Shown here piece by piece: positions 1-64,000 of a stretch of 64,000 nucleotides of DNA. This stretch comes from an uncultured Chthonomonas sp. GTDB lineage: Bacteria; Armatimonadota; Chthonomonadetes; Chthonomonadales; Chthonomonadaceae. Where the stretch lies: contig CAIONQ010000170.1 of NCBI GenBank assembly GCA_903859705.1, forward strand, positions 1 through 64,000, in the 5' to 3' direction. The notes beneath the pieces were generated by a model that worked only from the letters and a program-made list of their open reading frames with translations, did no database searches and was not told where the DNA came from. A program made the translations under genes and the position numbers. The first letter of the stretch is position 1; each line of letters opens with the position of its first letter.

Positions 1-441
1 CTCCCCGATGGCTCGTTCCTCGCCGTGAGAGGAAGTTATGGCGACAACGGTACCGTTTGGTGGGAGGCTGAAAGTGGCTCGAAGGTGATGCATTTAAGGT
101 TGCAGCAAGGCCGCAGAGCGGCGAAGAATAGGAAATGTATTAAAAGCAATTTCTATCGCGCTGCGCTTGCTTAGAGAGAGCATAGTGCCTTCGTAGCAAG
201 CCGTGCTGGTGTGGAGGGGGCGGATTCATGGAGGCTCGCAACCGGGGACAAGCCACCGCACCTACACCGGTCTGTAAGGCGATATTTAGCGTAGATAAGT
301 GTTATTAACTCGTAACTTTTGGGCCTCTCCTAACCTCTCCCCGATGGCTCGTACCTCGCCGTGAGAGGAAGTTATGGCGGCAACGGTACCGTTTGGGTGG
401 GAGGCTGAAAGTGGCTCGAAGGTGATGCATTTAAGGTTGCA
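1..441. repeat. Pair of ~105-bp direct repeats, 336 bp apart
   Basis: Bases 1-104 and 337-441 are the same sequence with two substitutions and one extra G. Similarity continues weakly for about 25 bp past the second copy (GCCGC, AAGAA shared). Copy 2 carries a short inverted repeat, CCTCTC at 334-339 with GAGAGG at 363-368, so the unit could fold. The first copy touches the window edge, so more copies may lie upstream. No transposase or coding frame accompanies it. The nature of the repeat is unknown. Confidence 0.85.
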
Positions 442-767
442 TGCGACGCCGCGGAGCCGTTAAGAAAAGCGCGGGGTTGTGTTTTGGGTGCCGTGCTTGG
501 TGAAAAGCGAGGGTTCAGTGGTTCGGGGTGAAATGCGGCGGTATCCGGAGTGATGCGCGGTTTGCGAGGGGAGTCTGGAGATCGACGAAAATTAGGGGTG
601 CCTGCTGGATTCTCGATTCATGTTCGTTCCGCGCTGCAACATAAATTACTACACCGGCATCAAATAACTTTGAGGCGGAATGAATACGCAGTCCGGATAA
701 ACGTGGAGGGGGCAACCTATGGTAGATACATCTGCTTGTAAGCTTAACTCTGTTAATCCGCTCAAGC
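442..767. other. Apparently non-coding stretch between the repeat and the first gene
   Basis: G-rich sequence with only short ORFs that have no recognisable protein character. The one notable signal is a very strong Shine-Dalgarno (GGAGGGGG, 705-712) six bases before an ATG at 719; see the next gene. Confidence 0.5.
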
Positions 768-1220
768 TTGAAACAGGCGTTAACAAACACCTCAGGGAAG
801 CTTCTAATCGGATTGTGTCCGATATTCATCCTGTGGGTAATCGTTTTCAATGGTATAGATACGGTCAATGTACACCGCCTGAACGGATCTCGAAATGTCG
901 CAAACGGAAAGATTGTTCGTAAATATGCTTATCTTGAGTGGGGTGATAGCTATTGGATTGAATATGACTTTATGGCTACACAGCGAACCTTTCATGCAAA
1001 AGAGTTGACAGATAAGCAGCTATGGGACAGATTAGCTGTCAATTCAGATGTGAAAGTCGCATATGTAAACGAAGACTCGTCTATTTCAATATTAGTTGGG
1101 AACAGCCAGGATAGTTCGAGTTCCCTGACGTTAGTGGTTCTCTTCGGCTTCTTGTTGTTCGCCTTCTGCCTTACAATGACTCCGCTCGGACGGTTATTCA
1201 AATTCAAATCCGGTACATAG
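768..1220 (+). CDS. Small membrane protein, DUF3592-like
   Basis: A 150-residue protein with one hydrophobic segment near residues 11-27, a polar middle domain (about 40-110) and a second hydrophobic segment near 119-137. This two-helix layout with an exposed beta-rich middle resembles DUF3592 proteins, whose function is unknown. The frame opens at a TTG (768) with no convincing ribosome binding site. A strong GGAGGGGG with ATG at 719 lies just upstream but in a different frame, so the gene may be frameshifted at its 5' end or preceded by a short coupled leader. The family call rests on layout only. Confidence 0.6.
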   Translation: MKQALTNTSGKLLIGLCPIFILWVIVFNGIDTVNVHRLNGSRNVANGKIVRKYAYLEWGDSYWIEYDFMATQRTFHAKELTDKQLWDRLAVNSDVKVAYVNEDSSISILVGNSQDSSSSLTLVVLFGFLLFAFCLTMTPLGRLFKFKSGT

Positions 1221-1944
1221 TTCGATGTATGCAGCATCCTTACAGCTATGCATGCGCACACCAATCTCGAACCTGTGTGGCAGCGGGGAACGGAGCACCT
1301 ACTCCGCTGTAGGGCTGGAGACATCGAGAACGTGATCAGTGATAACCGCCAGCTGGTAGCAAAAAACCTACTGTTGAAAACTGATAGTAGCAATCTGGTT
1401 CAGGCCAGATAACCTGTTTGCCAGGAGCACTTACGATACGCCTCCTGGTCACACATGGTGAACCTTGCTGTGATGCATCGGCGGCAATAACCAGTGGCCT
1501 GCGAAGGGAAAGTGCGCAGTCTTTTAACTATTCCCTGTTCCCATGGCCCTCGTTGTTCGTACCGGCCCTATCGGGCTTCGCTATCATGTGCGCCCGTTGC
1601 TGCGATGCGCGCAAGGGCGATGTAAAGTAAGAGTGAGATGCCTATGCTCCCGAATCGCTTACGGATTACGGAGTTGCGCCAATCGGACGGTTGCGAGTTC
1701 AAGTTGACTTGAGAACTACACCTCTCAACACAAATTATGGCTGGTGTTTTCGGCTTCCGAACCCAAACGAGGGAACACGGAATGGCGGAATGTGCAACGA
1801 GGAAACAAGGCAGTCAGCCCGGCAGACATCTGAATACATCACCCCATTCCAAGCACTCATGTGGCAGGAGTTACCAACCGCCGGGTGGAATTGCGATGGT
1901 GTATCCGAAATGCCAATCGGAACAGATCAAAGGGGGATCTGACC
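1221..1944. other. Gene-free stretch, about 720 bp
   Basis: No ORF here looks like a protein. A short inverted repeat, CCAGGAG (1421-1427) with CTCCTGG (1442-1448), could form a 7-bp hairpin but lacks a following T-run. No tRNA-like fold was recognised. The last bases hold the ribosome binding site of the next gene. Confidence 0.5.
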
Positions 1945-2706
1945 TTGGGTAATCCTATCAAACAGTCTATTGCATGGTGGTGCTTCGGTAGGCACCTGCC
2001 GGCACCGGAGTTGATTGCTGAGCTTAAGAACATTGGGTATGCCGGCGTTGAGATGTGCCCGCAGGAGCTGTGGCCACAGGTGATTGATGGTGGCCTTAAA
2101 ATCATTACGGAGGGCGGCCATGCTTCTCTGGGAGATGGGCTGAACAAACTCTCTAACCATGATCGCATTGAAAAGGAGATTGTTGCGAAGCTGGAACTGG
2201 CGCAGAAGTGGGGCATTCATGCTCTGATTGTGTTCAGCGGCAACCGCAATGGGCTTCCGGATGATCGCGGCATCGAGAACACCGCACTTGGCTTGCAGCG
2301 CGTGTCCAAAGCTGCCGAGCAGGCGGGCGTAAAGCTGGTTCTGGAACTGCTGAACTCGAAGGTGGATCACGCGGATTACCAGTGCGATCACACCTACTGG
2401 GGTGTGGAAGTATGCAAACGAGTTAACTCATCGCACGTTAAACTGCTGTACGATATTTACCATATGCAGATTATGGAAGGCGATGTAATACGTACCATAA
2501 AGGCCAATATGGATTATATTGGGCACTTCCATACGGCGGGAAACCCTGGCCGCAATGAGATTGATGATAGCCAGGAGCTCTACTACCCGCCAATCATGAA
2601 GGCGATCTCCGAATCGACCTTTAATGGGTATGTTGGTCAGGAGTTTAGCCCACTAAGAGATCCCAAAACGAGCCTGGAGCAGGCTTACAAGATCTGTAAC
2701 ATATAA
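1945..2706 (+). CDS. Hydroxypyruvate isomerase-like sugar isomerase (TIM barrel)
   Basis: A 253-residue cytoplasmic protein of the xylose-isomerase-like TIM-barrel superfamily, closest in feel to hydroxypyruvate isomerase (Hyi) and related epimerases; these interconvert small keto and aldo sugars at a divalent metal. Likely metal-ligand strands are seen in LVLELLNS, VKLLYDIYHMQ, GHFHTAGNPG and YVGQEFSP, and length matches the family (about 250-260). The TTG start is chosen because AGGGGG (1931-1936) sits eight bases upstream. An in-frame extension to 1861 has no protein character. It opens a run of carbohydrate genes on the same strand. The exact substrate cannot be read from sequence. Confidence 0.85.
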   Translation: MGNPIKQSIAWWCFGRHLPAPELIAELKNIGYAGVEMCPQELWPQVIDGGLKIITEGGHASLGDGLNKLSNHDRIEKEIVAKLELAQKWGIHALIVFSGNRNGLPDDRGIENTALGLQRVSKAAEQAGVKLVLELLNSKVDHADYQCDHTYWGVEVCKRVNSSHVKLLYDIYHMQIMEGDVIRTIKANMDYIGHFHTAGNPGRNEIDDSQELYYPPIMKAISESTFNGYVGQEFSPLRDPKTSLEQAYKICNI

Positions 2707-2742
2707 CCGGACAGACAAGACAGTTCGAACAAGCCGAGACGG

Positions 2743-2775
2743 TGCCCTTCCCACTATAATAAATGGGAACGGGCA
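2743..2775 (+). terminator. Probable terminator-like hairpin after the isomerase gene
   Basis: TGCCCTTCCCA (2743-2753) pairs with TGGGAACGGGCA (2764-2775), with one bulge and a ten-base loop. There is no clean T-run, so it may act as a weak terminator or an RNA 3' end stabiliser. Confidence 0.5.
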
Positions 2776-3122
2776 TCGCTCTCTTAGTGCAATCTGCTAA
2801 CCAGCATCAGCGTGCAAAGGTTAAAACCTGGCTAATTAGTTTATATATCATGAAGGTCCTATTGCACTCCATCACGCTGGTGGGTATTTTGATAATCGGC
2901 ACACAACAAATGCAGGCGTTTTTTATTGTTGCGTTTAATCGCTATAGTGTCAGGTTAGGAGCGGTTGATACAGGCGAGAGCCGGTATGTTCTACAGCTCT
3001 TTACTTACGATTGGTGATGTGTGCTTTCAGTAAGTCTCGGGCCAGGTTCCCAGCTGTGCATGGTTTATTGCTGCACTGTGGGGCTGCGAGACATTATCTC
3101 ACTTGATGGAGGAAAGATCTGA
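2776..3122 (+). other. Intergenic region before the PEP-CTERM gene
   Basis: An 84-codon frame (2763-3017) has one hydrophobic stretch but no ribosome binding site and overlaps the hairpin, so I do not call it. GGAGG at 3109-3113 is the ribosome binding site of the gene starting at 3123. No confident promoter was found. Confidence 0.45.
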
Positions 3123-3947
3123 ATGACCAGATTATCGAGCAGGCTGTGGAGCCTGGCTTTGGCAGGGATTTGTGGGCTGGTAATGGCGGTAAGTACGGCC
3201 GCAAAAGCAGATGATGCGCAGTTCAGTATCTCCGGGGCCGGCATCACGGCCAGCGGAACACTCTATGGCAGCTACGTTACCGTATTTGGTTTCTCTGATC
3301 CTCTGTTTGAAGTTACCGGAGCCACCGGTTATTTTAACGATACTACCAGTGGGCTAACGGGAGCAATCAACGGCGTCCTTCCGGGCTCGATTTACACAAC
3401 GGTACCCTCCAACGGAAACCACGATAGCATCGATGCATCCGGGGTGCCATTCCCTCCATCGTCCTACGATAACATCATCTATGTCAAGGGCAACTCGCCG
3501 GTAGTGTGCGACCCTACCTTTTATCCCTATCACGGTGGATTCATGGATATCTATGGTCTGATGCTCACATTTGATGCAGGTGGTGGCAACACTGGCCTTG
3601 TAAATGTGTGGAGTAACGGCAACCTGAATGATCCCTCCAACCCTATCGGCGTGGATTATGGAGTGTCGGATGGTTTGCTGAGCGTAGTTAGTAGCCACCC
3701 GTTCTACACCGTGCTCAACTATGTTGGCGACGGCAATAACTATCCGTCGTATCGTGGCAGTGGCGTCAATGTTTCCGTTCACACGCCAGAGCCCTCTGCA
3801 GCGGCTGTTTTTGCGATTGGCGCACTCATGCTCCCGCTTGTGGGCCGGCGTAAACTGTTTCGCCGGGCATCTGTATCTGCCCGGGTATTCTTTCACTGGC
3901 GCTGCACGTTGGTTACAATGGCAGCTTATTCCAGGCAACAACAATGA
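3123..3947 (+). CDS. PEP-CTERM-like secreted protein with an abnormal C-terminal tail
   Basis: Residues 1-30 are a signal peptide (hydrophobic core LALAGICGLVMAV, AKA-type cleavage). The middle is a Gly/Ser/Asn/Thr-rich beta-type domain of unknown function. Near the end sits a PEP-CTERM-type sorting signal: TPEPSAAA, a hydrophobic helix, then GRRK. Family members normally stop within a few residues of the basic cluster, but this frame runs on for about 30 residues to a Gln-rich end. A terminator-like hairpin lies inside the tail. A single-base shift at GGCGTAAAC would give a stop right after the arginines. Start supported by GGAGG nine bases upstream. Likely exported and processed by an exosortase encoded elsewhere. 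Confidence 0.75.
   Translation: MTRLSSRLWSLALAGICGLVMAVSTAAKADDAQFSISGAGITASGTLYGSYVTVFGFSDPLFEVTGATGYFNDTTSGLTGAINGVLPGSIYTTVPSNGNHDSIDASGVPFPPSSYDNIIYVKGNSPVVCDPTFYPYHGGFMDIYGLMLTFDAGGGNTGLVNVWSNGNLNDPSNPIGVDYGVSDGLLSVVSSHPFYTVLNYVGDGNNYPSYRGSGVNVSVHTPEPSAAAVFAIGALMLPLVGRRKLFRRASVSARVFFHWRCTLVTMAAYSRQQQ
3863..3884 (+). terminator. Terminator-like hairpin inside the annotated 3' end of the PEP-CTERM gene
   Basis: CCGGGCA (3863-3869) and TGCCCGG (3878-3884) form a 7-bp stem with an eight-base loop, followed by a short pyrimidine stretch. Its place inside the reading frame suggests the true gene end was originally just upstream. Confidence 0.4.
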
Positions 3948-3960
3948 AGGCAGGCACTGC

Positions 3961-5223
3961 ATGATAAGCTGTCGAACCAATTGGGCTGGAAACCTTACGT
4001 ACTGCAGTTCAGAAGTAGTGGAACCAACCAGTGCAGAGGAAGTGGCCGATTTTGTTCGAAGTCAGTACCGCGTTAGAACCCTTGGTACCCGCCATTGCTT
4101 CAACGAAATTGCGGATACATCGGGTGTTCACATATCCCTGCGGCAGATGAACAGGATTGATCCCGTTGATAGGCACCGTAACACCGTAACCTTGCAGGGT
4201 GGGGCGCGTTACGGAGAGCTTTGCCGGAATCTCGATTCGCAGGGTTATGCGCTACCAAATATGGCTTCTCTGCCTCACATTTCCGTTGCTGGTGCATGTG
4301 CCACTGCCACACATGGGTCTGGCGAATTACGTGCCTCTCTCGCCGGCCAAGTAAGTGCGATACAGATCGTTAATGGCCGCGGCGAGATTGTAGAAATATC
4401 GAGGGATACCGATGCAGATATTTTCCCGGGTTGTGTTGTGAACCTGGGGGCATTAGGTACCATAACCCGCTTGACGTTGGATGTTGAACCCACCTACCAA
4501 GTTCGTCAGCTGGTATATCGCAAGTTGCCAGTAGATGCAGTGCTTGCAGAGTTTGATGCTATTCAGCAGATGGCAGCAAGCGTGAGCCTGTTTACGGACT
4601 GGTGTGGAGATACCATCAATCAACTCTGGCTCAAGAAGCTTGCTTCTGATGATATGGAGGATGAAGAAACCGTGTGTGGCGCTTCCGTGGCGCGATCACG
4701 GGTCCATCCTGTTGAAACCATGGGGGCGGATCCATGCACCGAGCAATTAGGCATTCCCGGGCCATGGTTTGAACGGCTGCCACATTTCAGGCTTGAGTTT
4801 ACGCCCAGTGTTGGAGCAGAACTTCAATCCGAATATCTTGTGCCAAGAGAGAGTTTTGCAGACGCATTTTTAGCCATAAATGGGCTGCGTGAACGTATTG
4901 CTCCGTTGCTACTAATTTCAGAAATACGCACTGTTGCCGCCGATGATTACTGGATGAGCCCCTTTTACCATCAGCAATGCGTGGGGTTCCACTTCACGTG
5001 GAAACCGCTACAGAATGCCGTGATGGCACTGCTTCCAGACATAGAGGCTGCAATTAAGCCTTATAATGCACGGCCACACTGGGGCAAACTGTTTACTATG
5101 CAGTGGTCGGAAATACGCTCCCACTATCCAGAATTTGCAGCCTTCAAGAGCCTCACTTCTCAGTTTGATCCCATATGCAGGTACCGTAACGGGTTTTTAA
5201 ACGGCTTGCTTGGAACTTCATGA
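3961..5223 (+). CDS. Alditol (xylitol) oxidase, covalent flavoprotein
   Basis: A 420-residue FAD oxidase of the VAO/ALO family that oxidises the terminal hydroxyl of sugar alcohols such as xylitol or sorbitol, producing an aldose and H2O2. It closely tracks bacterial AldO from end to end: TNWAGN at the start, GTRHCFNEIAD with H45 as the expected covalent FAD-histidine, LPNMASLPHISVAGA followed by ATHGSG, VSLFTDW, CTEQLGIPGPW, and EIRTVAADDYW near the substrate site, ending RPHWGK. No signal peptide, so cytoplasmic. An in-frame extension upstream to 3721 overlaps the previous gene and is not used; the ATG at 3961 aligns with the family start. Its stop overlaps the next start (ATGA), so translation is probably coupled. 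Confidence 0.92.
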   Translation: MISCRTNWAGNLTYCSSEVVEPTSAEEVADFVRSQYRVRTLGTRHCFNEIADTSGVHISLRQMNRIDPVDRHRNTVTLQGGARYGELCRNLDSQGYALPNMASLPHISVAGACATATHGSGELRASLAGQVSAIQIVNGRGEIVEISRDTDADIFPGCVVNLGALGTITRLTLDVEPTYQVRQLVYRKLPVDAVLAEFDAIQQMAASVSLFTDWCGDTINQLWLKKLASDDMEDEETVCGASVARSRVHPVETMGADPCTEQLGIPGPWFERLPHFRLEFTPSVGAELQSEYLVPRESFADAFLAINGLRERIAPLLLISEIRTVAADDYWMSPFYHQQCVGFHFTWKPLQNAVMALLPDIEAAIKPYNARPHWGKLFTMQWSEIRSHYPEFAAFKSLTSQFDPICRYRNGFLNGLLGTS

Positions 5224-6320
5224 TGCCCATACCCGGTAACACTACTCCAGGCAGGTTAGCGCGGCTCATGTGGCTGATAGGCGGGGCTGGCCTGCTATGT
5301 GCCGCGCCTCATGCCTTTTCAAGGCCCCGAATTGCGCTTGCCGCAAAAGGCTGCGAGTGCGCCAACACCTCCCTCGTCTCTGCACTGGAACGAGTAGGCG
5401 GAGCCGAAGATCCTCCGCGTGCTCACGATCCTACCATGGCATACGAGCATGGCAAATACTACATGTATACAACTGGGCCAGGAATTCCCTTTTCTGTATC
5501 AACCGATTTACGGCACTGGAAGGCTTCGGGCAAGGCATTGCCTGCCCCTTTTAAGTGGACATCTGAGGCTGTTAGCGGCTCTAGCGATATCTACTGGGCA
5601 CCCCACGTAGTTAAGTACCTCGATAAGTGGCTGATGTTTTACGCTGTATCCACGTTCGGTAAGAACCTGAGTGTGATTGGAGTGGCCACAAACACAACGC
5701 TGAATCCGGAGAGCAAAGAGTATGCCTGGAAGGATGCCGGAGCCGTTGTGGCAACGCATCCCGGCGATACCTGGAATGCGATTGACCCCAATTTTGTTGT
5801 GGATGCTAAGGGCCAGCCGTGGCTGGCAGCTGGGTCGTTCTGGAGTGGGTTAAAACTCATACAGCTGGATCCGGCAACGCTTCATCAAACGGAGGGCATG
5901 TCTCCAGCTCCCATTGCTGGCCGCCCACACACACCTGATATACGGGGTGCCATTGAAGCACCCTGTATGGTTCAGCACGGTGACTACTGGTATCTGTTTG
6001 CATCGTTTGATTTCTGCTGCCGGGGTATAAGCAGTACCTACAACGTTCGGGTTGGAAGATCTAAGGACATTCGCGGGCCTTATAAGGACAGGGCGGGTGT
6101 TTCAATGCTGGAGGGAGGGGGCACACAGGTGCTTGCTGCCACAGAGCGTTGGAAGGGGCCCGGGCACAACGGCTACCTTAAGGTGGGCAAACGGGAGCTG
6201 CTGGCCTATCACGCATACGATGCCACCGATAACGGCATGCCAAAGCTGCAGATTGCAGATTTAACCTGGGACAAAGATGGCTGGCCGCGAGTTACTAGCA
6301 CCAACGGAGATATTCGGTGA
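5220..6320 (+). CDS. Secreted GH43 arabinanase / endo-1,5-alpha-L-arabinosidase
   Basis: A 366-residue five-bladed beta-propeller glycosidase. An N-terminal signal peptide (about 1-36, with a hydrophobic segment near 16-33) indicates export. The GH43 acid triad can be assigned: D70 in AHDPTMAY (general base), D189 in AIDPNF (pKa modulator), E246 in GAIEAPCM (general acid), and H315 in GPGHNG as the usual calcium or active-site histidine. The overall pattern matches the arabinanase subgroup, which hydrolyses alpha-1,5-arabinan of pectin. ATG at 5220 overlaps the oxidase stop by four bases, and its own stop overlaps the next gene by four, so the three genes form one coupled unit. Confidence 0.9.
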   Translation: MMPIPGNTTPGRLARLMWLIGGAGLLCAAPHAFSRPRIALAAKGCECANTSLVSALERVGGAEDPPRAHDPTMAYEHGKYYMYTTGPGIPFSVSTDLRHWKASGKALPAPFKWTSEAVSGSSDIYWAPHVVKYLDKWLMFYAVSTFGKNLSVIGVATNTTLNPESKEYAWKDAGAVVATHPGDTWNAIDPNFVVDAKGQPWLAAGSFWSGLKLIQLDPATLHQTEGMSPAPIAGRPHTPDIRGAIEAPCMVQHGDYWYLFASFDFCCRGISSTYNVRVGRSKDIRGPYKDRAGVSMLEGGGTQVLAATERWKGPGHNGYLKVGKRELLAYHAYDATDNGMPKLQIADLTWDKDGWPRVTSTNGDIR

Positions 6321-7441
6321 CGAATAGCAGCGATCAGAACCCTGATAACGGCGTATTCGCCTGGCAGTTTCCTAATGCCGACAGAGAGAAAGCATGGCGC
6401 CACTACTCTTACGGTGAAGAGCGTTGGTGGGGAGATTTCGGCAGAGAGTTGCCAGTGCCAGCCGATCCTTTCGAAGCAAAACCATGGTCAATGGGTCCGT
6501 TTGAGAAGTACTCTGGCAATCCCGTGTTCGCACCGGATCCGGGCAGTTGGGACTGTGGGCGCTACGATGGCGGAGTGCACAATGGGGCCACCGTGGTGCA
6601 CCAAAACAGGTTCTGGTATGTGTATCGGGGGGAACGGCCCATCGATATCCCACAAAAGGGACCTGTGGATTACATCTGCGATATTGGTATTGCCGTTAGC
6701 GATGATGGAGTGAACTTTGAGCGGGTGAGAGATTACAGCCCTCTGTTTAGGACTGGCACAAACCGGCAATACAGTTATGAAGATGTGAACCTTGTGGAGC
6801 ATAAGGGCGTGTTTTACCTGTTCTGCAATCAATGGTTCTGGGAGAACATGGCGGATACATCTATTAACGGCACTTTCCTTGCGACCTCCACAGATCTGCT
6901 CCACTGGCAGCGGCATGGAATTGTGTTTCCGAATGCGGCGCAGATCCATAGAAACGCAGTTGTTCTGCAGAACCCGCAGAACGAGGCCGTAAAGGTGAAC
7001 GGGCGCTTCTGGATGTATATCAACGATGGGATTATTGCAACCTCCGAAGATATGATTCATTGGATTTCTGAAGCAGGAGCGCATCATTGGCCGGGCGGCG
7101 AAGGTTGCTTTGCAATGGCGGATCATAACCCGGAACGACCGGACGACATTGTTCTTTTTACCGGCGGCAACCATACGGGCCATTTCTACGCAATTGGAGA
7201 GGTGCTGCTTAGTAAAGCAGACCCTACGATGCCGCTGGATTGGCTTGGCGCACCGGCACTGCATGCAGAAACTACCATTCCACACGAAAACGGCAGAAAT
7301 GCGGAACCACCGTACGAGCCGATATCCAGTTTTGCAGACTGCATATTCTTCAACGGATTAACGCGATATAATGGTAAGTGGTGGCTTTACTACGGTGGCA
7401 GCGAATTCTACACATGCCTCGCCACTGCAAATGCCCGGTAG
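6317..7441 (+). CDS. Beta-propeller glycosidase, GH43/GH130-like
   Basis: A 374-residue protein with repeated propeller-blade motifs (FWYVYRGER, GVFYLFCNQW, GRFWMYINDG, GKWWLYYGGS) typical of five-bladed glycoside hydrolase and phosphorylase folds. Candidate catalytic acids lie in CGRYDGGVHN and YEDVNLV, but I cannot fix the family. No signal peptide, so it probably acts inside the cell on imported oligosaccharides, perhaps those released by the GH43 enzyme upstream. It starts with GTG, overlapping the previous stop as GTGA. GH130 phosphorylase is the main alternative to GH43. Confidence 0.75.
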   Translation: MTNSSDQNPDNGVFAWQFPNADREKAWRHYSYGEERWWGDFGRELPVPADPFEAKPWSMGPFEKYSGNPVFAPDPGSWDCGRYDGGVHNGATVVHQNRFWYVYRGERPIDIPQKGPVDYICDIGIAVSDDGVNFERVRDYSPLFRTGTNRQYSYEDVNLVEHKGVFYLFCNQWFWENMADTSINGTFLATSTDLLHWQRHGIVFPNAAQIHRNAVVLQNPQNEAVKVNGRFWMYINDGIIATSEDMIHWISEAGAHHWPGGEGCFAMADHNPERPDDIVLFTGGNHTGHFYAIGEVLLSKADPTMPLDWLGAPALHAETTIPHENGRNAEPPYEPISSFADCIFFNGLTRYNGKWWLYYGGSEFYTCLATANAR

Positions 7442-7487
7442 GGACAACCCGCCCAAAATCAATTTCACGCCCTGGATGCTTATCTCT

Positions 7488-9731
7488 ATGAATTCACTCC
7501 GCCTACATAAGTCTCTCAACACAATCATCTGCCTGAGCTTTGGCCTTGCTACAACACATGCGTTTGCAGGGCCAACAGATGCAGCAGACAGGCAGGCACT
7601 GCTAAATGGTGTTCAGCACCTTACGGTGCCTGGTGGGCTTCCGGGGGATATCGTTGTAAGTGGCCAACAGGCATTTGTGATATGTACTGGCCGTATGGCA
7701 GGCGCCCATCTGCCGTTGTTTGCTGGAACTCACTCTGGTCGCGGTCGAATTGTGGTTGGGGGCCACGAGGGGTTCTTCGGGGCTGGCGGAATGAAGAATG
7801 CAGACAATGTACAGTTTGCACGAAACATCAACCGATGGCTCGCTTCCACCAAGCAGGGCACTCTACGAGTAACGCTGGTTGATCAATCTCCCGAACTCAG
7901 GGTGGCCCTCTCTGGCAGCGGAGCGAATGTAGTGGGAGTGCGAGGCGGCCAGCTGGTATCTGCTCTGCAAGATACGGATGTTTTGTGGCTAAATCAGGCA
8001 TCTCTGGACACTCTGCCGAATGCCATAGACGCCGTATCTCGTTGGGTTGCTGCCGGCGGTGGAGTTGTGATTACTGGCCCGGCCTGGGGATGGAAGTACA
8101 CACACCCCGGCAAGTCTCTATTTAGAGAGCACAGTGGAAACCGAATAGTGCTTGGCGCCGGTCTGGGATTTGGATCTGGGGAGCTCGCCGGTGGCAAGCG
8201 TGAAGGGTTCGATACAACTCTGGATGTGCTCGCTGATACTTCTGCGACGGAAGCGCTTGCCGATTTGAAAGCGCAGGATACTGGCGGAAAAACACTCACA
8301 AAAGCGCAGTCTTCACAAGTTACAACGGTGCTTGGGCAGGCAGTGGATCTGCTGGAAACGGGCCCTCTGGCAGACGAGATTGAGCGGATGTGCCATGACC
8401 GTGGCTCCCTGGTGCCAACCATGAAGAACCCGGTGACTGCGGCCAGCCCGTTTGCGCGACTTAATGCTGTATTGGAAGTAAGGAAGTTGGCCAGATTGGC
8501 ACCGGAGAGTGTTAAAGCACACCCTGCCGCAGCGGAGTTTCCGGGCCTGGTGCCTGCCGAGGCAACGCGTGTAAACCGCCTGGTGGTTATTGACACTCGC
8601 ATACCTGAATGGCACAGCACCGGGCTCTATGCAGCACCTGGCGAAGTAATAACCATCCGAATTCCATCCGCAGCAGAAGGCCGGGGGCTGGCAGTGCGTA
8701 TTGGTTCCCACACGGATACGCTTTGGAATCTGGACAAGTGGCAGCGATATCCGGAGATCTCTACTCATCGGCCATTGCGTGATGAGGTTAATAAGGTTGC
8801 CAGCCCGTTTGGTGGTGCTATCTTTATAGAAGTGCCTGCGCGCTTTGGGATGGATAACATTGAAGTAACAATAGCCGGTGCCGTAAGCGCTCCTCATTTT
8901 GTACGTGGCGTAACAACCAATGCGCAATGGGCAGCCACAGAAAAAAATGCACCCGGCCCCTGGGCTGAGCTTGAGGGCAAACGCGTTATTTTGTCTGTTC
9001 CTTCTTCTGCAGTGCGCAATCTGGAAGACCCCGAAGCGCTGATGGCCTACTGGGATGAAGTGATGGACAATGTGTTCTCTCTCTATGCCGCGCCGGCCCG
9101 CAGCAGGCCAGAGCGCTATTGCGTAGACAGGCAGATAAGTGCCGGTTACATGCATTCTGGATACCCAATAATGACCTGGGAAGATGTGGCGAACACCTTC
9201 TGCGATCTCAAAGCACTGCGTGGTAACTCAGGAATTAAATGCTGGGGTTTTTACCATGAAATGGGGCACAACTTCCAGCGCCCTGCATGGACATGGGCGG
9301 CTTTTGGGGAAGTAACCAACAACCTGTTCTCCCTGTATGGCACGGAGGTAATGAACGGCGTAATGGTTGGAGCACACCCTGCCATGACTGCTGATTCCAT
9401 TGCACAACGCGTTACAAAGGTATCTTCGGCGCCTGGGGCTCAGCCATACTACTCGCAGGACCCGTGGAACCCCCTCACCATGTTCTGGTTGATGCGGCAA
9501 GACTTTGGATGGAAACCGTTCACAGCTTTGTTTGCCGAGTTCGAAAAGTTACCTGCATCAGGACAGCCAAAATCCGAACAGGAAAAGCACGATCAGTTTC
9601 TGCAGCGATTCTCGAGACTAACAGGCCACAATCTTGCCCCGTACCTCAAGGCATGGGGTGTAGAGCTCTCACCGGATGCAGTGCAGCAAGTTTCGGGGCT
9701 GCCATCGTGGATGCCGAAGAACTGGAAGTAG
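7488..9731 (+). CDS. Secreted M60-family (enhancin-like) zinc metallopeptidase
   Basis: A 747-residue exported peptidase. The signal peptide runs to about residue 28 (TTHAFAG). The M60 zinc site is complete: HEMGH at 590-594 and the third ligand E608 in AAFGEVTNN. Upstream, the region IRIPSAAEGRGLAVRIGSHT and the following beta strands match the beta-sandwich that precedes the M60 catalytic part. Residues 30-330 resemble a glutamine-amidotransferase-like or flavodoxin-like domain (VVVGGHEGFFG, VVITGPAWGWKY) without an obvious active site. Family members cleave mucin-type glycoproteins. ATG 7488 gives a clean signal peptide; ATG 7476 is possible. It follows the glycosidase by 46 bp, probably in the same transcript. 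Confidence 0.88.
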   Translation: MNSLRLHKSLNTIICLSFGLATTHAFAGPTDAADRQALLNGVQHLTVPGGLPGDIVVSGQQAFVICTGRMAGAHLPLFAGTHSGRGRIVVGGHEGFFGAGGMKNADNVQFARNINRWLASTKQGTLRVTLVDQSPELRVALSGSGANVVGVRGGQLVSALQDTDVLWLNQASLDTLPNAIDAVSRWVAAGGGVVITGPAWGWKYTHPGKSLFREHSGNRIVLGAGLGFGSGELAGGKREGFDTTLDVLADTSATEALADLKAQDTGGKTLTKAQSSQVTTVLGQAVDLLETGPLADEIERMCHDRGSLVPTMKNPVTAASPFARLNAVLEVRKLARLAPESVKAHPAAAEFPGLVPAEATRVNRLVVIDTRIPEWHSTGLYAAPGEVITIRIPSAAEGRGLAVRIGSHTDTLWNLDKWQRYPEISTHRPLRDEVNKVASPFGGAIFIEVPARFGMDNIEVTIAGAVSAPHFVRGVTTNAQWAATEKNAPGPWAELEGKRVILSVPSSAVRNLEDPEALMAYWDEVMDNVFSLYAAPARSRPERYCVDRQISAGYMHSGYPIMTWEDVANTFCDLKALRGNSGIKCWGFYHEMGHNFQRPAWTWAAFGEVTNNLFSLYGTEVMNGVMVGAHPAMTADSIAQRVTKVSSAPGAQPYYSQDPWNPLTMFWLMRQDFGWKPFTALFAEFEKLPASGQPKSEQEKHDQFLQRFSRLTGHNLAPYLKAWGVELSPDAVQQVSGLPSWMPKNWK

Positions 9732-9769
9732 TGTAAACCTAAACTCACGTCGATTAGAAAGTTCAACAT

Positions 9770-10132
9770 ATGCCACAGTTTGTAGAGAAACCATCCATTA
9801 TTGAGGCGGCGGGTAATCTGCCCAAAATCATCCGTGAATACATTGGGCATGTTAACAGCGGAACCGATGCCTTAAGCATTGCGCACATGACGAGCCCACC
9901 GGGTTGGGAAGAGCCTGCCCAAACACCTGAGTTTGATGAATACACCGTAGTGCTGAAGGGATGCCTGCGAGTATCTTCTGAATCAGGTGATATCGATGTA
10001 GTGGCTGGCCAGGCGATTATTGCTAAGGCAGGCGAGTGGATTAGGTATAGCACTCCCGGAGCAGATGGGGCGGATTACATTGCCGTGTGCCAGCCGGCAT
10101 TTTCCCCGGCAACAGTTCATAGGCATGAGTGA
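9770..10132 (+). CDS. Single-domain cupin protein
   Basis: A 120-residue small beta-barrel. The cupin core is visible as TPEFDEYTVVLKGCLRV (motif 1 region) and GQAIIAKAGEWIRYSTPG (motif 2 region). The usual metal-binding histidines are poorly represented, so metal binding is uncertain. Possible roles include sugar binding or ethanolamine/polyamine-type cupins. It ends the plus-strand carbohydrate cluster, just before a strong terminator. Confidence 0.8.
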   Translation: MPQFVEKPSIIEAAGNLPKIIREYIGHVNSGTDALSIAHMTSPPGWEEPAQTPEFDEYTVVLKGCLRVSSESGDIDVVAGQAIIAKAGEWIRYSTPGADGADYIAVCQPAFSPATVHRHE

Positions 10133-10171
10133 GCTATACGGGAAGAAGTTACACAAGCAATAATGTTATAA

Positions 10172-10214
10172 CCAAAAGAACCCGCCCCAGGTAGCCCGGG
10201 GCGGGTTCTTTTGG
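10172..10214. terminator. Strong bidirectional terminator
   Basis: A perfect 17-bp stem (arms 10172-10188 and 10198-10214) with a nine-base loop. The arms begin CCAAAAGAACCCG on one strand and end CTTTTGG on the other, giving U-rich tails both ways. It lies between convergent genes (cupin + and desaturase -) and should stop both. Confidence 0.9.
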
Positions 10215-10239
10215 TAAGCCAAGAGGGCTCTAAGATATC

Positions 10240-11271
10240 TTAGGCTCTGGTTCTGCGGCGTGCAGCAGTGCAGCTTATCATGGTGCGGCTCTCTTCATCC
10301 CAGAGATGCATGAACAGGGATTTGAGGCTCGTAGAAAGAGTAAGCGGCTCTACCTTGCGCAGCATTTCCACTTCATCATAACTCTTCTGCAAGTTATAGT
10401 TCGGGATGCGTGGCTTGAGGTGGTGAATGTGGTGCAGGCCAATGTTGCCAGAAAACCACTGCAATACCTTGGGCAGCTTATAGTAGGAGCTACCTTCGAG
10501 TGCTGCACGAATGGGATCCCACTCCTGATGGTGCTCCCAGTACACTTCCTGATACTGATGCTGAACGTAGAATAGCCATACGCCAAGTATGCTTGCCGTG
10601 GCCATAACGGGCAATTGAATCAAGAGGTAGGTCTTAACACCAATGGTGAAGTGAGCAAGAATGAGGAGAGCAACCAGCGCTGCATCGGTGAGCAGCACAC
10701 TATTGCGCTCTGCCTTGGAGGAGCCCTTGGTTGGAATGCGCTGTGCAATGAAGAACAAACCAGGTGCGCCAATCATGAATAGTACGATTGGATTACGGTA
10801 GATCTGGTACCACAGCTGCTTGGGCTTGCTGCATGCCAGGAACTCCTGCACAGTCATGGTCCAGATATCGCCATGACCACGGCGCTCGAGATCACCAACG
10901 GTTGCGTGGTGAACCGCATGAGAGTGGCGCCACTCTTCGTACGGTGTAAACGTGAGGATACCGGTGATATATCCGATGATTGTGTTTAGCTTCTTCGAAT
11001 CGTAGAACGATCCATGTCCACAATCGTGGAATATGATGAATACGCGCACCAGGAAGCCAGCCGAGAGCAGCATCACAGGAAGCATATACAATACGCTAAT
11101 GTGATGGTGCATCATCCAGACCAGAGCAACCCAGGTGATTGCATAGGGTACTAACGAGTTGATGAGCTGCCAGGTGGTTTTAGCGATGTTTGATTTCTCG
11201 TACCTGGTTAGTGAGCGGTACCATTCAGATTGGGTAACCTGCTTTTTCAGCTCAACGGGCTGAGAGGTCAT
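10240..11271 (-). CDS. Membrane fatty acid desaturase
   Basis: A 343-residue integral membrane di-iron desaturase, acyl-lipid delta-12/omega-6 type by overall look. The three histidine boxes are intact: HDCGH at 82-86, HSHAVHH at 116-122, and HHIHH at 280-284. Hydrophobic helices lie near residues 35-80, 95-110, 160-180 and 195-235. The role is to introduce double bonds into membrane lipid acyl chains and so adjust fluidity. Start ATG has GGAGA a few bases upstream. It is transcribed alone, divergent from the next gene. Confidence 0.93.
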   Translation of the reverse strand: MTSQPVELKKQVTQSEWYRSLTRYEKSNIAKTTWQLINSLVPYAITWVALVWMMHHHISVLYMLPVMLLSAGFLVRVFIIFHDCGHGSFYDSKKLNTIIGYITGILTFTPYEEWRHSHAVHHATVGDLERRGHGDIWTMTVQEFLACSKPKQLWYQIYRNPIVLFMIGAPGLFFIAQRIPTKGSSKAERNSVLLTDAALVALLILAHFTIGVKTYLLIQLPVMATASILGVWLFYVQHQYQEVYWEHHQEWDPIRAALEGSSYYKLPKVLQWFSGNIGLHHIHHLKPRIPNYNLQKSYDEVEMLRKVEPLTLSTSLKSLFMHLWDEESRTMISCTAARRRTRA

Positions 11272-11327
11272 CTAGTTCTCCATACTAACATATGCAGCGC
11301 GGCTACGCGCGGCGGAATGCCTGTTCA

Positions 11328-11355
11328 TTTACAGTGGCATTGCATATAGTATACC
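11328..11355 (+). promoter_or_regulatory. Possible sigma70-type promoter for the SGNH hydrolase gene
   Basis: TTTACA (11328-11333), 16-bp spacer, TATACC (11350-11355). It lies in the divergent region, about 125 bp before the ATG at 11481. Confidence 0.35.
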
Positions 11356-11480
11356 TGAGGCTGCAGCACACCTTTCGGTGCACAAGTTGCGCGCCACGGT
11401 ATTGGCGGGTTGGTCTGTACGACTACCGTATTGCGTATTCGGCAGGAGATCTGGTCCTCAGCGTGGAAGCATCGATCACT

Positions 11481-12887
11481 ATGAATACACCCACACCATC
11501 TCATAAAGTTTCACAGCCGGTAACACGGCGCAAGTTAATCGCCACCGCAGGATGCGCTGTAGCTGCAGCGCTTGCCGCTAATGGGCCGGGCGCAGGAGCC
11601 AATATGGTGTTAAGTAACATCGTGTTAAAGTTAGCCGGTCCGTGGCAGGTAAGCGTGGAATCTGCCACAGTTAAGGTGCAGGGCAGAAATATTAAGGCCC
11701 ACCCGACTGTGGTTACGATAGACCAATCGACCGCACTAAAGGTTCGAGGTGAGAAGCACGATTCCCTTCCTAACTATAACCCAACTGCTGCTCCATGGGG
11801 GCGTGGAGCAAGGCCAGATAAGTTAATAACCTTTGAGTGTACGGCAGCTGGGATGATGGATGTGGCTACGTTTTCTATACGCAGTGAAGCCGGTAGCGGC
11901 ATCGCCTTTGAGCGTGGTAAAGACTTCGAAATTGAATCACTCTGGGCAACATTTGGCCGTGTTGATGGCGGTTCCATTCCGGCTGGTGGAACCGTGTTTG
12001 TAGATTACGACTGTGGCCTGAATAGAATCGATAGTATTGTGGTTAACAAAGCGGGCAAGCTGAGTGTGCTTAAGGGGGAACCGCATGCTGCTACACCACA
12101 CCCGCCCGTGCTGCCATCCGGGACTGGGTTGGTGGCTAATGTGTGGGTTCCCGGGCGATTGGCGGCTCTCACAGCGGATAATCTTTATCCTGTGGTAGAA
12201 CCTGTGTATCCCGCAGACCTTGTTAAGCAAACACATACGCAGGCTGAAACACTGCTTCCAAAATCGTGGGCTAAGATCAAATCTGGCGAGCCACTAAAAA
12301 TCCTTGCCTGGGGGGATAGTGTTACCGCTGGTGGGCAGGCAAGCGATGCCGCGCACACCTACCAACGCGTGTTTGTTGACAGACTGAAGGCGAAATACCC
12401 GCGCTCTAACCCTGTACTTACAACTGCAGGGTGGGGCGGCAGAAATACGGATAGCTTTTTGAAAGAGCCGCCGGGCACTCAGTACAACTTCGATCACGCA
12501 GTTATAGAGCCCAAACCAGATCTCATCGTGATGGAGTTTGTAAACGACGCCTACATGACCCCAGAGGTGATTGAGCAGAAGTACAGTTACTTGCTCAAGC
12601 GGTTTCAGGAGATAGGTGCAGAGTGGATTATTATTACTCCGCACTATGTTAGGCCCGATTGGATGAATAGCCCAACGGTGCGTGTGGAATCGGACCCTCG
12701 TCCGTATGTACTGGGTGTTCGCCAGTTTTGCAAGAAGCACAATATTGCAATAGCGGATACAAGCCTGCGATGGGGGCACCTTGTTAAAGAGGGTATCCCG
12801 TATACTACGTTGCTCTGTAATTCGATCAACCATCCAGACGACCGTGGACATGCAATGTTTGCTGCGGCTATTATGGAGCTGTTTTAG
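11481..12887 (+). CDS. Tat-exported SGNH/GDSL hydrolase
   Basis: A 468-residue esterase of the SGNH superfamily, probably removing acyl groups from a polysaccharide. An N-terminal twin-arginine signal (TRRKLIATAG plus a hydrophobic stretch) points to folded export. A beta-type domain fills about residues 45-250. The SGNH core follows: WGDSVT with S280, AGWGG, N355 in EFVNDAY, and the Asp/His pair in NHPDDRGH near the end. The ATG at 11481 starts directly before the Tat signal; the longer in-frame extension to 11292 has no protein character. It converges with the SDR gene ten bases downstream. Confidence 0.85.
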   Translation: MNTPTPSHKVSQPVTRRKLIATAGCAVAAALAANGPGAGANMVLSNIVLKLAGPWQVSVESATVKVQGRNIKAHPTVVTIDQSTALKVRGEKHDSLPNYNPTAAPWGRGARPDKLITFECTAAGMMDVATFSIRSEAGSGIAFERGKDFEIESLWATFGRVDGGSIPAGGTVFVDYDCGLNRIDSIVVNKAGKLSVLKGEPHAATPHPPVLPSGTGLVANVWVPGRLAALTADNLYPVVEPVYPADLVKQTHTQAETLLPKSWAKIKSGEPLKILAWGDSVTAGGQASDAAHTYQRVFVDRLKAKYPRSNPVLTTAGWGGRNTDSFLKEPPGTQYNFDHAVIEPKPDLIVMEFVNDAYMTPEVIEQKYSYLLKRFQEIGAEWIIITPHYVRPDWMNSPTVRVESDPRPYVLGVRQFCKKHNIAIADTSLRWGHLVKEGIPYTTLLCNSINHPDDRGHAMFAAAIMELF

Positions 12888-12897
12888 CCACGATAAC

Positions 12898-13695
12898 CTA
12901 CCAGTGCATCACCTGACCGCCATCAACATTCAGCGTTTGACCGGTGATGTTTATGCCATGCTTCGAGGCGAGATACACGCACAACGCGGCAATCTCGCCT
13001 GGTTGCTGCCATCTGCCCAGGGGGGCTACTGTTTTTACTTTGCTGGCTCCCCACTCCTCGTAAGTCATTTTCGCATCTTCCGGCTGTCTGTCGTTCCAAG
13101 CCTGAAAAACCGACCTGTTCAGGTCGGTTTGAATCATACCCGGGCAAACGGAGTTCACCCGTATGCCGTAAGGCGCGAGGTCTTTTGCAGCACACATTGC
13201 AAAGTTAATGATGCCGGCCTTTGCAGCGCTGTAAGGCGGATCCGTTTGAGAGCCAATCTGCCCTGCAATGGATGCAATGAACGCTATGCTGCCAGTTTTG
13301 CCTTCTAGCAGCTGCGGTACAAAAGCATGAGCGGTATTTACGGCGCCCATTAGATTAACATCCAGAACGCGTGGCCAATCGGCCGGGGACAGATTCCAGA
13401 ATGGGAATCCAAACTTGCCAGACCCCATGCCAGCAGCATAAACAACATGGACAATAGGGGTAGCTTCAAAGGCTGATTTGATGCTGGATACTGCTGCCTG
13501 CATTGCGGAGTAATCTGTAACATCCGCTTTGATACCGAATGCAGAGATAGCAAGGGCAGTTGTAGCAACGGCTTCGCTGCGATCAATAATTGCTACTATT
13601 GCGCCACTCTCAGCAAATGCTTCCGCAATCGCCCTGCCGATTCCATTGGCTCCACCAACTACCACAGCTCCGCTGCCGTTCAATCCCATATCCAT
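12898..13695 (-). CDS. Short-chain dehydrogenase/reductase (SDR)
   Basis: A 265-residue classical SDR. The Rossmann signature GGANGIG is at 14-20, and the catalytic S142, Y155 and K159 (YSAAK) are all present; NVDGG closes the family pattern. An Asp at the end of beta-2 (IIDRS) favours NAD(H) over NADP(H). The substrate is probably a sugar or sugar acid given its place as last gene of a polysaccharide-related minus-strand run. It has weak ribosome-binding sequence. Its stop lies ten bases from the stop of the convergent SGNH gene, with no terminator hairpin between. Confidence 0.9.
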   Translation of the reverse strand: MDMGLNGSGAVVVGGANGIGRAIAEAFAESGAIVAIIDRSEAVATTALAISAFGIKADVTDYSAMQAAVSSIKSAFEATPIVHVVYAAGMGSGKFGFPFWNLSPADWPRVLDVNLMGAVNTAHAFVPQLLEGKTGSIAFIASIAGQIGSQTDPPYSAAKAGIINFAMCAAKDLAPYGIRVNSVCPGMIQTDLNRSVFQAWNDRQPEDAKMTYEEWGASKVKTVAPLGRWQQPGEIAALCVYLASKHGINITGQTLNVDGGQVMHW

Positions 13696-13730
13696 GCCGA
13701 TAACTGCTTTCTATGCCATTCGCTGGTTGT

Positions 13731-14492
13731 CTACTTGCCCGCCGGAGTTGGCTTGATTTTTTTTCTGCCGATGTATGCTTTTTCCACAGTTGGCCGAATA
13801 ATGCTGGCAAATTCGGCGTAGGCTTCTGGCACCAGGTGCAGCCCATCTGCCCTGTAAACTTCCATCCGAGGTTGACCAAGCTTCTTGAAGAACATTTTGT
13901 TAACATCGATAAATCCGAGCTCTGAGCGCGATTGGCACAGCTTCCTAATCTCGGCATTTGCTTTGTCTACATCATCCCAGTGGGTCATCTTTTGTGGCGC
14001 TTTTATGATGGAGACATAGAACACTCTGGTGGCTGGTAAGGCCGCTTTAACCCTATCACAGAACTGTTTGAAACGGTTGAAAATGCCCTCGGGAGTTTCG
14101 CCTGCATTTATATCGTTGCTGCCGCAGTAGTACACAATTACTGCCGGCTTGTAGGGAATTACAAGCCGATCCATGTAGTGTAACACTTCCCAGGTGCGGG
14201 ATCCGCCGAATGCTCGGTTAAATGCTGGCAGTGGATCCATCTGCTTTTCCAGGTCAGTCCATTCACGGAAAATACTGCTGCCGATAAACAGTACACCCTG
14301 TTCTGGTGGGGGTATCGTTCGATCTGAACGAATAATCTCTTCCACATCTTCTGCATATAAAATATCGTGAGTTTCTTGGGATGCTCCTGTTGGCGTGGTG
14401 GCAGGCAGGCGGCCCTGTGCCATAGAGCAAACTGCGAGCATTGCGAGCAGGCTGGTTGCTATTAGCCAAACAATTGAGCGGATAAAGTGCAT
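13731..14492 (-). CDS. Secreted SGNH/GDSL-type esterase
   Basis: A 253-residue exported hydrolase. The signal peptide covers about 1-26 (IVWLIATSLLAMLAV, ends SMAQG). SGNH blocks are FIGSSIF (nucleophile Ser), NRAFGGS (Gly), CGSNDI (Asn) and DGLHL (Asp/His). It resembles the compact platelet-activating-factor-acetylhydrolase-like SGNH group and probably deacetylates carbohydrates. It starts 17 bases after the DUF1501 gene and 35 bases before the SDR, so all three are likely co-transcribed. It is the second SGNH enzyme within 3 kb; the two are not close in sequence. Confidence 0.85.
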   Translation of the reverse strand: MHFIRSIVWLIATSLLAMLAVCSMAQGRLPATTPTGASQETHDILYAEDVEEIIRSDRTIPPPEQGVLFIGSSIFREWTDLEKQMDPLPAFNRAFGGSRTWEVLHYMDRLVIPYKPAVIVYYCGSNDINAGETPEGIFNRFKQFCDRVKAALPATRVFYVSIIKAPQKMTHWDDVDKANAEIRKLCQSRSELGFIDVNKMFFKKLGQPRMEVYRADGLHLVPEAYAEFASIIRPTVEKAYIGRKKIKPTPAGK

Positions 14493-14509
14493 GACAACAA
14501 TACTCTCTT

Positions 14510-15937
14510 TCAGGCAATGATACCGTGTACAACCTGGCCATGAACATCTGTAAGCCTGAAATCACGCCCTGCATACCGGTATGTAAGCTTGAGATGATCC
14601 ATACCCATCAGATGAAGCATTGTTGCGTGCAGATCGTGAATATGCACTTTGTCCTGAACTGCATAGTAGCCGTAATCATCGGTGGCCCCATAGCGCATGC
14701 CTGGTTTTACGCCGCCGCCTGCCAGTAGGGTGGTGAAGCCCTGCGGGTTATGATCTCGCCCATCATTGCCTTGAGCACAGGGGGTTCGGCCGAACTCTCC
14801 GGATATGACCACCAGTGTATCCTTCAGCAGACCTCTCCCTTTCAAGTCTTTGAGCAAAGCCGCAATCGGTTGATCAACCTCTGCAGCATTACTGGTGTGG
14901 TCTCTGAAGAGATCGCTATGTTGATCCCACTTATAGCTGTGGGTTATTTGCACAAACCGGACGCCGCGCTCGGAAAAGCGGCGAGCCATAAGGCATTGCC
15001 TGCCAAAATTGCGGGTTTTAGGGTTATCCAACCCATACATCTTGCGGGTTGCTTCCGATTCCCCGGTAATCTCCTGAAGTTCAGGGGCTGCCATTTGCAT
15101 TCGGAAGGCAAGTTCAAACGAATCCAGCCGGCCCTGCAGCGCTGCATCTGGCCCGCTGGCAGTGAGATGATCATGGTTCATCGCACTTATCAGGTCTAGT
15201 TCTTTGCGCTGAATGGGGCGCGGTGTCTCTGTGTTCTGAATAAATGGAATTTTAGCTTTGTCAGAAGCTATAGAAGCATTGCCAATGGGAGTTCCCTGAA
15301 ACGCCGCTGGGAGGAATGCCGATGACCAGTTATTTACGCCACCATGTGTTAGAGTGGGACAAACGGTAATAAACCCTGGCAGGTTCTGATTTTCTGTGCC
15401 AAGACCATAGGTTACCCAGGAGCCCATGCTTGGCCTTACAAACGTGTCTGAACCGGTATGCAGTTCCAGAAGAGCACCACCATGCCTACTGTTGGAGCCA
15501 TACATTGAGTTTACAAAGCAGAGGTCATCCACGCAGTTACCGAGGTTTGGAAATAGATCGCTTACTTCTAGAGCACTGCTACCATAGTGCTTAAAGCTCC
15601 ATGGGCTCTTAAGCAGATTGCCGGTTGGGCTAGAAACGATGCGTGGTTTATCAAATGGGAGAGGCTTTCCATGATCTCTGGTTAGCAGTGGCTTCGGATC
15701 GAATGTATCTACCTGAGATGGCCCGCCGTGCAAGAACACAAAAATGACGCGCTTTGCACGTGCAGGAAACATTGGGGCATGGGGTGCAAGCGGATTGTGG
15801 TTAGGTGTGGAAGCCTGTGCTGCTTCTTGCGATAGCATTGAAAGAAGTGCAACATGCCCAAAGCCCAGGCTACTTGCTTTCAGTAGTTCTCTGCGCGTAA
15901 GAGCGGCTTCTGGTTCCGAACTCCAGTGCTTATTCAT
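14510..15937 (-). CDS. DUF1501 secreted protein, partner of the PSCyt gene
   Basis: A 475-residue DUF1501 protein, a sulfatase/alkaline-phosphatase-fold family of unknown reaction. The Tat signal is LTRRELLKASSLG. Family motifs: VFLHGGPSQVDTFDPKP, VISGEFGRTPCAQG, DGRDHNP and the closing HDLHATMLHLMG. The start at 15937 is chosen because GGAGA sits six bases upstream; an extension to 15961 is not supported. It lies 37 bases after the DUF1549/DUF1553 gene, the usual partner in Planctomycetes, Verrucomicrobia and Armatimonadota. The pair is thought to act in the periplasm on complex carbohydrates, but this is not proven. Confidence 0.9.
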   Translation of the reverse strand: MNKHWSSEPEAALTRRELLKASSLGFGHVALLSMLSQEAAQASTPNHNPLAPHAPMFPARAKRVIFVFLHGGPSQVDTFDPKPLLTRDHGKPLPFDKPRIVSSPTGNLLKSPWSFKHYGSSALEVSDLFPNLGNCVDDLCFVNSMYGSNSRHGGALLELHTGSDTFVRPSMGSWVTYGLGTENQNLPGFITVCPTLTHGGVNNWSSAFLPAAFQGTPIGNASIASDKAKIPFIQNTETPRPIQRKELDLISAMNHDHLTASGPDAALQGRLDSFELAFRMQMAAPELQEITGESEATRKMYGLDNPKTRNFGRQCLMARRFSERGVRFVQITHSYKWDQHSDLFRDHTSNAAEVDQPIAALLKDLKGRGLLKDTLVVISGEFGRTPCAQGNDGRDHNPQGFTTLLAGGGVKPGMRYGATDDYGYYAVQDKVHIHDLHATMLHLMGMDHLKLTYRYAGRDFRLTDVHGQVVHGIIA

Positions 15938-15974
15938 GCTTATCTCCACTCGGCAATCCATGTGCCACTGTATA

Positions 15975-18900
15975 TCAGTCTATGTAAACAAACTCATTGC
16001 ACGACATGAGGGCCTTGCACAGGCTCTGCCATGCAGCTGATTTCCGCTCATCTGCGGTTGTTGTTGCCTTTGTTGCGTGTGCGTCGCTACTGGATTCCGT
16101 AGCTTCGAACGCAACCACATAGGCTATGGCACGCTTGAGTTCTGCCGAAGTAGCGCTGCGGGCAAGGCAACGCAAATAGGCCTGTTGTACCCGTTGAGTA
16201 TCATCCAACGCCGTTTGTTTCAGCAGGTTAGATGCCAGGGCGCGAGACTCTGTGAGCACAATTGGGCTGTTCATCATGAACAGTGCCTGAGGTGCAACTG
16301 TTGTTGTTGCCCTATCGCCATTCATTACTGTGGGGTCTCCAAAGTCAAACGCTGTATACACATCATACAGTGCGCTGCGGATAATTGGCAGGTAGCAGGA
16401 TCGGCGGTTACTGGTGTAGTTCACCGGGTCTGCATTTGCAGTGCTGGTTACGTACTCTCTATCCCTGAATTTCAAGAGAGATCCACCAATAGTTGTATCC
16501 AGATCACCACTAACAAACAGTATTGAATCGCGAATTTCCTCAGCTTCTAGTCTGCGCCTTGGGAATTTCCAGAGTGTACGGTTTTCAGGATCGACAGCCA
16601 TGCCTCTACTTGCGACGAGCGGTTTAGCCCTTGAAGCCATGCAATAGGCGTCTGAAAGCATAATGGTTTTGTGCAGGCGTTTAAGCGACCAGTTGTGTGC
16701 CATAAAGTCGGCAGCCATCCAATCCAACAATTGCTGATTGGATGGCCGCTCTCCCAACTTTCCGAAGTTATCGGGAGAGGCAACAATGCCTGTGCCAAAG
16801 TGCCAGCGCCAAACGCGGTTAACAAACACTCGTGCTGTTAGAGGGTTTTCGGTGGAGGTGAGCCACTCGGCAAGCTCCAGCCTTCCGCTTTTATCCGGTG
16901 CGGGCCTGCGCGTTCGTGGTGTAACCAACACAGCGGGGAAGCCTCGCGGTGCGTTTTGTGCCAGGGTGAGGTAGTTGCCTCTGAGGTGAACCTTGAGATC
17001 GGTAGGTTTGCCTTCAGAAACCGCCATAGCCCTTGGCATAGGAGGCTTGCTTTTCTCCAGATCGGCTATCTCGGAACGCGCCTGATCGGCGGCTTTTCGG
17101 CCGCTGGCCGAAAGCAGGTCATCGGCGTTATCTGGCGATTCAAACTTCACCGCGGAAGCATTGGGGGATGCTTTAAGCCTATCAATCGCCTGCTGCAGCA
17201 ACGTGGGGTCAATATTGGCCTCTGCTGCCGCAATTTCTATCGTTCGGCGAACTCCTTCGGCGGATGTTGGAGTAATAAGAAACTTATCGATGTGGGGAAA
17301 ATAGCTCTCTCGCTCAATACGAATTCTGTTTAGTCCGGGCTTTAGATTGTAGACGCCAGCGCACTCCCACTTCTGGGAATCCGGATAAAACCCGCCAGTA
17401 ATTCCTGATGCAACATCGGAAGATACCAGAATGCCATTGATGTATAATCGGCATGGGCGCTTATCTCCACTGGCATACCGGATATCTATCTGGGCGGCTG
17501 GCTTGCCGTTTGCTGGAACGGTATAGGCGTACTCCGCGAAGTCTGGGTATTCGCCGCGGTTTACCAGCACCCCGATGCCTTTGCCGAAACCGGTAGTGTC
17601 TTTTATCACGTTTCCAGAAACGTAATCTTCCGCTTCTACAAGGGCTGATCCGGTTGGTATAGTGTTAGTATTTCCGCTCAAACGTGCTGTAGGCAGGGCC
17701 GCAGGGGCAGGTGCTTTGATAAGCTCCAGTGCAGCGGCGCGGTAAGCTGGCTCACGTGATGACGCTGCCTTCAGAACCTCATCAATTTCCTTTTGTTTAG
17801 CTGCATCCATGGATGCTTTGCGGGCGTTGATCCTCGCCTGGATCTCTTTCAGCCTTGCCTGGTCTGCCTGAGAACCAAGGGGAACTTCCTGCCACTCTGC
17901 CATGTTCTTAAAGTTGAGCATGGTTTTGGTGGACTTAAAAATGCCGGCAATGGCGTAGTAGTCTGTTTGAGGCAACGGATCAAACTTATGATCGTGGCAG
18001 CGCGCACAGCCCAGAGTGAGCCCAAGAAAGGTTTTGCCGAGAGTATCTACCTGCTCGTCAATAATATCTTCTTCCTGTTTAACTGGGTCGTCTTCGGCAA
18101 GCATTTTGGGGCCAAGGGAAAGGTAGCCCGTGGCGATAATCTGATCCAGATTAGCATCAGGGTTCGCATCTCTTGGGAGCAGGTCACCTGCTATCTGCTC
18201 CTGGAAAAATCGACTTATGGGTTTATCCTGGTTAAAAGCCCGGATAACGTAATCTCGATACCGGAATGCGCTTGCATAAACCAGGTTCTCATCAACCCCA
18301 TTGCTATCGGCATACCGGGCCACATCCAACCAGTGCCGGCCCCACTTTTCGCCATAGGCAGGCGAGGCCAAAAGTGTATCCAGCATGCGAGAGTACGCAT
18401 CTGTGCGGGAATCCGCAAGAAACGCCCTCAGTTGCTCTGGAGTTGGTGGCAGGCCCGTTAAATCGAATGTGGCACGGCGTATTAGCGTGCGCTTATCGGC
18501 CCTTTGAGCAGAACCCATATGCCTGGCAGTACGGCCAGCTAATAGAAACTGATCAATCGGAGAAACAGGTTTACCATTCACGTTTGATGGTAGTGAAATC
18601 GGTTTCAGAGGCTGGAAAGCCCAGAACCTTGCCGGGGCCGCGATTATTGCTGATGCAACGTTATGAGTATCTGGCCAGGCAGCACCGGCCCTTACCCACG
18701 CTTTGATGGAATCTATCTCAGCTTGCTGCAAGCGGCCAGTAGGAGGCATCTTGAGTGAAGGGTCCTGGTACTCCAGAGCACGAATTAACGCGGAATGCTC
18801 AGGATCTCCCGAAATAACACTTTTACCAATTACTGAGGTTCGCTGATCCAGGCGCAAGCCTCCACCTGTTGCTTTTGCAGTTGCTGCATGGCAGCTGTAA

Positions 18901-19070
18901 CATCGTGCAGCCAGGATGGGGCGTACCTTCGTTTCGAATAATACTTCACCACGTGCCCTGGCGGCGTTTTGCGAGCTGGCTTCTGTGATTGCCGCCGCTG
19001 AAATTACCAGGCTACCGGCAATGATTGTGTACAGCCGGATTAAGAGAGCGTTGTTCGCAATTGGATGCAT
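15975..19070 (-). CDS. PSCyt1-DUF1549-CBM-DUF1553 secreted cytochrome-type protein
   Basis: A 1031-residue exported multidomain protein. The signal peptide covers about 1-32. A planctomycete-type cytochrome c domain follows with the heme motif CYSCH (57-61) and a likely axial Met in LKMPPTG. DUF1549 (PSCyt2) spans about 155-365 and contains GCARCHDHKFDP, a second possible heme motif. A CBM6/CBM35-like beta-sandwich sits near 473-600 (VEAEDYVSG, DIRYASGDKRPCRLYING). DUF1553 (PSD1) fills about 730-1000 (VNRVWRWHFGTGIV, RRRLEAEEIRD). Members are predicted to move electrons during breakdown of sulfated or unusual polysaccharides. It is coupled to DUF1501 downstream. Confidence 0.9.
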   Translation of the reverse strand: MHPIANNALLIRLYTIIAGSLVISAAAITEASSQNAARARGEVLFETKVRPILAARCYSCHAATAKATGGGLRLDQRTSVIGKSVISGDPEHSALIRALEYQDPSLKMPPTGRLQQAEIDSIKAWVRAGAAWPDTHNVASAIIAAPARFWAFQPLKPISLPSNVNGKPVSPIDQFLLAGRTARHMGSAQRADKRTLIRRATFDLTGLPPTPEQLRAFLADSRTDAYSRMLDTLLASPAYGEKWGRHWLDVARYADSNGVDENLVYASAFRYRDYVIRAFNQDKPISRFFQEQIAGDLLPRDANPDANLDQIIATGYLSLGPKMLAEDDPVKQEEDIIDEQVDTLGKTFLGLTLGCARCHDHKFDPLPQTDYYAIAGIFKSTKTMLNFKNMAEWQEVPLGSQADQARLKEIQARINARKASMDAAKQKEIDEVLKAASSREPAYRAAALELIKAPAPAALPTARLSGNTNTIPTGSALVEAEDYVSGNVIKDTTGFGKGIGVLVNRGEYPDFAEYAYTVPANGKPAAQIDIRYASGDKRPCRLYINGILVSSDVASGITGGFYPDSQKWECAGVYNLKPGLNRIRIERESYFPHIDKFLITPTSAEGVRRTIEIAAAEANIDPTLLQQAIDRLKASPNASAVKFESPDNADDLLSASGRKAADQARSEIADLEKSKPPMPRAMAVSEGKPTDLKVHLRGNYLTLAQNAPRGFPAVLVTPRTRRPAPDKSGRLELAEWLTSTENPLTARVFVNRVWRWHFGTGIVASPDNFGKLGERPSNQQLLDWMAADFMAHNWSLKRLHKTIMLSDAYCMASRAKPLVASRGMAVDPENRTLWKFPRRRLEAEEIRDSILFVSGDLDTTIGGSLLKFRDREYVTSTANADPVNYTSNRRSCYLPIIRSALYDVYTAFDFGDPTVMNGDRATTTVAPQALFMMNSPIVLTESRALASNLLKQTALDDTQRVQQAYLRCLARSATSAELKRAIAYVVAFEATESSSDAHATKATTTADERKSAAWQSLCKALMSCNEFVYID

Positions 19071-19200
19071 ATATCGAATTTTTCCCCATCAAAGCAGCAG
19101 TTGAGGCGGAGAGCCCGGTAAGGTTTAGAGTGTGGCAGATTCTACCTGCAGGATGATGTAATTGAAAGCCATCCCAAATACTGTTGAACATGGAACCGGA

Positions 19201-22020
19201 TCAATGGGCAGAGAGGTAAGTTCGTATGGATGCTCGCAGAGCCTCCATCTGTTCGCCGCTTGCGGAACGGAAGAGGTATGATCCTGCGTCGTCGTCATCC
19301 TTTTTGTTGCTGGCAGGAGGTTCTGGTAGCAACCGGGCGATGGCGTGCCCCACTTGCGCTCTGGTCCACCCTGTGGTTTTCTGGAGGAGTCGTAGGTACT
19401 CCACATCCTGTTCTGCTCGTCGGAGTGCCTTCAGGCGCACACTGGCTATAGGGCCGGTAATTCCGAACCGCTTGCCCGGCAGAAGAAGCGCGGTGTCTTC
19501 GGTTTCGGTATAGTTTCTATCGGTGCCGATTGTTTGCCACGGCACAATTCCATCGGCCCCATAAAGCCATGCATAAATTGCCCAGGCTTCTATTTCGGTG
19601 GCGCTCCGTGCTGCTGCAGCCACACTGCCGTAGTTCCATAGCTTAATTCCCTGTTCTTGAAACTTCTGGAGGCATGGCTGATGTGTGAATAGCTCGTTGC
19701 TTACACACATCAAGTCTACTAACCCTTCCAGATAGTCTCGCTGCCATTGTGGGCGTGAAATGTCTTCACGAATTACAAACTTTGCGGCAGGGTTGTGGCC
19801 GACACCGTTTCTGAATATTCGGTTGAAGAATGCAAGGGCCAGCCAGTCATCCCTGTGGTTGGGTTCATCTAATAGCCACCAGGACGTACCTCGCCCCCCC
19901 TGCTTTGGATCTTTATAGTAGTATTTATCGTTTTGGTAGAATTGCAATGCGGTTTGCGTCCAACCGTTTTCCTGGAAGTGCCTGGCATAGTCTTTTGCAA
20001 CGCTCTCAAACCCCTGCCGTAGATTCGCATCTACACTTTGCTCTATGCTATCTGCTTTAAGTGCATGCTCTGAAATGAGAGCAGGATAGGCACGTTCTTG
20101 CTGTTCATAGTTATAATGCTTGCGGATATCTATGGGCCAGGCTTCATGAAACGGCAGATAGATGTGTGATATTGGCGCTGCCGGTACAGGCAAACCCTTG
20201 AATGCGCTGCCTGTAAGGTATGGGCGAAACTGGGCATCCCAGGCAGCCCAACTTTCCACGTGCAGATCGGGACCGGAGCCGGAAAGCGTGGGCGCGTAGT
20301 TAGAGGATATGCTGCCCGAATGAGAGTATCCGAGCGGAGCCAGAACCGATCGATGCAGAAAACTCAGGCGGTGGTACTCCCGCTCCAGGTTGCGATATTC
20401 CTGAGTACGGTCATCCAGTCCAAAATCCTGCCCAACAGTACCGTACGCATTCAAGCTGACATCGAACCCGGGAACTGGCGGGATTGCGTGTTTGCCGACG
20501 GTGAGTACCAGTGGCACAGTGGAGATAGCGCCACCCTGCAGGGCCAGGTGGACCCTGTAGGTTCCGGGCTTTGCCTCTGCCGGTACATACAAATCTATAT
20601 ACAAACTGTGGCAAATCTGGTTAGGTACAGGATTGTCCTGGCGGGGAAGTTGGAATTTTCCAGCTGGTATGGGTATGCAAACTTCCGGGATCCAATTGCC
20701 AGATTTTACATACCAGGCCTGGAATATCTCTGAAAAAATGTGAATCCTTTCTCCGGTACTGCTTATAAGCTCTGCTGGCATGCTCAGCTTAATGCTGCCC
20801 TTCCATGCGGGCCCAATAAGTGCCAACTGAAAGCCGATGGTTTCCCCAGGCAGAGCATTGAGTTCAACGGCACCGTTGTGAAGAAGCCCAGCCATTTGAG
20901 GCTCAAACAACGGGCGGCCGGTGGTTGGATCTACTTTTACGGTTTCGTTGTAAGCTGTGAGTGAAGCGCCTGTTGTAGCGGTTAACTTGCTGGCTGCAGT
21001 AGTGGCTACTGCTGGAGGAGCTAATAGTTGTGGTACAGCTAGCACGGTAGCTGAAGTCCTTGCGTTGATGGATCTGGGAGTGCCGGTTGCGCCATTGATT
21101 GCCACGGGCGTAATCTCAAGCTGTATTCTGCGGTTACCCGGGACAATCGGAAGGTGAAAGGCTGCCTTATTACAGCTGCCCGGAGGGGGCAGGTAGTTTT
21201 GAGTAACGGCTTGCCAGGCATCTGAGTCCTCTAGCCGCCAACGTGCCCTGATCGTAAACGCGTTGGTTGCAGAGAATGTAATCTTAACGGAACCCTCTGT
21301 AAATGTTGCATGTGCCAGATCGGGCTCAGCGGTAACCGTTGCAATTGCCGGATTTATGGTTTGAGATGGTGCACCTGATACCTCTAAATAAGGCGCGCTT
21401 CCGTTCTGCTCACGGCTGTAGATATCGTTGTTGGCTGCTGTTTGCCCTTTTTCATCGGTTATAGCAAGGCCATAGCTGCTGCCGCACAGCAGTGCCTGTA
21501 TAAGCCTGGGTGAAACATCAACACTCATCCAGCCATCGGCTTCTGGCTTAATATCGCTATAGGCTGCAATGGTTCCGCCAGCTGTAAATGTAACATCCGT
21601 TAAATCGGTTTGAGGCCCAGCCCAGGTGCTAAATTTGCCACTTGGGTGGGCAAAACAGGTTTGATCTGATCGGGATTCGCCACTGCCGTCACCCTCCTGC
21701 CAGTTTACGCTGATAGTAGAGACGCCGATAGTTCTTAGCCTTCGGTCGTTACCGGCATACCGGAAGTGTAATCGTGCGGAGGCAACTTTCCAGCCGGCAA
21801 TAGGTGACGTATCAAATTTCATCAGCGCAAACATCTGAATGCCCTTAAGCCGCAGCCTGGAACTGGCTCCGTAGTTTAGCCCTTGTTCGCCAGCGTAGGA
21901 AGAGACATTAGTATCTGCCACAGTTTTGAGGCGAACCACATCTGCGTATAGCGCAGGTGATTGTGCGAATGTCATCAGTAAGGTGGCAATGACAACTGCA
22001 GAGATGCGATGGAAGTTCAT
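19201..22020 (-). CDS. Secreted DNRLRE plus GH123-like (DUF4091) glycosidase
   Basis: A 939-residue exported protein. After the signal peptide (about 1-27, ends ALYADV) comes a DNRLRE/CBM96-like carbohydrate-binding domain to about residue 195. A linker with beta strands follows. From about 350 onward the sequence looks like the DUF4091/GH123 fold: a beta-sandwich (PAEAKPGTYRVHLAL) and a TIM-barrel part with the acidic pair in SWWLLDEPNH, as in GH123 N-acetyl-galactosaminidases. The C-terminus has a run of four Asp. ATG 22020 is chosen for its signal peptide; GGAG is 12 bases upstream. It is first in the minus-strand run, separated from the PSCyt gene by 130 bp. Confidence 0.75.
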   Translation of the reverse strand: MNFHRISAVVIATLLMTFAQSPALYADVVRLKTVADTNVSSYAGEQGLNYGASSRLRLKGIQMFALMKFDTSPIAGWKVASARLHFRYAGNDRRLRTIGVSTISVNWQEGDGSGESRSDQTCFAHPSGKFSTWAGPQTDLTDVTFTAGGTIAAYSDIKPEADGWMSVDVSPRLIQALLCGSSYGLAITDEKGQTAANNDIYSREQNGSAPYLEVSGAPSQTINPAIATVTAEPDLAHATFTEGSVKITFSATNAFTIRARWRLEDSDAWQAVTQNYLPPPGSCNKAAFHLPIVPGNRRIQLEITPVAINGATGTPRSINARTSATVLAVPQLLAPPAVATTAASKLTATTGASLTAYNETVKVDPTTGRPLFEPQMAGLLHNGAVELNALPGETIGFQLALIGPAWKGSIKLSMPAELISSTGERIHIFSEIFQAWYVKSGNWIPEVCIPIPAGKFQLPRQDNPVPNQICHSLYIDLYVPAEAKPGTYRVHLALQGGAISTVPLVLTVGKHAIPPVPGFDVSLNAYGTVGQDFGLDDRTQEYRNLEREYHRLSFLHRSVLAPLGYSHSGSISSNYAPTLSGSGPDLHVESWAAWDAQFRPYLTGSAFKGLPVPAAPISHIYLPFHEAWPIDIRKHYNYEQQERAYPALISEHALKADSIEQSVDANLRQGFESVAKDYARHFQENGWTQTALQFYQNDKYYYKDPKQGGRGTSWWLLDEPNHRDDWLALAFFNRIFRNGVGHNPAAKFVIREDISRPQWQRDYLEGLVDLMCVSNELFTHQPCLQKFQEQGIKLWNYGSVAAAARSATEIEAWAIYAWLYGADGIVPWQTIGTDRNYTETEDTALLLPGKRFGITGPIASVRLKALRRAEQDVEYLRLLQKTTGWTRAQVGHAIARLLPEPPASNKKDDDDAGSYLFRSASGEQMEALRASIRTYLSAH

Positions 22021-22262
22021 GGGTAGGTTAATCTCCATCATACGGTGGGGCAGGCGCACGAAATACGCTCAGAGTTACAGGCACACAGCGGCTCGATGTT
22101 CTACTAAGTGGGTGATGTTTCCTTTGCAATTGCTGTATTGCAGGTTGCTGAGCACCGGCATGTGCTTCTCACAGACAAGGAATAATATGGCGCTTCGTCG
22201 AAAGGGAGCTCAGCGGTGGCGTTACGCCCCGGTAATCTCAATTGTTAGGGAAGGGGATAGTT

Positions 22263-23147
22263 ATGGCCCTTAATCGCACACTCGCGCTGGCCGGCGCTTT
22301 ACTGGCACTCGGCTCATTTTCAGGCGCTTCGCGCGCAGATGCAGTAATTCCAGATGAGTATAAATCTGGCGGATTTTTTATTGGTTGCCAGGCCTGGAGC
22401 TGGAACCACTTTACTGTAATGGAAGGTATTGAGCGCACTGCTGCCGCTGGCGGTAAGGTAATCGAATTCTTCCCCGGGCAAACACTTAGTAAAGAGGACC
22501 CCGGAGTTAAGTTTGATCACAACTGCTCTGCAGATGTGATTGCCCGTGTTAAGGCCCAGCTGGAGAAGTACCACATTAAGGCTGTTAACTATGGCGTGGT
22601 GGGCATACCGAACGATGCTGCCGGAGCACGAAAGATCTTCGAATTTGCGAAAGCATTTGGGCTGCGGGCTGTTACAACGGAATCGGTAGATGCAATAGAC
22701 ACTTTTGAACCCCTTGTAAAAGAGTTCGATGTGATGGTGGCATTTCATGATCATCCCAAACAGGCGAACAATCCCAATTATAAGATGTGGGATCCCACCT
22801 ACATTCTGTCTGTTGTGAAAGGGCGTGATCGGCGCATTGGATCTTGCGCAGATGTCGGCCACTGGGTTCGCTCTGGCATTAAGCCGGTAGATGCATTGCG
22901 AATTCTCAAGGGGCATATAATCAGCAGCCATCTGAAGGATTTGAATGAGTTTACGCCCAATGGCCATGATGTGCCATCCGGGACAGGGGTATCCGACATT
23001 GCGGCTGTTCTTGATGAACTGCATGCACAGGGCTTTGCTGGCAACATCTCAATAGAGTACGAGTACCATATGGAAGACTCGCTGGCCGAAGTTGCACAGT
23101 GTATCGGCTTTGTTCGTGGCTATGGTATGGCGAAGCATTACAAATAG
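22263..23147 (+). CDS. Secreted sugar isomerase/epimerase-like TIM barrel
   Basis: A 294-residue protein of the xylose-isomerase-like TIM-barrel superfamily with an N-terminal signal peptide (about 1-26, hydrophobic LALAGALLALGSF, then SRADA). Metal-binding strands are suggested by EFFPGQ, VMVAFHDHP, SCADVGHW, SSHLKDLNE and SIEYEYH. Most relatives of this fold are cytoplasmic, but exported versions next to 3-keto-sugar enzymes are common in this bacterial group, where they may act on 3-keto-glucosides. ATG 22263 follows AAGGGG. It is divergent from the GH123-like gene and followed by a strong terminator. Confidence 0.82.
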   Translation: MALNRTLALAGALLALGSFSGASRADAVIPDEYKSGGFFIGCQAWSWNHFTVMEGIERTAAAGGKVIEFFPGQTLSKEDPGVKFDHNCSADVIARVKAQLEKYHIKAVNYGVVGIPNDAAGARKIFEFAKAFGLRAVTTESVDAIDTFEPLVKEFDVMVAFHDHPKQANNPNYKMWDPTYILSVVKGRDRRIGSCADVGHWVRSGIKPVDALRILKGHIISSHLKDLNEFTPNGHDVPSGTGVSDIAAVLDELHAQGFAGNISIEYEYHMEDSLAEVAQCIGFVRGYGMAKHYK

Positions 23148-23190
23148 GGCATTCCGGCAAGATTACCCGGTGATGGTTGGACTAATTGGG

Positions 23191-23231
23191 CAAATATCCA
23201 GGGATCAGCGATTTGCTGCCCTGGATATTTG
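23191..23231 (+). terminator. Terminator after the secreted isomerase gene
   Basis: Perfect 13-bp stem: CAAATATCCAGGG (23191-23203) with CCCTGGATATTTG (23219-23231), 15-base loop, with T-rich sequence in the descending arm. Confidence 0.85.
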
Positions 23232-23300
23232 TGCTTTGTACTCGGATTAATAATGGAACTTCGAATGTGTTTCATCAGTACTATAAGATAACGTGAGTGT

Positions 23301-23332
23301 ACCACGCGCAAGTGGTGCCACTGCAGAGTGGC
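23301..23332 (+). other. Two tandem hairpins upstream of hsp20
   Basis: ACCAC (23301-23305)/GTGGT (23312-23316) and GCCACT (23317-23322)/AGTGGC (23327-23332) abut directly, about 75 bp before the Hsp20 start. They may be a 5' UTR structure or part of an operator. No CIRCE element (TTAGCACTC-type) is present. Confidence 0.45.
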
Positions 23333-23407
23333 AATTGGCAACTACCAGCGGTTGATGTGTAAAAACTGCGGTATCATACCCACCAAACTTTGCGGGAGAG
23401 ATATGTA

Positions 23408-23860
23408 ATGGCGATCCGATACATAAACCCTGCGGACCTGTTTCGTCAGATGGAGATGGACATGATGAGACAGTCCGACCCATCTATAGGCACAGTGTTC
23501 TTCCAACCCTGTGTGGATATCTTTGAAACAGAAGAAGCCCTGGTTGTAAAAATGGAGATGGCTGGCGTAAAGCCCAGTCGGCTTCAGATAGAACTTTCGG
23601 CAGACGACCGTAGCCTCACCGTTTCCGGTGAACGCGGAGAAACGTCTGAAGAGCACCTTGGCAGGGTCCGCTGTCATCACCTGGAGATATTTTATGGAAT
23701 GTTCCAGCGAGAGATATCTTTACCGGCATCCATCTTATTCGATCGAGACAAGATAACTGCCACTTACAAAGATGGGTTTTTGACCGTGCTGATGCCAAAG
23801 AAGCACCAGTGTGCTGTTGAGAAACGCACGATAGCCATCAGTACTGACGATACGGAATGA
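23408..23860 (+). CDS. Small heat shock protein Hsp20 (alpha-crystallin family)
   Basis: A 150-residue ATP-independent chaperone that holds unfolding proteins. The alpha-crystallin domain runs from about VDIFETEEALVV (residue 35) to the family signature ATYKDGFLTVLMPK, with FQREISLP before it. The short N-terminal arm is hydrophobic, and the C-terminal tail carries only a weak I-x-I-like motif (TIAIS). ATG 23408 is chosen because GGGAGAG ends eight bases upstream; an extension to 23390 is not supported. It lies 137 bp upstream of lon on the same strand, a natural proteostasis pairing. Confidence 0.93.
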   Translation: MAIRYINPADLFRQMEMDMMRQSDPSIGTVFFQPCVDIFETEEALVVKMEMAGVKPSRLQIELSADDRSLTVSGERGETSEEHLGRVRCHHLEIFYGMFQREISLPASILFDRDKITATYKDGFLTVLMPKKHQCAVEKRTIAISTDDTE

Positions 23861-23997
23861 TGAAGTGCCGGTGCCAGCAGCACAGATTGAAATTTACACC
23901 GGCTCAAGACAATAACAGGGCAGCTCGCGTTTTTGGTTGTTTGTAGAATACTGAAATCGCTGAAGGCCAGCGGCCCAGAGCGGAAGGAAAGTGAAAT

Positions 23998-26565
23998 ATG
24001 GAGCCGAAGAACCTCTCGGAAATCCTGAACATAGTGGACCCGACCCCGGAAGAGACAGTGGACCAATCTACCGGCGGTAAGGCGAAAGAGCGTGAAACAG
24101 ATGGCGCTCAAGAAATTCCTGAAGAGCTGAACTTGCTTCCGCTTCGGGAAGTAGTGATCTTTCCTGTTCTCGTGGCTCCGCTTGGCGTAGGTCGTGAAAA
24201 CTCAATAACTCTTATTAACGACAGCACGAATGGTGGCAATAGGCTGATTGGCGTGGCCTGCATGAAGGACCCAACAGTTGAGAACCCCACACTTGACGAC
24301 GTATATAAGATAGGTGCCGTGGTTGCTATTAGAATGATGGCGCAGGTGCCGGATGGGATAAAGCTGATAGTACAGGGCGTACGTCGGTTTGAAATTCTTG
24401 AGGCAGTTCAAACAACGCCATACCTGCGGGTTAAGGTTCGCCCAATAGAAGAGCCAACCGTAACCGAAGCAGACTCGCTTGAGATTGAAGCGCTAAAGCG
24501 AAGCATTTCGCTGATGTTTGCACGTGTGGTTCAGCTTTCTCAAGATCTGCCAGATGAGATGCAGAACATGCCGAACAACGTGCCGGATCCCGGTGCGCTT
24601 ACAGACTTGATTGCTGCTCAGATGCCGAGAATTACATATCAGGAGCGCCAGGAGATCCTGGAACTGATTGAGTTAAAGCCAAGGATGACTCGGCTTCTTG
24701 AGTTGATATCTCGAGAAGTACAGCTGCTTGAACTTGGCAGTAAACTTCAATCAGAAGTAGCCCATGAAATGGGAAAATCGCAGCGGGAGTATTACCTGCG
24801 CGAACATATGCGGCAGATACAGAAGGAGCTTGGCGAGGGCGACGATCAGGCCAGTGATCTGGACGAAATTCGTGAAAAGATTGTGGATTGCGGTATGCCT
24901 GAAGAGGCCTGTAAAGAGGCGGAGCGTGAGCTTGAACGCCTTACCCGCATGAACCCTGCTGCGCCTGAGTTTAACGTTGCAAGAACATATTTGGATTGGA
25001 TGACGGCACTTCCCTGGCAGATAACCACCGAGGATAACCTCGATATTCGCGAAGTGAAGGCTGTGCTGGACGCCGATCACTTTGGTCTCGAAAAGGTGAA
25101 AGATCGCATTCTTGAATACCTCTCCGTTCGCAAGGTGAAACAGGGAGTTGTGCGCCAACCTATCCTCTGTTTTGCCGGACCTCCTGGAGTAGGCAAGACT
25201 TCTCTTGGCCGATCCATTGCCCGTGCAATGGGCCGTAAGTTCGTCCGTATGTCTCTTGGTGGGGTTCGGGATGAGGCCGAAATCCGTGGCCACAGGCGAA
25301 CATATGTTGGCGCTCTTCCCGGGCAAATTATCCAGAACATTAAGCGAGTAGAAACCAATAACCCGGTATTCTTGCTTGATGAAATTGATAAAGTAGCCGC
25401 TGACTTCAGGGGAGACCCAAGCTCAGCACTGCTCGAAGTGTTGGACCCAGAACAGAACGGCACGTTCCGCGATCACTACCTGGATGTTCCGTACGACCTT
25501 TCTAAGGTGTTATTCATAACCACTGCGAATATGCTCGATACAATTTCACCGCCCCTGCGAGACCGCATGGAGGTAATTGAAATTGCCGGATATACGGAAG
25601 AAGAGAAAGTAGCTATTGCTATTCAATACCTTATTCCAAAACAGGCGGAAGAGCACGGCATATCCGGCAAAATCGATTTCACCGAGGATGCCGTGAAACA
25701 CCTGGTGCGCGGTTATACCGCCGAAGCCGGCGTGCGTAACCTGGAGCGTGAAGTTGCCAAGATATGCCGTAAAGCTACGCGCCGCGTGGCAGAAGGTGAA
25801 ATCAAGAAACTGCGCGTAACGGCGAAAGTTGTAGCAGAGTTCCTTGGAGCACCGCGCATTGAAAAAGAAGAGGCCAAGAACCGGGTAGACAGGCCTGGTG
25901 TTGTTACAGGCTTGGTGTGGACGCAAATGGGTGGAGACATTATATTTGTGGAAGCGGCCGCAACACCCAGCCCCACAAACCGACCGTCAACACTCACGAT
26001 AACAGGGCAACTTGGCGACGTGATGAAGGAATCGGCACAGGCAGCTCTCTCATACGTGAGAGCGCATGCACGTGAAATAGGCGCGCCAGTGGACTTCTAT
26101 GAGAAGAATGATATCCATATTCATGTTCCCGCAGGAGCCATTCCGAAGGATGGACCTTCCGCTGGAATCACAATGGCCACAGCTCTGGCATCGCTGTTTA
26201 CCGGGCGGAAAGTAAGGCCTTTACTTGCCATGACCGGCGAAGTTACGCTTACCGGACGTGTATTGCCAATTGGTGGTGTAAAAGATAAGGCGCTCGGAGC
26301 ACGCCGCGCCGGTATCACAACGATCATAATGCCAGAAAAGAATCGCAAAGATGTTATGGAGGAGCTTCCAGATGAAGTACGCCAGGACATCAAGTTCGAA
26401 TTCGTAAAGGACGTTGCCGAAGTGTTAAAGCTTGCACTTATGAAACCAGGAGAAGCCGAACGCCCAGCACCTCGCAAGCCCGCAGCCGAGGAGCGTCCGC
26501 GCGCTGCACCAAGATCTCGCAATACGGCGCGCCCGGCGACTGGCACTACACCACCCGCACAGTAA
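23998..26565 (+). CDS. lon: ATP-dependent protease Lon
   Basis: An 855-residue LonA. The N-terminal substrate-binding domain (from LLPLREVVIFP, about 46-250) and a helical region are followed by the AAA+ module with Walker A GPPGVGKT at 394-401, Walker B FLLDEID, and sensor residues. The protease domain holds the Ser-Lys dyad: S721 in KDGPSAG and K764 in GGVKDK. It degrades misfolded and regulatory proteins in the cytoplasm. It has a Ser/Asp/Glu-rich N-terminal extension (about 40 residues) and a Pro/Ala/Arg-rich tail of about 40 residues beyond the usual end. GGAAGG precedes the start; a terminator follows. Confidence 0.98.
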   Translation: MEPKNLSEILNIVDPTPEETVDQSTGGKAKERETDGAQEIPEELNLLPLREVVIFPVLVAPLGVGRENSITLINDSTNGGNRLIGVACMKDPTVENPTLDDVYKIGAVVAIRMMAQVPDGIKLIVQGVRRFEILEAVQTTPYLRVKVRPIEEPTVTEADSLEIEALKRSISLMFARVVQLSQDLPDEMQNMPNNVPDPGALTDLIAAQMPRITYQERQEILELIELKPRMTRLLELISREVQLLELGSKLQSEVAHEMGKSQREYYLREHMRQIQKELGEGDDQASDLDEIREKIVDCGMPEEACKEAERELERLTRMNPAAPEFNVARTYLDWMTALPWQITTEDNLDIREVKAVLDADHFGLEKVKDRILEYLSVRKVKQGVVRQPILCFAGPPGVGKTSLGRSIARAMGRKFVRMSLGGVRDEAEIRGHRRTYVGALPGQIIQNIKRVETNNPVFLLDEIDKVAADFRGDPSSALLEVLDPEQNGTFRDHYLDVPYDLSKVLFITTANMLDTISPPLRDRMEVIEIAGYTEEEKVAIAIQYLIPKQAEEHGISGKIDFTEDAVKHLVRGYTAEAGVRNLEREVAKICRKATRRVAEGEIKKLRVTAKVVAEFLGAPRIEKEEAKNRVDRPGVVTGLVWTQMGGDIIFVEAAATPSPTNRPSTLTITGQLGDVMKESAQAALSYVRAHAREIGAPVDFYEKNDIHIHVPAGAIPKDGPSAGITMATALASLFTGRKVRPLLAMTGEVTLTGRVLPIGGVKDKALGARRAGITTIIMPEKNRKDVMEELPDEVRQDIKFEFVKDVAEVLKLALMKPGEAERPAPRKPAAEERPRAAPRSRNTARPATGTTPPAQ

Positions 26566-26605
26566 TCTTGTGTATGTGGTAGACAAAGAATAAATAGAAG
26601 ACGAT

Positions 26606-26641
26606 GGCCCACAGATTGCACACGCAGGCTGTGGGCCTTTT
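26606..26641 (+). terminator. Rho-independent terminator after lon
   Basis: GGCCCACAG (26606-26614) pairs with CTGTGGGCC (26629-26637), followed by TTTT. Confidence 0.9.
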
Positions 26642-26717
26642 CACAGCTTGAAACGAACAATGATTGCACGCCGTACTATAGAATAAGAAACAAATGACTA
26701 CTATTTTTCTGAAATTG

Positions 26718-26758
26718 TTGACACGTAGACATATATACTGTATGATATGTATGTCTAC
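26718..26758 (+). promoter_or_regulatory. Near-consensus sigma70 promoter overlapped by a palindromic operator
   Basis: TTGACA (26718-26723), a 17-bp spacer and TATGAT (26741-26746) make a near-ideal promoter, with the start point expected near 26753. Inverted arms GTAGACATA (26725-26733) and TATGTCTAC (26750-26758) flank the -10 element, so a repressor bound there would block transcription. It drives the gene starting at 26872. The regulator is not identifiable. Confidence 0.75.
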
Positions 26759-26871
26759 ATGTTCAGTGGTACCTATGTCGGCTCAGAGATGCGACAATTA
26801 GCATGAGCGACGAGCTTAGTGTCGGTGATTAAGAGCGGTTATCCGCACTGTTGCCGGCAGGGAGAACTGCA

Positions 26872-27378
26872 ATGTGCGTTCCTATACGAATTGAAATGGA
26901 TTCGATTTCCGATAACTCAGTTTTTGTCCAGATAGCCAGCAAACAATCTGTACGGCCGTTGCGCAAAGCGGCGGGGGTGGCTTTGGCGGCCTTCGCACTT
27001 CTGGTGCTTGGCCTGGCCGCTGTTGGGGCGAAAACTGTAATGTCCAGCATTGGCAATGCAGGTGACCTACGGGCAGCATCAGCGCCTGTAACGGGTGCTT
27101 TGCAGGCATCTGTTGGTTCTATAAGTCGCGCTGATGGTTACATTACAGTTGCGGGAACTGTTGTTAATCCTCTTAACCGCACCACACCAACTGTGAACGC
27201 AGTTCTGGAAATATTGGATAGATCTGGCAAAACAATCGCGGTTGAAGAGTCTGTAATTGCGTACAGATCTTTGCATGCCAGCGAGTCCTCCCCATTTACC
27301 ATCATGACACCAGATGCTAAAGAGGCTTCCCAATATCGGCTGTCATTCCGACGCCCTGATGGTGCAATGATTGAGTAG
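26872..27378 (+). CDS. Membrane-anchored FxLYD-like protein, function unknown
   Basis: A 168-residue protein with a cytoplasmic N-terminus of about 30 residues, one transmembrane helix (VALAAFALLVLGLAAVG) and an exported beta-rich domain. The domain pattern (ITVAGTVVNPLNRTTPTVNAVLEILDRSG and the later PF-T) resembles FxLYD/DUF3426-type immunoglobulin-like modules with no known enzymatic role. ATG 26872 is chosen for GGGAG seven bases upstream; a TTG at 26851 would also be in frame. It is monocistronic: strong regulated promoter upstream, terminator downstream. Confidence 0.7.
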   Translation: MCVPIRIEMDSISDNSVFVQIASKQSVRPLRKAAGVALAAFALLVLGLAAVGAKTVMSSIGNAGDLRAASAPVTGALQASVGSISRADGYITVAGTVVNPLNRTTPTVNAVLEILDRSGKTIAVEESVIAYRSLHASESSPFTIMTPDAKEASQYRLSFRRPDGAMIE

Positions 27379-27439
27379 ATGAATTAGTAAGCACCAACGT
27401 TATTTTGTATTTCGTTGGAATGAATGATATTGCAATTAG

Positions 27440-27470
27440 ACGGTCTCCCTGAATCCGGGGGACCGTTTTT
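27440..27470 (+). terminator. Rho-independent terminator
   Basis: ACGGTCTCCC pairs with the GGGGGACCGT arm around a short loop, followed by TTTTT ending at 27470. The 220 bp from here to leuB hold no recognisable gene or promoter. Confidence 0.85.
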
Positions 27471-27689
27471 AAGTTTGGCCAACCCATATTTGTTTTTGGT
27501 AGGATGTTGCTGTAACGTGCGTGCCAGGATTCTCGATGAGGTTCTGAAGGAAACGTATTGAAGTAAACGTAAGGTAAATGGACGCATATTGCCATCCAGA
27601 AGATGTGCTTGATGCGGACTAATTAGCGGGTAACCAGCCAAAAAGCGCGGTAAACTGTGAATACAGGCTTATCGGAGGTTTTTGTTAAC

Positions 27690-28787
27690 ATGACGTATCA
27701 TATTGCGGTCCTTTCCGGAGATGGCATTGGGCCCGAAATAGTTGCTCAGGCACAGCGTGTGCTCGTTGCCGTAGGAGAGAAGTACTCTCTTGAGTTCGAA
27801 TTGACGCCGGCACTTGTTGGCGGTATTGCTTATGATGCTACTGGTCACCCATTACCGCCAGAAACACTTGAGCTCTGTAAGAATTCAGATGCTGTTTTGT
27901 TAGGTGCGGTTGGTGGTCCAAAATGGGACAATGTGCACCCTGCTACTTTGAGACCAGAAGTAGGTGCCCTCCTTCCTCTACGGCGAGAGTTGGGACTATT
28001 TGCAAACCTCCGCCCTGCAACTCTGTTTCCGGCCCTCGCGTCTGTTTCCTCTTTGAGAGCCGACATTGTTGGGGGTGGGTTGGACCTGCTTGTGGTGCGC
28101 GAGCTTACTGGAGGCATTTACTTTGGCAAGCCAAAAGGCCGCTCTGAGGATGGGCAAACTGCTACAGATACCTGTGTGTATTCACGCCACGAAATCGAAC
28201 GCATAGCTGTAGTGGGCTTCGAAGCAGCGCGCAAACGTGGTGGCAACCTCTGTTCTGTAGACAAAGCGAACGTTCTTGAAACTTCCAGGCTGTGGCGAGA
28301 AGTGGTTGTTGAAGTGAGTGCACGGTATCCCGATGTGGCACTTAGCCATATGCTGGTAGATAACTGCGCCATGCAACTGGTAAGAAACCCCGCTCAATTT
28401 GATGTCATAGTAACGGAAAACATGTTCGGCGATATCCTGAGTGATGAGGCATCCATGCTCACGGGAAGTCTTGGCATGCTGCCGTCTGCTAGCCTGGGAT
28501 CTCGAGAGACCGCAGGTGGGCGAGGCACCTTTGGCCTCTATGAGCCAATTCACGGTAGCGCGCCAGATATCGCAGGGAAGGGGGTGGCAAATCCATTGGC
28601 CACAATCTTATCATGTGCACTACTGCTCCGACACTCACTGGGTGAAGAAGTTGCCGCCGTAGCAATTGAGACTGCAGTAAGCAAGGTGCTTACCGAAGGT
28701 GCACGTACTGCTGATATAGCTGGTGACGGTTCGGCACCTATAAGTACTACAGCCATGGGTGACTTAGTGCTTGCAGCACTGAGTTAA
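27690..28787 (+). CDS. leuB: 3-isopropylmalate dehydrogenase
   Basis: A 365-residue NAD-dependent enzyme of leucine synthesis that oxidises and decarboxylates 3-isopropylmalate. Family marks: [11 protein letters not shown] at the start, AVGGPKWD, the LRPE and [12 protein letters not shown] substrate arginines, [13 protein letters not shown] with the conserved Tyr, [11 protein letters not shown], and the signature region [27 protein letters not shown]. Length is normal. ATG 27690 matches the family start; GGAGG lies eleven bases upstream. No other leu gene is nearby. Its stop shares the TTAA tetramer with the convergent gene's stop. Confidence 0.97.
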
Positions 28788-31528
28788 GGTCCATCCCAGG
28801 AAATTACTAACTTTGCTGATCCATGTATCTGTAAAATCATGCGTCCGGTTTCTGAACCATCTCTTTCGGTGGCAATGGAACTGGGCGCATAATTTTTTTC
28901 CGTAATGGTTGTATTTACATTGCCTTGGATACCGGAAATCAGGACGCTTACAGGGTGAGACTGCCATGGCTCAACAAGCAACTCAATGGATCTGGCGGTT
29001 CTGGATGTAATGCGCAGGTGGCACGGAGCATGCACTATTCCATGTTTCCCGGGCAGCAGTAGCATTTGATAAACAGGGTTCATCCTGAATAACCGAATTG
29101 CGTTTACCTGCAATGTGCCCGGGTTTATGGCTGCAAAGTTTCTGGTTTGTGGCCTCAGGCTAAATGAATCGGGCAACAATCCAAACAAGTTTGGATCTGT
29201 GGCCGGGTAGGATTGCTGTATTCCGGATGCTGTTATTCCGTCTGCAAGTCTGGCCCAAAATGCGGCTTCAGGAGATCCAACGTCTGCAAGTTCATATAGA
29301 GCTGCCGAGAACACGAGCCCGCACCATTGCACGGGCAGCCCCATCCAGTTTGGCGATATCCACTGTGTAGCGCCCAGAACAGGAGTGGTAGCATATAGAC
29401 CAATGGCGCCCGCAGTAGGGTTGCGCAAGTATACAAATGGAACCCCGCTCCAGGCCCAGTGCTCCGCATGCTTCAAGAGGGTTTTATCGCCGGTGAGCCG
29501 GTAACCAAGCACATAGGCATTAACCATATTTGCTGATGCCAGAATATCAGGCGTGTGCAGCGGTACTTCCCAGGTTTGAGCACCACGCGGAACTGTGTTC
29601 TCAAACCTATCGAGCCGGTGCAGTAATGCAATGCCATGGTTTATCAGCGCCCAATCCCCTGCAAAAGCTGCATTCTGAAGCAGACTGAAAACCAGTTGGC
29701 TCGTTAATCCATTTGCATCTTTCTCGAAGTGTGTTTTGCCGAGATCTGTCTTGTCTGGAGAAGCCCTGTACAATACGCGCCCATCTGGCTCAAACATTGT
29801 TGCCAAACCAGTTGCTTGCTGTTTGGCTGAATTCATCGAGTCTGCAACGCCTCCAAAATTCAGGCATGGTGCTGGGTATCGAACGTGAGAAACTCCGTTG
29901 GCTGCTCTCTCTGCTAAGGGAACCTTGCTTATTGCATTCCGAGCAGCAAGTATCAGCCTTCCTCTATCTGCATCAACATTGGGGACCGAGGCGAGCCAGT
30001 CTATCAGTAGCGCTGCATCTGCGGCAGGGCCAGGGTTAAAGTTGCCACCGGGCACAAATGCATGTCGATAGAGCCCATTGGCAGAAACTGCAGAATCCAA
30101 CCAGGCGTGAGCAGCCTGAAGAATATAATCTGGATAGCGAACACCTTGCATCGGTACTACCGGGAGCGGGTGTCTTTTCAGGTATTGCTGCACAGCTGAT
30201 AGAACGCTATTCGCTGGCTGTGCGTGCAGCTCGGCAACAGCGAATAACGCATGGCCGGGCAACATATCCGTGCCCTCGTACGGTAAGAGGTTGCCTTCCA
30301 CACGGTCCGAGGTGCCATTAGAACCAGGAAACAGCAATCCCATCACATGCCCATGAGAGTGGTAAATACGGTCTGGGCTATCGAATACGGCGCTGAGGGC
30401 ATTATCGAACTTCCAACTAAAAGATGAGCTGAGACCAGCTTGCTCCACTACCATCAACGGCATTGTAATGCGTAAAGTATCCGTTACAGAACGAATGGCC
30501 TGCGGGCCAATTAAGTCCTGTTCGCTGCTGGAAGGTTCGTTCTTGTCCAGATATTCCAGCCCAGCGAACAGACCATGTTCCTTTTCTTCGCCATGTGGGC
30601 CGCCTTCCCCTGAACTGCATAGCAGCACTGGCAGATAAACAACCCGGCGCTTATGATTAGTTTGCACCTGAGAACTTATCTGAAAGCCACCATCGGGCAA
30701 TGGTTTATATGTCCTATCTAGCAGCCACGTAGCTCCGCCTCCATCTACTACCCTTTGTGTTACGCGAATGACGGGGCCGACCTTCTTTACGAATATTTTT
30801 GACCGCCGAAGATCTAGCCATTTTAGTTGTGAAGTGTTTGGAAGGGTGAACCCAATTTTCCCCCCTTCAATTCCTCGGAAGGCTACTTTCCCAGATACAC
30901 GCATCACAAATTGATCTGGGAGAGTGGTGCTGACGCTGAGTGTGGAACTACCGGATATGATTTGCCGGGGGAGTGGGAGGATAAACGAGCTTCGCAGTCC
31001 CTGCCAAACAGGTTCGGGAAGCAATACACGCCTGCTTGTGCGGATATAAGAAACAAGGCACGTTCCGTGTTCACCTGGTGGATCAAAACGCAGCCGAAAC
31101 CCGGCCCCAAGCGCTGGGATGGGTACACGAATGGTACACCACTTGCCGGCTGGTGCCGGGAACTTTGCAGAGTCCTGTTCTACAGGGCCGTGGCCATCTC
31201 GGAAGTAAAACACCTGGCCAGTACCGCCCTGTTGCGAGAGCAGCCTCATTTCAAGCCAGAGAGGAGTGCCTGTGGGGTAGTTCGCTTCGGGGCCAATAGC
31301 GTACGGGTCGGCGCCTGTAATCGATAGCTCGATGTTCGCGCCGCTCTGCCGGATCGGTGCCAGATCGTGCGCAGCAATCCATTTGGGGATATTTTGCGGA
31401 TTGGTAAATCGGTATTCAGGAAACCTTGTGATCTGCGCACAAACTGCGTGCGGGAATTGAGCTATTAAAAATAACGAAACAATCGCCGCCTGCAGCACCC
31501 AGCTCAATTTCCTGTGTTGGTAAATCAC
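28784..31528 (-). CDS. Large secreted protein of unknown function, alpha-barrel-like C-terminus
   Basis: A 914-residue exported protein that I do not recognise. A signal peptide is clear ([15 protein letters not shown], ends AVCAQ). Residues 30-170 form a beta-sandwich-like module ([29 protein letters not shown]) typical of carbohydrate binding. The middle (180-440) is beta-rich. Residues 460-800 look helical with repeated Trp/Leu/Ala motifs ([45 protein letters not shown]), as in (alpha/alpha)6 glycosidases or lyases, ending in a small beta domain. A GTG at 31528 is chosen because GGAGG lies five bases before it. A glycan-active enzyme is a guess. Confidence 0.6.
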
Positions 31529-31557
31529 TGCAGCCTCCACGTTTGTATAAAAGAAGT

Positions 31558-31599
31558 GGGCCGTTCACAACAACCCTAAAGAATTGTTATGAACGGCCC
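31558..31599 (-). terminator. Terminator of the penicillin-acylase-family gene
   Basis: A 16-bp stem with one or two mismatches (arms 31558-31573 and 31584-31599, beginning GGGCCGTTCA) directly downstream of the minus-strand acylase gene. Confidence 0.75.
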
Positions 31600-31616
31600 T
31601 GTAGCAATATATCTAA

Positions 31617-33740
31617 CTAATTTTCAACTTCGATGATTCTAACCGAAGTTGCATGCTTAATCAGTTCTTTCCTATTCAGGAAGTATGTTGACGCTGCCTT
31701 CCCTTTCGAGAAGAGTTTTTCGGCCTGATCGTCCCAGTGACCGCTTTCCTTATGGTCACTCTCGCCGAGTGGGAGTATTGCCCAGGATTGCGGTGGATTT
31801 GTCATGGCAACTATCTGTGTGGCAGTCTGTCCGCCATGCCCAACCATCAGTCCATTGTGCTTACCATACGATATTGCGTGCGGGGTTGCCATGCCAACTT
31901 CAACGGAGTCACCCTTTAGAGATCCGCCGCTTGCCGGATACGTGGTGTCGCTCCCTTCGCGGCCAATCCGGAAATAGTCTCCGTATTTAACATCAATCTT
32001 GCCGAACATGGTGTGGAGCACTTCTGCGCCTTTTGAAAGTGCCAGTACTAAAGTGTCGTCAGTAAGGTCCGGTGTTGGTTCTGTGGCCTTCATTGCCTTG
32101 TCGGGCAGACCCTTCTTAAACGCGAAGAACGCCATTGCATCCATAGAATCGGCCGAGCTAACCCGATTCCATCGAAGCACACGCTCAAGAATAACACCCG
32201 CATCACCCGATACCGTTGTGCTGCCGACTGCCTTCTTAAGCCGCTCCTGCCACAGCTCTGCATGCCATACGCGGGAGCTGAATGCTATCTCAATCATCTT
32301 GTCTACGCTTACGTTGGTTGCCTCATCGAGAAGCTCTGTCATCATCTCAGAGCGCTGATGGCGCGGCTCATCAAACGTTGCGTTGTAGATATATGGGTAC
32401 TTAGCAAACTTTTCGGGAAGTAAAGGGCTGTTCTTCATCATGCCGGCTGGTGTTACATTGCAGTTATGCATGTACCCGGATACCGGGTTAAGGATCTGCA
32501 CCATATCGGAATTGTGATGGAGGCCACGGAACTCGGTTGCAGAGGTGTTGCCGGGTACCGGTTTTGTCCAATCAACTCCTGGGGCGCGTACTGGCACTCT
32601 GCCCGTGCGGCAGTAGAATATATCGCCCTGTATGGTGGCCACCATTACGTTTTGCATCATCAACTGGCGCATCTCCAGCGCTTTTTTCATTTCAGTAATG
32701 TTGTGGGCCGTCATCATCTTGTACGATTGATCTGCGAGGCCCACTGCCTCCTCGTACATCGAAGCCATAGCATATGCCTTACCGTTTTTGTGAGCCATTA
32801 TTGGGCCATGGTGCGAGGCTTCGAGCGTTATCTCCTGGTACTTAATCTCATTGCCCACCTTAACGCCGATGCGATCTTTCCATACCTTTAAACTGCGCCA
32901 CTTGCCATTATATTTGTACTGGTGGGGGTTAGCGGGATTGAGCTCCTCTTCATATACATCCGTAGTATCCGGCCCACCCGTTGTCATTGCAACCGAGCAC
33001 CATCTACTGTGGCCAAGCGTTGGCAGTGGCATGCCTAGGAGGCATACTCCCGATACCTGATAGTTTCCCGCATAAATTCGTTCAGCATAAAAGCGGAAAG
33101 GACCATACCAGGTTAGGTGTGGATCAATTACTGCAAGGGGGGCACCAATGGAAGTCCGCTTCGGAGCAATAAGCATTTCGTTAGAGCCGTGATATTCTGG
33201 CGGAACATCTGGCCTAATGCTGACCTTCTCAAGGTCATCTTCAGCTTCGCCGAGTGGCCATCCCCAGATAATGTATCTTCCAAGAGCAATCACATCCCAT
33301 GGGTGAATTTCCTGAGCCCATGCTGGCACCTGCTCCGGGTGATCCTTCATAAACTTCCGAACGCCCGCTTGATAGGATTCGATGGACTGGCGAACTTCAG
33401 GACTGATCTGGCTATATTTTGCGCGCGCTATCTCGGCGTGCCTGTACAGCTTCTGCTCATGGTCTTCGGCGAAGTGCGATGCGCCCAACACCTCTGAAAC
33501 GGTTCCGTTGGCACGGCGATAGTTGAGTAGTAGCTCTTCGAGCCTATCTTCTGCCTGTGCATATCCAAGTGCATAACTGGCCGTTGCCAGATCTGGAGCA
33601 TAAACATGGGGAATACCCCATTCGTCTCGGTAAAGAGTGGCTGATTCGTTTGCACGCGCCGGTGCATTACCGAAACTAAGAAATAGTGCTGTCAATCCCG
33701 CTGCAGTCAGAAGCCCCGACCGCCACCCGTACCTGGTCAC
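31617..33740 (-). CDS. Penicillin acylase-family N-terminal-nucleophile amidase
   Basis: A 707-residue precursor exported by a signal peptide (LLTAAGLTALFLSFG, ends PARA). The family self-cleaves before a catalytic Ser; here HGSNEML places the nucleophile at S186, splitting a small alpha subunit from a ~520-residue beta subunit. DEWGIPHVYA near the N-terminus and SHHGPIM in the beta subunit are family features. Relatives hydrolyse amide bonds of penicillins, acyl-homoserine lactones or N-acyl amino acids; the substrate cannot be told here. GTG 33740 has AAGGCAGG upstream and precedes the signal peptide; an ATG at 33770 lacks a binding site. Divergent from the NRPS gene, so a role in processing an acylated peptide is possible but unproven. 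Confidence 0.85.
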   Translation of the reverse strand: MTRYGWRSGLLTAAGLTALFLSFGNAPARANESATLYRDEWGIPHVYAPDLATASYALGYAQAEDRLEELLLNYRRANGTVSEVLGASHFAEDHEQKLYRHAEIARAKYSQISPEVRQSIESYQAGVRKFMKDHPEQVPAWAQEIHPWDVIALGRYIIWGWPLGEAEDDLEKVSIRPDVPPEYHGSNEMLIAPKRTSIGAPLAVIDPHLTWYGPFRFYAERIYAGNYQVSGVCLLGMPLPTLGHSRWCSVAMTTGGPDTTDVYEEELNPANPHQYKYNGKWRSLKVWKDRIGVKVGNEIKYQEITLEASHHGPIMAHKNGKAYAMASMYEEAVGLADQSYKMMTAHNITEMKKALEMRQLMMQNVMVATIQGDIFYCRTGRVPVRAPGVDWTKPVPGNTSATEFRGLHHNSDMVQILNPVSGYMHNCNVTPAGMMKNSPLLPEKFAKYPYIYNATFDEPRHQRSEMMTELLDEATNVSVDKMIEIAFSSRVWHAELWQERLKKAVGSTTVSGDAGVILERVLRWNRVSSADSMDAMAFFAFKKGLPDKAMKATEPTPDLTDDTLVLALSKGAEVLHTMFGKIDVKYGDYFRIGREGSDTTYPASGGSLKGDSVEVGMATPHAISYGKHNGLMVGHGGQTATQIVAMTNPPQSWAILPLGESDHKESGHWDDQAEKLFSKGKAASTYFLNRKELIKHATSVRIIEVEN

Positions 33741-34139
33741 GTTGATACCTGCCTTACCGTTATTGTACATATCGATTGGATTGGCCCAGAAACGGCCGGT
33801 AGATAACCAAATCCGTCCGTTACTTTAACCCACCCCTGTTGTGGCGTTTCATTACCCCAGCACTGGAATCCTGCCAGAGTAGCATGAGTATCACACTTTC
33901 AAACAGCACGGTTGCTTGCGGTGGTCAACGATCCATTTGCAATGCGCACAGCGTGCACTATTGTTGATTGAGCCCAACCACGGCATAAAACTGTGCTATC
34001 CTATTAGGTGCGTTTGTTGCCGTAACTACAGGATAGGGACTGTGGATTTTCGGCCGCGCCAAGCATTGGTAGTTAACCCATTATTCTTACTTGTGAATGA
34101 GCTGTTCGGAGATGAATAGCTGAGAGAGGTTTTGACCTG
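33741..34139. other. Divergent intergenic region between acylase and NRPS genes
   Basis: No gene supported; a 67-codon frame ending at 34119 has no protein character. An inverted repeat CTATCCT (33996-34002)/AGGATAG (34030-34036) could be an operator. GAGAGGT near 34124-34130 is the NRPS ribosome binding site. No confident promoter hexamers. Confidence 0.45.
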
Positions 34140-37100
34140 ATGTCGGATACGGTATCGGCAGATAACATGGCGTCTTCCGGACAGCCAGCCGATGTGCGTT
34201 TCGACCCCACGCTACTGAAGGGGTTCGTTACCGATTCGATTGCACATTGGAGCGCGGCGGTACCAGATAAACTGGCAATTGTTGCCCGTGGCGTAAAAAT
34301 TTCGTACCGGGAACTGCATCAACAAACCAACCAGATTGCGCGTGCACTGCAGAACCTGGGGATTGGCCCAGGCGTTAGAGCTTCTTTTGTGCTCACTCGC
34401 GGTCCACGTACAGTACTGCTGTTAATTGCGATTCTAAAAACTGGCGCAACATACGTACCTATCGATGCTTCGTCACCCCTAAATAGAATTCGTGATTGTA
34501 TCGAGGATGCCAACCCGGGAGTATTAATTGTTGAAGATGCTTCACAGTTTTCAGACGATATCGTTCCAAACTGTGCTGTTATTTCGCTCAATGATCTTTT
34601 TGCGCGGTCTACCGGCCTTGAGACCGATGACCTAACTAACGCTGCAGCGCTGTTAAAATCCGAAGCCCACGCCTACATAATATTTACATCTGGTTCAACT
34701 GGTAGACCGAAGGGTGTGCCAATATCTCACGCTGCGCTATCGAACTTCGTTGCTGGCAATCAAATAGAATGCATTCGAGTTCAGCACGATGACGTAGTTT
34801 TTCAGGGTTTCTCTCCCGCCTCAGATGGCCACCATGAAGAAATTTGGCCAACCTTTGCAGCGGGTGGAACTCTTGCGGTGGCAACTGCAAAAGAGGTCTA
34901 CTCTGGTATAGACCTGGGTGCGTTCTTAAACGATTTTCATGTTACGATTGTTTCGTGTGCACCAACCCTTCTCTCAATGCTAGAGGAGGATGTTCCTACT
35001 CTCAAGAGGATACTCTTTGGGGCAGAGAATTTGCCTGCCGCTCTGGTAAACCGGTGGTGGACAAAAAACCGCGAGGTGCTCAATACATATGGGCCAACAG
35101 AGGCCACCGTAGGAGCAACCTTCTCATTCAGTAAGCCAGGCGAGGCGATTACCATCGGCAAGCCGCTTCCTAATTACTTCTGCTATGTGTTGGATGAGCA
35201 GTTAAATGTGGTGCCAGAGGGTGCGGAAGGTGAGCTTTGTATCTCCGGTGTTGGCCTTTCTCCCGGGTATATGGGCCGAGATGACCTTACTGCTGAGAAG
35301 TTTCTCGATAACCCGCATGCAATAGCTGGCACATTTACGGATAAGTTGTATCGTACTGGCGACCGTGCACGCATTGATGCTAACGGCAACATTGTATGGC
35401 TCGGCCGAATCGATGGCCAGATTAAGATACGGGGACATCGAATTGAGCTCAGCGAGATAGAGAGCTGCCTTGCAGCATGCCCCGGTGTGCAATCTGGAGT
35501 AGTTTCGGTTCGAGATACTGAAGCCGGCGATAAAATGCTGGCTGCACTCATTGTTGTACGAGATCCTGAAGATTTCGATATAAGCGCAGTACTGATGCAG
35601 ATGCGAGATAATCTGCCTGCGCACATGATTCCTGCTGTCTTCGAGCACGTAGAGCGCATTCCGCGGCTACCATCTGGCAAAGTCGATCGCGCTGCGTGTC
35701 AACTACTGCGTGGTGCAATATTCAGAATTGAGCGGGAGATTGTTCCGGCCCAAACGGAAAATGAACAGCTTGTTATCGATACCTGGAAAGAGCTGTTTGG
35801 TATCGAAGAGATTTCAGCAACAGACGATTTCTTTCGCGATCTCGGCGGCTACTCGCTGCTTGCATCCCGCTTTATAAGCAAGATGCGCACGCATCGTGTC
35901 TTCGCGCGAGTGTCTGTATTGGAACTCTACGAGAATCCCAGCGTGCGCGGTTTTGCTGCAATGCTGGATAACCAGGTTGAGTCTGAGCACAAAATTCCGG
36001 ATTTTCACCCGGTTTCCCGCTCAACTTATATGGCTGCAAAGTTCTGGCAGGCAATCGGGATACTCATTCTCTTTGCAATCCAGGGTTTTTTCTGGTTGGG
36101 GCCAATTCTCGCCGCAATCTATCTGTCGGCAGAAATTGGCCATCACGACTATATCGCACTCATACTTGGGTTGGCGCTGCATGCCATCTCTGTACCGCTT
36201 CTACTTGGGCTTGTAATTGCACTTAAGTGGATAGTTGTGGGCAGAACAAAGCCCGGAAGCTATCCATTGTGGGGCAGTACCTATGTGCGCTGGTGGTTTG
36301 TTAACCGGCTAATTAGTATTGCTCCTGTAACTCATATTACAGGCACTCCGCTGGCATCTGTGTACTTACGTTGCCTTGGCGCGCGCGTTGGCAAAAATGT
36401 ACTCATCGAATCACTTGAGATAGACTGCCCGGATTTGTTGGACATTGGTAACGATTGCAGTCTGGAAAACTCATCCTGGATTCACGCGGCCGAAGTGGCA
36501 TATGGCCAGCTGCACCTCCGGTCAGTAAAAATCGAAGATGGATGCTCGATTGGTGTGCGGGCCGGGCTCTCTGGCGGTGCAACAATGCAGAGAGGTTCCA
36601 GCTTGCGTGACCTCACATGTATCCGTGCCGGGATCTCAGTGCCGGCAGGTGAAGAGTGGCAGGGGAGTATCGCCCGCAAGGCCGAAACACGCATGCTGCC
36701 GGAATATGATCCTGCCAAGCAGCCTTCGCAAGGCAAGCTATTAACCTATGCTTTGATACAAGTGTTTCTGGTTATTGTTTTGGCAATGTTGGAAGCTGTG
36801 CCATTTGTTTCAGTGGCATTTACACTTTACAACTCCAGCAAAGTTTTCCTCGCGTATTTGTGGGAGCCAGTTTATGCTATGGCTCTTGTATCGGCTGCTG
36901 CGGTTCAGGTGCTACTGGTAAAGTGGGCAATAATTGGGCGGTTGAAACCTGGCACTTACGACTATCCCGGGTTTACCTGGCTACGCAAATGGTTCTCTGA
37001 GAAGCATCTCGAGCTATGTAGCCCACTGATAGTGCCTCTGTACGATTCCCTTTTCACGCGCCCATGGTGTATTGCACTCGGAATGAAGTGCGGGCCGCGG

Positions 37101-38171
37101 TGCGAAATTGCGTTGCCGCGCAGGATGCCATATGATCTGGTTGAGATGGGGGCCGAGAGCTTCCTCGCCAGCGAAGTAAGCATTGGCCGGCCAATTCGGC
37201 GAAATGGAAAGATTTTTCTGGAACGTACCATCGTTGGAACGCGGGCTTTTCTTGGCAACGATTCAGTAGTGCCCCAGGGCTGCCACGTTCCAGATGAATT
37301 TCTGCTGGGTGTACTGTCAGTTTGCCCATCAAATGATCAAGTAAAGGCGTCTGAAAATGGCCATGATCAGGCCTGGCTTGGCTCACCAGCATTTCGGATG
37401 CCAAATCGCCAGGTAATGGATTCTTTTGATCCAACACAAACATATAAACCTACCACAAGCCTGTATTTACAGCGATTGATGCACGAAACGGCAAGAGTGG
37501 TACTGCCAGGTTTATGTCAGTTGGTTGTTGCATCTCTCCTGGTTGAAGGTTTCGTGCTGATCTGGAACGAGCACACGCTAACAGCCGCTGTGCTTGCAGT
37601 GCCGTTACTTTATCTGCTTGGTGCGTTTATGGGCGCCGGGATATGCTGGCTTTCGAAAAAGCTATTTATTGGTACATACAGACCAACCATACAACCGTTG
37701 TGGAGCCAGTTTGTATGGAAAACCGAGACACACTCGGCGATATTGCATGATTTTGGTGCTCCGCTATTCATCACTACCATTATCGGTACTCCCTATGTAA
37801 GCGCATTTATGAGGTTTTTGGGGTGTGCTGTTGGCGACCGGGCATTCATAAACTCTACGGACTGGACTGAGAGTGATCTCATTTCGATAGGTGAGGATGC
37901 TGCCATCAATGCTAACGCGCCGCTTCAGGCTCACCTGTTTGAAGATCGTGTTATGAAGGTTGGCCCCATCAAGGTAGGAGATCGCTGCAGCGTGGGAAAC
38001 TACTCTGTAATTCTGTGTGAGTCAGAACTGAAAAATGATGCCCATGTGGGGCACTTGTCGCTCGTTATGAAGGGTGAAACGATACCTTCACACACGTTCT
38101 GGGCGGGTTCACCTGCACAGGCATGCGATGATGTTGATCTTGTTCAGGAAACTTTTCCAACACAAGTCTGA
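34140..38171 (+). CDS. Pls/PosA-type single-module NRPS with membrane C-terminus
   Basis: A 1343-residue membrane synthetase. The adenylation domain (about 25-530) has FTSGSTGRPKGV, NTYGPTEATVGA, YRTGDRARI and GHRIELSEIE, plus the closing PRLPSGKVDR lysine. D229 in SPASDGHHEEIW aligns with the Asp that holds the alpha-amino group, so an amino acid is the likely substrate. A carrier domain follows with phosphopantetheine Ser S572 (DLGGYSLLASR). There is no condensation or thioesterase domain; instead residues 620-1343 alternate transmembrane helices with left-handed-helix-like (hexapeptide) segments, as in epsilon-poly-L-lysine synthetase and PosA relatives. Those make amino-acid homopolymers or short peptides. 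Single gene, no NRPS partner nearby. Confidence 0.9.
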   Translation: MSDTVSADNMASSGQPADVRFDPTLLKGFVTDSIAHWSAAVPDKLAIVARGVKISYRELHQQTNQIARALQNLGIGPGVRASFVLTRGPRTVLLLIAILKTGATYVPIDASSPLNRIRDCIEDANPGVLIVEDASQFSDDIVPNCAVISLNDLFARSTGLETDDLTNAAALLKSEAHAYIIFTSGSTGRPKGVPISHAALSNFVAGNQIECIRVQHDDVVFQGFSPASDGHHEEIWPTFAAGGTLAVATAKEVYSGIDLGAFLNDFHVTIVSCAPTLLSMLEEDVPTLKRILFGAENLPAALVNRWWTKNREVLNTYGPTEATVGATFSFSKPGEAITIGKPLPNYFCYVLDEQLNVVPEGAEGELCISGVGLSPGYMGRDDLTAEKFLDNPHAIAGTFTDKLYRTGDRARIDANGNIVWLGRIDGQIKIRGHRIELSEIESCLAACPGVQSGVVSVRDTEAGDKMLAALIVVRDPEDFDISAVLMQMRDNLPAHMIPAVFEHVERIPRLPSGKVDRAACQLLRGAIFRIEREIVPAQTENEQLVIDTWKELFGIEEISATDDFFRDLGGYSLLASRFISKMRTHRVFARVSVLELYENPSVRGFAAMLDNQVESEHKIPDFHPVSRSTYMAAKFWQAIGILILFAIQGFFWLGPILAAIYLSAEIGHHDYIALILGLALHAISVPLLLGLVIALKWIVVGRTKPGSYPLWGSTYVRWWFVNRLISIAPVTHITGTPLASVYLRCLGARVGKNVLIESLEIDCPDLLDIGNDCSLENSSWIHAAEVAYGQLHLRSVKIEDGCSIGVRAGLSGGATMQRGSSLRDLTCIRAGISVPAGEEWQGSIARKAETRMLPEYDPAKQPSQGKLLTYALIQVFLVIVLAMLEAVPFVSVAFTLYNSSKVFLAYLWEPVYAMALVSAAAVQVLLVKWAIIGRLKPGTYDYPGFTWLRKWFSEKHLELCSPLIVPLYDSLFTRPWCIALGMKCGPRCEIALPRRMPYDLVEMGAESFLASEVSIGRPIRRNGKIFLERTIVGTRAFLGNDSVVPQGCHVPDEFLLGVLSVCPSNDQVKASENGHDQAWLGSPAFRMPNRQVMDSFDPTQTYKPTTSLYLQRLMHETARVVLPGLCQLVVASLLVEGFVLIWNEHTLTAAVLAVPLLYLLGAFMGAGICWLSKKLFIGTYRPTIQPLWSQFVWKTETHSAILHDFGAPLFITTIIGTPYVSAFMRFLGCAVGDRAFINSTDWTESDLISIGEDAAINANAPLQAHLFEDRVMKVGPIKVGDRCSVGNYSVILCESELKNDAHVGHLSLVMKGETIPSHTFWAGSPAQACDDVDLVQETFPTQV

Positions 38172-38223
38172 CAAAATCTTCAGTAAAATCCCTGCAATTT
38201 CGTCATAATGGCCTCCGCGCGTC

Positions 38224-38252
38224 TTGCCTCTGGGACAAGCAGATGTTATAAT
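38224..38252 (+). promoter_or_regulatory. Sigma70-type promoter of the sugar ABC operon
   Basis: TTGCCT (38224-38229), exactly 17 bp, then TATAAT (38247-38252). Predicted start point near 38259 leaves a ~140-nt leader before the permease gene. Confidence 0.65.
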
Positions 38253-38398
38253 CACGGAGAACTGCGCATACGCATTGCTCTCTGTGTGGAATTGTCGAGA
38301 ACGTAATCAGATTACTGTACGCTGGTCGACAGAGCGCCGGGAAGACTTAGCGCATATGGCGGCAACTGTGTGTCTCTACGGTCCGTCGAAGCGAGCTC

Positions 38399-39280
38399 AT
38401 GCGATCCAAATTCTTACGTGAAAATTTAACCGGCTACGGCTTCATTGCCCCCTGGCTCATCGGGTTCCTGCTCTTTACGAGTTTCCCCTTTCTCTCCAGC
38501 ATCTATCTGTCTTTCACACGATACAACATCGTTACTCCTCCCGTTTGGGTGGGGGGGCAGAACTACAAGATGTTGCTACATGATGACCCGCAGTTCCATA
38601 CTGCACTTTGGGTTACGCTTCGCTTCGCCGCAGTGTCTGTTCCACTTGGAATAGTGTGTGGCGTAGCTCTGGCACTTCTGCTCAATCAGAACGTGCGCGG
38701 CCTCAGCATCTACCGCACCATCTTCTTTCTGCCTTCTATTGTGCCTACCGTTGCAACAGCAACTATCTTTTTGTGGTTGCTTAACCCTGAGATAGGCCTT
38801 GTGAACGGAATGTTGCACAAGATTGGGATTGAAGGTCCCGCATGGCTTTTGGATCCGAAATGGGCTCCGTGGAGCTTGATAATGATGTCGCTATGGGGTG
38901 TAGGCGGAAGCATGGTTATATACCTAGCTGGCCTTAAGGACATCCCTGCGTATCTCTATGAAGCAGCTCTGCTGGATGGTGCAAATCCTGTTCAGCGCCT
39001 TCGCCATGTGACTATCCCGATGCTGACGCCGGTTATCTTCTTTAACTTGATTATGGGAGTAATCGGTGCATTCCAGTACTTTACGGAAGCCTATGTGATG
39101 ACAAAGGGTGGGCCAGAGGACTCCACGCTTTATTATGCCCTGTATCTCTTCCAAAGAGCCTGGCGTTACCTGGACATGGGATATGCCAGTGCACTTGCCT
39201 GGGTTTTGTTCGCAGTAATCATGACTATTAATATCGTTCTCTTCCGGTCTCAGAAGAAGTGGGTGCACTATGGCAGCTGA
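38399..39280 (+). CDS. Sugar ABC transporter permease, MalF/UgpA type
   Basis: A 293-residue inner-membrane permease with six predicted helices. The ATPase-coupling EAA loop is visible as YEAALLDGANPVQRLRHVTIPML. The N-terminus (GFIAPWLIGFLLF) is typical of the first permease of CUT1 carbohydrate importers. It overlaps the next gene by 11 bases. Preceded by a good promoter but only a weak ribosome binding site. With its two neighbours it forms an importer for oligosaccharides, fitting the many exported glycosidases in the window. Confidence 0.93.
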   Translation: MRSKFLRENLTGYGFIAPWLIGFLLFTSFPFLSSIYLSFTRYNIVTPPVWVGGQNYKMLLHDDPQFHTALWVTLRFAAVSVPLGIVCGVALALLLNQNVRGLSIYRTIFFLPSIVPTVATATIFLWLLNPEIGLVNGMLHKIGIEGPAWLLDPKWAPWSLIMMSLWGVGGSMVIYLAGLKDIPAYLYEAALLDGANPVQRLRHVTIPMLTPVIFFNLIMGVIGAFQYFTEAYVMTKGGPEDSTLYYALYLFQRAWRYLDMGYASALAWVLFAVIMTINIVLFRSQKKWVHYGS

Positions 39281-40628
39281 CGGATTCGACCCCGGACGAA
39301 GGAAAGCAATAAGAACGGTGGTTGGGGCGGCCGCTTCTGTTGCTGCCGCTGGCTTTGTGCTTCAGCCCACAAGTTTCTTTTTTCATACCAAAAGGCGTAA
39401 AGTGCGCTTCTGGCACGAATTGGGCGGCATCTGGATGGAGCCTATGATGGCCACTCTGGAGGCGTTCAATCGCAGCCAGGATACTTATGAGATGGAACCA
39501 CTGCTGATGTCCGATACGGAGGCAGACAGTAAGCTGATGCTTTCGACTGTCGGCGGTGACCCACCTGATGTCGTGCTTGTATGGTCGCAGATCACCAGCG
39601 TTTGGGCACAGAGTGGCCTGATTCAGCCTCTGGACCCGTTTATGTCAACTGATGAGATGCGCAGGCTCAAAGAGACTGCGTATCCGGTTATTCGCAAGAG
39701 TGGGTGGTACAACGGGCATCTTTATGGGATTGTAGAAGGTTTCGACCTGTGGGTCTGCTATTATAGGCCAGATCACTTCCGAGAGGCCGGCCTTAATCCT
39801 GATCACTTCCCTGAGACTCTGGAAGACTTGCTGGATGTGGCGGAGAAGCTACATAAAGTGGAAAAAGGTGGAGATATATCCCGCCTTGGCTTCCTGCCCA
39901 AAGATTTCCAGACAGTAGCACCTCTGTTTGGCGGTGGATTCTTTGACGAAAAAACCGGAAAGCTAACGTTGAACACGCCTGAAAACTTAAAGGCGTTGCA
40001 CTTTCTTGCAGATACGCGCAAGCGATTCGGATTTGACAAGGTCGTAAAGTTTGAATCAGGGCTGGCAAGTGACGACGGCGCATCCTGGTCGTTCATGCAC
40101 GATAAGTATTCGATTATCGCGGATGGTGAATGGCGCGTGGAGCAGCTACATAGATATGCACCTCAGATTGAATACCGGACGGCAACCGTTCCGCCCCCGC
40201 GTGGTGGCAAACCCAAGGCAAGCTTCTCTATGACGAACTTTCTCGTGATGCCAAAGGGAGCTCGAGAGCCGAAGGGTGGCTGGGAGTTTATCCGGTTCTG
40301 GAGCGGTATTCACGATCCGATTCGCGCAGCAGAGTTTTATCCTATATTCGGTTGGATGCCTCTGTCGCCACTCACTGCGGAAGCACCTGTTTACCAGAAG
40401 TGGCTGAAAGAAGTGCCGCAGTATAGAACATTCCTTGATGTTGCGGCTAGCGACAATATTTGCATCACGCCTCCCGTTCCTTACCAGACCTACCTTATGG
40501 ACCAGGTTCAGAAAACAAACGATTACGTAACGCGCGGTACCAAAACTCCCGAAGACGCAATCGTGTGGCTGGAAACGGAAGTAGCGCACGAACTAAAGCG
40601 CAGAAAGGACCTGGGCTATGTCGACTGA
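39270..40628 (+). CDS. Extracellular solute-binding protein of the sugar ABC transporter, Tat-type export
   Basis: A 452-residue family 1 solute-binding protein that captures the sugar outside the membrane. The N-terminus carries a twin-arginine-like signal (GRRKAIRTVVG then a hydrophobic run) and no lipobox Cys, so it may stay membrane-anchored or be released. Fold marks include VRFWHELGGIW, GGDPPDVVLVW, YGIVEGFDLWVCYYRPDHF and the late PVPYQTYLMDQ. It sits between the two permease genes, overlapping each by 11 bases, which is an unusual order. Confidence 0.9.
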   Translation: MAADGFDPGRRKAIRTVVGAAASVAAAGFVLQPTSFFFHTKRRKVRFWHELGGIWMEPMMATLEAFNRSQDTYEMEPLLMSDTEADSKLMLSTVGGDPPDVVLVWSQITSVWAQSGLIQPLDPFMSTDEMRRLKETAYPVIRKSGWYNGHLYGIVEGFDLWVCYYRPDHFREAGLNPDHFPETLEDLLDVAEKLHKVEKGGDISRLGFLPKDFQTVAPLFGGGFFDEKTGKLTLNTPENLKALHFLADTRKRFGFDKVVKFESGLASDDGASWSFMHDKYSIIADGEWRVEQLHRYAPQIEYRTATVPPPRGGKPKASFSMTNFLVMPKGAREPKGGWEFIRFWSGIHDPIRAAEFYPIFGWMPLSPLTAEAPVYQKWLKEVPQYRTFLDVAASDNICITPPVPYQTYLMDQVQKTNDYVTRGTKTPEDAIVWLETEVAHELKRRKDLGYVD

Positions 40629-41472
40629 TAACCGGTCCAGGCTGCCAAAGCTGTTTACGCACATCGCTCTTATCCTGCTCGCTGTGCCCGCCCTGTTGCC
40701 GCTTATATGGATGGTAGCAACGTCACTTAAGGCGGATACTCAGATCTTCGGATCTGAAACTGCGGGCGTAACTATGAAAACCATTGTTCCACACCCATTT
40801 GTGTGGAAGAACTACCCTGAGGCTTTGCACGCCATCCCAATGGTAATGTACCTTCGGAATACGCTTAAGCTGTGCCTGTTTAATGTTGTGGGTGCTGTTC
40901 TATCCAGCGCAATGGTTGCTTATGGATTTGCGAGGTTGGAGTTCAAGGGCAAGGATGTCCTGTTTATGGTCATGATTGCGACTATGGCTTTGCCGGCCCA
41001 GGTAACAATGATCCCCGTTTTCGTGGTGTTTCGCTGGCTTGGTTGGTATGGAACCTACCTTCCGCTCACCGTGCCGGCATTTTTTGGTAATCCATTCTTC
41101 ATTTTTCTATTAACCCAGTTTTACAAAACCTTGCCCGGGGACTTGAGCGAAGCCGCACGCATGGATGGTGCCAATGAATGGACAATCTTTGCACGTGTAA
41201 TGCTGCCGCTTGCCAGGCCAGCGCTAACAACATGTGCTCTCTTTCAATTTTTGTGGGTGTGGAATGACTTTTTTGGACCATTGTTGTACATAAATGACGT
41301 CCACAAGTACACACTTGCGTATGGATTACAGCAGTTTCTGTCAAATCATGGGGCAGAATGGTCCCGACTTATGGCAGCATCAACCCTGTTCATAATGCCA
41401 ATTCTCATTCTGTTCTTCTTTGCGCAACGTAGTTTCATCGAGGGAATTGCAACAACTGGCGGTAAAAACTGA
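40618..41472 (+). CDS. Sugar ABC transporter permease, MalG/UgpE type
   Basis: A 284-residue partner permease with six helices and the EAA loop LSEAARMDGANEWTIFARVMLPLARP. The N-terminus (LLPLIWMVATSLK) and the ending FIEGIATTGGKN are classical for the second CUT1 permease. Translation is probably coupled to the binding protein by the 11-base overlap. No ATPase gene lies in the window, so the importer presumably uses a shared MsmK/UgpC-type ATPase encoded elsewhere. Confidence 0.93.
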   Translation: MSTDNRSRLPKLFTHIALILLAVPALLPLIWMVATSLKADTQIFGSETAGVTMKTIVPHPFVWKNYPEALHAIPMVMYLRNTLKLCLFNVVGAVLSSAMVAYGFARLEFKGKDVLFMVMIATMALPAQVTMIPVFVVFRWLGWYGTYLPLTVPAFFGNPFFIFLLTQFYKTLPGDLSEAARMDGANEWTIFARVMLPLARPALTTCALFQFLWVWNDFFGPLLYINDVHKYTLAYGLQQFLSNHGAEWSRLMAASTLFIMPILILFFFAQRSFIEGIATTGGKN

Positions 41473-41626
41473 AAGTTGACAAAAAACGGCGATGAATCTT
41501 CTGCGCATCGGCAGGATTTGATCCGAAATCATTGTAATATGACAGTACGCTTCGCAGTTGTTCAAAAGATCGAACATCACTCCGACTGTGAACCGTGCAG
41601 CAGAACCTAATAAGGAGAAGGCTTAT

Positions 41627-42451
41627 ATGCTACGCCGTAAAGATCAGGGTTTTACACTGATCGAATTACTCGTGGTTATCGCGATTATCGCGATCCTCGC
41701 AGCAATTCTTTTCCCGGTGTTCGCACAGGCTCGTGAAAAGGCCCGTGCGATTTCCTGCTTGTCTAATGTCAAGCAGATGGGCACCGCTTCGATGATGTAT
41801 GCTCAGGACTACGATGAGTCTCTGGTATTCGCAGGCAACCGCTTCGCTCACCAGAACGACTCGTGCTTCAACGGCAACTCCAACTACAACGCCAACAACC
41901 GCGCATGGGTTGATTGGGAAATTCCGCTTCTTGCTTATACCAAGAACTCGCAGATTTTCATCTGCCCGGACAAGCGCGAATTCGGTTGCTTTGGCTACGC
42001 GATGAACGTGGACTCGTCTAACGACGACTTCCCGGGTTCGCCCAGCCCGCCCGGAGCATGGGGCAGCGCAACCTCTACCGGTGGCGCAGTAGTTGGCCCG
42101 GTTACCCTGGCCGCTGTTGTTGCTCCCGCAGAGTGCCTGTTCATCTATGACTCGCACGACGAGCAGCTCGAGAATCTGTTCTCCCCGAGCATCGTTGGTG
42201 ACAACGTTCCTGACACAGAAGCATGGGAAACCATGGACTCCTGGCTGCAGGCACTTAAGGCCGGTCTGACCAACGAAACCACCTTGATCAACAACTTCAA
42301 GGCTGGCCCGTGGCGCCACTCCGGAATGCTGAACATTTGCTGGCTTGATGGCCATGCAAAGGCTAAGAAGTTCAGCTCCCTTGAGCAGAAGAACCTCGAT
42401 ATTGAGAATATCAACTACACGATCTCTACCGACCCGCTGTGGCCTGAGTGA
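41627..42451 (+). CDS. Prepilin-like protein with H-X9-DG ending (DUF1559 type)
   Basis: A 274-residue type IV pilin-like protein. The class III signal is [19 protein letters not shown], cleaved after Gly and before Phe by a prepilin peptidase, with Glu at mature position 5. [16 protein letters not shown] follows, then a globular domain with four or more Cys, and near the end [14 protein letters not shown], the H-X9-DG signature. Such genes are strongly amplified in Armatimonadota and Planctomycetes; their role in pili or secretion is unclear. ATG 41627 is chosen for AAGGAGAAGG upstream; the longer frame to 41558 is not supported. Confidence 0.95.
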
Positions 42452-42472
42452 TTTCGTAGAGGAAAGTAAGTC

Positions 42473-42835
42473 ATGGCTTCCGATAAACTTGACAAGCTCA
42501 AGGGCAAAGACGCTCCGCCGATCTTGACGATCATTGCCGTGGTTATTCTCGTTCTCATCCTCGGAGCAGGCGGGTTCTACGCTTTCAATGGCGGGTGGAA
42601 AACTGCAGGTCAGCAGGACGATGATTATAAACATAATCTCCTTCCGCTAATGGCAGCGAAAAAGGGCGACAAGGGTCCCCTCGAAGAAGAGAATAAGTTG
42701 CGCAAAGCGAAGGGTCAGCCCCTGCTCGAGCTGCCCGCCGATAAGGAAAAAACTGCCGGCGACGCGGCACAGAGCCTTGGCGAGCTTCAGAAGAAGCTTG
42801 GCGCTGGGCAATCCAGTGCTCCGGCCGGACAGTAA
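42473..42835 (+). CDS. Small membrane protein downstream of the prepilin-like gene
   Basis: A 120-residue protein with a short basic cytoplasmic start, one transmembrane helix (ILTIIAVVILVLILGAGGFYAF) and a charged, Lys/Glu/Gly-rich periplasmic tail. It has no recognised domain. AGAGGAAAG precedes the ATG and only 21 bases separate it from the pilin-like gene, so the two are very probably co-transcribed. The terminator after it ends the unit. A role as an assembly or membrane partner of the pilin-like protein is inference. Confidence 0.75.
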   Translation: MASDKLDKLKGKDAPPILTIIAVVILVLILGAGGFYAFNGGWKTAGQQDDDYKHNLLPLMAAKKGDKGPLEEENKLRKAKGQPLLELPADKEKTAGDAAQSLGELQKKLGAGQSSAPAGQ

Positions 42836-42860
42836 TATCGGTCGGTATTAGCCTCGAATT

Positions 42861-42905
42861 GCGGGCTCCGTTTCCTCAGGGAGGCGGGGCCCGCAGTTTT
42901 TGTTT
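42861..42905 (+). terminator. Rho-independent terminator of the pilin unit
   Basis: A G/C-rich stem, GCGGGCTCCGTTTCC with GGGAGGCGGGGCCCGC (one bulge), ends at 42894 and is followed by AGTTTTTG. Confidence 0.9.
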
Positions 42906-42985
42906 GGTTCGTCGACGTTTATGCTCAACAATTGCGGATATTAATGCCGCGAAACAGTCGTTAGGAACAGGGGATAAGGGCGAGC

Positions 42986-45283
42986 ATGGTGATCAGATCG
43001 CTTGTCTGTAAGACAGTTTTGGCCGTGTCTGCGGTCAGTATATTTTGCGGGGTTGAGGCCATGGCGCAAACACCCGTACGTGACATTGCCTTCGAACAGG
43101 AGTATCACGAAGAGCATGCTCTTGCAACTTCAGATGCCAATGACGTGCGCTGCATCGCAGTATCAAAAGATGGCACCGTTTGGGCAGGAAGTGCGGATGG
43201 ACTTCATGTACTGAAGTCCGGAATCTGGAGCGCACCAATTGGCGGCACGGACCTTGGCCCGGTGCACAGCATTACCATAGATAGATCTGGCAAGGTCTGG
43301 ATAGGCTCCTGGAATGGCCTGTTCTGGATTGATCCAGCAGACCAATCTGTGCATCCTACAGAGCTCAAAGGCTCAGCAATTGCCTGTGTGCGTGCATGCA
43401 GCACCCCTGAGGGTGGTGAACAGATACTCGCCGCTGGGCCTACCGGCATCTGGCGTATATCCAGTGCATTAAAATTTGTTAGAGTATTTGGCACATCACA
43501 AACGAACATCCGGGCACTTCGGTTGGATGAGCACGGTGAAGTCTGGGTGGGTACTGCCAGCGGCCTGTATCACATACCCGCCGACATTAAGCCAACATTG
43601 GGTGATTCATCTATAAGATATTCACACCCAAACGCAGTACTAAGCAGCAATATCTCCGGCTTCGCGACTTTGCCCGGTGGCAAGTTTGCAATCTCCTCAA
43701 CGGGTGGACTAGATTTTTACCAGGGAGACCATCGTGTAGGCTCGCTAACTGCACGCGATGGTATGCCGTACCGCATTGCGCGGTCCGTATTCTCTGATGC
43801 TCAGGATCGCATCTGGTGCGCAACTCCAATAGGTGTGGTTCGATATGATCATGGCAAATGGAGCCTTCGGCACAGCCGTCGCTGGCTTTTGAGCGATGAT
43901 GTTCGCGACGTAGCCGTTGATGCTACTGGTACTGCCTGGGTGGCAACTGCAGGCGGCGTGGATGCTATTAAGTCTCGCCCAATGACACTGGCGCAAAAAG
44001 CACAGTACTACCTGGAAAACCTCCGCAAACGCCACCTGCGAGAGCCCGGCCTGGTTGGCCCTGCTGTACTTGTAACGCCGGGGGATCTTTCGAAGAGCTT
44101 CATCGAGGACGATGACAACGATGGCGAACATACGGGTATGTACCTGGCCATGGAGTCTATGCGTTATGCGGTAACGCACGATCCTGCAGCAAGAGCGAAT
44201 GCAAAAGTTGCATTTCATGCCCTGCTGGCACTTCAGCGCGCCACCGGCACGAGCCACTTCATCGCGAGATCGATTATGCCTGTTGACGGGCTGGCCCCGC
44301 GCCATGAGGTAGATAGAACGTTTACACCGCGCGAGATAGCAGAAGCGCGAAGGACTGATCCGCGTGCTAAGTCTATCGAAAAGCGTTGGCTGCCAACAGC
44401 AGATGGCAAGTGGCTATGGAAGCGGGATGCCAGCTCAGACGAAGTGGATGGCCATATGTTTGGCTACGGCAGTTACTTTGATCTGGCTGCAGATGATGAG
44501 GAGAAAAAACTGGTTGCAGACCAGGTAGATCGAATAATTGGTGGCATCGTGGATCACGGTTATTTACTGGTTGATATCGATGGCCGAGGTACACAGTGGG
44601 GCAACTGGTCACCACGCAGCCTGATAGGCGATCCGAACTGGCATGAAGAGGCCGCAGGCAACGCGGTAGAAATGATCTCTTACCTTGGTGTGGCATACCA
44701 TATGACGCACAAAGCAAAGTATATCGAATCTGCCAACCTCTTAATCAAGAAGTACGGGTATGACACGTTGATGACCCGAACCATCTTCGATACGCCTTCG
44801 GAACGCACCCATATCGAAGATGAACTGCTAACAATCACGTATCCCAACCTCATGAATCACCTGATCTTTCCAACACTTCAATCCAAGGCAAAGCTCAGCA
44901 TTCAGAACTGGCACAAAGCCTGTGCAAAAGATGGCATTCCGTTCTATGACTTTGTGTACAACCGGTACTCTGGCCAAACTGGCCCGCTGGACCGTGCAGT
45001 AACTACACTTCGAGAATGGCCACTATCTCACATCGAATGGACCGTAGATAATTCTAAGCGCGATGATGTTCGCCGAGACCTTACTCCTGGATTAGAAGAA
45101 GGCTTCCTGGATCGACTGGTGCCGCGAACCGAGATGGGGCTATGTATGTGGGATCAGGAGCCCTATAAGGCAGTAATTGGCAATGGAGGGCAGCGAGAGG
45201 ATCGTCAAAACGATTGGCTGCTTGCATATTGGATGGGGCGGTACTACGGATTGCTTACTGGTGACGATCAACATGCGGAATAG
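42986..45283 (+). CDS. Secreted beta-propeller plus helical-domain protein, paralog of the convergent gene
   Basis: A 765-residue exported protein. The signal peptide ends near AMAQT (residue 28). Residues 50-335 contain repeated propeller blades of the two-component-regulator type (GTVWAGSADGLHVL, GKVWIGSWNGLFWI, GEVWVGTASGLYHI, DRIWCATPIGVVRY, GTAWVATAGGVDAI). From MTLAQKAQYY (about 332) the rest is helical and shared with the neighbour: DNDG-TGMYLAMESMRYA, DASSDEVDGHMFGY, WGNWSPRSL, NSKRDDV and WLLAYWMGRYYGLL. No histidine-kinase module is present. The helical domain could be a glycosidase-type alpha barrel, but no catalytic motif was recognised. Confidence 0.8.
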   Translation: MVIRSLVCKTVLAVSAVSIFCGVEAMAQTPVRDIAFEQEYHEEHALATSDANDVRCIAVSKDGTVWAGSADGLHVLKSGIWSAPIGGTDLGPVHSITIDRSGKVWIGSWNGLFWIDPADQSVHPTELKGSAIACVRACSTPEGGEQILAAGPTGIWRISSALKFVRVFGTSQTNIRALRLDEHGEVWVGTASGLYHIPADIKPTLGDSSIRYSHPNAVLSSNISGFATLPGGKFAISSTGGLDFYQGDHRVGSLTARDGMPYRIARSVFSDAQDRIWCATPIGVVRYDHGKWSLRHSRRWLLSDDVRDVAVDATGTAWVATAGGVDAIKSRPMTLAQKAQYYLENLRKRHLREPGLVGPAVLVTPGDLSKSFIEDDDNDGEHTGMYLAMESMRYAVTHDPAARANAKVAFHALLALQRATGTSHFIARSIMPVDGLAPRHEVDRTFTPREIAEARRTDPRAKSIEKRWLPTADGKWLWKRDASSDEVDGHMFGYGSYFDLAADDEEKKLVADQVDRIIGGIVDHGYLLVDIDGRGTQWGNWSPRSLIGDPNWHEEAAGNAVEMISYLGVAYHMTHKAKYIESANLLIKKYGYDTLMTRTIFDTPSERTHIEDELLTITYPNLMNHLIFPTLQSKAKLSIQNWHKACAKDGIPFYDFVYNRYSGQTGPLDRAVTTLREWPLSHIEWTVDNSKRDDVRRDLTPGLEEGFLDRLVPRTEMGLCMWDQEPYKAVIGNGGQREDRQNDWLLAYWMGRYYGLLTGDDQHAE

Positions 45284-45312
45284 GCCGTAATCTGATGAGG
45301 CACCCGGCATAG

Positions 45313-45358
45313 ATTAATAAGGGGGGTGGCAGATTACTCTGCCACCCCCCTTATTAAT
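45313..45358. terminator. Perfect 21-bp bidirectional terminator
   Basis: Arms 45313-45333 and 45338-45358 are fully complementary with a four-base loop (TTAC); the core is GGGGGGTGGCAGA, with AT-rich ends on both sides. It lies between the two convergent paralogs and should serve both. Confidence 0.92.
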
Positions 45359-45375
45359 GTCCACTCTACTTATGG

Positions 45376-47364
45376 TTACTTCCCGGCAGGCAAGTATCCA
45401 TAGTAAACACCTACCCAGTAGCCAAGCAGCCAGGCCGCGCCATCATCCAGCACTTCACCATCGCCACCACCATCTGCATCAAAGGGATTGCCGTTCCAGC
45501 GATGCAGCGCGCGCTCGGAAATTGGAAGAACGCGCGTTAGTTCACGCGCAGAGTGAAGACCACGACCTGATTTAAACTGCACGTCATCTCTCTTGCTGTT
45601 AACCATTCTCCACTGTACGCGGTCCCACGGCCAATCCTGAAGTGATTCCTCTGCCTCATCTGGTGCACAGGGTGCACCCGTAAGTCCGCCGTACATGTAG
45701 TTGTAGAATGGGCTGCGCTCAAATTTCAGAGATTGTAGCACGCCAGTATCTTCCCATGTGCCACGCAGGCTCTGAAGCAGGATTTTGCGCCGGGAGGCGT
45801 CCGTTTCCAACGTTAGAAGCGTATGGTAGTTGATGTACGCCATCTCATCGTCTGAGTGGTTGATGTTCTGCCACTCTGCCGGCGTACGTGTTCGCCATGC
45901 CAGCGTATTGAGCAGGTAATGATGCTGATTAATCAGCATTTCATACAATTTCTCATATTTTGCATCACCTGTAAAGTGGAACGTTGCCTTTAAGTAGGCC
46001 ATCATCTGCATGGAGTTGAGCGCGCGCTGATCCGCCCATGCAGGGTCATCATTGATTGTCTCGGGAGCAAACACGCCCCATCGGGTGCGCTTTCCCGTAT
46101 GGCCAATCAGGTTAAACCCACCCGCAATAATGTTATCGGTAACTCGCTGACAGGTGGCTGCAATCTTCTTCTTCTGTTCTGGAGTAGCGGCCAGGTCAAA
46201 GAAGGTAGTCCATGCAAAGTAGTGGCCATCTAGTTCGTCTGAGCTGGTATCGCCCTTACACCACACATGCGGATCGACTTTAGACCGGAACCAAATCTTC
46301 TCGCCTTCGCCGTCAACACGAACTGTTTCATCAGCGCTGAAGCCGTCAACGCCGTTCTTGAGCTCCTCGTCAGTTACAACTGCACGCGCCGGGAAACCAG
46401 AAATACCGGTAAGGCGCTCTAGCTCAAGCATCGCATTAAGAGCCTGCCAGCCATCCTTGCGAGCGGCCTCGTCTTTGGTGGCTGCGTAACGATATGCCAT
46501 TGCTGCAACGTACATGCCATTCCACAGGCCATCGTTGTCGCTTGCCTCAAATCGGCCACTGGCAAGATCAGATGGGTCTTTTAGATGGCGCTCGTTTATG
46601 TAGCCGCGGCGGTTGTTATACTTCTGAGTTATGTCGTTAAAGTACGTGGCCTTCTGTGCAAGGGTTATTTGCTTTTCTTCAATGCCTGCAAATCCAGCAT
46701 TGGTGTTAAGCCATATTCGCCCCGTACTGTCGCCCCAGATGTGCGTTACGTTATTGCCTGGCAGCCAGCGCTTGCCAGCAAAGTACCGAAATCGCCCATT
46801 GCGCATGCGCCATGCGCCATTTGCGGTTCCCGCCCATAGGTCGCCATTTGGTGCCGTGTACAGGCAACGGAGAACCTCTACAGGCATTCCGTCGCGGCGA
46901 TCAATGCCATGCCACCAATCATTGCCATCGGTAAAGAACAGTCCGAAATTGGTGCCAGCAAGGATGTTACCATCTTTATCGCCAGCTACACAGGTTACAA
47001 CGGTATCTACCGGTACGGTAGGCTGCAATGTCTGCAGCCATTTGGGGTGAACAATTGGGCCAAATCCCTGCCCGTTCTTGCCAGTCTTAAAGCCACCCTT
47101 ATCGGTTATTACCCATAGCGATCCGTTGCGGCCACGAGCTGCAGAAAGGATCTGTGCACCGGCGGGCAGTTTGCTTCGGTCTACGAAGTCAAAGTTGGTA
47201 ATGGGCTCATTGAAGCCCGCAGGCATTGGCGTGCCTGGTGCGTACCGTGTTGCTAATAGCTGAGGATAGGTAGTAGAAGTAGGGCCAGCTAGTGCTGGCG
47301 CTCCTACAGTCAGCGCTGCAGCCGCGGCACTAATTGCCACGGCAGCAGACACAAGTGATTTCAT
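45376..47364 (-). CDS. Secreted beta-propeller plus helical-domain protein (second paralog)
   Basis: A 662-residue exported protein built like its convergent neighbour but with fewer blades. Signal peptide about 1-26 (AAAALTVGAPALAG). Propeller blades are GSLWVITDKGGFK, GNILAGTNFGLFF, GDLWAGTANGAWR and GRIWLNTNAGFAG. The helical part begins ITLAQKATYF and shares DNDG-NGMYVAAMAYRYA, DTSSDELDGHYFAW, GVFAPETI, NSKRDDV and WLLGYWVGVYYGYL. AGGAG ten bases upstream supports the ATG. The gene starts 49 bp from the sialidase-like gene's stop and may end that minus-strand run. Confidence 0.8.
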   Translation of the reverse strand: MKSLVSAAVAISAAAAALTVGAPALAGPTSTTYPQLLATRYAPGTPMPAGFNEPITNFDFVDRSKLPAGAQILSAARGRNGSLWVITDKGGFKTGKNGQGFGPIVHPKWLQTLQPTVPVDTVVTCVAGDKDGNILAGTNFGLFFTDGNDWWHGIDRRDGMPVEVLRCLYTAPNGDLWAGTANGAWRMRNGRFRYFAGKRWLPGNNVTHIWGDSTGRIWLNTNAGFAGIEEKQITLAQKATYFNDITQKYNNRRGYINERHLKDPSDLASGRFEASDNDGLWNGMYVAAMAYRYAATKDEAARKDGWQALNAMLELERLTGISGFPARAVVTDEELKNGVDGFSADETVRVDGEGEKIWFRSKVDPHVWCKGDTSSDELDGHYFAWTTFFDLAATPEQKKKIAATCQRVTDNIIAGGFNLIGHTGKRTRWGVFAPETINDDPAWADQRALNSMQMMAYLKATFHFTGDAKYEKLYEMLINQHHYLLNTLAWRTRTPAEWQNINHSDDEMAYINYHTLLTLETDASRRKILLQSLRGTWEDTGVLQSLKFERSPFYNYMYGGLTGAPCAPDEAEESLQDWPWDRVQWRMVNSKRDDVQFKSGRGLHSARELTRVLPISERALHRWNGNPFDADGGGDGEVLDDGAAWLLGYWVGVYYGYLPAGK

Positions 47365-47412
47365 GATGACTGTTACTCCTGATGATAATTGTTGAGAGTG
47401 ACTCCGAATGCA

Positions 47413-48756
47413 CTATTTAGCCTGAATAGGCTGCCTGCCATTGGGATCGAGAATCCACGCTTCGTTGATCTCTACATGCTTGATGCTTTCGCCTGAAGAT
47501 GGCTCGGAAGCGGACGACTTGCGCATGGATATGGAGTAGCTCATGTGAATTGAGCCATCCTTCGCCTGGATAATGGATGGGTAAGAGTACGATCCAAATG
47601 TTTTTGGATCTGTATCATGCTCTACCCATTTCTTGTAGAGCCATGTTCGGCCCTCATCTTCAGAAACGGATATGGCGAGGCTGTGCCGTCCGTCCTCTGT
47701 ATCGTTGTTTAGCATAAGCCAGCGGCCACTTTTAAGAATAATGGCTTCAACGCCAGCTCCGGGGTCTGGAAGCTCAATGTCGTGAGCAATGCTCCATGTT
47801 TTGCCTTCATCCGACGATTCCGACAGCTGAACTCGTTGAGGTGGCGGGCCATTGTCACGCATAAAGGCCAACAGCGTTCCATCTTTTCGTTGCAAAATAG
47901 ATGGCTGAACGCCACTCTGGCTGATTATCGGGGCACTTACTTGCCAGGTCTCACCCAGGTCATCGGTGTAGCCCACCAGCGAAATGTCATAAAAATCGGA
48001 GTAAAGCGGCACAAGCAGGCGTTGCCCACCGCCCTTAAGTTGGATAAGGGTAGGGTGTGCACGCGTCATCCAACCAAGCCGCATGGCCAGCTTGTCTTTT
48101 GCCTTAGCCAGTACTCCTGCCATCAATATGCGTACTTTTGCTGCGCGGGCGGGCTCGGCCTTTTGCAGCACTGGCTCCCACACGCCCGGAATATCCCGAA
48201 CCAGAGCTTCCGAAAACTCTGGCCCTGGTTTGAGCAGCATCAAGTCGCTCTTATCCCACTTAACGGCCGTGCCCGGTTTTGAAAAAGAGGAGCTAATTTT
48301 AACGCGCGTAATTGCACTTTCCCACTGATTATTTAAAATAGTAGAGTGCATCAGCCACAGGCGCTTTAAAGGGTCCACCCAGATGCATGGATTAGTATCA
48401 GGAAATCCCGGAGTATCCGAAATTACCATCTCCTTTTCCCAAATATGAGAGCCTTTTGTAAGGCGCGAGCCCATGATTGCCACATCATCTGCTGTGCGTT
48501 CACCTGATCCACGGTACCAGCAAGTAAACAGGCCGCCACCGGGCATTTCTACAACGCAGCTGCCATGATTGTGCCGGTGTTCAGGCGTGAATATTAGCTC
48601 GCCTTTGTACATCGGAGTAGCAGTTTTCATCGAGGTGCCCCCTTTCGTATGCGGCTGCGGAGTGCCGGGCTTGGCTAGAGTTGGGGCTGCACACAGAGCC
48701 GCAAGCGTTAGTGCGAATGCTGTGGGGCACATATCAAAAACACGACGTGTCCTCAT
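47413..48756 (-). CDS. Secreted sialidase-fold (BNR/Asp-box) exo-glycosidase
   Basis: A 447-residue exported six-bladed propeller. The signal peptide covers about 1-28 (ALTLAALCAAPTLAK). Three Asp-boxes are visible: TDDLGETW, SDEGKTW and SEDEGRTW. HRHNHGSCVVEMPGGGLFTCWYRGSGER resembles the first arginine-bearing blade of sialidase-like proteins; its piece CWYRGSGER holds the likely active-site Arg. In this bacterial group such proteins often act on plant or environmental sugars rather than sialic acid. AGGAG precedes the start by 11 bases, overlapping the end of the upstream membrane-protein gene (gap six bases), so the two are coupled. Confidence 0.82.
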   Translation of the reverse strand: MRTRRVFDMCPTAFALTLAALCAAPTLAKPGTPQPHTKGGTSMKTATPMYKGELIFTPEHRHNHGSCVVEMPGGGLFTCWYRGSGERTADDVAIMGSRLTKGSHIWEKEMVISDTPGFPDTNPCIWVDPLKRLWLMHSTILNNQWESAITRVKISSSFSKPGTAVKWDKSDLMLLKPGPEFSEALVRDIPGVWEPVLQKAEPARAAKVRILMAGVLAKAKDKLAMRLGWMTRAHPTLIQLKGGGQRLLVPLYSDFYDISLVGYTDDLGETWQVSAPIISQSGVQPSILQRKDGTLLAFMRDNGPPPQRVQLSESSDEGKTWSIAHDIELPDPGAGVEAIILKSGRWLMLNNDTEDGRHSLAISVSEDEGRTWLYKKWVEHDTDPKTFGSYSYPSIIQAKDGSIHMSYSISMRKSSASEPSSGESIKHVEINEAWILDPNGRQPIQAK

Positions 48757-48762
48757 GTGGAA

Positions 48763-50334
48763 TTACTCTCCTGTGGGCTTTGCCTTCGGCCCAAATCGGT
48801 AATGGTGTCCGGCATAGCCGGCAAACTGGTCGCCATACATGGCGCGAACTCCGGCCCAGCAAACCACTGGGACAACAGCAAACAGCAGCGCACCAAAAGC
48901 CCATGCTCTGCGTAATAGTGGCTCATATCCTGCGCTTTGAAGCACTCGCTGTTCGTGTGTTTCGTTGGCCCACAGCAGGCACATCAGGCTAACAAGTAAG
49001 CCGTTGACAAATATGGTGCCTTCCGTTATAAGGCGAACCTTGTCGAAGGAAACCAGAGCCTTCATGAAATTGGCAATTATCATCCACCAGTTGAGCGCCA
49101 AAAACAGCAGTTGCGCTTTGCCCAGTGCCGATTGAGGGACTAGTGCGATGGGCTTGCGCAGGTGGCTGCGAATGAGCCAGATAAACGTTGCTGCCAGTAA
49201 AAAGTAGAACAGGTCAAACCAGCCAGCGGTGGTAAGAAAATACATTTGTGGCTTAATTGCCTTGCTATCCGTCCAATCCGTAACCTGCTTCCACATGTTC
49301 AGGTAGGTTAACAGCAGCATCAAAAAGGCAACCATAAAACCGTTGTAAAACCCTGGTACGGCGGGTTCATCAACGGCAATAGGCGCCCTCTTAAAGAGAG
49401 GTATAAAAGCAACAGCTAGTGCAACACCATTCATAAATCCGTAGGATTGCTCCAGCACGCTATGCCAGTTGGTATCCAATCCTGATTTAATTTCGGTAAG
49501 TTTGAACAGTACAGCCAGCGCAAATGCTGCTCCACCAAGTACGCCAGTTATGGCGCCGCTCAGCACGGCTCCTCTAACACCAGTGCGCCATAAATAAACA
49601 AAAAGCGCAATCGTAAGCCCAAGATTTCCCACCCAGCTCTCGCTCTTGTTGGGTGCCATGGACACATGCAGGCCAACCTTAAGTATGAGGAAACCTATCC
49701 ACCATCCCGCAGCACACGCTATGATAAGTCGTTCAGCCCAGTCCAATTTTCGCCGGATTATCCCGCGTAATGGGATGAGGATAATGGTAAGCAGGGCAGA
49801 CATCCAGTCTGTATCAAACCAATCCATAGGGCTGTGTTTATGCCACTTCGGAACAGTATCAATGAAGTGCGCCTCAAACTGGTTTTCTGCCCACCATGCA
49901 ATAAATAGGATAATGAACGGAACCACAAACTGAGATAACTTTTCTCTACTCAGGTATGCTGGCAGGGCCGTGCCCATGCCGCCCACAGCTCCCCACAGAA
50001 AGCCAACGACAAACAGGCAGTAAAATCCATAAAGTACTGAACCAGAATGGCCAGAGTGCGTATATGCAATCAGCACCATGTAGGCCATGCAGGCGCCAAT
50101 TGCCCAGCCTGCAGCACCAAAAACGCCGAAATAAGCTATTCTTCGCACCCAGTCATCGCGTTTGGAAATTAGTACAGCAGCCATTGCTGCCAGCGCCCCA
50201 GGTAGTGCCGCGCCCCACTGGTGGCCATAATTGCCGCGTATTCCCCAACCAATGGAGAGAGATAACCCCACAAATAGAAGCGTCTGCCATCGCAACGGAG
50301 TGGCAGACGCATTGCTGGTAGAACCTGAAACCAT
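48763..50334 (-). CDS. Polytopic membrane protein of unknown function
   Basis: A 523-residue protein with about 12-13 predicted transmembrane helices. Distinctive conserved-looking loops are GWGIRGNYGHQWGAALPGA near the N-terminus, FLWGAVGGMGTALPAY, and AWWAENQFEAHF. It is not a recognisable MFS, ABC or APC transporter. ATG 50334 is chosen for GAGAGGAA upstream; the in-frame extension to 50361 is unlikely. It sits between the secreted polygalacturonase and the sialidase-like gene on the same strand, six bases from the latter, so a role in uptake or membrane handling of released sugars is plausible but unproven. Confidence 0.7.
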   Translation of the reverse strand: MVSGSTSNASATPLRWQTLLFVGLSLSIGWGIRGNYGHQWGAALPGALAAMAAVLISKRDDWVRRIAYFGVFGAAGWAIGACMAYMVLIAYTHSGHSGSVLYGFYCLFVVGFLWGAVGGMGTALPAYLSREKLSQFVVPFIILFIAWWAENQFEAHFIDTVPKWHKHSPMDWFDTDWMSALLTIILIPLRGIIRRKLDWAERLIIACAAGWWIGFLILKVGLHVSMAPNKSESWVGNLGLTIALFVYLWRTGVRGAVLSGAITGVLGGAAFALAVLFKLTEIKSGLDTNWHSVLEQSYGFMNGVALAVAFIPLFKRAPIAVDEPAVPGFYNGFMVAFLMLLLTYLNMWKQVTDWTDSKAIKPQMYFLTTAGWFDLFYFLLAATFIWLIRSHLRKPIALVPQSALGKAQLLFLALNWWMIIANFMKALVSFDKVRLITEGTIFVNGLLVSLMCLLWANETHEQRVLQSAGYEPLLRRAWAFGALLFAVVPVVCWAGVRAMYGDQFAGYAGHHYRFGPKAKPTGE

Positions 50335-50431
50335 ACCAGAATTCCTCTCAAGCACACACAAGACCAGCTGGCCACTAATGCAAACTCAAGTTCTCGTGTG
50401 TATCTGGAGAGTCCTCTGTGATCGACCTAGT

Positions 50432-52012
50432 TTATGACACTTTGTGACCGTAAATTCGCAGATCTGACTGTTTTGTGCCTTTTAAAAGCACACTTTTTGT
50501 CAGGTTTCCATCAGGTGCGCAATCTATAAATTCTACAATCCCACATGCGTCCAGCACCACAGAGGGTTGGCCATCAGTAGTGCTCCATATCGGCACAACC
50601 TCAAATACAGTGTTGGCAACGTCCTGGCAGTATATCATTACCGATTTGCCAGATGGCAGTGTATTACTCGGTGGCTTCTGGTTCCAATCTACTTTCCTGT
50701 CGTCTGGCACGGCCAATCGATACAGGTTAGGGGTAGTTGTAATGTCTATGTGGTCCATTCTCACGTTTCGAAGATGGCGTAAATACAAGCCGTCGCTCGG
50801 CAGTGGTCCAAACATGTCATCGTCGGGGTAGTCCGCAATGCTCTCTGGCACTGGTATCTCTAATTTACGAAGCATTCCGGCACCACTGTATGAAATCTGA
50901 ATGTGGGATAGCCGAACATCTTCAATCATGCTTCCCGGTATGCCCGCAAGTGTGCAAACCAGGGATGCATTGCGGGCAACGATGTTGGATATGGCAACAT
51001 GGGCAAGCGAGCCTGGCACTGCGGGGCTCAGATCTCGCCCGCGGTTTCCTAACCGCATGTAGAATGGGCTTCGCACTCCATCCATGGCGAGGTTACTCAC
51101 CGTAACACCGCTGATGTTCGCGCCATCTACAGACTCGAGTGCAACTCCGCCAGATGCAGGGCCTGCCTGTGGAAACCCACCCATTACACAATTACTAACG
51201 GAGATTTGCCGAAAGTCGCTTCCAGATTCGGTACCGAGTTTAAAACAGTAACAGGTTGTTCCAAGGTAGCAATTTGTAACGGTAACGTTTTCGCAGGGGC
51301 GATGCACACCCAGTGAGAAGCTGGATTTCAGGACAATTGCATCATCGCGCGACTCTATGTGGCAGTTCGAGATGCTGACATTGGAACAGGAATCGGGGTC
51401 TATCCCATCTGCATAGCCATTCAGTATGGTTACGCCATCAATGGTTACGTGGTTGCACCCAAGCATGCTAATGTTGTAATTGGGTGCATTGCGAATGGTT
51501 ATGCCCTTAACAGAAAAGAAGTTGCAATTGCGGGCAGCAATTGGCTTTGGGCCATGGCGTTTTGTAAAGTTTGCATCTATTTCGCCATCGCCAGATATGG
51601 AGGCATGTGTGAGGCCTTCACACTGGATGAGCGCATGATTGAAAAACGAGGTTTCCTGATCGGCAGCGTTCTTGAACTTCAGGGTTTCGGCAGGATCGTA
51701 ACCGGATCTATCTGGCTTGCCAAGCAGAATGGCACCTGCATCAAGGTGCAATGTGCAGTTGGAGCTCATGTGGATGGTACCAGTTAAGTACTTTCCGCCG
51801 GGAACTACTACTGTGCCGCCCCCTGCGCGCGAGCATGCCCGGATGGTGGCGTTTATGGCAACGGTGTCATCGTGCATGCCATCGCCAGCCGCGCCCGTAA
51901 GCCGCACATTAAATGAAGTAGAAAAGCTCTGACACTCGGCTTTTCCGCTGGGGAAAATCCCCCCGATTACTGCCAGCACCATGGCTGGTATCAGCCCGAC
52001 AGATACCTTCAT
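50432..52012 (-). CDS. Secreted GH28 polygalacturonase-family glycosidase
   Basis: A 526-residue right-handed beta-helix enzyme that hydrolyses galacturonan or rhamnogalacturonan backbones of pectin. Signal peptide about 1-27. FNVRLTGAAGDGMHDDTVAI is the usual N-terminal start of the fold. The catalytic region is GYADGIDPDSCSN (first acidic residues), SRDDAIVLKSS (paired Asp) and GTESGSDF, matching the NxD/DD/G-H-G pattern except that the GHG His is replaced by GTESG, as in exo-acting or divergent members. Length is on the large side, with a C-terminal extra beta domain. First gene of the GH28, membrane protein, sialidase run. Confidence 0.9.
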   Translation of the reverse strand: MKVSVGLIPAMVLAVIGGIFPSGKAECQSFSTSFNVRLTGAAGDGMHDDTVAINATIRACSRAGGGTVVVPGGKYLTGTIHMSSNCTLHLDAGAILLGKPDRSGYDPAETLKFKNAADQETSFFNHALIQCEGLTHASISGDGEIDANFTKRHGPKPIAARNCNFFSVKGITIRNAPNYNISMLGCNHVTIDGVTILNGYADGIDPDSCSNVSISNCHIESRDDAIVLKSSFSLGVHRPCENVTVTNCYLGTTCYCFKLGTESGSDFRQISVSNCVMGGFPQAGPASGGVALESVDGANISGVTVSNLAMDGVRSPFYMRLGNRGRDLSPAVPGSLAHVAISNIVARNASLVCTLAGIPGSMIEDVRLSHIQISYSGAGMLRKLEIPVPESIADYPDDDMFGPLPSDGLYLRHLRNVRMDHIDITTTPNLYRLAVPDDRKVDWNQKPPSNTLPSGKSVMIYCQDVANTVFEVVPIWSTTDGQPSVVLDACGIVEFIDCAPDGNLTKSVLLKGTKQSDLRIYGHKVS

Positions 52013-52045
52013 TGCATCACCCTTCCGAACACTGCTAACAAAGAT

Positions 52046-52077
52046 GCGGCAGCAGAGGATTCCCCCTCTGCCGCCGC
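52046..52077 (-). terminator. Hairpin terminator after the DUF1501 gene
   Basis: GCGGCAGCAGAGG (52046-52058) pairs with CCTCTGCCGCCGC (52065-52077), one mismatch, six-base loop. No strong T-run on the minus strand, so efficiency is uncertain. Confidence 0.6.
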
Positions 52078-52120
52078 AGTCCCTGCTTTATTGCTGGAAG
52101 AAACGATGGATTCGCGTTAC

Positions 52121-53419
52121 TTAGCCTATTATGCCGCGGAAGCTCTGTTCGCCGCCGGTGTAGCCGGGGAACAGTTTTGCGAGGTCTTTCACGCCCATGT
52201 GCCGGCTGGCAACTTCCCCGAAAACCGCGCGGAAGTCGGTTGTGAGGTTTAGATCGCGGCCTTCATACAGCTTATCTGTGGTTAGGCCGGGCCAGTCGCC
52301 ATAAACCTTGCCACCCTTTACCGGGCCACCCATGGCAAAGTAGCATGTGGCATGCCCATGGTCAGTACCGCCCGTGCCGTTCTGTTTAACCGTTCTGCCA
52401 AACTCGCTCATGGTAATTACTACCACGTCGCTCATTCGGTCGCCAAGGTCATAGTAGAAAGCAGAAAGCGCCTGGCCAACTTCACGCAATCGGTTTGCGA
52501 GGTTGCCTGCAGAAGGAGTGCCATTTTGCACCTGGTTTGCGTGTGTATCCCATCCGCCAACATCGGTAAATGCGATTTCAACGCCAATTCCAGATTTGAT
52601 GAGCTGGGCAATCTGCTTGAAGCTCTCACCAAGCTTACCTGCCGGGTAAACGGCCGATCTCTCTGGCGTATATGTTGCCGGGTTAATCTTTTTCAGCGCT
52701 TTCAGGGCATCAAAGCTCTCTTTGCCGGTTCCGTGCAGCACATCGCCAACTGCCTGATCATAAAGTGCTTCAAAGCCACCGGCGGTGCTGCTTGCGCTCG
52801 CACCATTAGAACGGCCTCTGGCCGCAATCTCCTGAATTCCAAAAGATCGCAGATCTGGAATGGCAAGGGCTCCTGCTTCGCCCTGCAGGCTTCGAGGTAG
52901 GCCTCCGCCAATGGCAACCGTACGGAAGGGGCTGTTTTTTGCGGCGCGGTCTTCCGGGCACATCATGGCAGTTCTCGCCAGCCAACCATCCTGCACAACT
53001 TTGTTATCTGGCGAACCACTCTCCATATAATCCATGGCATCGAAGTGGGAGCGTGAGTTGCTGGGAGATCCGCATGCGTGTACCGCCGCAAGGTGACCCT
53101 CTTTGTATATCTTTGCCAATGGGGCCAGAGATGGGTGAAGGCCAAACATGCCGTCAAGATCCACCACTTCACTCTGTGGGATCGCAATATTGGGACGAAC
53201 CTTATACAACTCCGGCTCACCATGCGGAACCACTATTGAGAGGCCATCTGCGGCTCCGCGCATAAAGAGGCATACCAGGGTTTTCTTTCGAGCTCCACCG
53301 GGTGCATCTTGCGCAAGTGCTGCCCGTTGAAGAAAGGTTGGACCGAGAGCTGGCCCCAGCCCTACCGAGAAGATACCTACAGCCCCGTTTTTTATCAGCA
53401 TTCGGCGAGTAATAGACAT
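52121..53419 (-). CDS. DUF1501 secreted protein, partner of DUF1800
   Basis: A 432-residue Tat-exported protein (SITRRMLIKNGAVG signal, then hydrophobic). DUF1501 marks are CLFMRGAADGLSIVVPHGE, GGWDTHANQVQNG and TMSEFGRTVKQNGTGGTDHGHAT, the last giving the alkaline-phosphatase-fold Asp/His metal ligands. It is of a different subtype from the DUF1501 gene at 14510-15937: this one has the TDHGHAT site, the other RDHNP. Five bases separate it from the DUF1800 stop upstream, so the two are co-translated. The family has no proven reaction; export and surface action are likely. Confidence 0.9.
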   Translation of the reverse strand: MSITRRMLIKNGAVGIFSVGLGPALGPTFLQRAALAQDAPGGARKKTLVCLFMRGAADGLSIVVPHGEPELYKVRPNIAIPQSEVVDLDGMFGLHPSLAPLAKIYKEGHLAAVHACGSPSNSRSHFDAMDYMESGSPDNKVVQDGWLARTAMMCPEDRAAKNSPFRTVAIGGGLPRSLQGEAGALAIPDLRSFGIQEIAARGRSNGASASSTAGGFEALYDQAVGDVLHGTGKESFDALKALKKINPATYTPERSAVYPAGKLGESFKQIAQLIKSGIGVEIAFTDVGGWDTHANQVQNGTPSAGNLANRLREVGQALSAFYYDLGDRMSDVVVITMSEFGRTVKQNGTGGTDHGHATCYFAMGGPVKGGKVYGDWPGLTTDKLYEGRDLNLTTDFRAVFGEVASRHMGVKDLAKLFPGYTGGEQSFRGIIG

Positions 53420-53424
53420 TGCCG

Positions 53425-55434
53425 TTATCTCCTCTGGAACTCTGGTGAGCCAAGAATAAGCGATGCGATTTTACGAGGGTCAGCAGTATCAGTGCCGATT
53501 TCTCGCACGATGGTAGCTCTCGTCTTTGCCGAAACTGGTTCTCCCAAAAGGTCTCGGGCTATGGTATCCACCTGTTTGTCGGCATTCATTGTGGCAATCT
53601 CGGCAGTCTTCAATACCGAGTTCGTGAGATCTACGTCGGCAAGTTTGCCCGCTGTGAAGCTGAGTGCAAAGTTTATTCGCCCTATGAGCGCTCCGGTAGA
53701 TACCCATTTTGATGATTCCTCAGGATATCCCGTTGGAAATCCAAAGTTAAACAGGGGCTGGCCAAGCAAGCCAATGTTGCCACTAAGCAAGCGTGGATTG
53801 GCCTGCCCTGCACCGTTTTGTGCAAAAACGTTTATCTGGAAGTTGGCGGGCCGCAACGCGGCCAGTGCGGGCCGGGCAGGCAACGGTGGCTGTGTTAGCA
53901 CAGAAGCTCCGGCAGCACGTACCGCTGAAACGACATACTCGTATGGCGATTTTATCTTAGAGTGGAACGCCCCCTGCGAGAGAAATTCGTGGCTGCTGAA
54001 GATAGTTTTCAGGATTTCACGAATATCCCCATCTGTAGATTTCCAGGTTGCAACGCACTTATCTACCAGCGCAGCGGGCGGTACATCACACACAAAGCGT
54101 TTGCAAAGCTTGGTAGATATGAACTTCATGGTGGATGGATGGCTCGCCAGCATTTCCAGCACTTTCTGGCCATCCTCCATGCCGCCGCCTGGCGGTATGG
54201 TTACGCCCAGCACTGTTTTTGCAGTCATATCGTGCAGCTTCGGATGGTACTCAAACTCACCTGTATATCTGCCGCCTTTGATACCCCAGCCAGTGAGGCA
54301 ACGCGCCACTTCGGTGACGTCCTTCTGGGTGTATCCGCCGTCCACACCCAGGGTGTGAAGTTCCATCAGTTCCCGGGCATAGTTCTCGTTCAAGCCCAGC
54401 TTCTGGCCAGGTCTGGCAGCCGGTCGCGCTCCCATCTGGAAGCGTTCAAAGATCTTCTCTGGGGCAACCTTCTCCGCTTCTGCTGCTGCCGTTATGCGTT
54501 TCATCATTTGAACTGGCTGTGGCAGCCCGCGGGCAGCCATATTCTGCAGTTGTTCAAATGTTATCTGCCGGGCGGGCCGTGCGGGGGGTGGGGGGGCAAC
54601 CGATTGGGCATTGTCTAGATACAGCATCATGGCAGCAGACGTTGCCGAGGCATTCAGTAGATCTCTAAACTTACCCAGCGCGTGTGGGCGAATTACTGTT
54701 TCCTCATCCACAAGGATGGATGAACGCACTTTAGAAGCATCAATGTTAAAGTGGTTTGCCCAGAAATCAACCATCACTTCGTACAGTTGCCTGTTGCTTT
54801 CGGCTGCACGCACAATCTTGTTCATGACAAGCTCTGTGCCGCTTGCGGTTTGTTTCTGTCTGGCCATTCGGCCTTCATCCAGAATTTTGCGCTCTTCCTC
54901 GGTAGCATTCTGGTAAATATCCACTGCGCGGCGAACATTCTGCCCTGCCTGAGGTTGTGTTACCGATTGTGCTGCAGAAATTGCTCCCTGAATAGCATTG
55001 GAGCCAGCCATAGCGCCGCGTTGTGCCATCTGGTTCTGAATTCTTAACAGATTTGCATTGCTCATCTGTACTGAGCGCTCCATTTCGGCAATCTCAGTAC
55101 CGGTCATCTTTAATGTTGTAAACTCTGCCAGCTTCTTGTTAACATCATCGTCTGGAATTAAGTCCGGGTTTAGCTGCTGGTCGATATAAGCCTTTAGCCC
55201 AATAGCCTTTACGCGTGCTACATCTCCCGGGCGAGGGCCATAGCCAAGTCTGTTTAGCACGTGAACAATTCTCTGTTCTTCCGAAAGTCCTTTGAGGTTG
55301 AACTTTGGCTGTGAAACGGCCGCAGACTTCTGCATCGGCTTATGCTGTGCATATGCCGGTAGATATCCAGCCGCACATAGCCCGGGCAGCATTGCCGCTA
55401 TGGCAGCCAGAGATACTCTACAACGTGATCTCAT
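53425..55434 (-). CDS. DUF1800 secreted protein
   Basis: A 669-residue protein of the DUF1800 family (function unknown, often paired with DUF1501). Signal peptide about 1-28 (LAAIAAMLPGLCAAGYLPAYAQ). Family motifs: VLNRLGYGPRPGDV near the N-terminus, MVDFWANHFNIDASK, NENYARELMELHTLGVDGGYTQKDV (the piece ENYARELMELHTLG is the hallmark) and VARCLTGW. An Ala/Gln-rich insert lies near 120-190 and a Pro/Ala-rich one near 290. The start at 55434 follows GGGAGA; a longer in-frame extension to 55536 lacks a binding site and breaks the signal peptide. Confidence 0.92.
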   Translation of the reverse strand: MRSRCRVSLAAIAAMLPGLCAAGYLPAYAQHKPMQKSAAVSQPKFNLKGLSEEQRIVHVLNRLGYGPRPGDVARVKAIGLKAYIDQQLNPDLIPDDDVNKKLAEFTTLKMTGTEIAEMERSVQMSNANLLRIQNQMAQRGAMAGSNAIQGAISAAQSVTQPQAGQNVRRAVDIYQNATEEERKILDEGRMARQKQTASGTELVMNKIVRAAESNRQLYEVMVDFWANHFNIDASKVRSSILVDEETVIRPHALGKFRDLLNASATSAAMMLYLDNAQSVAPPPPARPARQITFEQLQNMAARGLPQPVQMMKRITAAAEAEKVAPEKIFERFQMGARPAARPGQKLGLNENYARELMELHTLGVDGGYTQKDVTEVARCLTGWGIKGGRYTGEFEYHPKLHDMTAKTVLGVTIPPGGGMEDGQKVLEMLASHPSTMKFISTKLCKRFVCDVPPAALVDKCVATWKSTDGDIREILKTIFSSHEFLSQGAFHSKIKSPYEYVVSAVRAAGASVLTQPPLPARPALAALRPANFQINVFAQNGAGQANPRLLSGNIGLLGQPLFNFGFPTGYPEESSKWVSTGALIGRINFALSFTAGKLADVDLTNSVLKTAEIATMNADKQVDTIARDLLGEPVSAKTRATIVREIGTDTADPRKIASLILGSPEFQRR

Positions 55435-55574
55435 CTGGAAATCTCCCGTAAAGGGCCAACAGGTTGGGCAATTCGTGTTTCCCAGTGCTTCTCTGTGGCG
55501 AGTAAATACAATCTGTGCAGACGCACACCATCCCACATTAGTTCACACTTATTTTTGGTACCCAAGCCAGATGC

Positions 55575-56810
55575 CTATTCTTTGCACACTTGCATAACCA
55601 TATCTGCCCAGCGGTTTAAGCGCGTAGGATCTTTGCGAATGGTGCTGATATCTTTCAGAATGTACTCAAGAGGACAGCCATTTTTTGCACATGCTGTTTT
55701 CACGTGGTTCAAATCGGCCAGTATCTCATCATCTTCCATAACGTCCCATGCCAGCAGCGCGGGGTTAGGCTTGCGGGAGTAGACATAGTCTTTGCCAATT
55801 CGCTCCGCGCCGAGGTCTACATTTACCCATGGGCTCATGGATATCTTTCGCACATTCGGCAACATCCTTACTTCTCGCATCTTACCGTCCAGTGGGTCGC
55901 AACAGCCGTAGTAAACCAGCCCAAACCTTTCACAGATCTTTGCCGTGTACTGAATTTCAAAATCCCTGAACATACGGGGAGATGCGCCGGAAAACATCTG
56001 TGCCAGCCCAAACATCCATCGATCTTTGAAAGTAGCCGTCCCGTTTCCCGATCCTGCATCGGGCAACTCGTCTGTCCAGGCGCCCGTGCAATGAATAAGG
56101 CTTTGAGGTCCACACACCAGGCCCAGAGCCTCTACCTGGTCCAGTAGTGTTATGTATCCCTCGGTCAGCCGAGATGCCAGGGCATGCATAAACTCGGGCC
56201 TATCCACGAGTGCCATTAAGGCTGGCTGCACGCCCATCCAGGTGCTGATGGGGTCCCAGATGGAGAGGTAGGGATCGAGGCCTTCCATACGAACATGTAG
56301 AATGCCATCGAAAAGTTCTCGTGCCTCTTCTTCTCGGCGCCTTGTTTCTAAGGCATCAAATGTAATCACAGGCATCTGAATTTTGAACAGATCATCGTCT
56401 GTTTCGAACTGATTATGAAAACGGTGCGCAACCACGTCGTTATCCGGGTCTGTAATCGCAGTTTCTTCATCCACAACTAAGCCGAAGCCGGTATTATGGA
56501 TGGCCATTGGTATTCTCACAAATGGCTCTACAACCATATCTACTCGGAAGTTATTCCACTGATACAGCTGGCGGCGGAGCATCCGTTCCAATCTGCGCAT
56601 CGCTGGCGTTTCGCAGCGCAACTGCAGCTCTGGGGTTATCTCCAGTTCATTCCAGCAAACCTGGTCCATCATTGCCATAGGGCGCGTGGGTTTCAGCGCA
56701 TTCAAGTTCCGCCAAAGGTGTCGCGTTTCTTCCTGGACAGGCAGGGCAGCAATCTCGGCAGTGTCCTTCGCGAGTTCACGCACAATGTCAATGTCATTTG
56801 TGTTAGGCAT
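55575..56810 (-). CDS. URO-D/MtaA-family methyltransferase-like protein
   Basis: A 411-residue cytoplasmic protein that looks like the uroporphyrinogen-decarboxylase superfamily, which also includes corrinoid-dependent methyltransferases such as MtaA and CmuA. The Cys-rich segment YYGCCDPLDGK and the HC pair in SLIHCTGAW could be zinc-thiolate ligands of the methyltransferase branch; true URO-D residues are not evident. Such genes are common next to glycan genes in this group, where they may demethylate sugar or aromatic methyl ethers. AGGAG precedes the ATG. It stands 140 bp upstream of DUF1800 and is divergent from the next gene. Confidence 0.7.
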   Translation of the reverse strand: MPNTNDIDIVRELAKDTAEIAALPVQEETRHLWRNLNALKPTRPMAMMDQVCWNELEITPELQLRCETPAMRRLERMLRRQLYQWNNFRVDMVVEPFVRIPMAIHNTGFGLVVDEETAITDPDNDVVAHRFHNQFETDDDLFKIQMPVITFDALETRRREEEARELFDGILHVRMEGLDPYLSIWDPISTWMGVQPALMALVDRPEFMHALASRLTEGYITLLDQVEALGLVCGPQSLIHCTGAWTDELPDAGSGNGTATFKDRWMFGLAQMFSGASPRMFRDFEIQYTAKICERFGLVYYGCCDPLDGKMREVRMLPNVRKISMSPWVNVDLGAERIGKDYVYSRKPNPALLAWDVMEDDEILADLNHVKTACAKNGCPLEYILKDISTIRKDPTRLNRWADMVMQVCKE

Positions 56811-56889
56811 TTTCGGCTCCTGAATGCGCCGTTTATTATTGATGAAAACGGCACATCTCTGGTTGATTAGTCCCAGATTATTGGGGCAA

Positions 56890-56908
56890 CTGCGCCGTTG
56901 AGGCGCAG
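56890..56908. other. Hairpin in the divergent intergenic region
   Basis: CTGCGCC (56890-56896) and GGCGCAG (56902-56908) around a five-base loop, followed by a short T-run on the plus strand. It could be an attenuator in the leader of the plus-strand gene at 57003. Confidence 0.35.
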
Positions 56909-57002
56909 GTTTTGCACATGTGAGGGTGGTGGCAGGCAGGAGAGAGCAGAGCTGCGGCAGAAATTTGACTCAGCGAAATAGATGCGGTGACGGAGAGAAT
57001 AC

Positions 57003-58190
57003 ATGCGCGTGTTTAACGTGGGGAGCGGCTGCAAGACCGTGCTGAAGATTTGTATGTGGGCGGTAATGTTGGCAGTACAAAAGCCATGCAGGGCAGATAA
57101 GCCCAGTTACCCTGTAGGTGTGACAACCGTTCAGCTTACGGATTCCTCTAGAACCGACGCATTTACGCACCGGGCACGGCAGCTTGTTACGGATGTTTGG
57201 TACCCGGCAGAGGATGCCGCCAGGCAGTTACCAGATGTCAAACTATCCAGCTTTTACCCGGCGCCTATGCCAGCAGAGATATCGGAGTTCTTCCGAAAAG
57301 GCTTCGGAATGGAGGCCGGTGGCCACGAAGTAGATGCCACTTACCGAATGCATGCGCACCGGGATGCGCGCCTTCGGCGCGGCAAGTGGCCGGTTATCAT
57401 CTTTTCTCATGGGAATGGCGGATTTCGGTATCAGAACACCTTCTGGTTTGAGCACATGTGTGCGCTTGGATATATAGTGATATCTGCCGACCACACTGCG
57501 AATGCTGGCATAACCGCACTGCCCGAGGGTGTTGTGAAAATGCAGGCTTCCGAACGCCTGCATAGCTCTATCGATAGGGTTGCCGATGTGCGCTTTTTGT
57601 TGGATAGTGCCACCGCGTGGAATTCTGACTCCAAAAACCGCTTCTATAAAAAGTTCGATCTTACAAGTCCCTGTGCAGCAGGTATGTCCTTTGGATCTAT
57701 GACGGCGGTTAAGGTTGCCGATGTGGATAGCCGGTTTAAGCTGGTTATTGCGATGTCTGGAGCTTATCCGGAGCACACGAAGTTCACGGTTCCCACGCTG
57801 TGGATGATCGGTACTGAGGATCGAACTATCGGCATCATTGGCAACAACATCGTAAGGGGGCATCATGCAAAGCAGCAGGGACCATCCGTTCTGTTCGAAA
57901 TGAAGAACGGCGGGCACTTCTCGTTTACAGATGTGCCGCAGTTCAATCCGCAGTTCGGGGATGGGGCAGGCAAAGGGAAACGCTGGGCAGGCGGAGCAGA
58001 GTTTAACTACACTTCTGCAGCTACAACCTACCAGATGATAAACGAAGTAACAGCCCGGTTTCTGGCAGCATACCAGCGTGGCGACAAGGCGGCCGTTGCT
58101 GCTATAGGGCAAAACCGCTGGCCAGACGAACTGACACTGGATGTGCGCAACGCCGCAGCAGCGGCGGTTAAAACGCCGGGAGACAAGTAA
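57003..58190 (+). CDS. Secreted alpha/beta hydrolase (platelet-activating-factor acetylhydrolase-like)
   Basis: A 395-residue exported hydrolase. Signal-type N-terminus to about residue 31 (MWAVMLAV). The core has [17 protein letters not shown] (oxyanion strand), the nucleophile elbow GMSFGS, an Asp in IGTEDRT and a His in GGHFSFTD, giving a full Ser-Asp-His triad. Resembles dienelactone- or PAF-acetylhydrolase-like esterases. Its stop overlaps the ATG of the sulfatase by one base (TAATG), so the two are coupled; together they may strip ester groups from a glycan. Confidence 0.85.
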
Positions 58191-59779
58191 TGCGGGGCAC
58201 CTCGTTCACAAGTTCAGCACGCTTTGTAACAGGCGCAATCACGGCTCTAGGCACTATTGCCGGTCCTGTAGTTGTCTGCGCTCCTGCCGTGCCAGATCCA
58301 GCACCCACACCAACTTTCGCGGCCCATAAGACTGCGGCGGCTCACCCCAATATCGTGTTTATCTTTTCTGATGACCACGCTTTTCAGGCGGTTGGTGCTT
58401 ACGGCCAGCATCTGAACAACACTCCCAACATCGATCGGCTGGCAAGAGAGGGGATGCGTTTTGACCGGTGCCTCACAACCAACTCGCTCTGTGGGCCAAG
58501 CCGGGCGGCAGTGCTAACCGGCAAATACAGCCATCTTAACGGATTTTATGATAACAACAGCCGCTTCGATGGTTCGCAGCAAACCTTCCCCAAGCTGCTA
58601 CAACAGGCTGGCTATCAAACCGCAATGGTTGGTAAGTGGCACCTTGTTTCGGAGCCCACAGGTTTTGACTACTGGAATGTGCTGCCCGGGCAGGGGGTGT
58701 ACTACAACCCGGTTTTTCTGCATGAGGGCGGTAAGACGAAGCGTGAAGGCTACGTAACAGACCTTATAACACAGGATGCATTGGCGTGGTTGAAACTGGG
58801 GCGGGATCCCTCTAAACCGTTTCTGCTTATGTGCCAACACAAGGCCCCGCATCGGCCGTGGGAGCCCGCCCTGAAGAACCTTAATCATTACGATGGCGTT
58901 ACATTTCCTGAGCCGCCAACGTTGTTTGATGATTACTCCGGACGCGGCAAAGGCGAGCATAATCAAACGATGTCGATTGCACATGAGCTTACGCCAAATG
59001 ACTTAAAGCTTATCCCCAATGGCTCTCTCACTCCGGCACAGCGCAAACTCTGGGACCAATACTATGGCCCGCGTAACCAGCAGTTTCGTGAGGAAAACCT
59101 AGCCGGTGACGATCTGGTGCGGTGGAAGTATCAACGTTACATGCACGACTATCTGGCAACTATAGATTCGGTGGATCAAAGTGTTGGCGAGGTTTTGGAT
59201 TACCTGAAAAAGAGTGGACTGGATAAGAATACCATCGTTGTTTATGCTTCGGATCAGGGTTTTTATCTTGGCGAGCATGGCTGGTTTGATAAGCGCTGGA
59301 TCTTTGAGGAGTCTTTGAGAACACCTCTCATTGTGCGCTGGCCGGGCGTTACGAAGCCGGGCAGCGTATCGAAGACAATGGTATCAAACCTGGATTTTGC
59401 AGAAACGTTTCTGGATGCTGCCGGTGTTGCCGTTCCTGCAGATATGCAGGGCAGAAGCATGCGGCAGGTGCTTGCTGGTAAAACACCGGTAGATTGGCGT
59501 ACTAGCTTTTACTATCATTATTATGAAAACCCATCTGAGCACAACGTTCCGAAGCAGTACGGCGTGGTAACGGAACGCTACAAACTGGTGCATTTTTATG
59601 AGCCGCAGTTCAATTACTGGGAGCTTTTTGACTTGAAGAAGGACCCGCATGAGATGAAGAGCGTGTTTGGCGCGCCATCTTATGCTGCAGTTCAAAAGCA
59701 GCTGGAGCAGAAATTAAAACAGCTCAGGGCCGAGCTGAAATCTCCGGAAAAAGATCAGGATGGATTAAAGCTGGAGTAA
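58190..59779 (+). CDS. Secreted type I sulfatase
   Basis: A 529-residue sulfatase of the formylglycine class, hydrolysing sulfate esters of carbohydrates outside the cytoplasm. The signal peptide is loosely hydrophobic (about 10-32). [13 protein letters not shown] supplies the metal-binding Asp pair, and the sulfatase signature is [13 protein letters not shown] with C101 as the residue converted to formylglycine. VGKWHL carries the conserved Lys/His, and [19 protein letters not shown] the second metal and sulfate-binding set. The C-terminus FDLKKDPHE is typical. The maturase is not in the window. It converges with the SARP gene. Confidence 0.95.
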
Positions 59780-59796
59780 ACGCTGCATGTTTGAAG

Positions 59797-59828
59797 TCGG
59801 CCAGCAAACTAACCGGTTTGCTGGCCGA
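59797..59828. terminator. Convergent terminator overlapping the regulator's 3' end
   Basis: Perfect 13-bp stem: TCGGCCAGCAAAC (59797-59809) with GTTTGCTGGCCGA (59816-59828), six-base loop. The stem includes the last codons and stop of the minus-strand regulator and follows the plus-strand sulfatase by 17 bases. Confidence 0.75.
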
Positions 59829-61872
59829 TACTCTGCAAAATCTGTTGCGCGTATTGTATCCAGTTACTGTGGCCAACCGAGGTCCAGTGAGTGAGTGCTT
59901 CGTTGCCGAATTTGCGGGCGTCTTCTGTTAGGCCGTATCTGGCGTAAACTTGTGCCATGTTGCCAAGGATTGAGGCTCGTGAGTTCGGATCATTTAGCAT
60001 ATCGATCAGGCGGAGGCTGCTTCTGCAGGTGATGATCGCTTCCGTGTGTCTGCCTGTTCGGCTATATAATTCGGCGAGCAACGCGAGCGATTGCGCTTCG
60101 CCTTTGAGATCTTCTTTCTGGCTCCTAATCTCAATAGATTTAAGCAAATTGGTTTCGGCTTCCCTGTGATCACTGCTCTGTAAAGCGATGTGCGCCAGCC
60201 AATAGTAGCAGTTTGCTCGCACTAATTCTGTGCCATTATCGTTGCCAAGAAGCTCCATACATGCGTTCAGGCATTCCTCTGCATTACCTAATGAGTTCAT
60301 TGCCAGGTGTATCTCAGACTCAAATCTCAACCAATTTTGTCGGCCAATAAGGTCTGCACTGTTTCTGAAATATTCCCGGGCCTGGCCGCACACCGCCAGA
60401 GCTTCTTCATACCTTTCAGCTCTGTGCAGGAACTCTGCGGCATGTGAAGCTGTACCCAACCAGAACTTGTTATCCATGGTAAATGCGGCTAATGCGATTG
60501 TGCTGTGTTCTGCTGCTTCACGATAGTTTCCAGTTATGGCCAATGAGCGTGCTTTCAAACTCCTTAGATGTGCCGATAGATCCTGCAACTGAAGCGCTGG
60601 CTTATTCACCTGCGTATCAATCCATCCGTACGCGGATTTTACACAGTCACTTAGCCCGGCAGCGAAGGCAAAATATAGCAGATCGTGCGCTACCTGGTTT
60701 GCTTCTAACTCTTGTACGTAGTTGCAGGCGGCTGAGATGAACGGTTTTGCCTCGGATAAATCCTTGAACAATGCACCAGCACGGGGATTATCGGGCTGGT
60801 GGAAGTGATGCTGCAACCATGCTAAACACTGCTGTGTTATTCTGTTTTTAACGTGGGCTCGATCTGGTTCTGCCGTGCAGTACTGGAGGAATGCTTTTAC
60901 GGGTTTTAGCAAGCCGTAAATACCACCACTACGGTCCACAAATAGGTGCTTTACATAAAGCTGGAGATCACTTTCTGTGGCGCCTGTAACGGCTTCGGCA
61001 AGAGCTGGCCGGAATGCGCCTGGCAGTAAGCTCAGCTTCGTGAGCTTCGCCTGATCGACAGCGGATAGCATGGCGAAGCGCTGTTTCAACTCTTTGTTCA
61101 GCACACTTCTTTCAGACTCCAGTAGGAGTTTGCCCTTACGCTCTCTCACACTTGCACGTTTGATGTTATCTTCAAACTTCAGCGCCGCATTCAGTTCGTT
61201 GGTATCATCCGGCATGCCAATACGCTTTAGCAGCTGCACATGGGATGCACGAGCTGAGCGAGAATTGCCTGAGAAAACCAGAACCTTGTTGGCAACGGTT
61301 AGTGCTGCGTGATACTCGTGTACGGCGACATATGCGTGCTGTAATCGACGAAGTGCACTCACCACGTTGCCGATAAGCCCGGCTCGGATGCCCTTTAGAC
61401 ACAAATCGAGGTCACTGCCCGGTTCGAATCCGAACTCCAGGAGGTCATCGATTACCAGATTGCACAGGTCTGCGCCGATGGATGTGACTTCGCGCGGATT
61501 TGTGGAGGATGGAAGAGCGAGAATTGCATTAACCACAGCGAGCAAATCGCTGAGGTCTGAATCCAGAGCAATGTGGTTAATCGCTACAAATTGGCGTGTA
61601 GACCGCAGAAGGTCTTCCGATGCAGCTGTTCTTATCGACCAGAGGGCCTGCCTGAGAGCTGCCCGTGGATCGGCGGCATCTGGCCAGATGATATGCGACA
61701 GCCATTCTCGCGAATGCTGCTTTGAACCGTTACGATGTCGTTCACAAAGGTCACTCACCAGCAGAGCGATTAACAGCTCCATGCAGGAGTGGGATCGGAG
61801 TTTTACCGGGCTGTTTGTGGAGGTCTCGAGGAGTGTGAGATTGCCCAAAATGCAAAGTCGAAATCTACGCAA
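59809..61872 (-). CDS. SARP/AfsR-like transcriptional regulator with TPRs, no NTPase P-loop
   Basis: A 687-residue regulator. Residues about 5-105 look like an OmpR-type winged-helix DNA-binding domain (RFRLCILGNLTLL, IWPDAADPRAALRQALWSIR), then a BTAD-like helical domain (about 137-220, ALRRLQHAYVAVHEYHAAL). In AfsR/STAND proteins an NB-ARC ATPase follows; here only about 45 residues separate the BTAD from a winged-helix segment (AKLTKLSLLPGAFRPALAEAVTG, about 272-300), and no GxxxxGK[ST] exists anywhere. From about 420 to the end are TPR-type repeats. A TTG at 61872 is chosen because GAGGAGG lies eight bases upstream; a GTG at 61959 is in frame but has no binding site. Confidence 0.8.
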   Translation of the reverse strand: MRRFRLCILGNLTLLETSTNSPVKLRSHSCMELLIALLVSDLCERHRNGSKQHSREWLSHIIWPDAADPRAALRQALWSIRTAASEDLLRSTRQFVAINHIALDSDLSDLLAVVNAILALPSSTNPREVTSIGADLCNLVIDDLLEFGFEPGSDLDLCLKGIRAGLIGNVVSALRRLQHAYVAVHEYHAALTVANKVLVFSGNSRSARASHVQLLKRIGMPDDTNELNAALKFEDNIKRASVRERKGKLLLESERSVLNKELKQRFAMLSAVDQAKLTKLSLLPGAFRPALAEAVTGATESDLQLYVKHLFVDRSGGIYGLLKPVKAFLQYCTAEPDRAHVKNRITQQCLAWLQHHFHQPDNPRAGALFKDLSEAKPFISAACNYVQELEANQVAHDLLYFAFAAGLSDCVKSAYGWIDTQVNKPALQLQDLSAHLRSLKARSLAITGNYREAAEHSTIALAAFTMDNKFWLGTASHAAEFLHRAERYEEALAVCGQAREYFRNSADLIGRQNWLRFESEIHLAMNSLGNAEECLNACMELLGNDNGTELVRANCYYWLAHIALQSSDHREAETNLLKSIEIRSQKEDLKGEAQSLALLAELYSRTGRHTEAIITCRSSLRLIDMLNDPNSRASILGNMAQVYARYGLTEDARKFGNEALTHWTSVGHSNWIQYAQQILQSIGQQTG

Positions 61873-62007
61873 CTCCGGCTCCTCCTCAAATAATCCTACT
61901 GGTATGGTGCAAGAGATTGTAGCACAAGGCCGGCCCTGAATTCGCGGCAAAATACGCACAGATTATAACCATTAACGATAGTTTGCCTGTATTTATGAAT
62001 GACGTTT

Positions 62008-62038
62008 GAGACGATCTCGTAACGGTGGCAATGGTAAT
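62008..62038 (+). promoter_or_regulatory. 31-bp conserved motif, copy 1
   Basis: Shares 26 of 31 bases with copy 2 at 62969-62999; both begin GAGACGAT and end GGTAAT. It lies 91 bp upstream of the 62130 gene and in the divergent region shared with the SARP-like gene, so it is a candidate regulator-binding site. The inner GAGA-TCTC of this copy is palindromic. Confidence 0.55.
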
Positions 62039-62129
62039 GTGTTGAGGCTGCCAACTGCAGACCTATCCAGGGTGTTAGGGCGGTGCCACCTGCCACCTGG
62101 CCCCCATGCATTAATGAAAGGTTTATCTT

Positions 62130-62630
62130 ATGCGTTACAATCGATTGATACCTGCGCTTGCTGTAGTGATTGCCTGCGCAGGTTCAACTTGCCTCGTACA
62201 TGCGCAAACTAAACCGCAGCGCGCTGCAGGTTGGTTTGTTGCTTTAATAAAGAAAGACAAACCAGGTATTGATAAAGAGCTGGGTGCATCGAAAAAGACC
62301 TACGGTACGAACACATACAAGATCGAAGGCTTTGACTCCCTTGCGTTGATGTATGACATTACGAAGAACCCAAAAGGCGTGCCATTTGTTTCCACACTGG
62401 TTTACAGCGCCAACAATCTTAATTGGAAAGATGCGTTGAAGCAGGCGGGCATTGACGCAACTAACCTGACTGCTAAGAAGGTAAGCAATTCTGGAATAGT
62501 ATCGCTAAAGATCTCTGGTATTAAGGGACTAAAGAGCGATTGGGAAGTTGACTTTACACCAGAGTTTGCTGACCCGGCCACCCATGCGAAGCACTCTGCC
62601 CTGACAATTGGGGAGGCTGGCAAGGATTAG
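62130..62630 (+). CDS. Small secreted protein of unknown function
   Basis: A 166-residue exported protein. The signal peptide is clear (LIPALAVVIACAGSTCLVHAQ). The mature part is basic and has a mixed alpha/beta pattern (GWFVALIKKDKPGIDKELG, LTAKKVSNSGIVSLKISG) without a known domain. AAAGG precedes the ATG at the expected distance. It is divergent from the SARP-like regulator and has the 31-bp motif upstream, which suggests regulation by that protein. A hairpin terminator follows. Confidence 0.75.
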   Translation: MRYNRLIPALAVVIACAGSTCLVHAQTKPQRAAGWFVALIKKDKPGIDKELGASKKTYGTNTYKIEGFDSLALMYDITKNPKGVPFVSTLVYSANNLNWKDALKQAGIDATNLTAKKVSNSGIVSLKISGIKGLKSDWEVDFTPEFADPATHAKHSALTIGEAGKD

Positions 62631-62652
62631 CGGCAACTTGAGTTGGTGTACT

Positions 62653-62684
62653 GGCCCGCGGTGTAAACTGCGGGCCGATGTTTT
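62653..62684 (+). terminator. Terminator after the small secreted protein gene
   Basis: GGCCCGC (62653-62659) pairs with GCGGGCC (62670-62676), ten-base loop, then GATGTTTTC. Confidence 0.7.
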
Positions 62685-63108
62685 CTGTGGGGCTACCGCG
62701 CCAAAAATCGACGGGGTCCACCCGTCAATTTCTGGCTTGCTGGGGGGTGGAAAATGCGCGCCTTCGGATGAGTGGTGATGCTGAGTTTGCGTTGGGAGGT
62801 TGTTATTTTGAGCGCGAAGACCGCGAAGTTCTCATGTGGTTCTGTTGGTGGGCGGCGGTTGTAGCGCGCTTCGAGTGCGGTTTTGGAGTTGAACGCGGGG
62901 TTTCTGCGAGCATTCTGTGGGAAAGCTGATGAAAAAGTAATACATCATTAATAGTACGTGTGTAGTTGGAGACGATTTCGTAACGATGCCGTTGGTAATC
63001 TCTATTTGTACTTCTGTAACCTGATGAGTACAGGAGAGTTATTCAATTCTGGTGATCCGTGGATTACTTGCGATTACCGCGCTAATGTAGAAAGAGAGCT
63101 CAGCCACA
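62685..63108. other. Intergenic region before the last PEP-CTERM gene
   Basis: G-rich in its first half; an 83-codon frame (62678-62929) starts inside the terminator tail and has unusual Trp/Cys/Gly composition with no binding site, so it is not called. The region ends with the second copy of the 31-bp motif. Confidence 0.5.
62969..62999 (+). promoter_or_regulatory. 31-bp conserved motif, copy 2
   Basis: Second copy of the motif at 62008-62038, in the same orientation and 109 bp upstream of the 63109 gene. Differences are at five positions only; flanking sequence is much less conserved. Confidence 0.55.
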
Positions 63109-63918
63109 GTGATAGCTAGTCGAAACCGTACATCGCCTCACAGTCTTGTTAGTATTGCACGCTTTGCAGGTTTCCTATGCTTGTTGGGTGCACAGGCAAC
63201 AATTGGTGCTAAAGCGGATACGTTTACATATGCTGATTCCACGTTTGCTCCCGCAAACTGGTGGTTTACAGCAGATGGACTTGGTAATGGTGGCAATTAC
63301 GGTACGGTTACGGCAAGCCAGCAACTGACTGGGGGGAATACTGGCAGCTACCTGGAGAATATCCTGCACATTAATGCTGCCATCCCGGGCTCGTTTTCAG
63401 CGGATATTGGTCTTAACATTGCGAGTGCCTTTACCTACGATCCCAGGACGCATGGAGCCATCTCGAATATACACTTTAGTGTTGATGGCCGCATACACCC
63501 TGGCGCACTTGGTGTTGCGGGTAACTATCTTATACTTAAGCAGGGCGGGTCTATCTATTTTGACCCGGCAGGCTTTGCGAATTCATCTGCCTGGACCACT
63601 TATTCATTTAACAATTTGACCTCATCCAGTTTTGGGTACTACCAGCAGAACCGACCTTACATCCCGGTTAGCATTTTCGATATGAGCCAGCATCCAGACT
63701 TCTCCAAATATGGATCGGCTATTCAGTTTGGAATTGCGATATCTAATGCAAACGACTACTTTGGAGGCAGTTATGACAACGCGGCAGATATTGATAACTT
63801 TTCTGTATCGGTGTCTACACTTGTGACGCCAGAACCCGGTGTAAACGGGTTGTTTGCTGCGATGGTGTTATCTGCTGGGGCTGCATTGTTCCGACAGAAG
63901 CGACGCCGGATAGCTTGA
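63109..63918 (+). CDS. PEP-CTERM-like secreted protein
   Basis: A 269-residue exported protein. The N-terminal signal peptide spans about 1-37 (FAGFLCLLGAQATIGAKA). The middle is a beta-rich domain with many Asn, Gly, Ser and Tyr (FTYADSTFAPANWW, NAADIDNFSVSVS), similar in style to PEP-CTERM and lectin-like jelly rolls. The C-terminus is a standard sorting signal: TPEPGVNG, a hydrophobic helix, then QKRRRIA, ending normally, unlike the gene at 3123. GTG start preceded by GAGAG. Predicted to be processed by an exosortase and placed on or outside the envelope. Confidence 0.82.
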   Translation: MIASRNRTSPHSLVSIARFAGFLCLLGAQATIGAKADTFTYADSTFAPANWWFTADGLGNGGNYGTVTASQQLTGGNTGSYLENILHINAAIPGSFSADIGLNIASAFTYDPRTHGAISNIHFSVDGRIHPGALGVAGNYLILKQGGSIYFDPAGFANSSAWTTYSFNNLTSSSFGYYQQNRPYIPVSIFDMSQHPDFSKYGSAIQFGIAISNANDYFGGSYDNAADIDNFSVSVSTLVTPEPGVNGLFAAMVLSAGAALFRQKRRRIA

Positions 63919-64000
63919 TTGGTAGATATACGGATGGATGCTGGGTGAGGGTGCAAAACTTTTTAAAGCTTCGAAGGGAGAGGGGCCGGAGGCTATACGG

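Follow-up and report, generated by a model that had tools for sequence, protein, structure and literature searches.

The locus analysed here raises the question of what is done by two secreted proteins in which a sensor-type propeller is fused to a helical domain without a name. The window, a 64,000-nucleotide stretch of DNA from an uncultured Chthonomonas sp., contains two convergent open reading frames that face each other as the sequence-only reading had described: P1 (positions 42986..45283, plus strand, 765 amino acids) and P2 (45376..47364, minus strand, 662 amino acids). Both proteins have the same order of parts, consisting of a signal peptide, a Reg_prop propeller, and a helical domain of ~430 amino acids, which had first been estimated at ~350. 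The signal peptides, judged by eye, comprise approximately residues 1–28 in P1 (42986..43069, plus strand; MVIRSLVCKTVLAVSAVSIFCGVEAMAQ), where an N-terminal helix is seen in the AlphaFold2 model (pLDDT 93.9), and residues 1–27 in P2 (47284..47364, minus strand; MKSLVSAAVAISAAAAALTVGAPALAG). The four motifs originally quoted for the helical domains are each found in P1 and in P2. As judged by sequence comparison, the two helical domains are homologous, with a likeness far above chance (37% identity over 424 amino acids, E = 1.5e-65).

No Pfam, NCBIfam or PDB-sequence model covers the helical domain in P1 or P2, and the description of it as a nameless domain thus holds for the libraries searched. 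When 90 members of the family were used for a profile search of the PDB, no relative emerged; PHROGs and PADLOC gave no match, and viral contigs contained no close relative; in a viral structure library, one unnamed match was obtained at E <0.001 and two named glucosidases at E >0.1. The domain comprises residues 335–761 in P1 (43988..45268, plus strand), as delimited by the model and by conservation in relatives, and residues 234–662 in P2 (45379..46665, minus strand), the AlphaFold2 model of which (pLDDT 95.1, pTM 0.94) is an (alpha/alpha)6 toroid, i.e., a twelve-helix barrel of six hairpins. The helix order places the domain in the (alpha/alpha)6 toroid superfamily of six-hairpin glycosidases, and all nine PDB matches obtained with Foldseek at E<=0.001 belong to the (alpha/alpha)6 class, bearing out the fold that had been suggested for the helical part. 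The nearest solved folds are GH9, GH146, the cellobiose and GlcNAc 2-epimerases, GH76 and GH88, and the PDB folds found are nearly all carbohydrate-active. Because the similarity reaches the superfamily level only (TM 0.3–0.5, rmsd mostly 8–12 A), the chemistry cannot be read from the fold.

Twelve residues, four of which are aspartates, are identical across 90 diverse relatives, and the set is complete in both proteins. The invariant positions include Asp377, Asp379, Arg428, Trp468, Ser483, Asp485, Trp538, Arg692, Asp694 and Tyr748 in P1, and Asp276, Asp278, Arg327, Asp376, Trp429, Arg592, Asp594 and Tyr649 in P2. The conserved polar residues gather at the N-terminal ends of the inner helices and in loops. 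When sequence is combined with secondary structure, the invariant D57, D59 and D157 fall at the N-terminal ends of inner helices 1 and 2, and many of the invariant residues are located where the (alpha/alpha)6 fold puts its active site.

Both propellers score well above the Reg_prop (PF07494) cut-off of 20.4 bits, that of P1 with 52.4 bits (Pfam E = 2e-14) and that of P2 with 35.0 bits (E = 9e-9), which places both in that family. A Reg_prop search across the rest of the genome gave no match, but at the threshold used the 24-residue model also misses the matches known in the window, and this negative therefore does not speak for absence. The strand pattern of the model and Foldseek define a seven-bladed propeller in P1 (residues ~36–333; 43091..43984, plus strand), with the strand at residues 36–44 likely closing blade 7. 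The propeller in P2 (46669..47247, minus strand) is short; it has fewer blades, approximately four, since it could be aligned to only about the last four of the seven in P1 (blades 4–7). The best Foldseek matches for the P1 propeller are to the sensor domain of BT4663 (4a2m/4a2l). Neither in the two proteins nor in ten relatives chosen for their varied architecture was a kinase, HAMP domain or transmembrane segment detected.

Convergent duplication with loss of blades in one copy had been proposed as the origin of the pair. The smaller number of blades in P2 stands, whereas the duplication does not. That P1 and P2 are adjacent, alike in architecture and 37% identical in their toroids would agree with a recent inverted duplication, but in the tree P1 groups with a seven-bladed Bacteroidota subfamily, sister to Bacteroidota genes to which it is at least as similar (up to 41–42%) as it is to P2 (37%). 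P2 belongs to a different, short-propeller Armatimonadota subfamily, and short propellers are general in the wider P2 clade. A forced P1+P2 clade is rejected by the AU test (p = 5.8e-5, lnL 385 lower), so that, under the model used, a recent duplication is rejected by tree and test and must be considered extremely improbable. On this phylogenetic evidence, the old subfamilies from which P1 and P2 come are distinct. The toroid family is present in 83 of 291 Armatimonadota genomes, and this genome carries four copies, extending beyond the P1/P2 pair. A survey for the convergent pair elsewhere found it confined to the genus, in this genome and one other; the recurring arrangement outside the genus is same-strand clusters of distant family members.

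A perfect 21-bp inverted repeat (45313..45358, arms 45313–45333 and 45338–45358) is located between the two stop codons. Its arms are 100% complementary with a loop of 4 nt, and its folding energy is -46 kcal/mol on either strand (z ~-7). The repeat is thus as perfect as had been claimed, but because it is not followed by a clean U-run, its role as a bidirectional terminator is likely rather than proven. A sister species has a different hairpin, 79% complementary, in the same intergenic gap.

As for the neighbourhood, a BNR_2 sialidase-like propeller protein (47413..48756, minus strand; Pfam BNR_2, E=1.9e-41) is encoded on the strand of P2 and immediately upstream of it, with a 48-bp gap. BNR_2 genes were found near family genes at 10 loci in four phyla and far from them at three, as counted with profiles seeded partly from the near genes; in the other Armatimonadota no clear enrichment of BNR_2 is seen. 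Upstream of P1, and on the same strand, is a sugar-type ABC importer composed of permease, solute-binding protein and permease (38399..41472, plus strand; Pfam BPD_transp_1, SBP_bac_8, BPD_transp_1), the gene order and lengths of which are kept in the sister species. In Bacteroidota, toroid-family genes form same-strand arrays beside genes for GH20, an HGSNAT-like acetyltransferase, a YdjC deacetylase and SusD. Outside Bacteroidota the neighbours are mostly not shared, and no operon conserved across all phyla was found.

Based on fold, conservation and gene neighbours, which agree with the earlier suggestion of a glycan-active enzyme, we consider it somewhat better than an even chance that P1 and P2 are secreted enzymes that cleave glycans, probably hexosamine-containing ones, and use the propeller as a platform. 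Architecture, fold, conservation, neighbours and phylogeny are observed, whereas catalysis with its chemistry and residues, the substrate and the part played by the propeller we infer. The toroid would constitute the catalytic part, with a cleft on the side of the barrel from which the inner helices start, predicted to be lined by the invariant aspartates of the DND-G and SSD-E motifs and by the loops that bear R108, TRWG and NSxRxD. The chemistry would most likely be hydrolytic, with a glycosidic bond cleaved by two aspartates that act as an acid-base pair. Because a kinase or transmembrane domain is absent after the propeller, the latter would hold or position the polymer and take no part in signalling. 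P1 and P2 most likely cut different bonds in one substrate, since they fall in different old subfamilies, and the proposal would take in the importer and the sialidase-like protein encoded alongside them. A hexosamine-containing glycan is suggested as substrate by the Bacteroidota neighbours GH20, HGSNAT-like, YdjC and SusD. More tentatively, the toroid may be the founding domain of a new family of glycoside hydrolases or lyases. Such a family would occur in hundreds of species, would mostly bring its own Reg_prop substrate platform, and would act through sets of divergent members on a hexosamine-containing polymer.

The same cleft could also suit a polysaccharide lyase or uronyl epimerase, in which a uronate would be neutralised, and a proton abstracted, by Arg, Tyr, His and Asn residues that are invariant near the cleft. 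The invariant R33, R108, R373 and Y430, and the near-invariant H31, H162 and Y66, are consistent with such a role, as are weak C5-epim_C matches in three members, one weak alginate-lyase match (E=0.0013) and the presence of the lyase 5noa among the fold matches. However, the match of P1 to D-glucuronyl C5-epimerase (PF06662; E 0.098) reaches 12.6 bits against a cut-off of 23.3, hhalign to C5-epimerases gives 0.6%, the four invariant aspartates suit a hydrolase at least as well, and the GH20 of the Bacteroidota clusters requires no lyase partner, which makes this reading unlikely. Less likely still is a non-catalytic role in glycan binding or signal relay, where propeller and toroid would bind sugar and a membrane partner would read their state. 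The best structural match of the propeller, BT4663, is a heparin/heparan-sulphate sensor domain, and the four copies in this one genome together with the tandem arrays in Bacteroidota could represent a binding repertoire; but twelve invariant, mostly polar or aromatic residues across many phyla point to catalysis and away from variable binding, and the proteins have none of the kinase, HAMP or transmembrane domains looked for.

The glycan-cleaving reading concerns a domain found at >500 loci in about eleven phyla or candidate phyla, for which the searched libraries have no model. Should it prove catalytic, the toroid family would add a sizeable group to the carbohydrate-active enzymes, and the propeller would then be part of an extracellular enzyme, not of a kinase-linked sensor. 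Activity and substrate are directly testable since cultured Dyadobacter and Spirosoma strains carry clusters.

Among known systems, the GH127/GH146 beta-L-arabinofuranosidases (PF07944) have an (alpha/alpha)6 toroid as in P1 and P2 (Foldseek 6yqh, 5opj and 8qf8). Weak PF07944 matches occur in 10 of the 90 relatives (best E 8e-4), and hhalign aligns the first hairpin with GH127 at 29% probability. P1 and P2 themselves, however, do not match PF07944 even at E<=10 and so fall short of the curated cut-off, and a conserved Cys for the Zn-Cys nucleophile site of GH127 is lacking, no Cys column reaching 32% among the 90 members. Furthermore, GH127 carries beta-domains, whereas the toroid in P1 and P2 carries a propeller instead. 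The AGE-type 2-epimerases (PF07221), GH88, GH9 and GH76 have the overall six-hairpin barrel in common with P1 and P2, at an identity of 7–12%, GH9 and GH76 being compared by fold only. Neither PF07221 nor GH88 (PF07470) gave a Pfam match in P1, P2 or relatives, with hhalign at 2.9% for the former and 8.7% over 32 columns for the latter, from a heterogeneous GH88 alignment. PorZ (NF052228) resembles the pair in its Reg_prop-type propeller only (36 bits, where the cut-off is 260), with no toroid counterpart matched, and literature searches found no paper on a fusion of Reg_prop propeller and toroid. The Reg_prop periplasmic sensors of hybrid two-component systems, BT4663 and BT3049, share Reg_prop blades with P1 and P2, and the closest propeller structures are 4a2m and 3v9f. 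Pfam search of P1 and P2 and the P1 model revealed no further propeller, and likewise no Y_Y_Y domain, membrane helix or kinase; unlike these sensors, P1 and P2 each consist of one propeller joined to an enzyme-like domain.

P1 (42986-45283, plus strand, 765 residues) and P2 (45376-47364, minus strand, 662 residues) face each other across a perfect 21-bp inverted repeat with a 4-nt loop, and coordinates, strands and repeat all agree with the sequence-only reading. The hairpin lies within the 92 bp between the two gene ends, folds with -46 kcal/mol on both strands, stronger than 200 of 200 shuffles, and lacks a clean run of U. A different, imperfect hairpin occupies the same gap in the sister species, the one other genome of the genus compared. 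Because the repeat folds strongly on either strand and the sister species also has a hairpin there, a shared terminator is likely, probably a bidirectional one. Both proteins start with a signal peptide (judged by eye), followed by Reg_prop blades (Pfam, 1.9e-14 in P1 and 8.5e-9 in P2) and a homologous C-terminal toroid domain of about 430 residues.

This helical domain could not be named by the sequence-only reading, and gave no match above cut-off in Pfam or NCBIfam in either protein. Its 90 aligned relatives show only scattered weak matches in these libraries, and a search of PDB sequences with the 90-member profile returned no relative; judged by sequence, the family is new relative to all three collections. 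An AlphaFold2 model from the alignment (pLDDT 95.1, pTM 0.94) has six hairpins formed by twelve main helices, plus small beta elements. A fold match to (alpha/alpha)6 enzymes, raised earlier as a possibility, is found by Foldseek with GH9, GH146, sugar 2-epimerases, GH76 and GH88, at E-values no better than 3e-4, TM-scores of 0.3-0.5 and 7-12% identity. Twelve residues are identical in 90 of 90 relatives: K19, R33, D57, D59, R108, W139, S155, D157, W210, R373, D375 and Y430 (P2-domain numbering; add 219 for P2). Most of the conserved polar positions either immediately precede or open inner helices 1 and 2 or sit in connecting loops, and inner helices 3 and 6 have one each. Active sites in (alpha/alpha)6 enzymes (GH9, GH15, GH88) are carried at inner-helix starts and connecting loops, and the invariant residues likely constitute the predicted active site of the toroid.

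Although a convergent duplication had been proposed, P1 belongs to a seven-bladed Armatimonadota clade, sister to Bacteroidota genes, and P2 to a separate Armatimonadota clade together with the other two of the four toroid copies in this genome. Constraining P1, P2 and the orthologues of both in the sister species to a single clade lowers lnL by 385 (p-AU 5.8e-5); with this and the separate clades, the idea that they are duplicates of each other is rejected. The convergent arrangement is not conserved more widely either, since a close pair occurs among 83 genomes of the phylum only in this genome and one other of the genus. The domain itself is present in 83 of 291 Armatimonadota genomes (49 of 156 genera), and a scan of species genomes gave at least 519 loci. 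The best 80 of these at least 519 come from Armatimonadota, Bacteroidota, Acidobacteriota, Planctomycetota, Hydrogenedentota, Poribacteria, KSB1, Nitrospirota, Verrucomicrobiota, Lentisphaerota and one Thermoproteales archaeon bin; many records are metagenome bins, and single-record phyla may be binning errors. Two or three same-strand family genes, often less than 100 bp apart, are found at 26 of 29 Bacteroidota loci, and two at one KSB1, one Acidobacteriota and one Hydrogenedentota locus. Genes of one array fall in different clades, and this repeated assembly of divergent members side by side suggests complementary specificities on one substrate. Two toroids share a single ORF at two Bacteroidota loci, L073 (11316-15839) and L074 (11301-15752); these ORFs encode about 1500 residues each with both toroids full, and the ORFs just upstream encode about 1400 residues with one toroid after about 980.

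On the minus strand, a pectin-type GH28 gene (50432-52012), a gene for a 532-residue membrane protein without Pfam match (48763-50361), a BNR_2 gene (47413-48756) and P2 come one after another, separated by 70, 6 and 48 bp, in what looks like one operon with P2 last. A sugar-type ABC importer lies upstream of P1 on the plus strand. Gene order around the pair is identical in the sister species, where a 529-residue protein without Pfam match (locus L035, 14925-16511) takes the place of the membrane protein. Immediately upstream of the importer is a 1343-residue protein (34140-38171) that by eye starts like an adenylation domain and also has a carrier-like region and repeated parts resembling hexapeptide acyltransferases; a 1356-residue protein is at the matching position in L035. 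A sulfatase with an N-sulphoglucosamine sulphohydrolase C-terminal domain (58190-59779) lies about 11 kb from the pair and adjoins a PAF-acetylhydrolase-like gene (57003-58190). Adjacent DUF1501 and DUF1800 genes, often found together in Planctomycetes-like bacteria, occupy 52121-55536.

Neighbours of the Bacteroidota arrays include GH20 beta-hexosaminidase, HGSNAT-like N-acetyltransferase, YdjC-like deacetylase, purple acid phosphatase, SusD and TonB-receptor genes. Comparing loci with a gene at most 2.5 kb from a family gene against those with one farther away, where 1.8 times as much sequence was covered, gave 7 versus 0 for GH20, 9 versus 1 for HGSNAT, 9 versus 1 for YdjC and 10 versus 3 for BNR_2; because some of the near genes served as seeds for the profiles and one genus contributes several loci, the association is strong in Bacteroidota, and suggestive outside them. 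BNR_2 neighbours occur in four phyla, and in Armatimonadota generally no clear enrichment of BNR_2 near family genes was seen by eye.

The toroid of P1 and P2 is best explained as a secreted glycan-cleaving enzyme of the hydrolase type, a reading that we hold somewhat above even odds. Lyase or epimerase chemistry ranks below it and seems rather unlikely. The suggestion of glycan-binding enzymes in the sequence-only reading is retained in its enzymatic part, and a purely binding role is considered improbable, ranking lowest. Both proteins keep the whole invariant set, so that neither looks like a dead copy; of the near-invariant positions, three are changed in P1 (N219 to I, S232 to A, N267 to L). 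An amino-sugar substrate may be proposed from the Bacteroidota neighbours; the proposal is weaker for this genome because its neighbours include the pectin-type GH28.

In profile-profile comparison, the toroid family reaches 29% with GH127, over the first hairpin, 9% with GH88, 3% with AGE and 0.6% with C5-epimerase, in a test where these known families score 0.2% to 86% against each other. These values, together with the (alpha/alpha)6 matches, mean that the fold is known and that the family belongs to none of those tested. A further point against placing it in GH127 is the nucleophile, which is a cysteine there, whereas no column of the toroid alignment reaches 32% Cys. In the full-length P1 model (pLDDT 93.9), a seven-bladed propeller (residues 36-333) directly precedes the toroid; of these blades, roughly the last four are matched by P2 in the alignment. 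Because the stretch N-terminal to the toroid is as short as about 135 residues in some relatives and exceeds 500 in others, with at least 13 changes between long and short on the tree, blade number is loose in evolution. Four members (L089, 4468-6087; L086, 9569-11233; L107, 6091-7725; L078, 2220-3896) give no Reg_prop match and reach the toroid after about 135-147 residues; their propeller may be lost or degenerate, or the start codon misread. The structures closest to the P1 propeller are streptogramin lyase and the periplasmic sensor of the heparin-sensing system BT4663.
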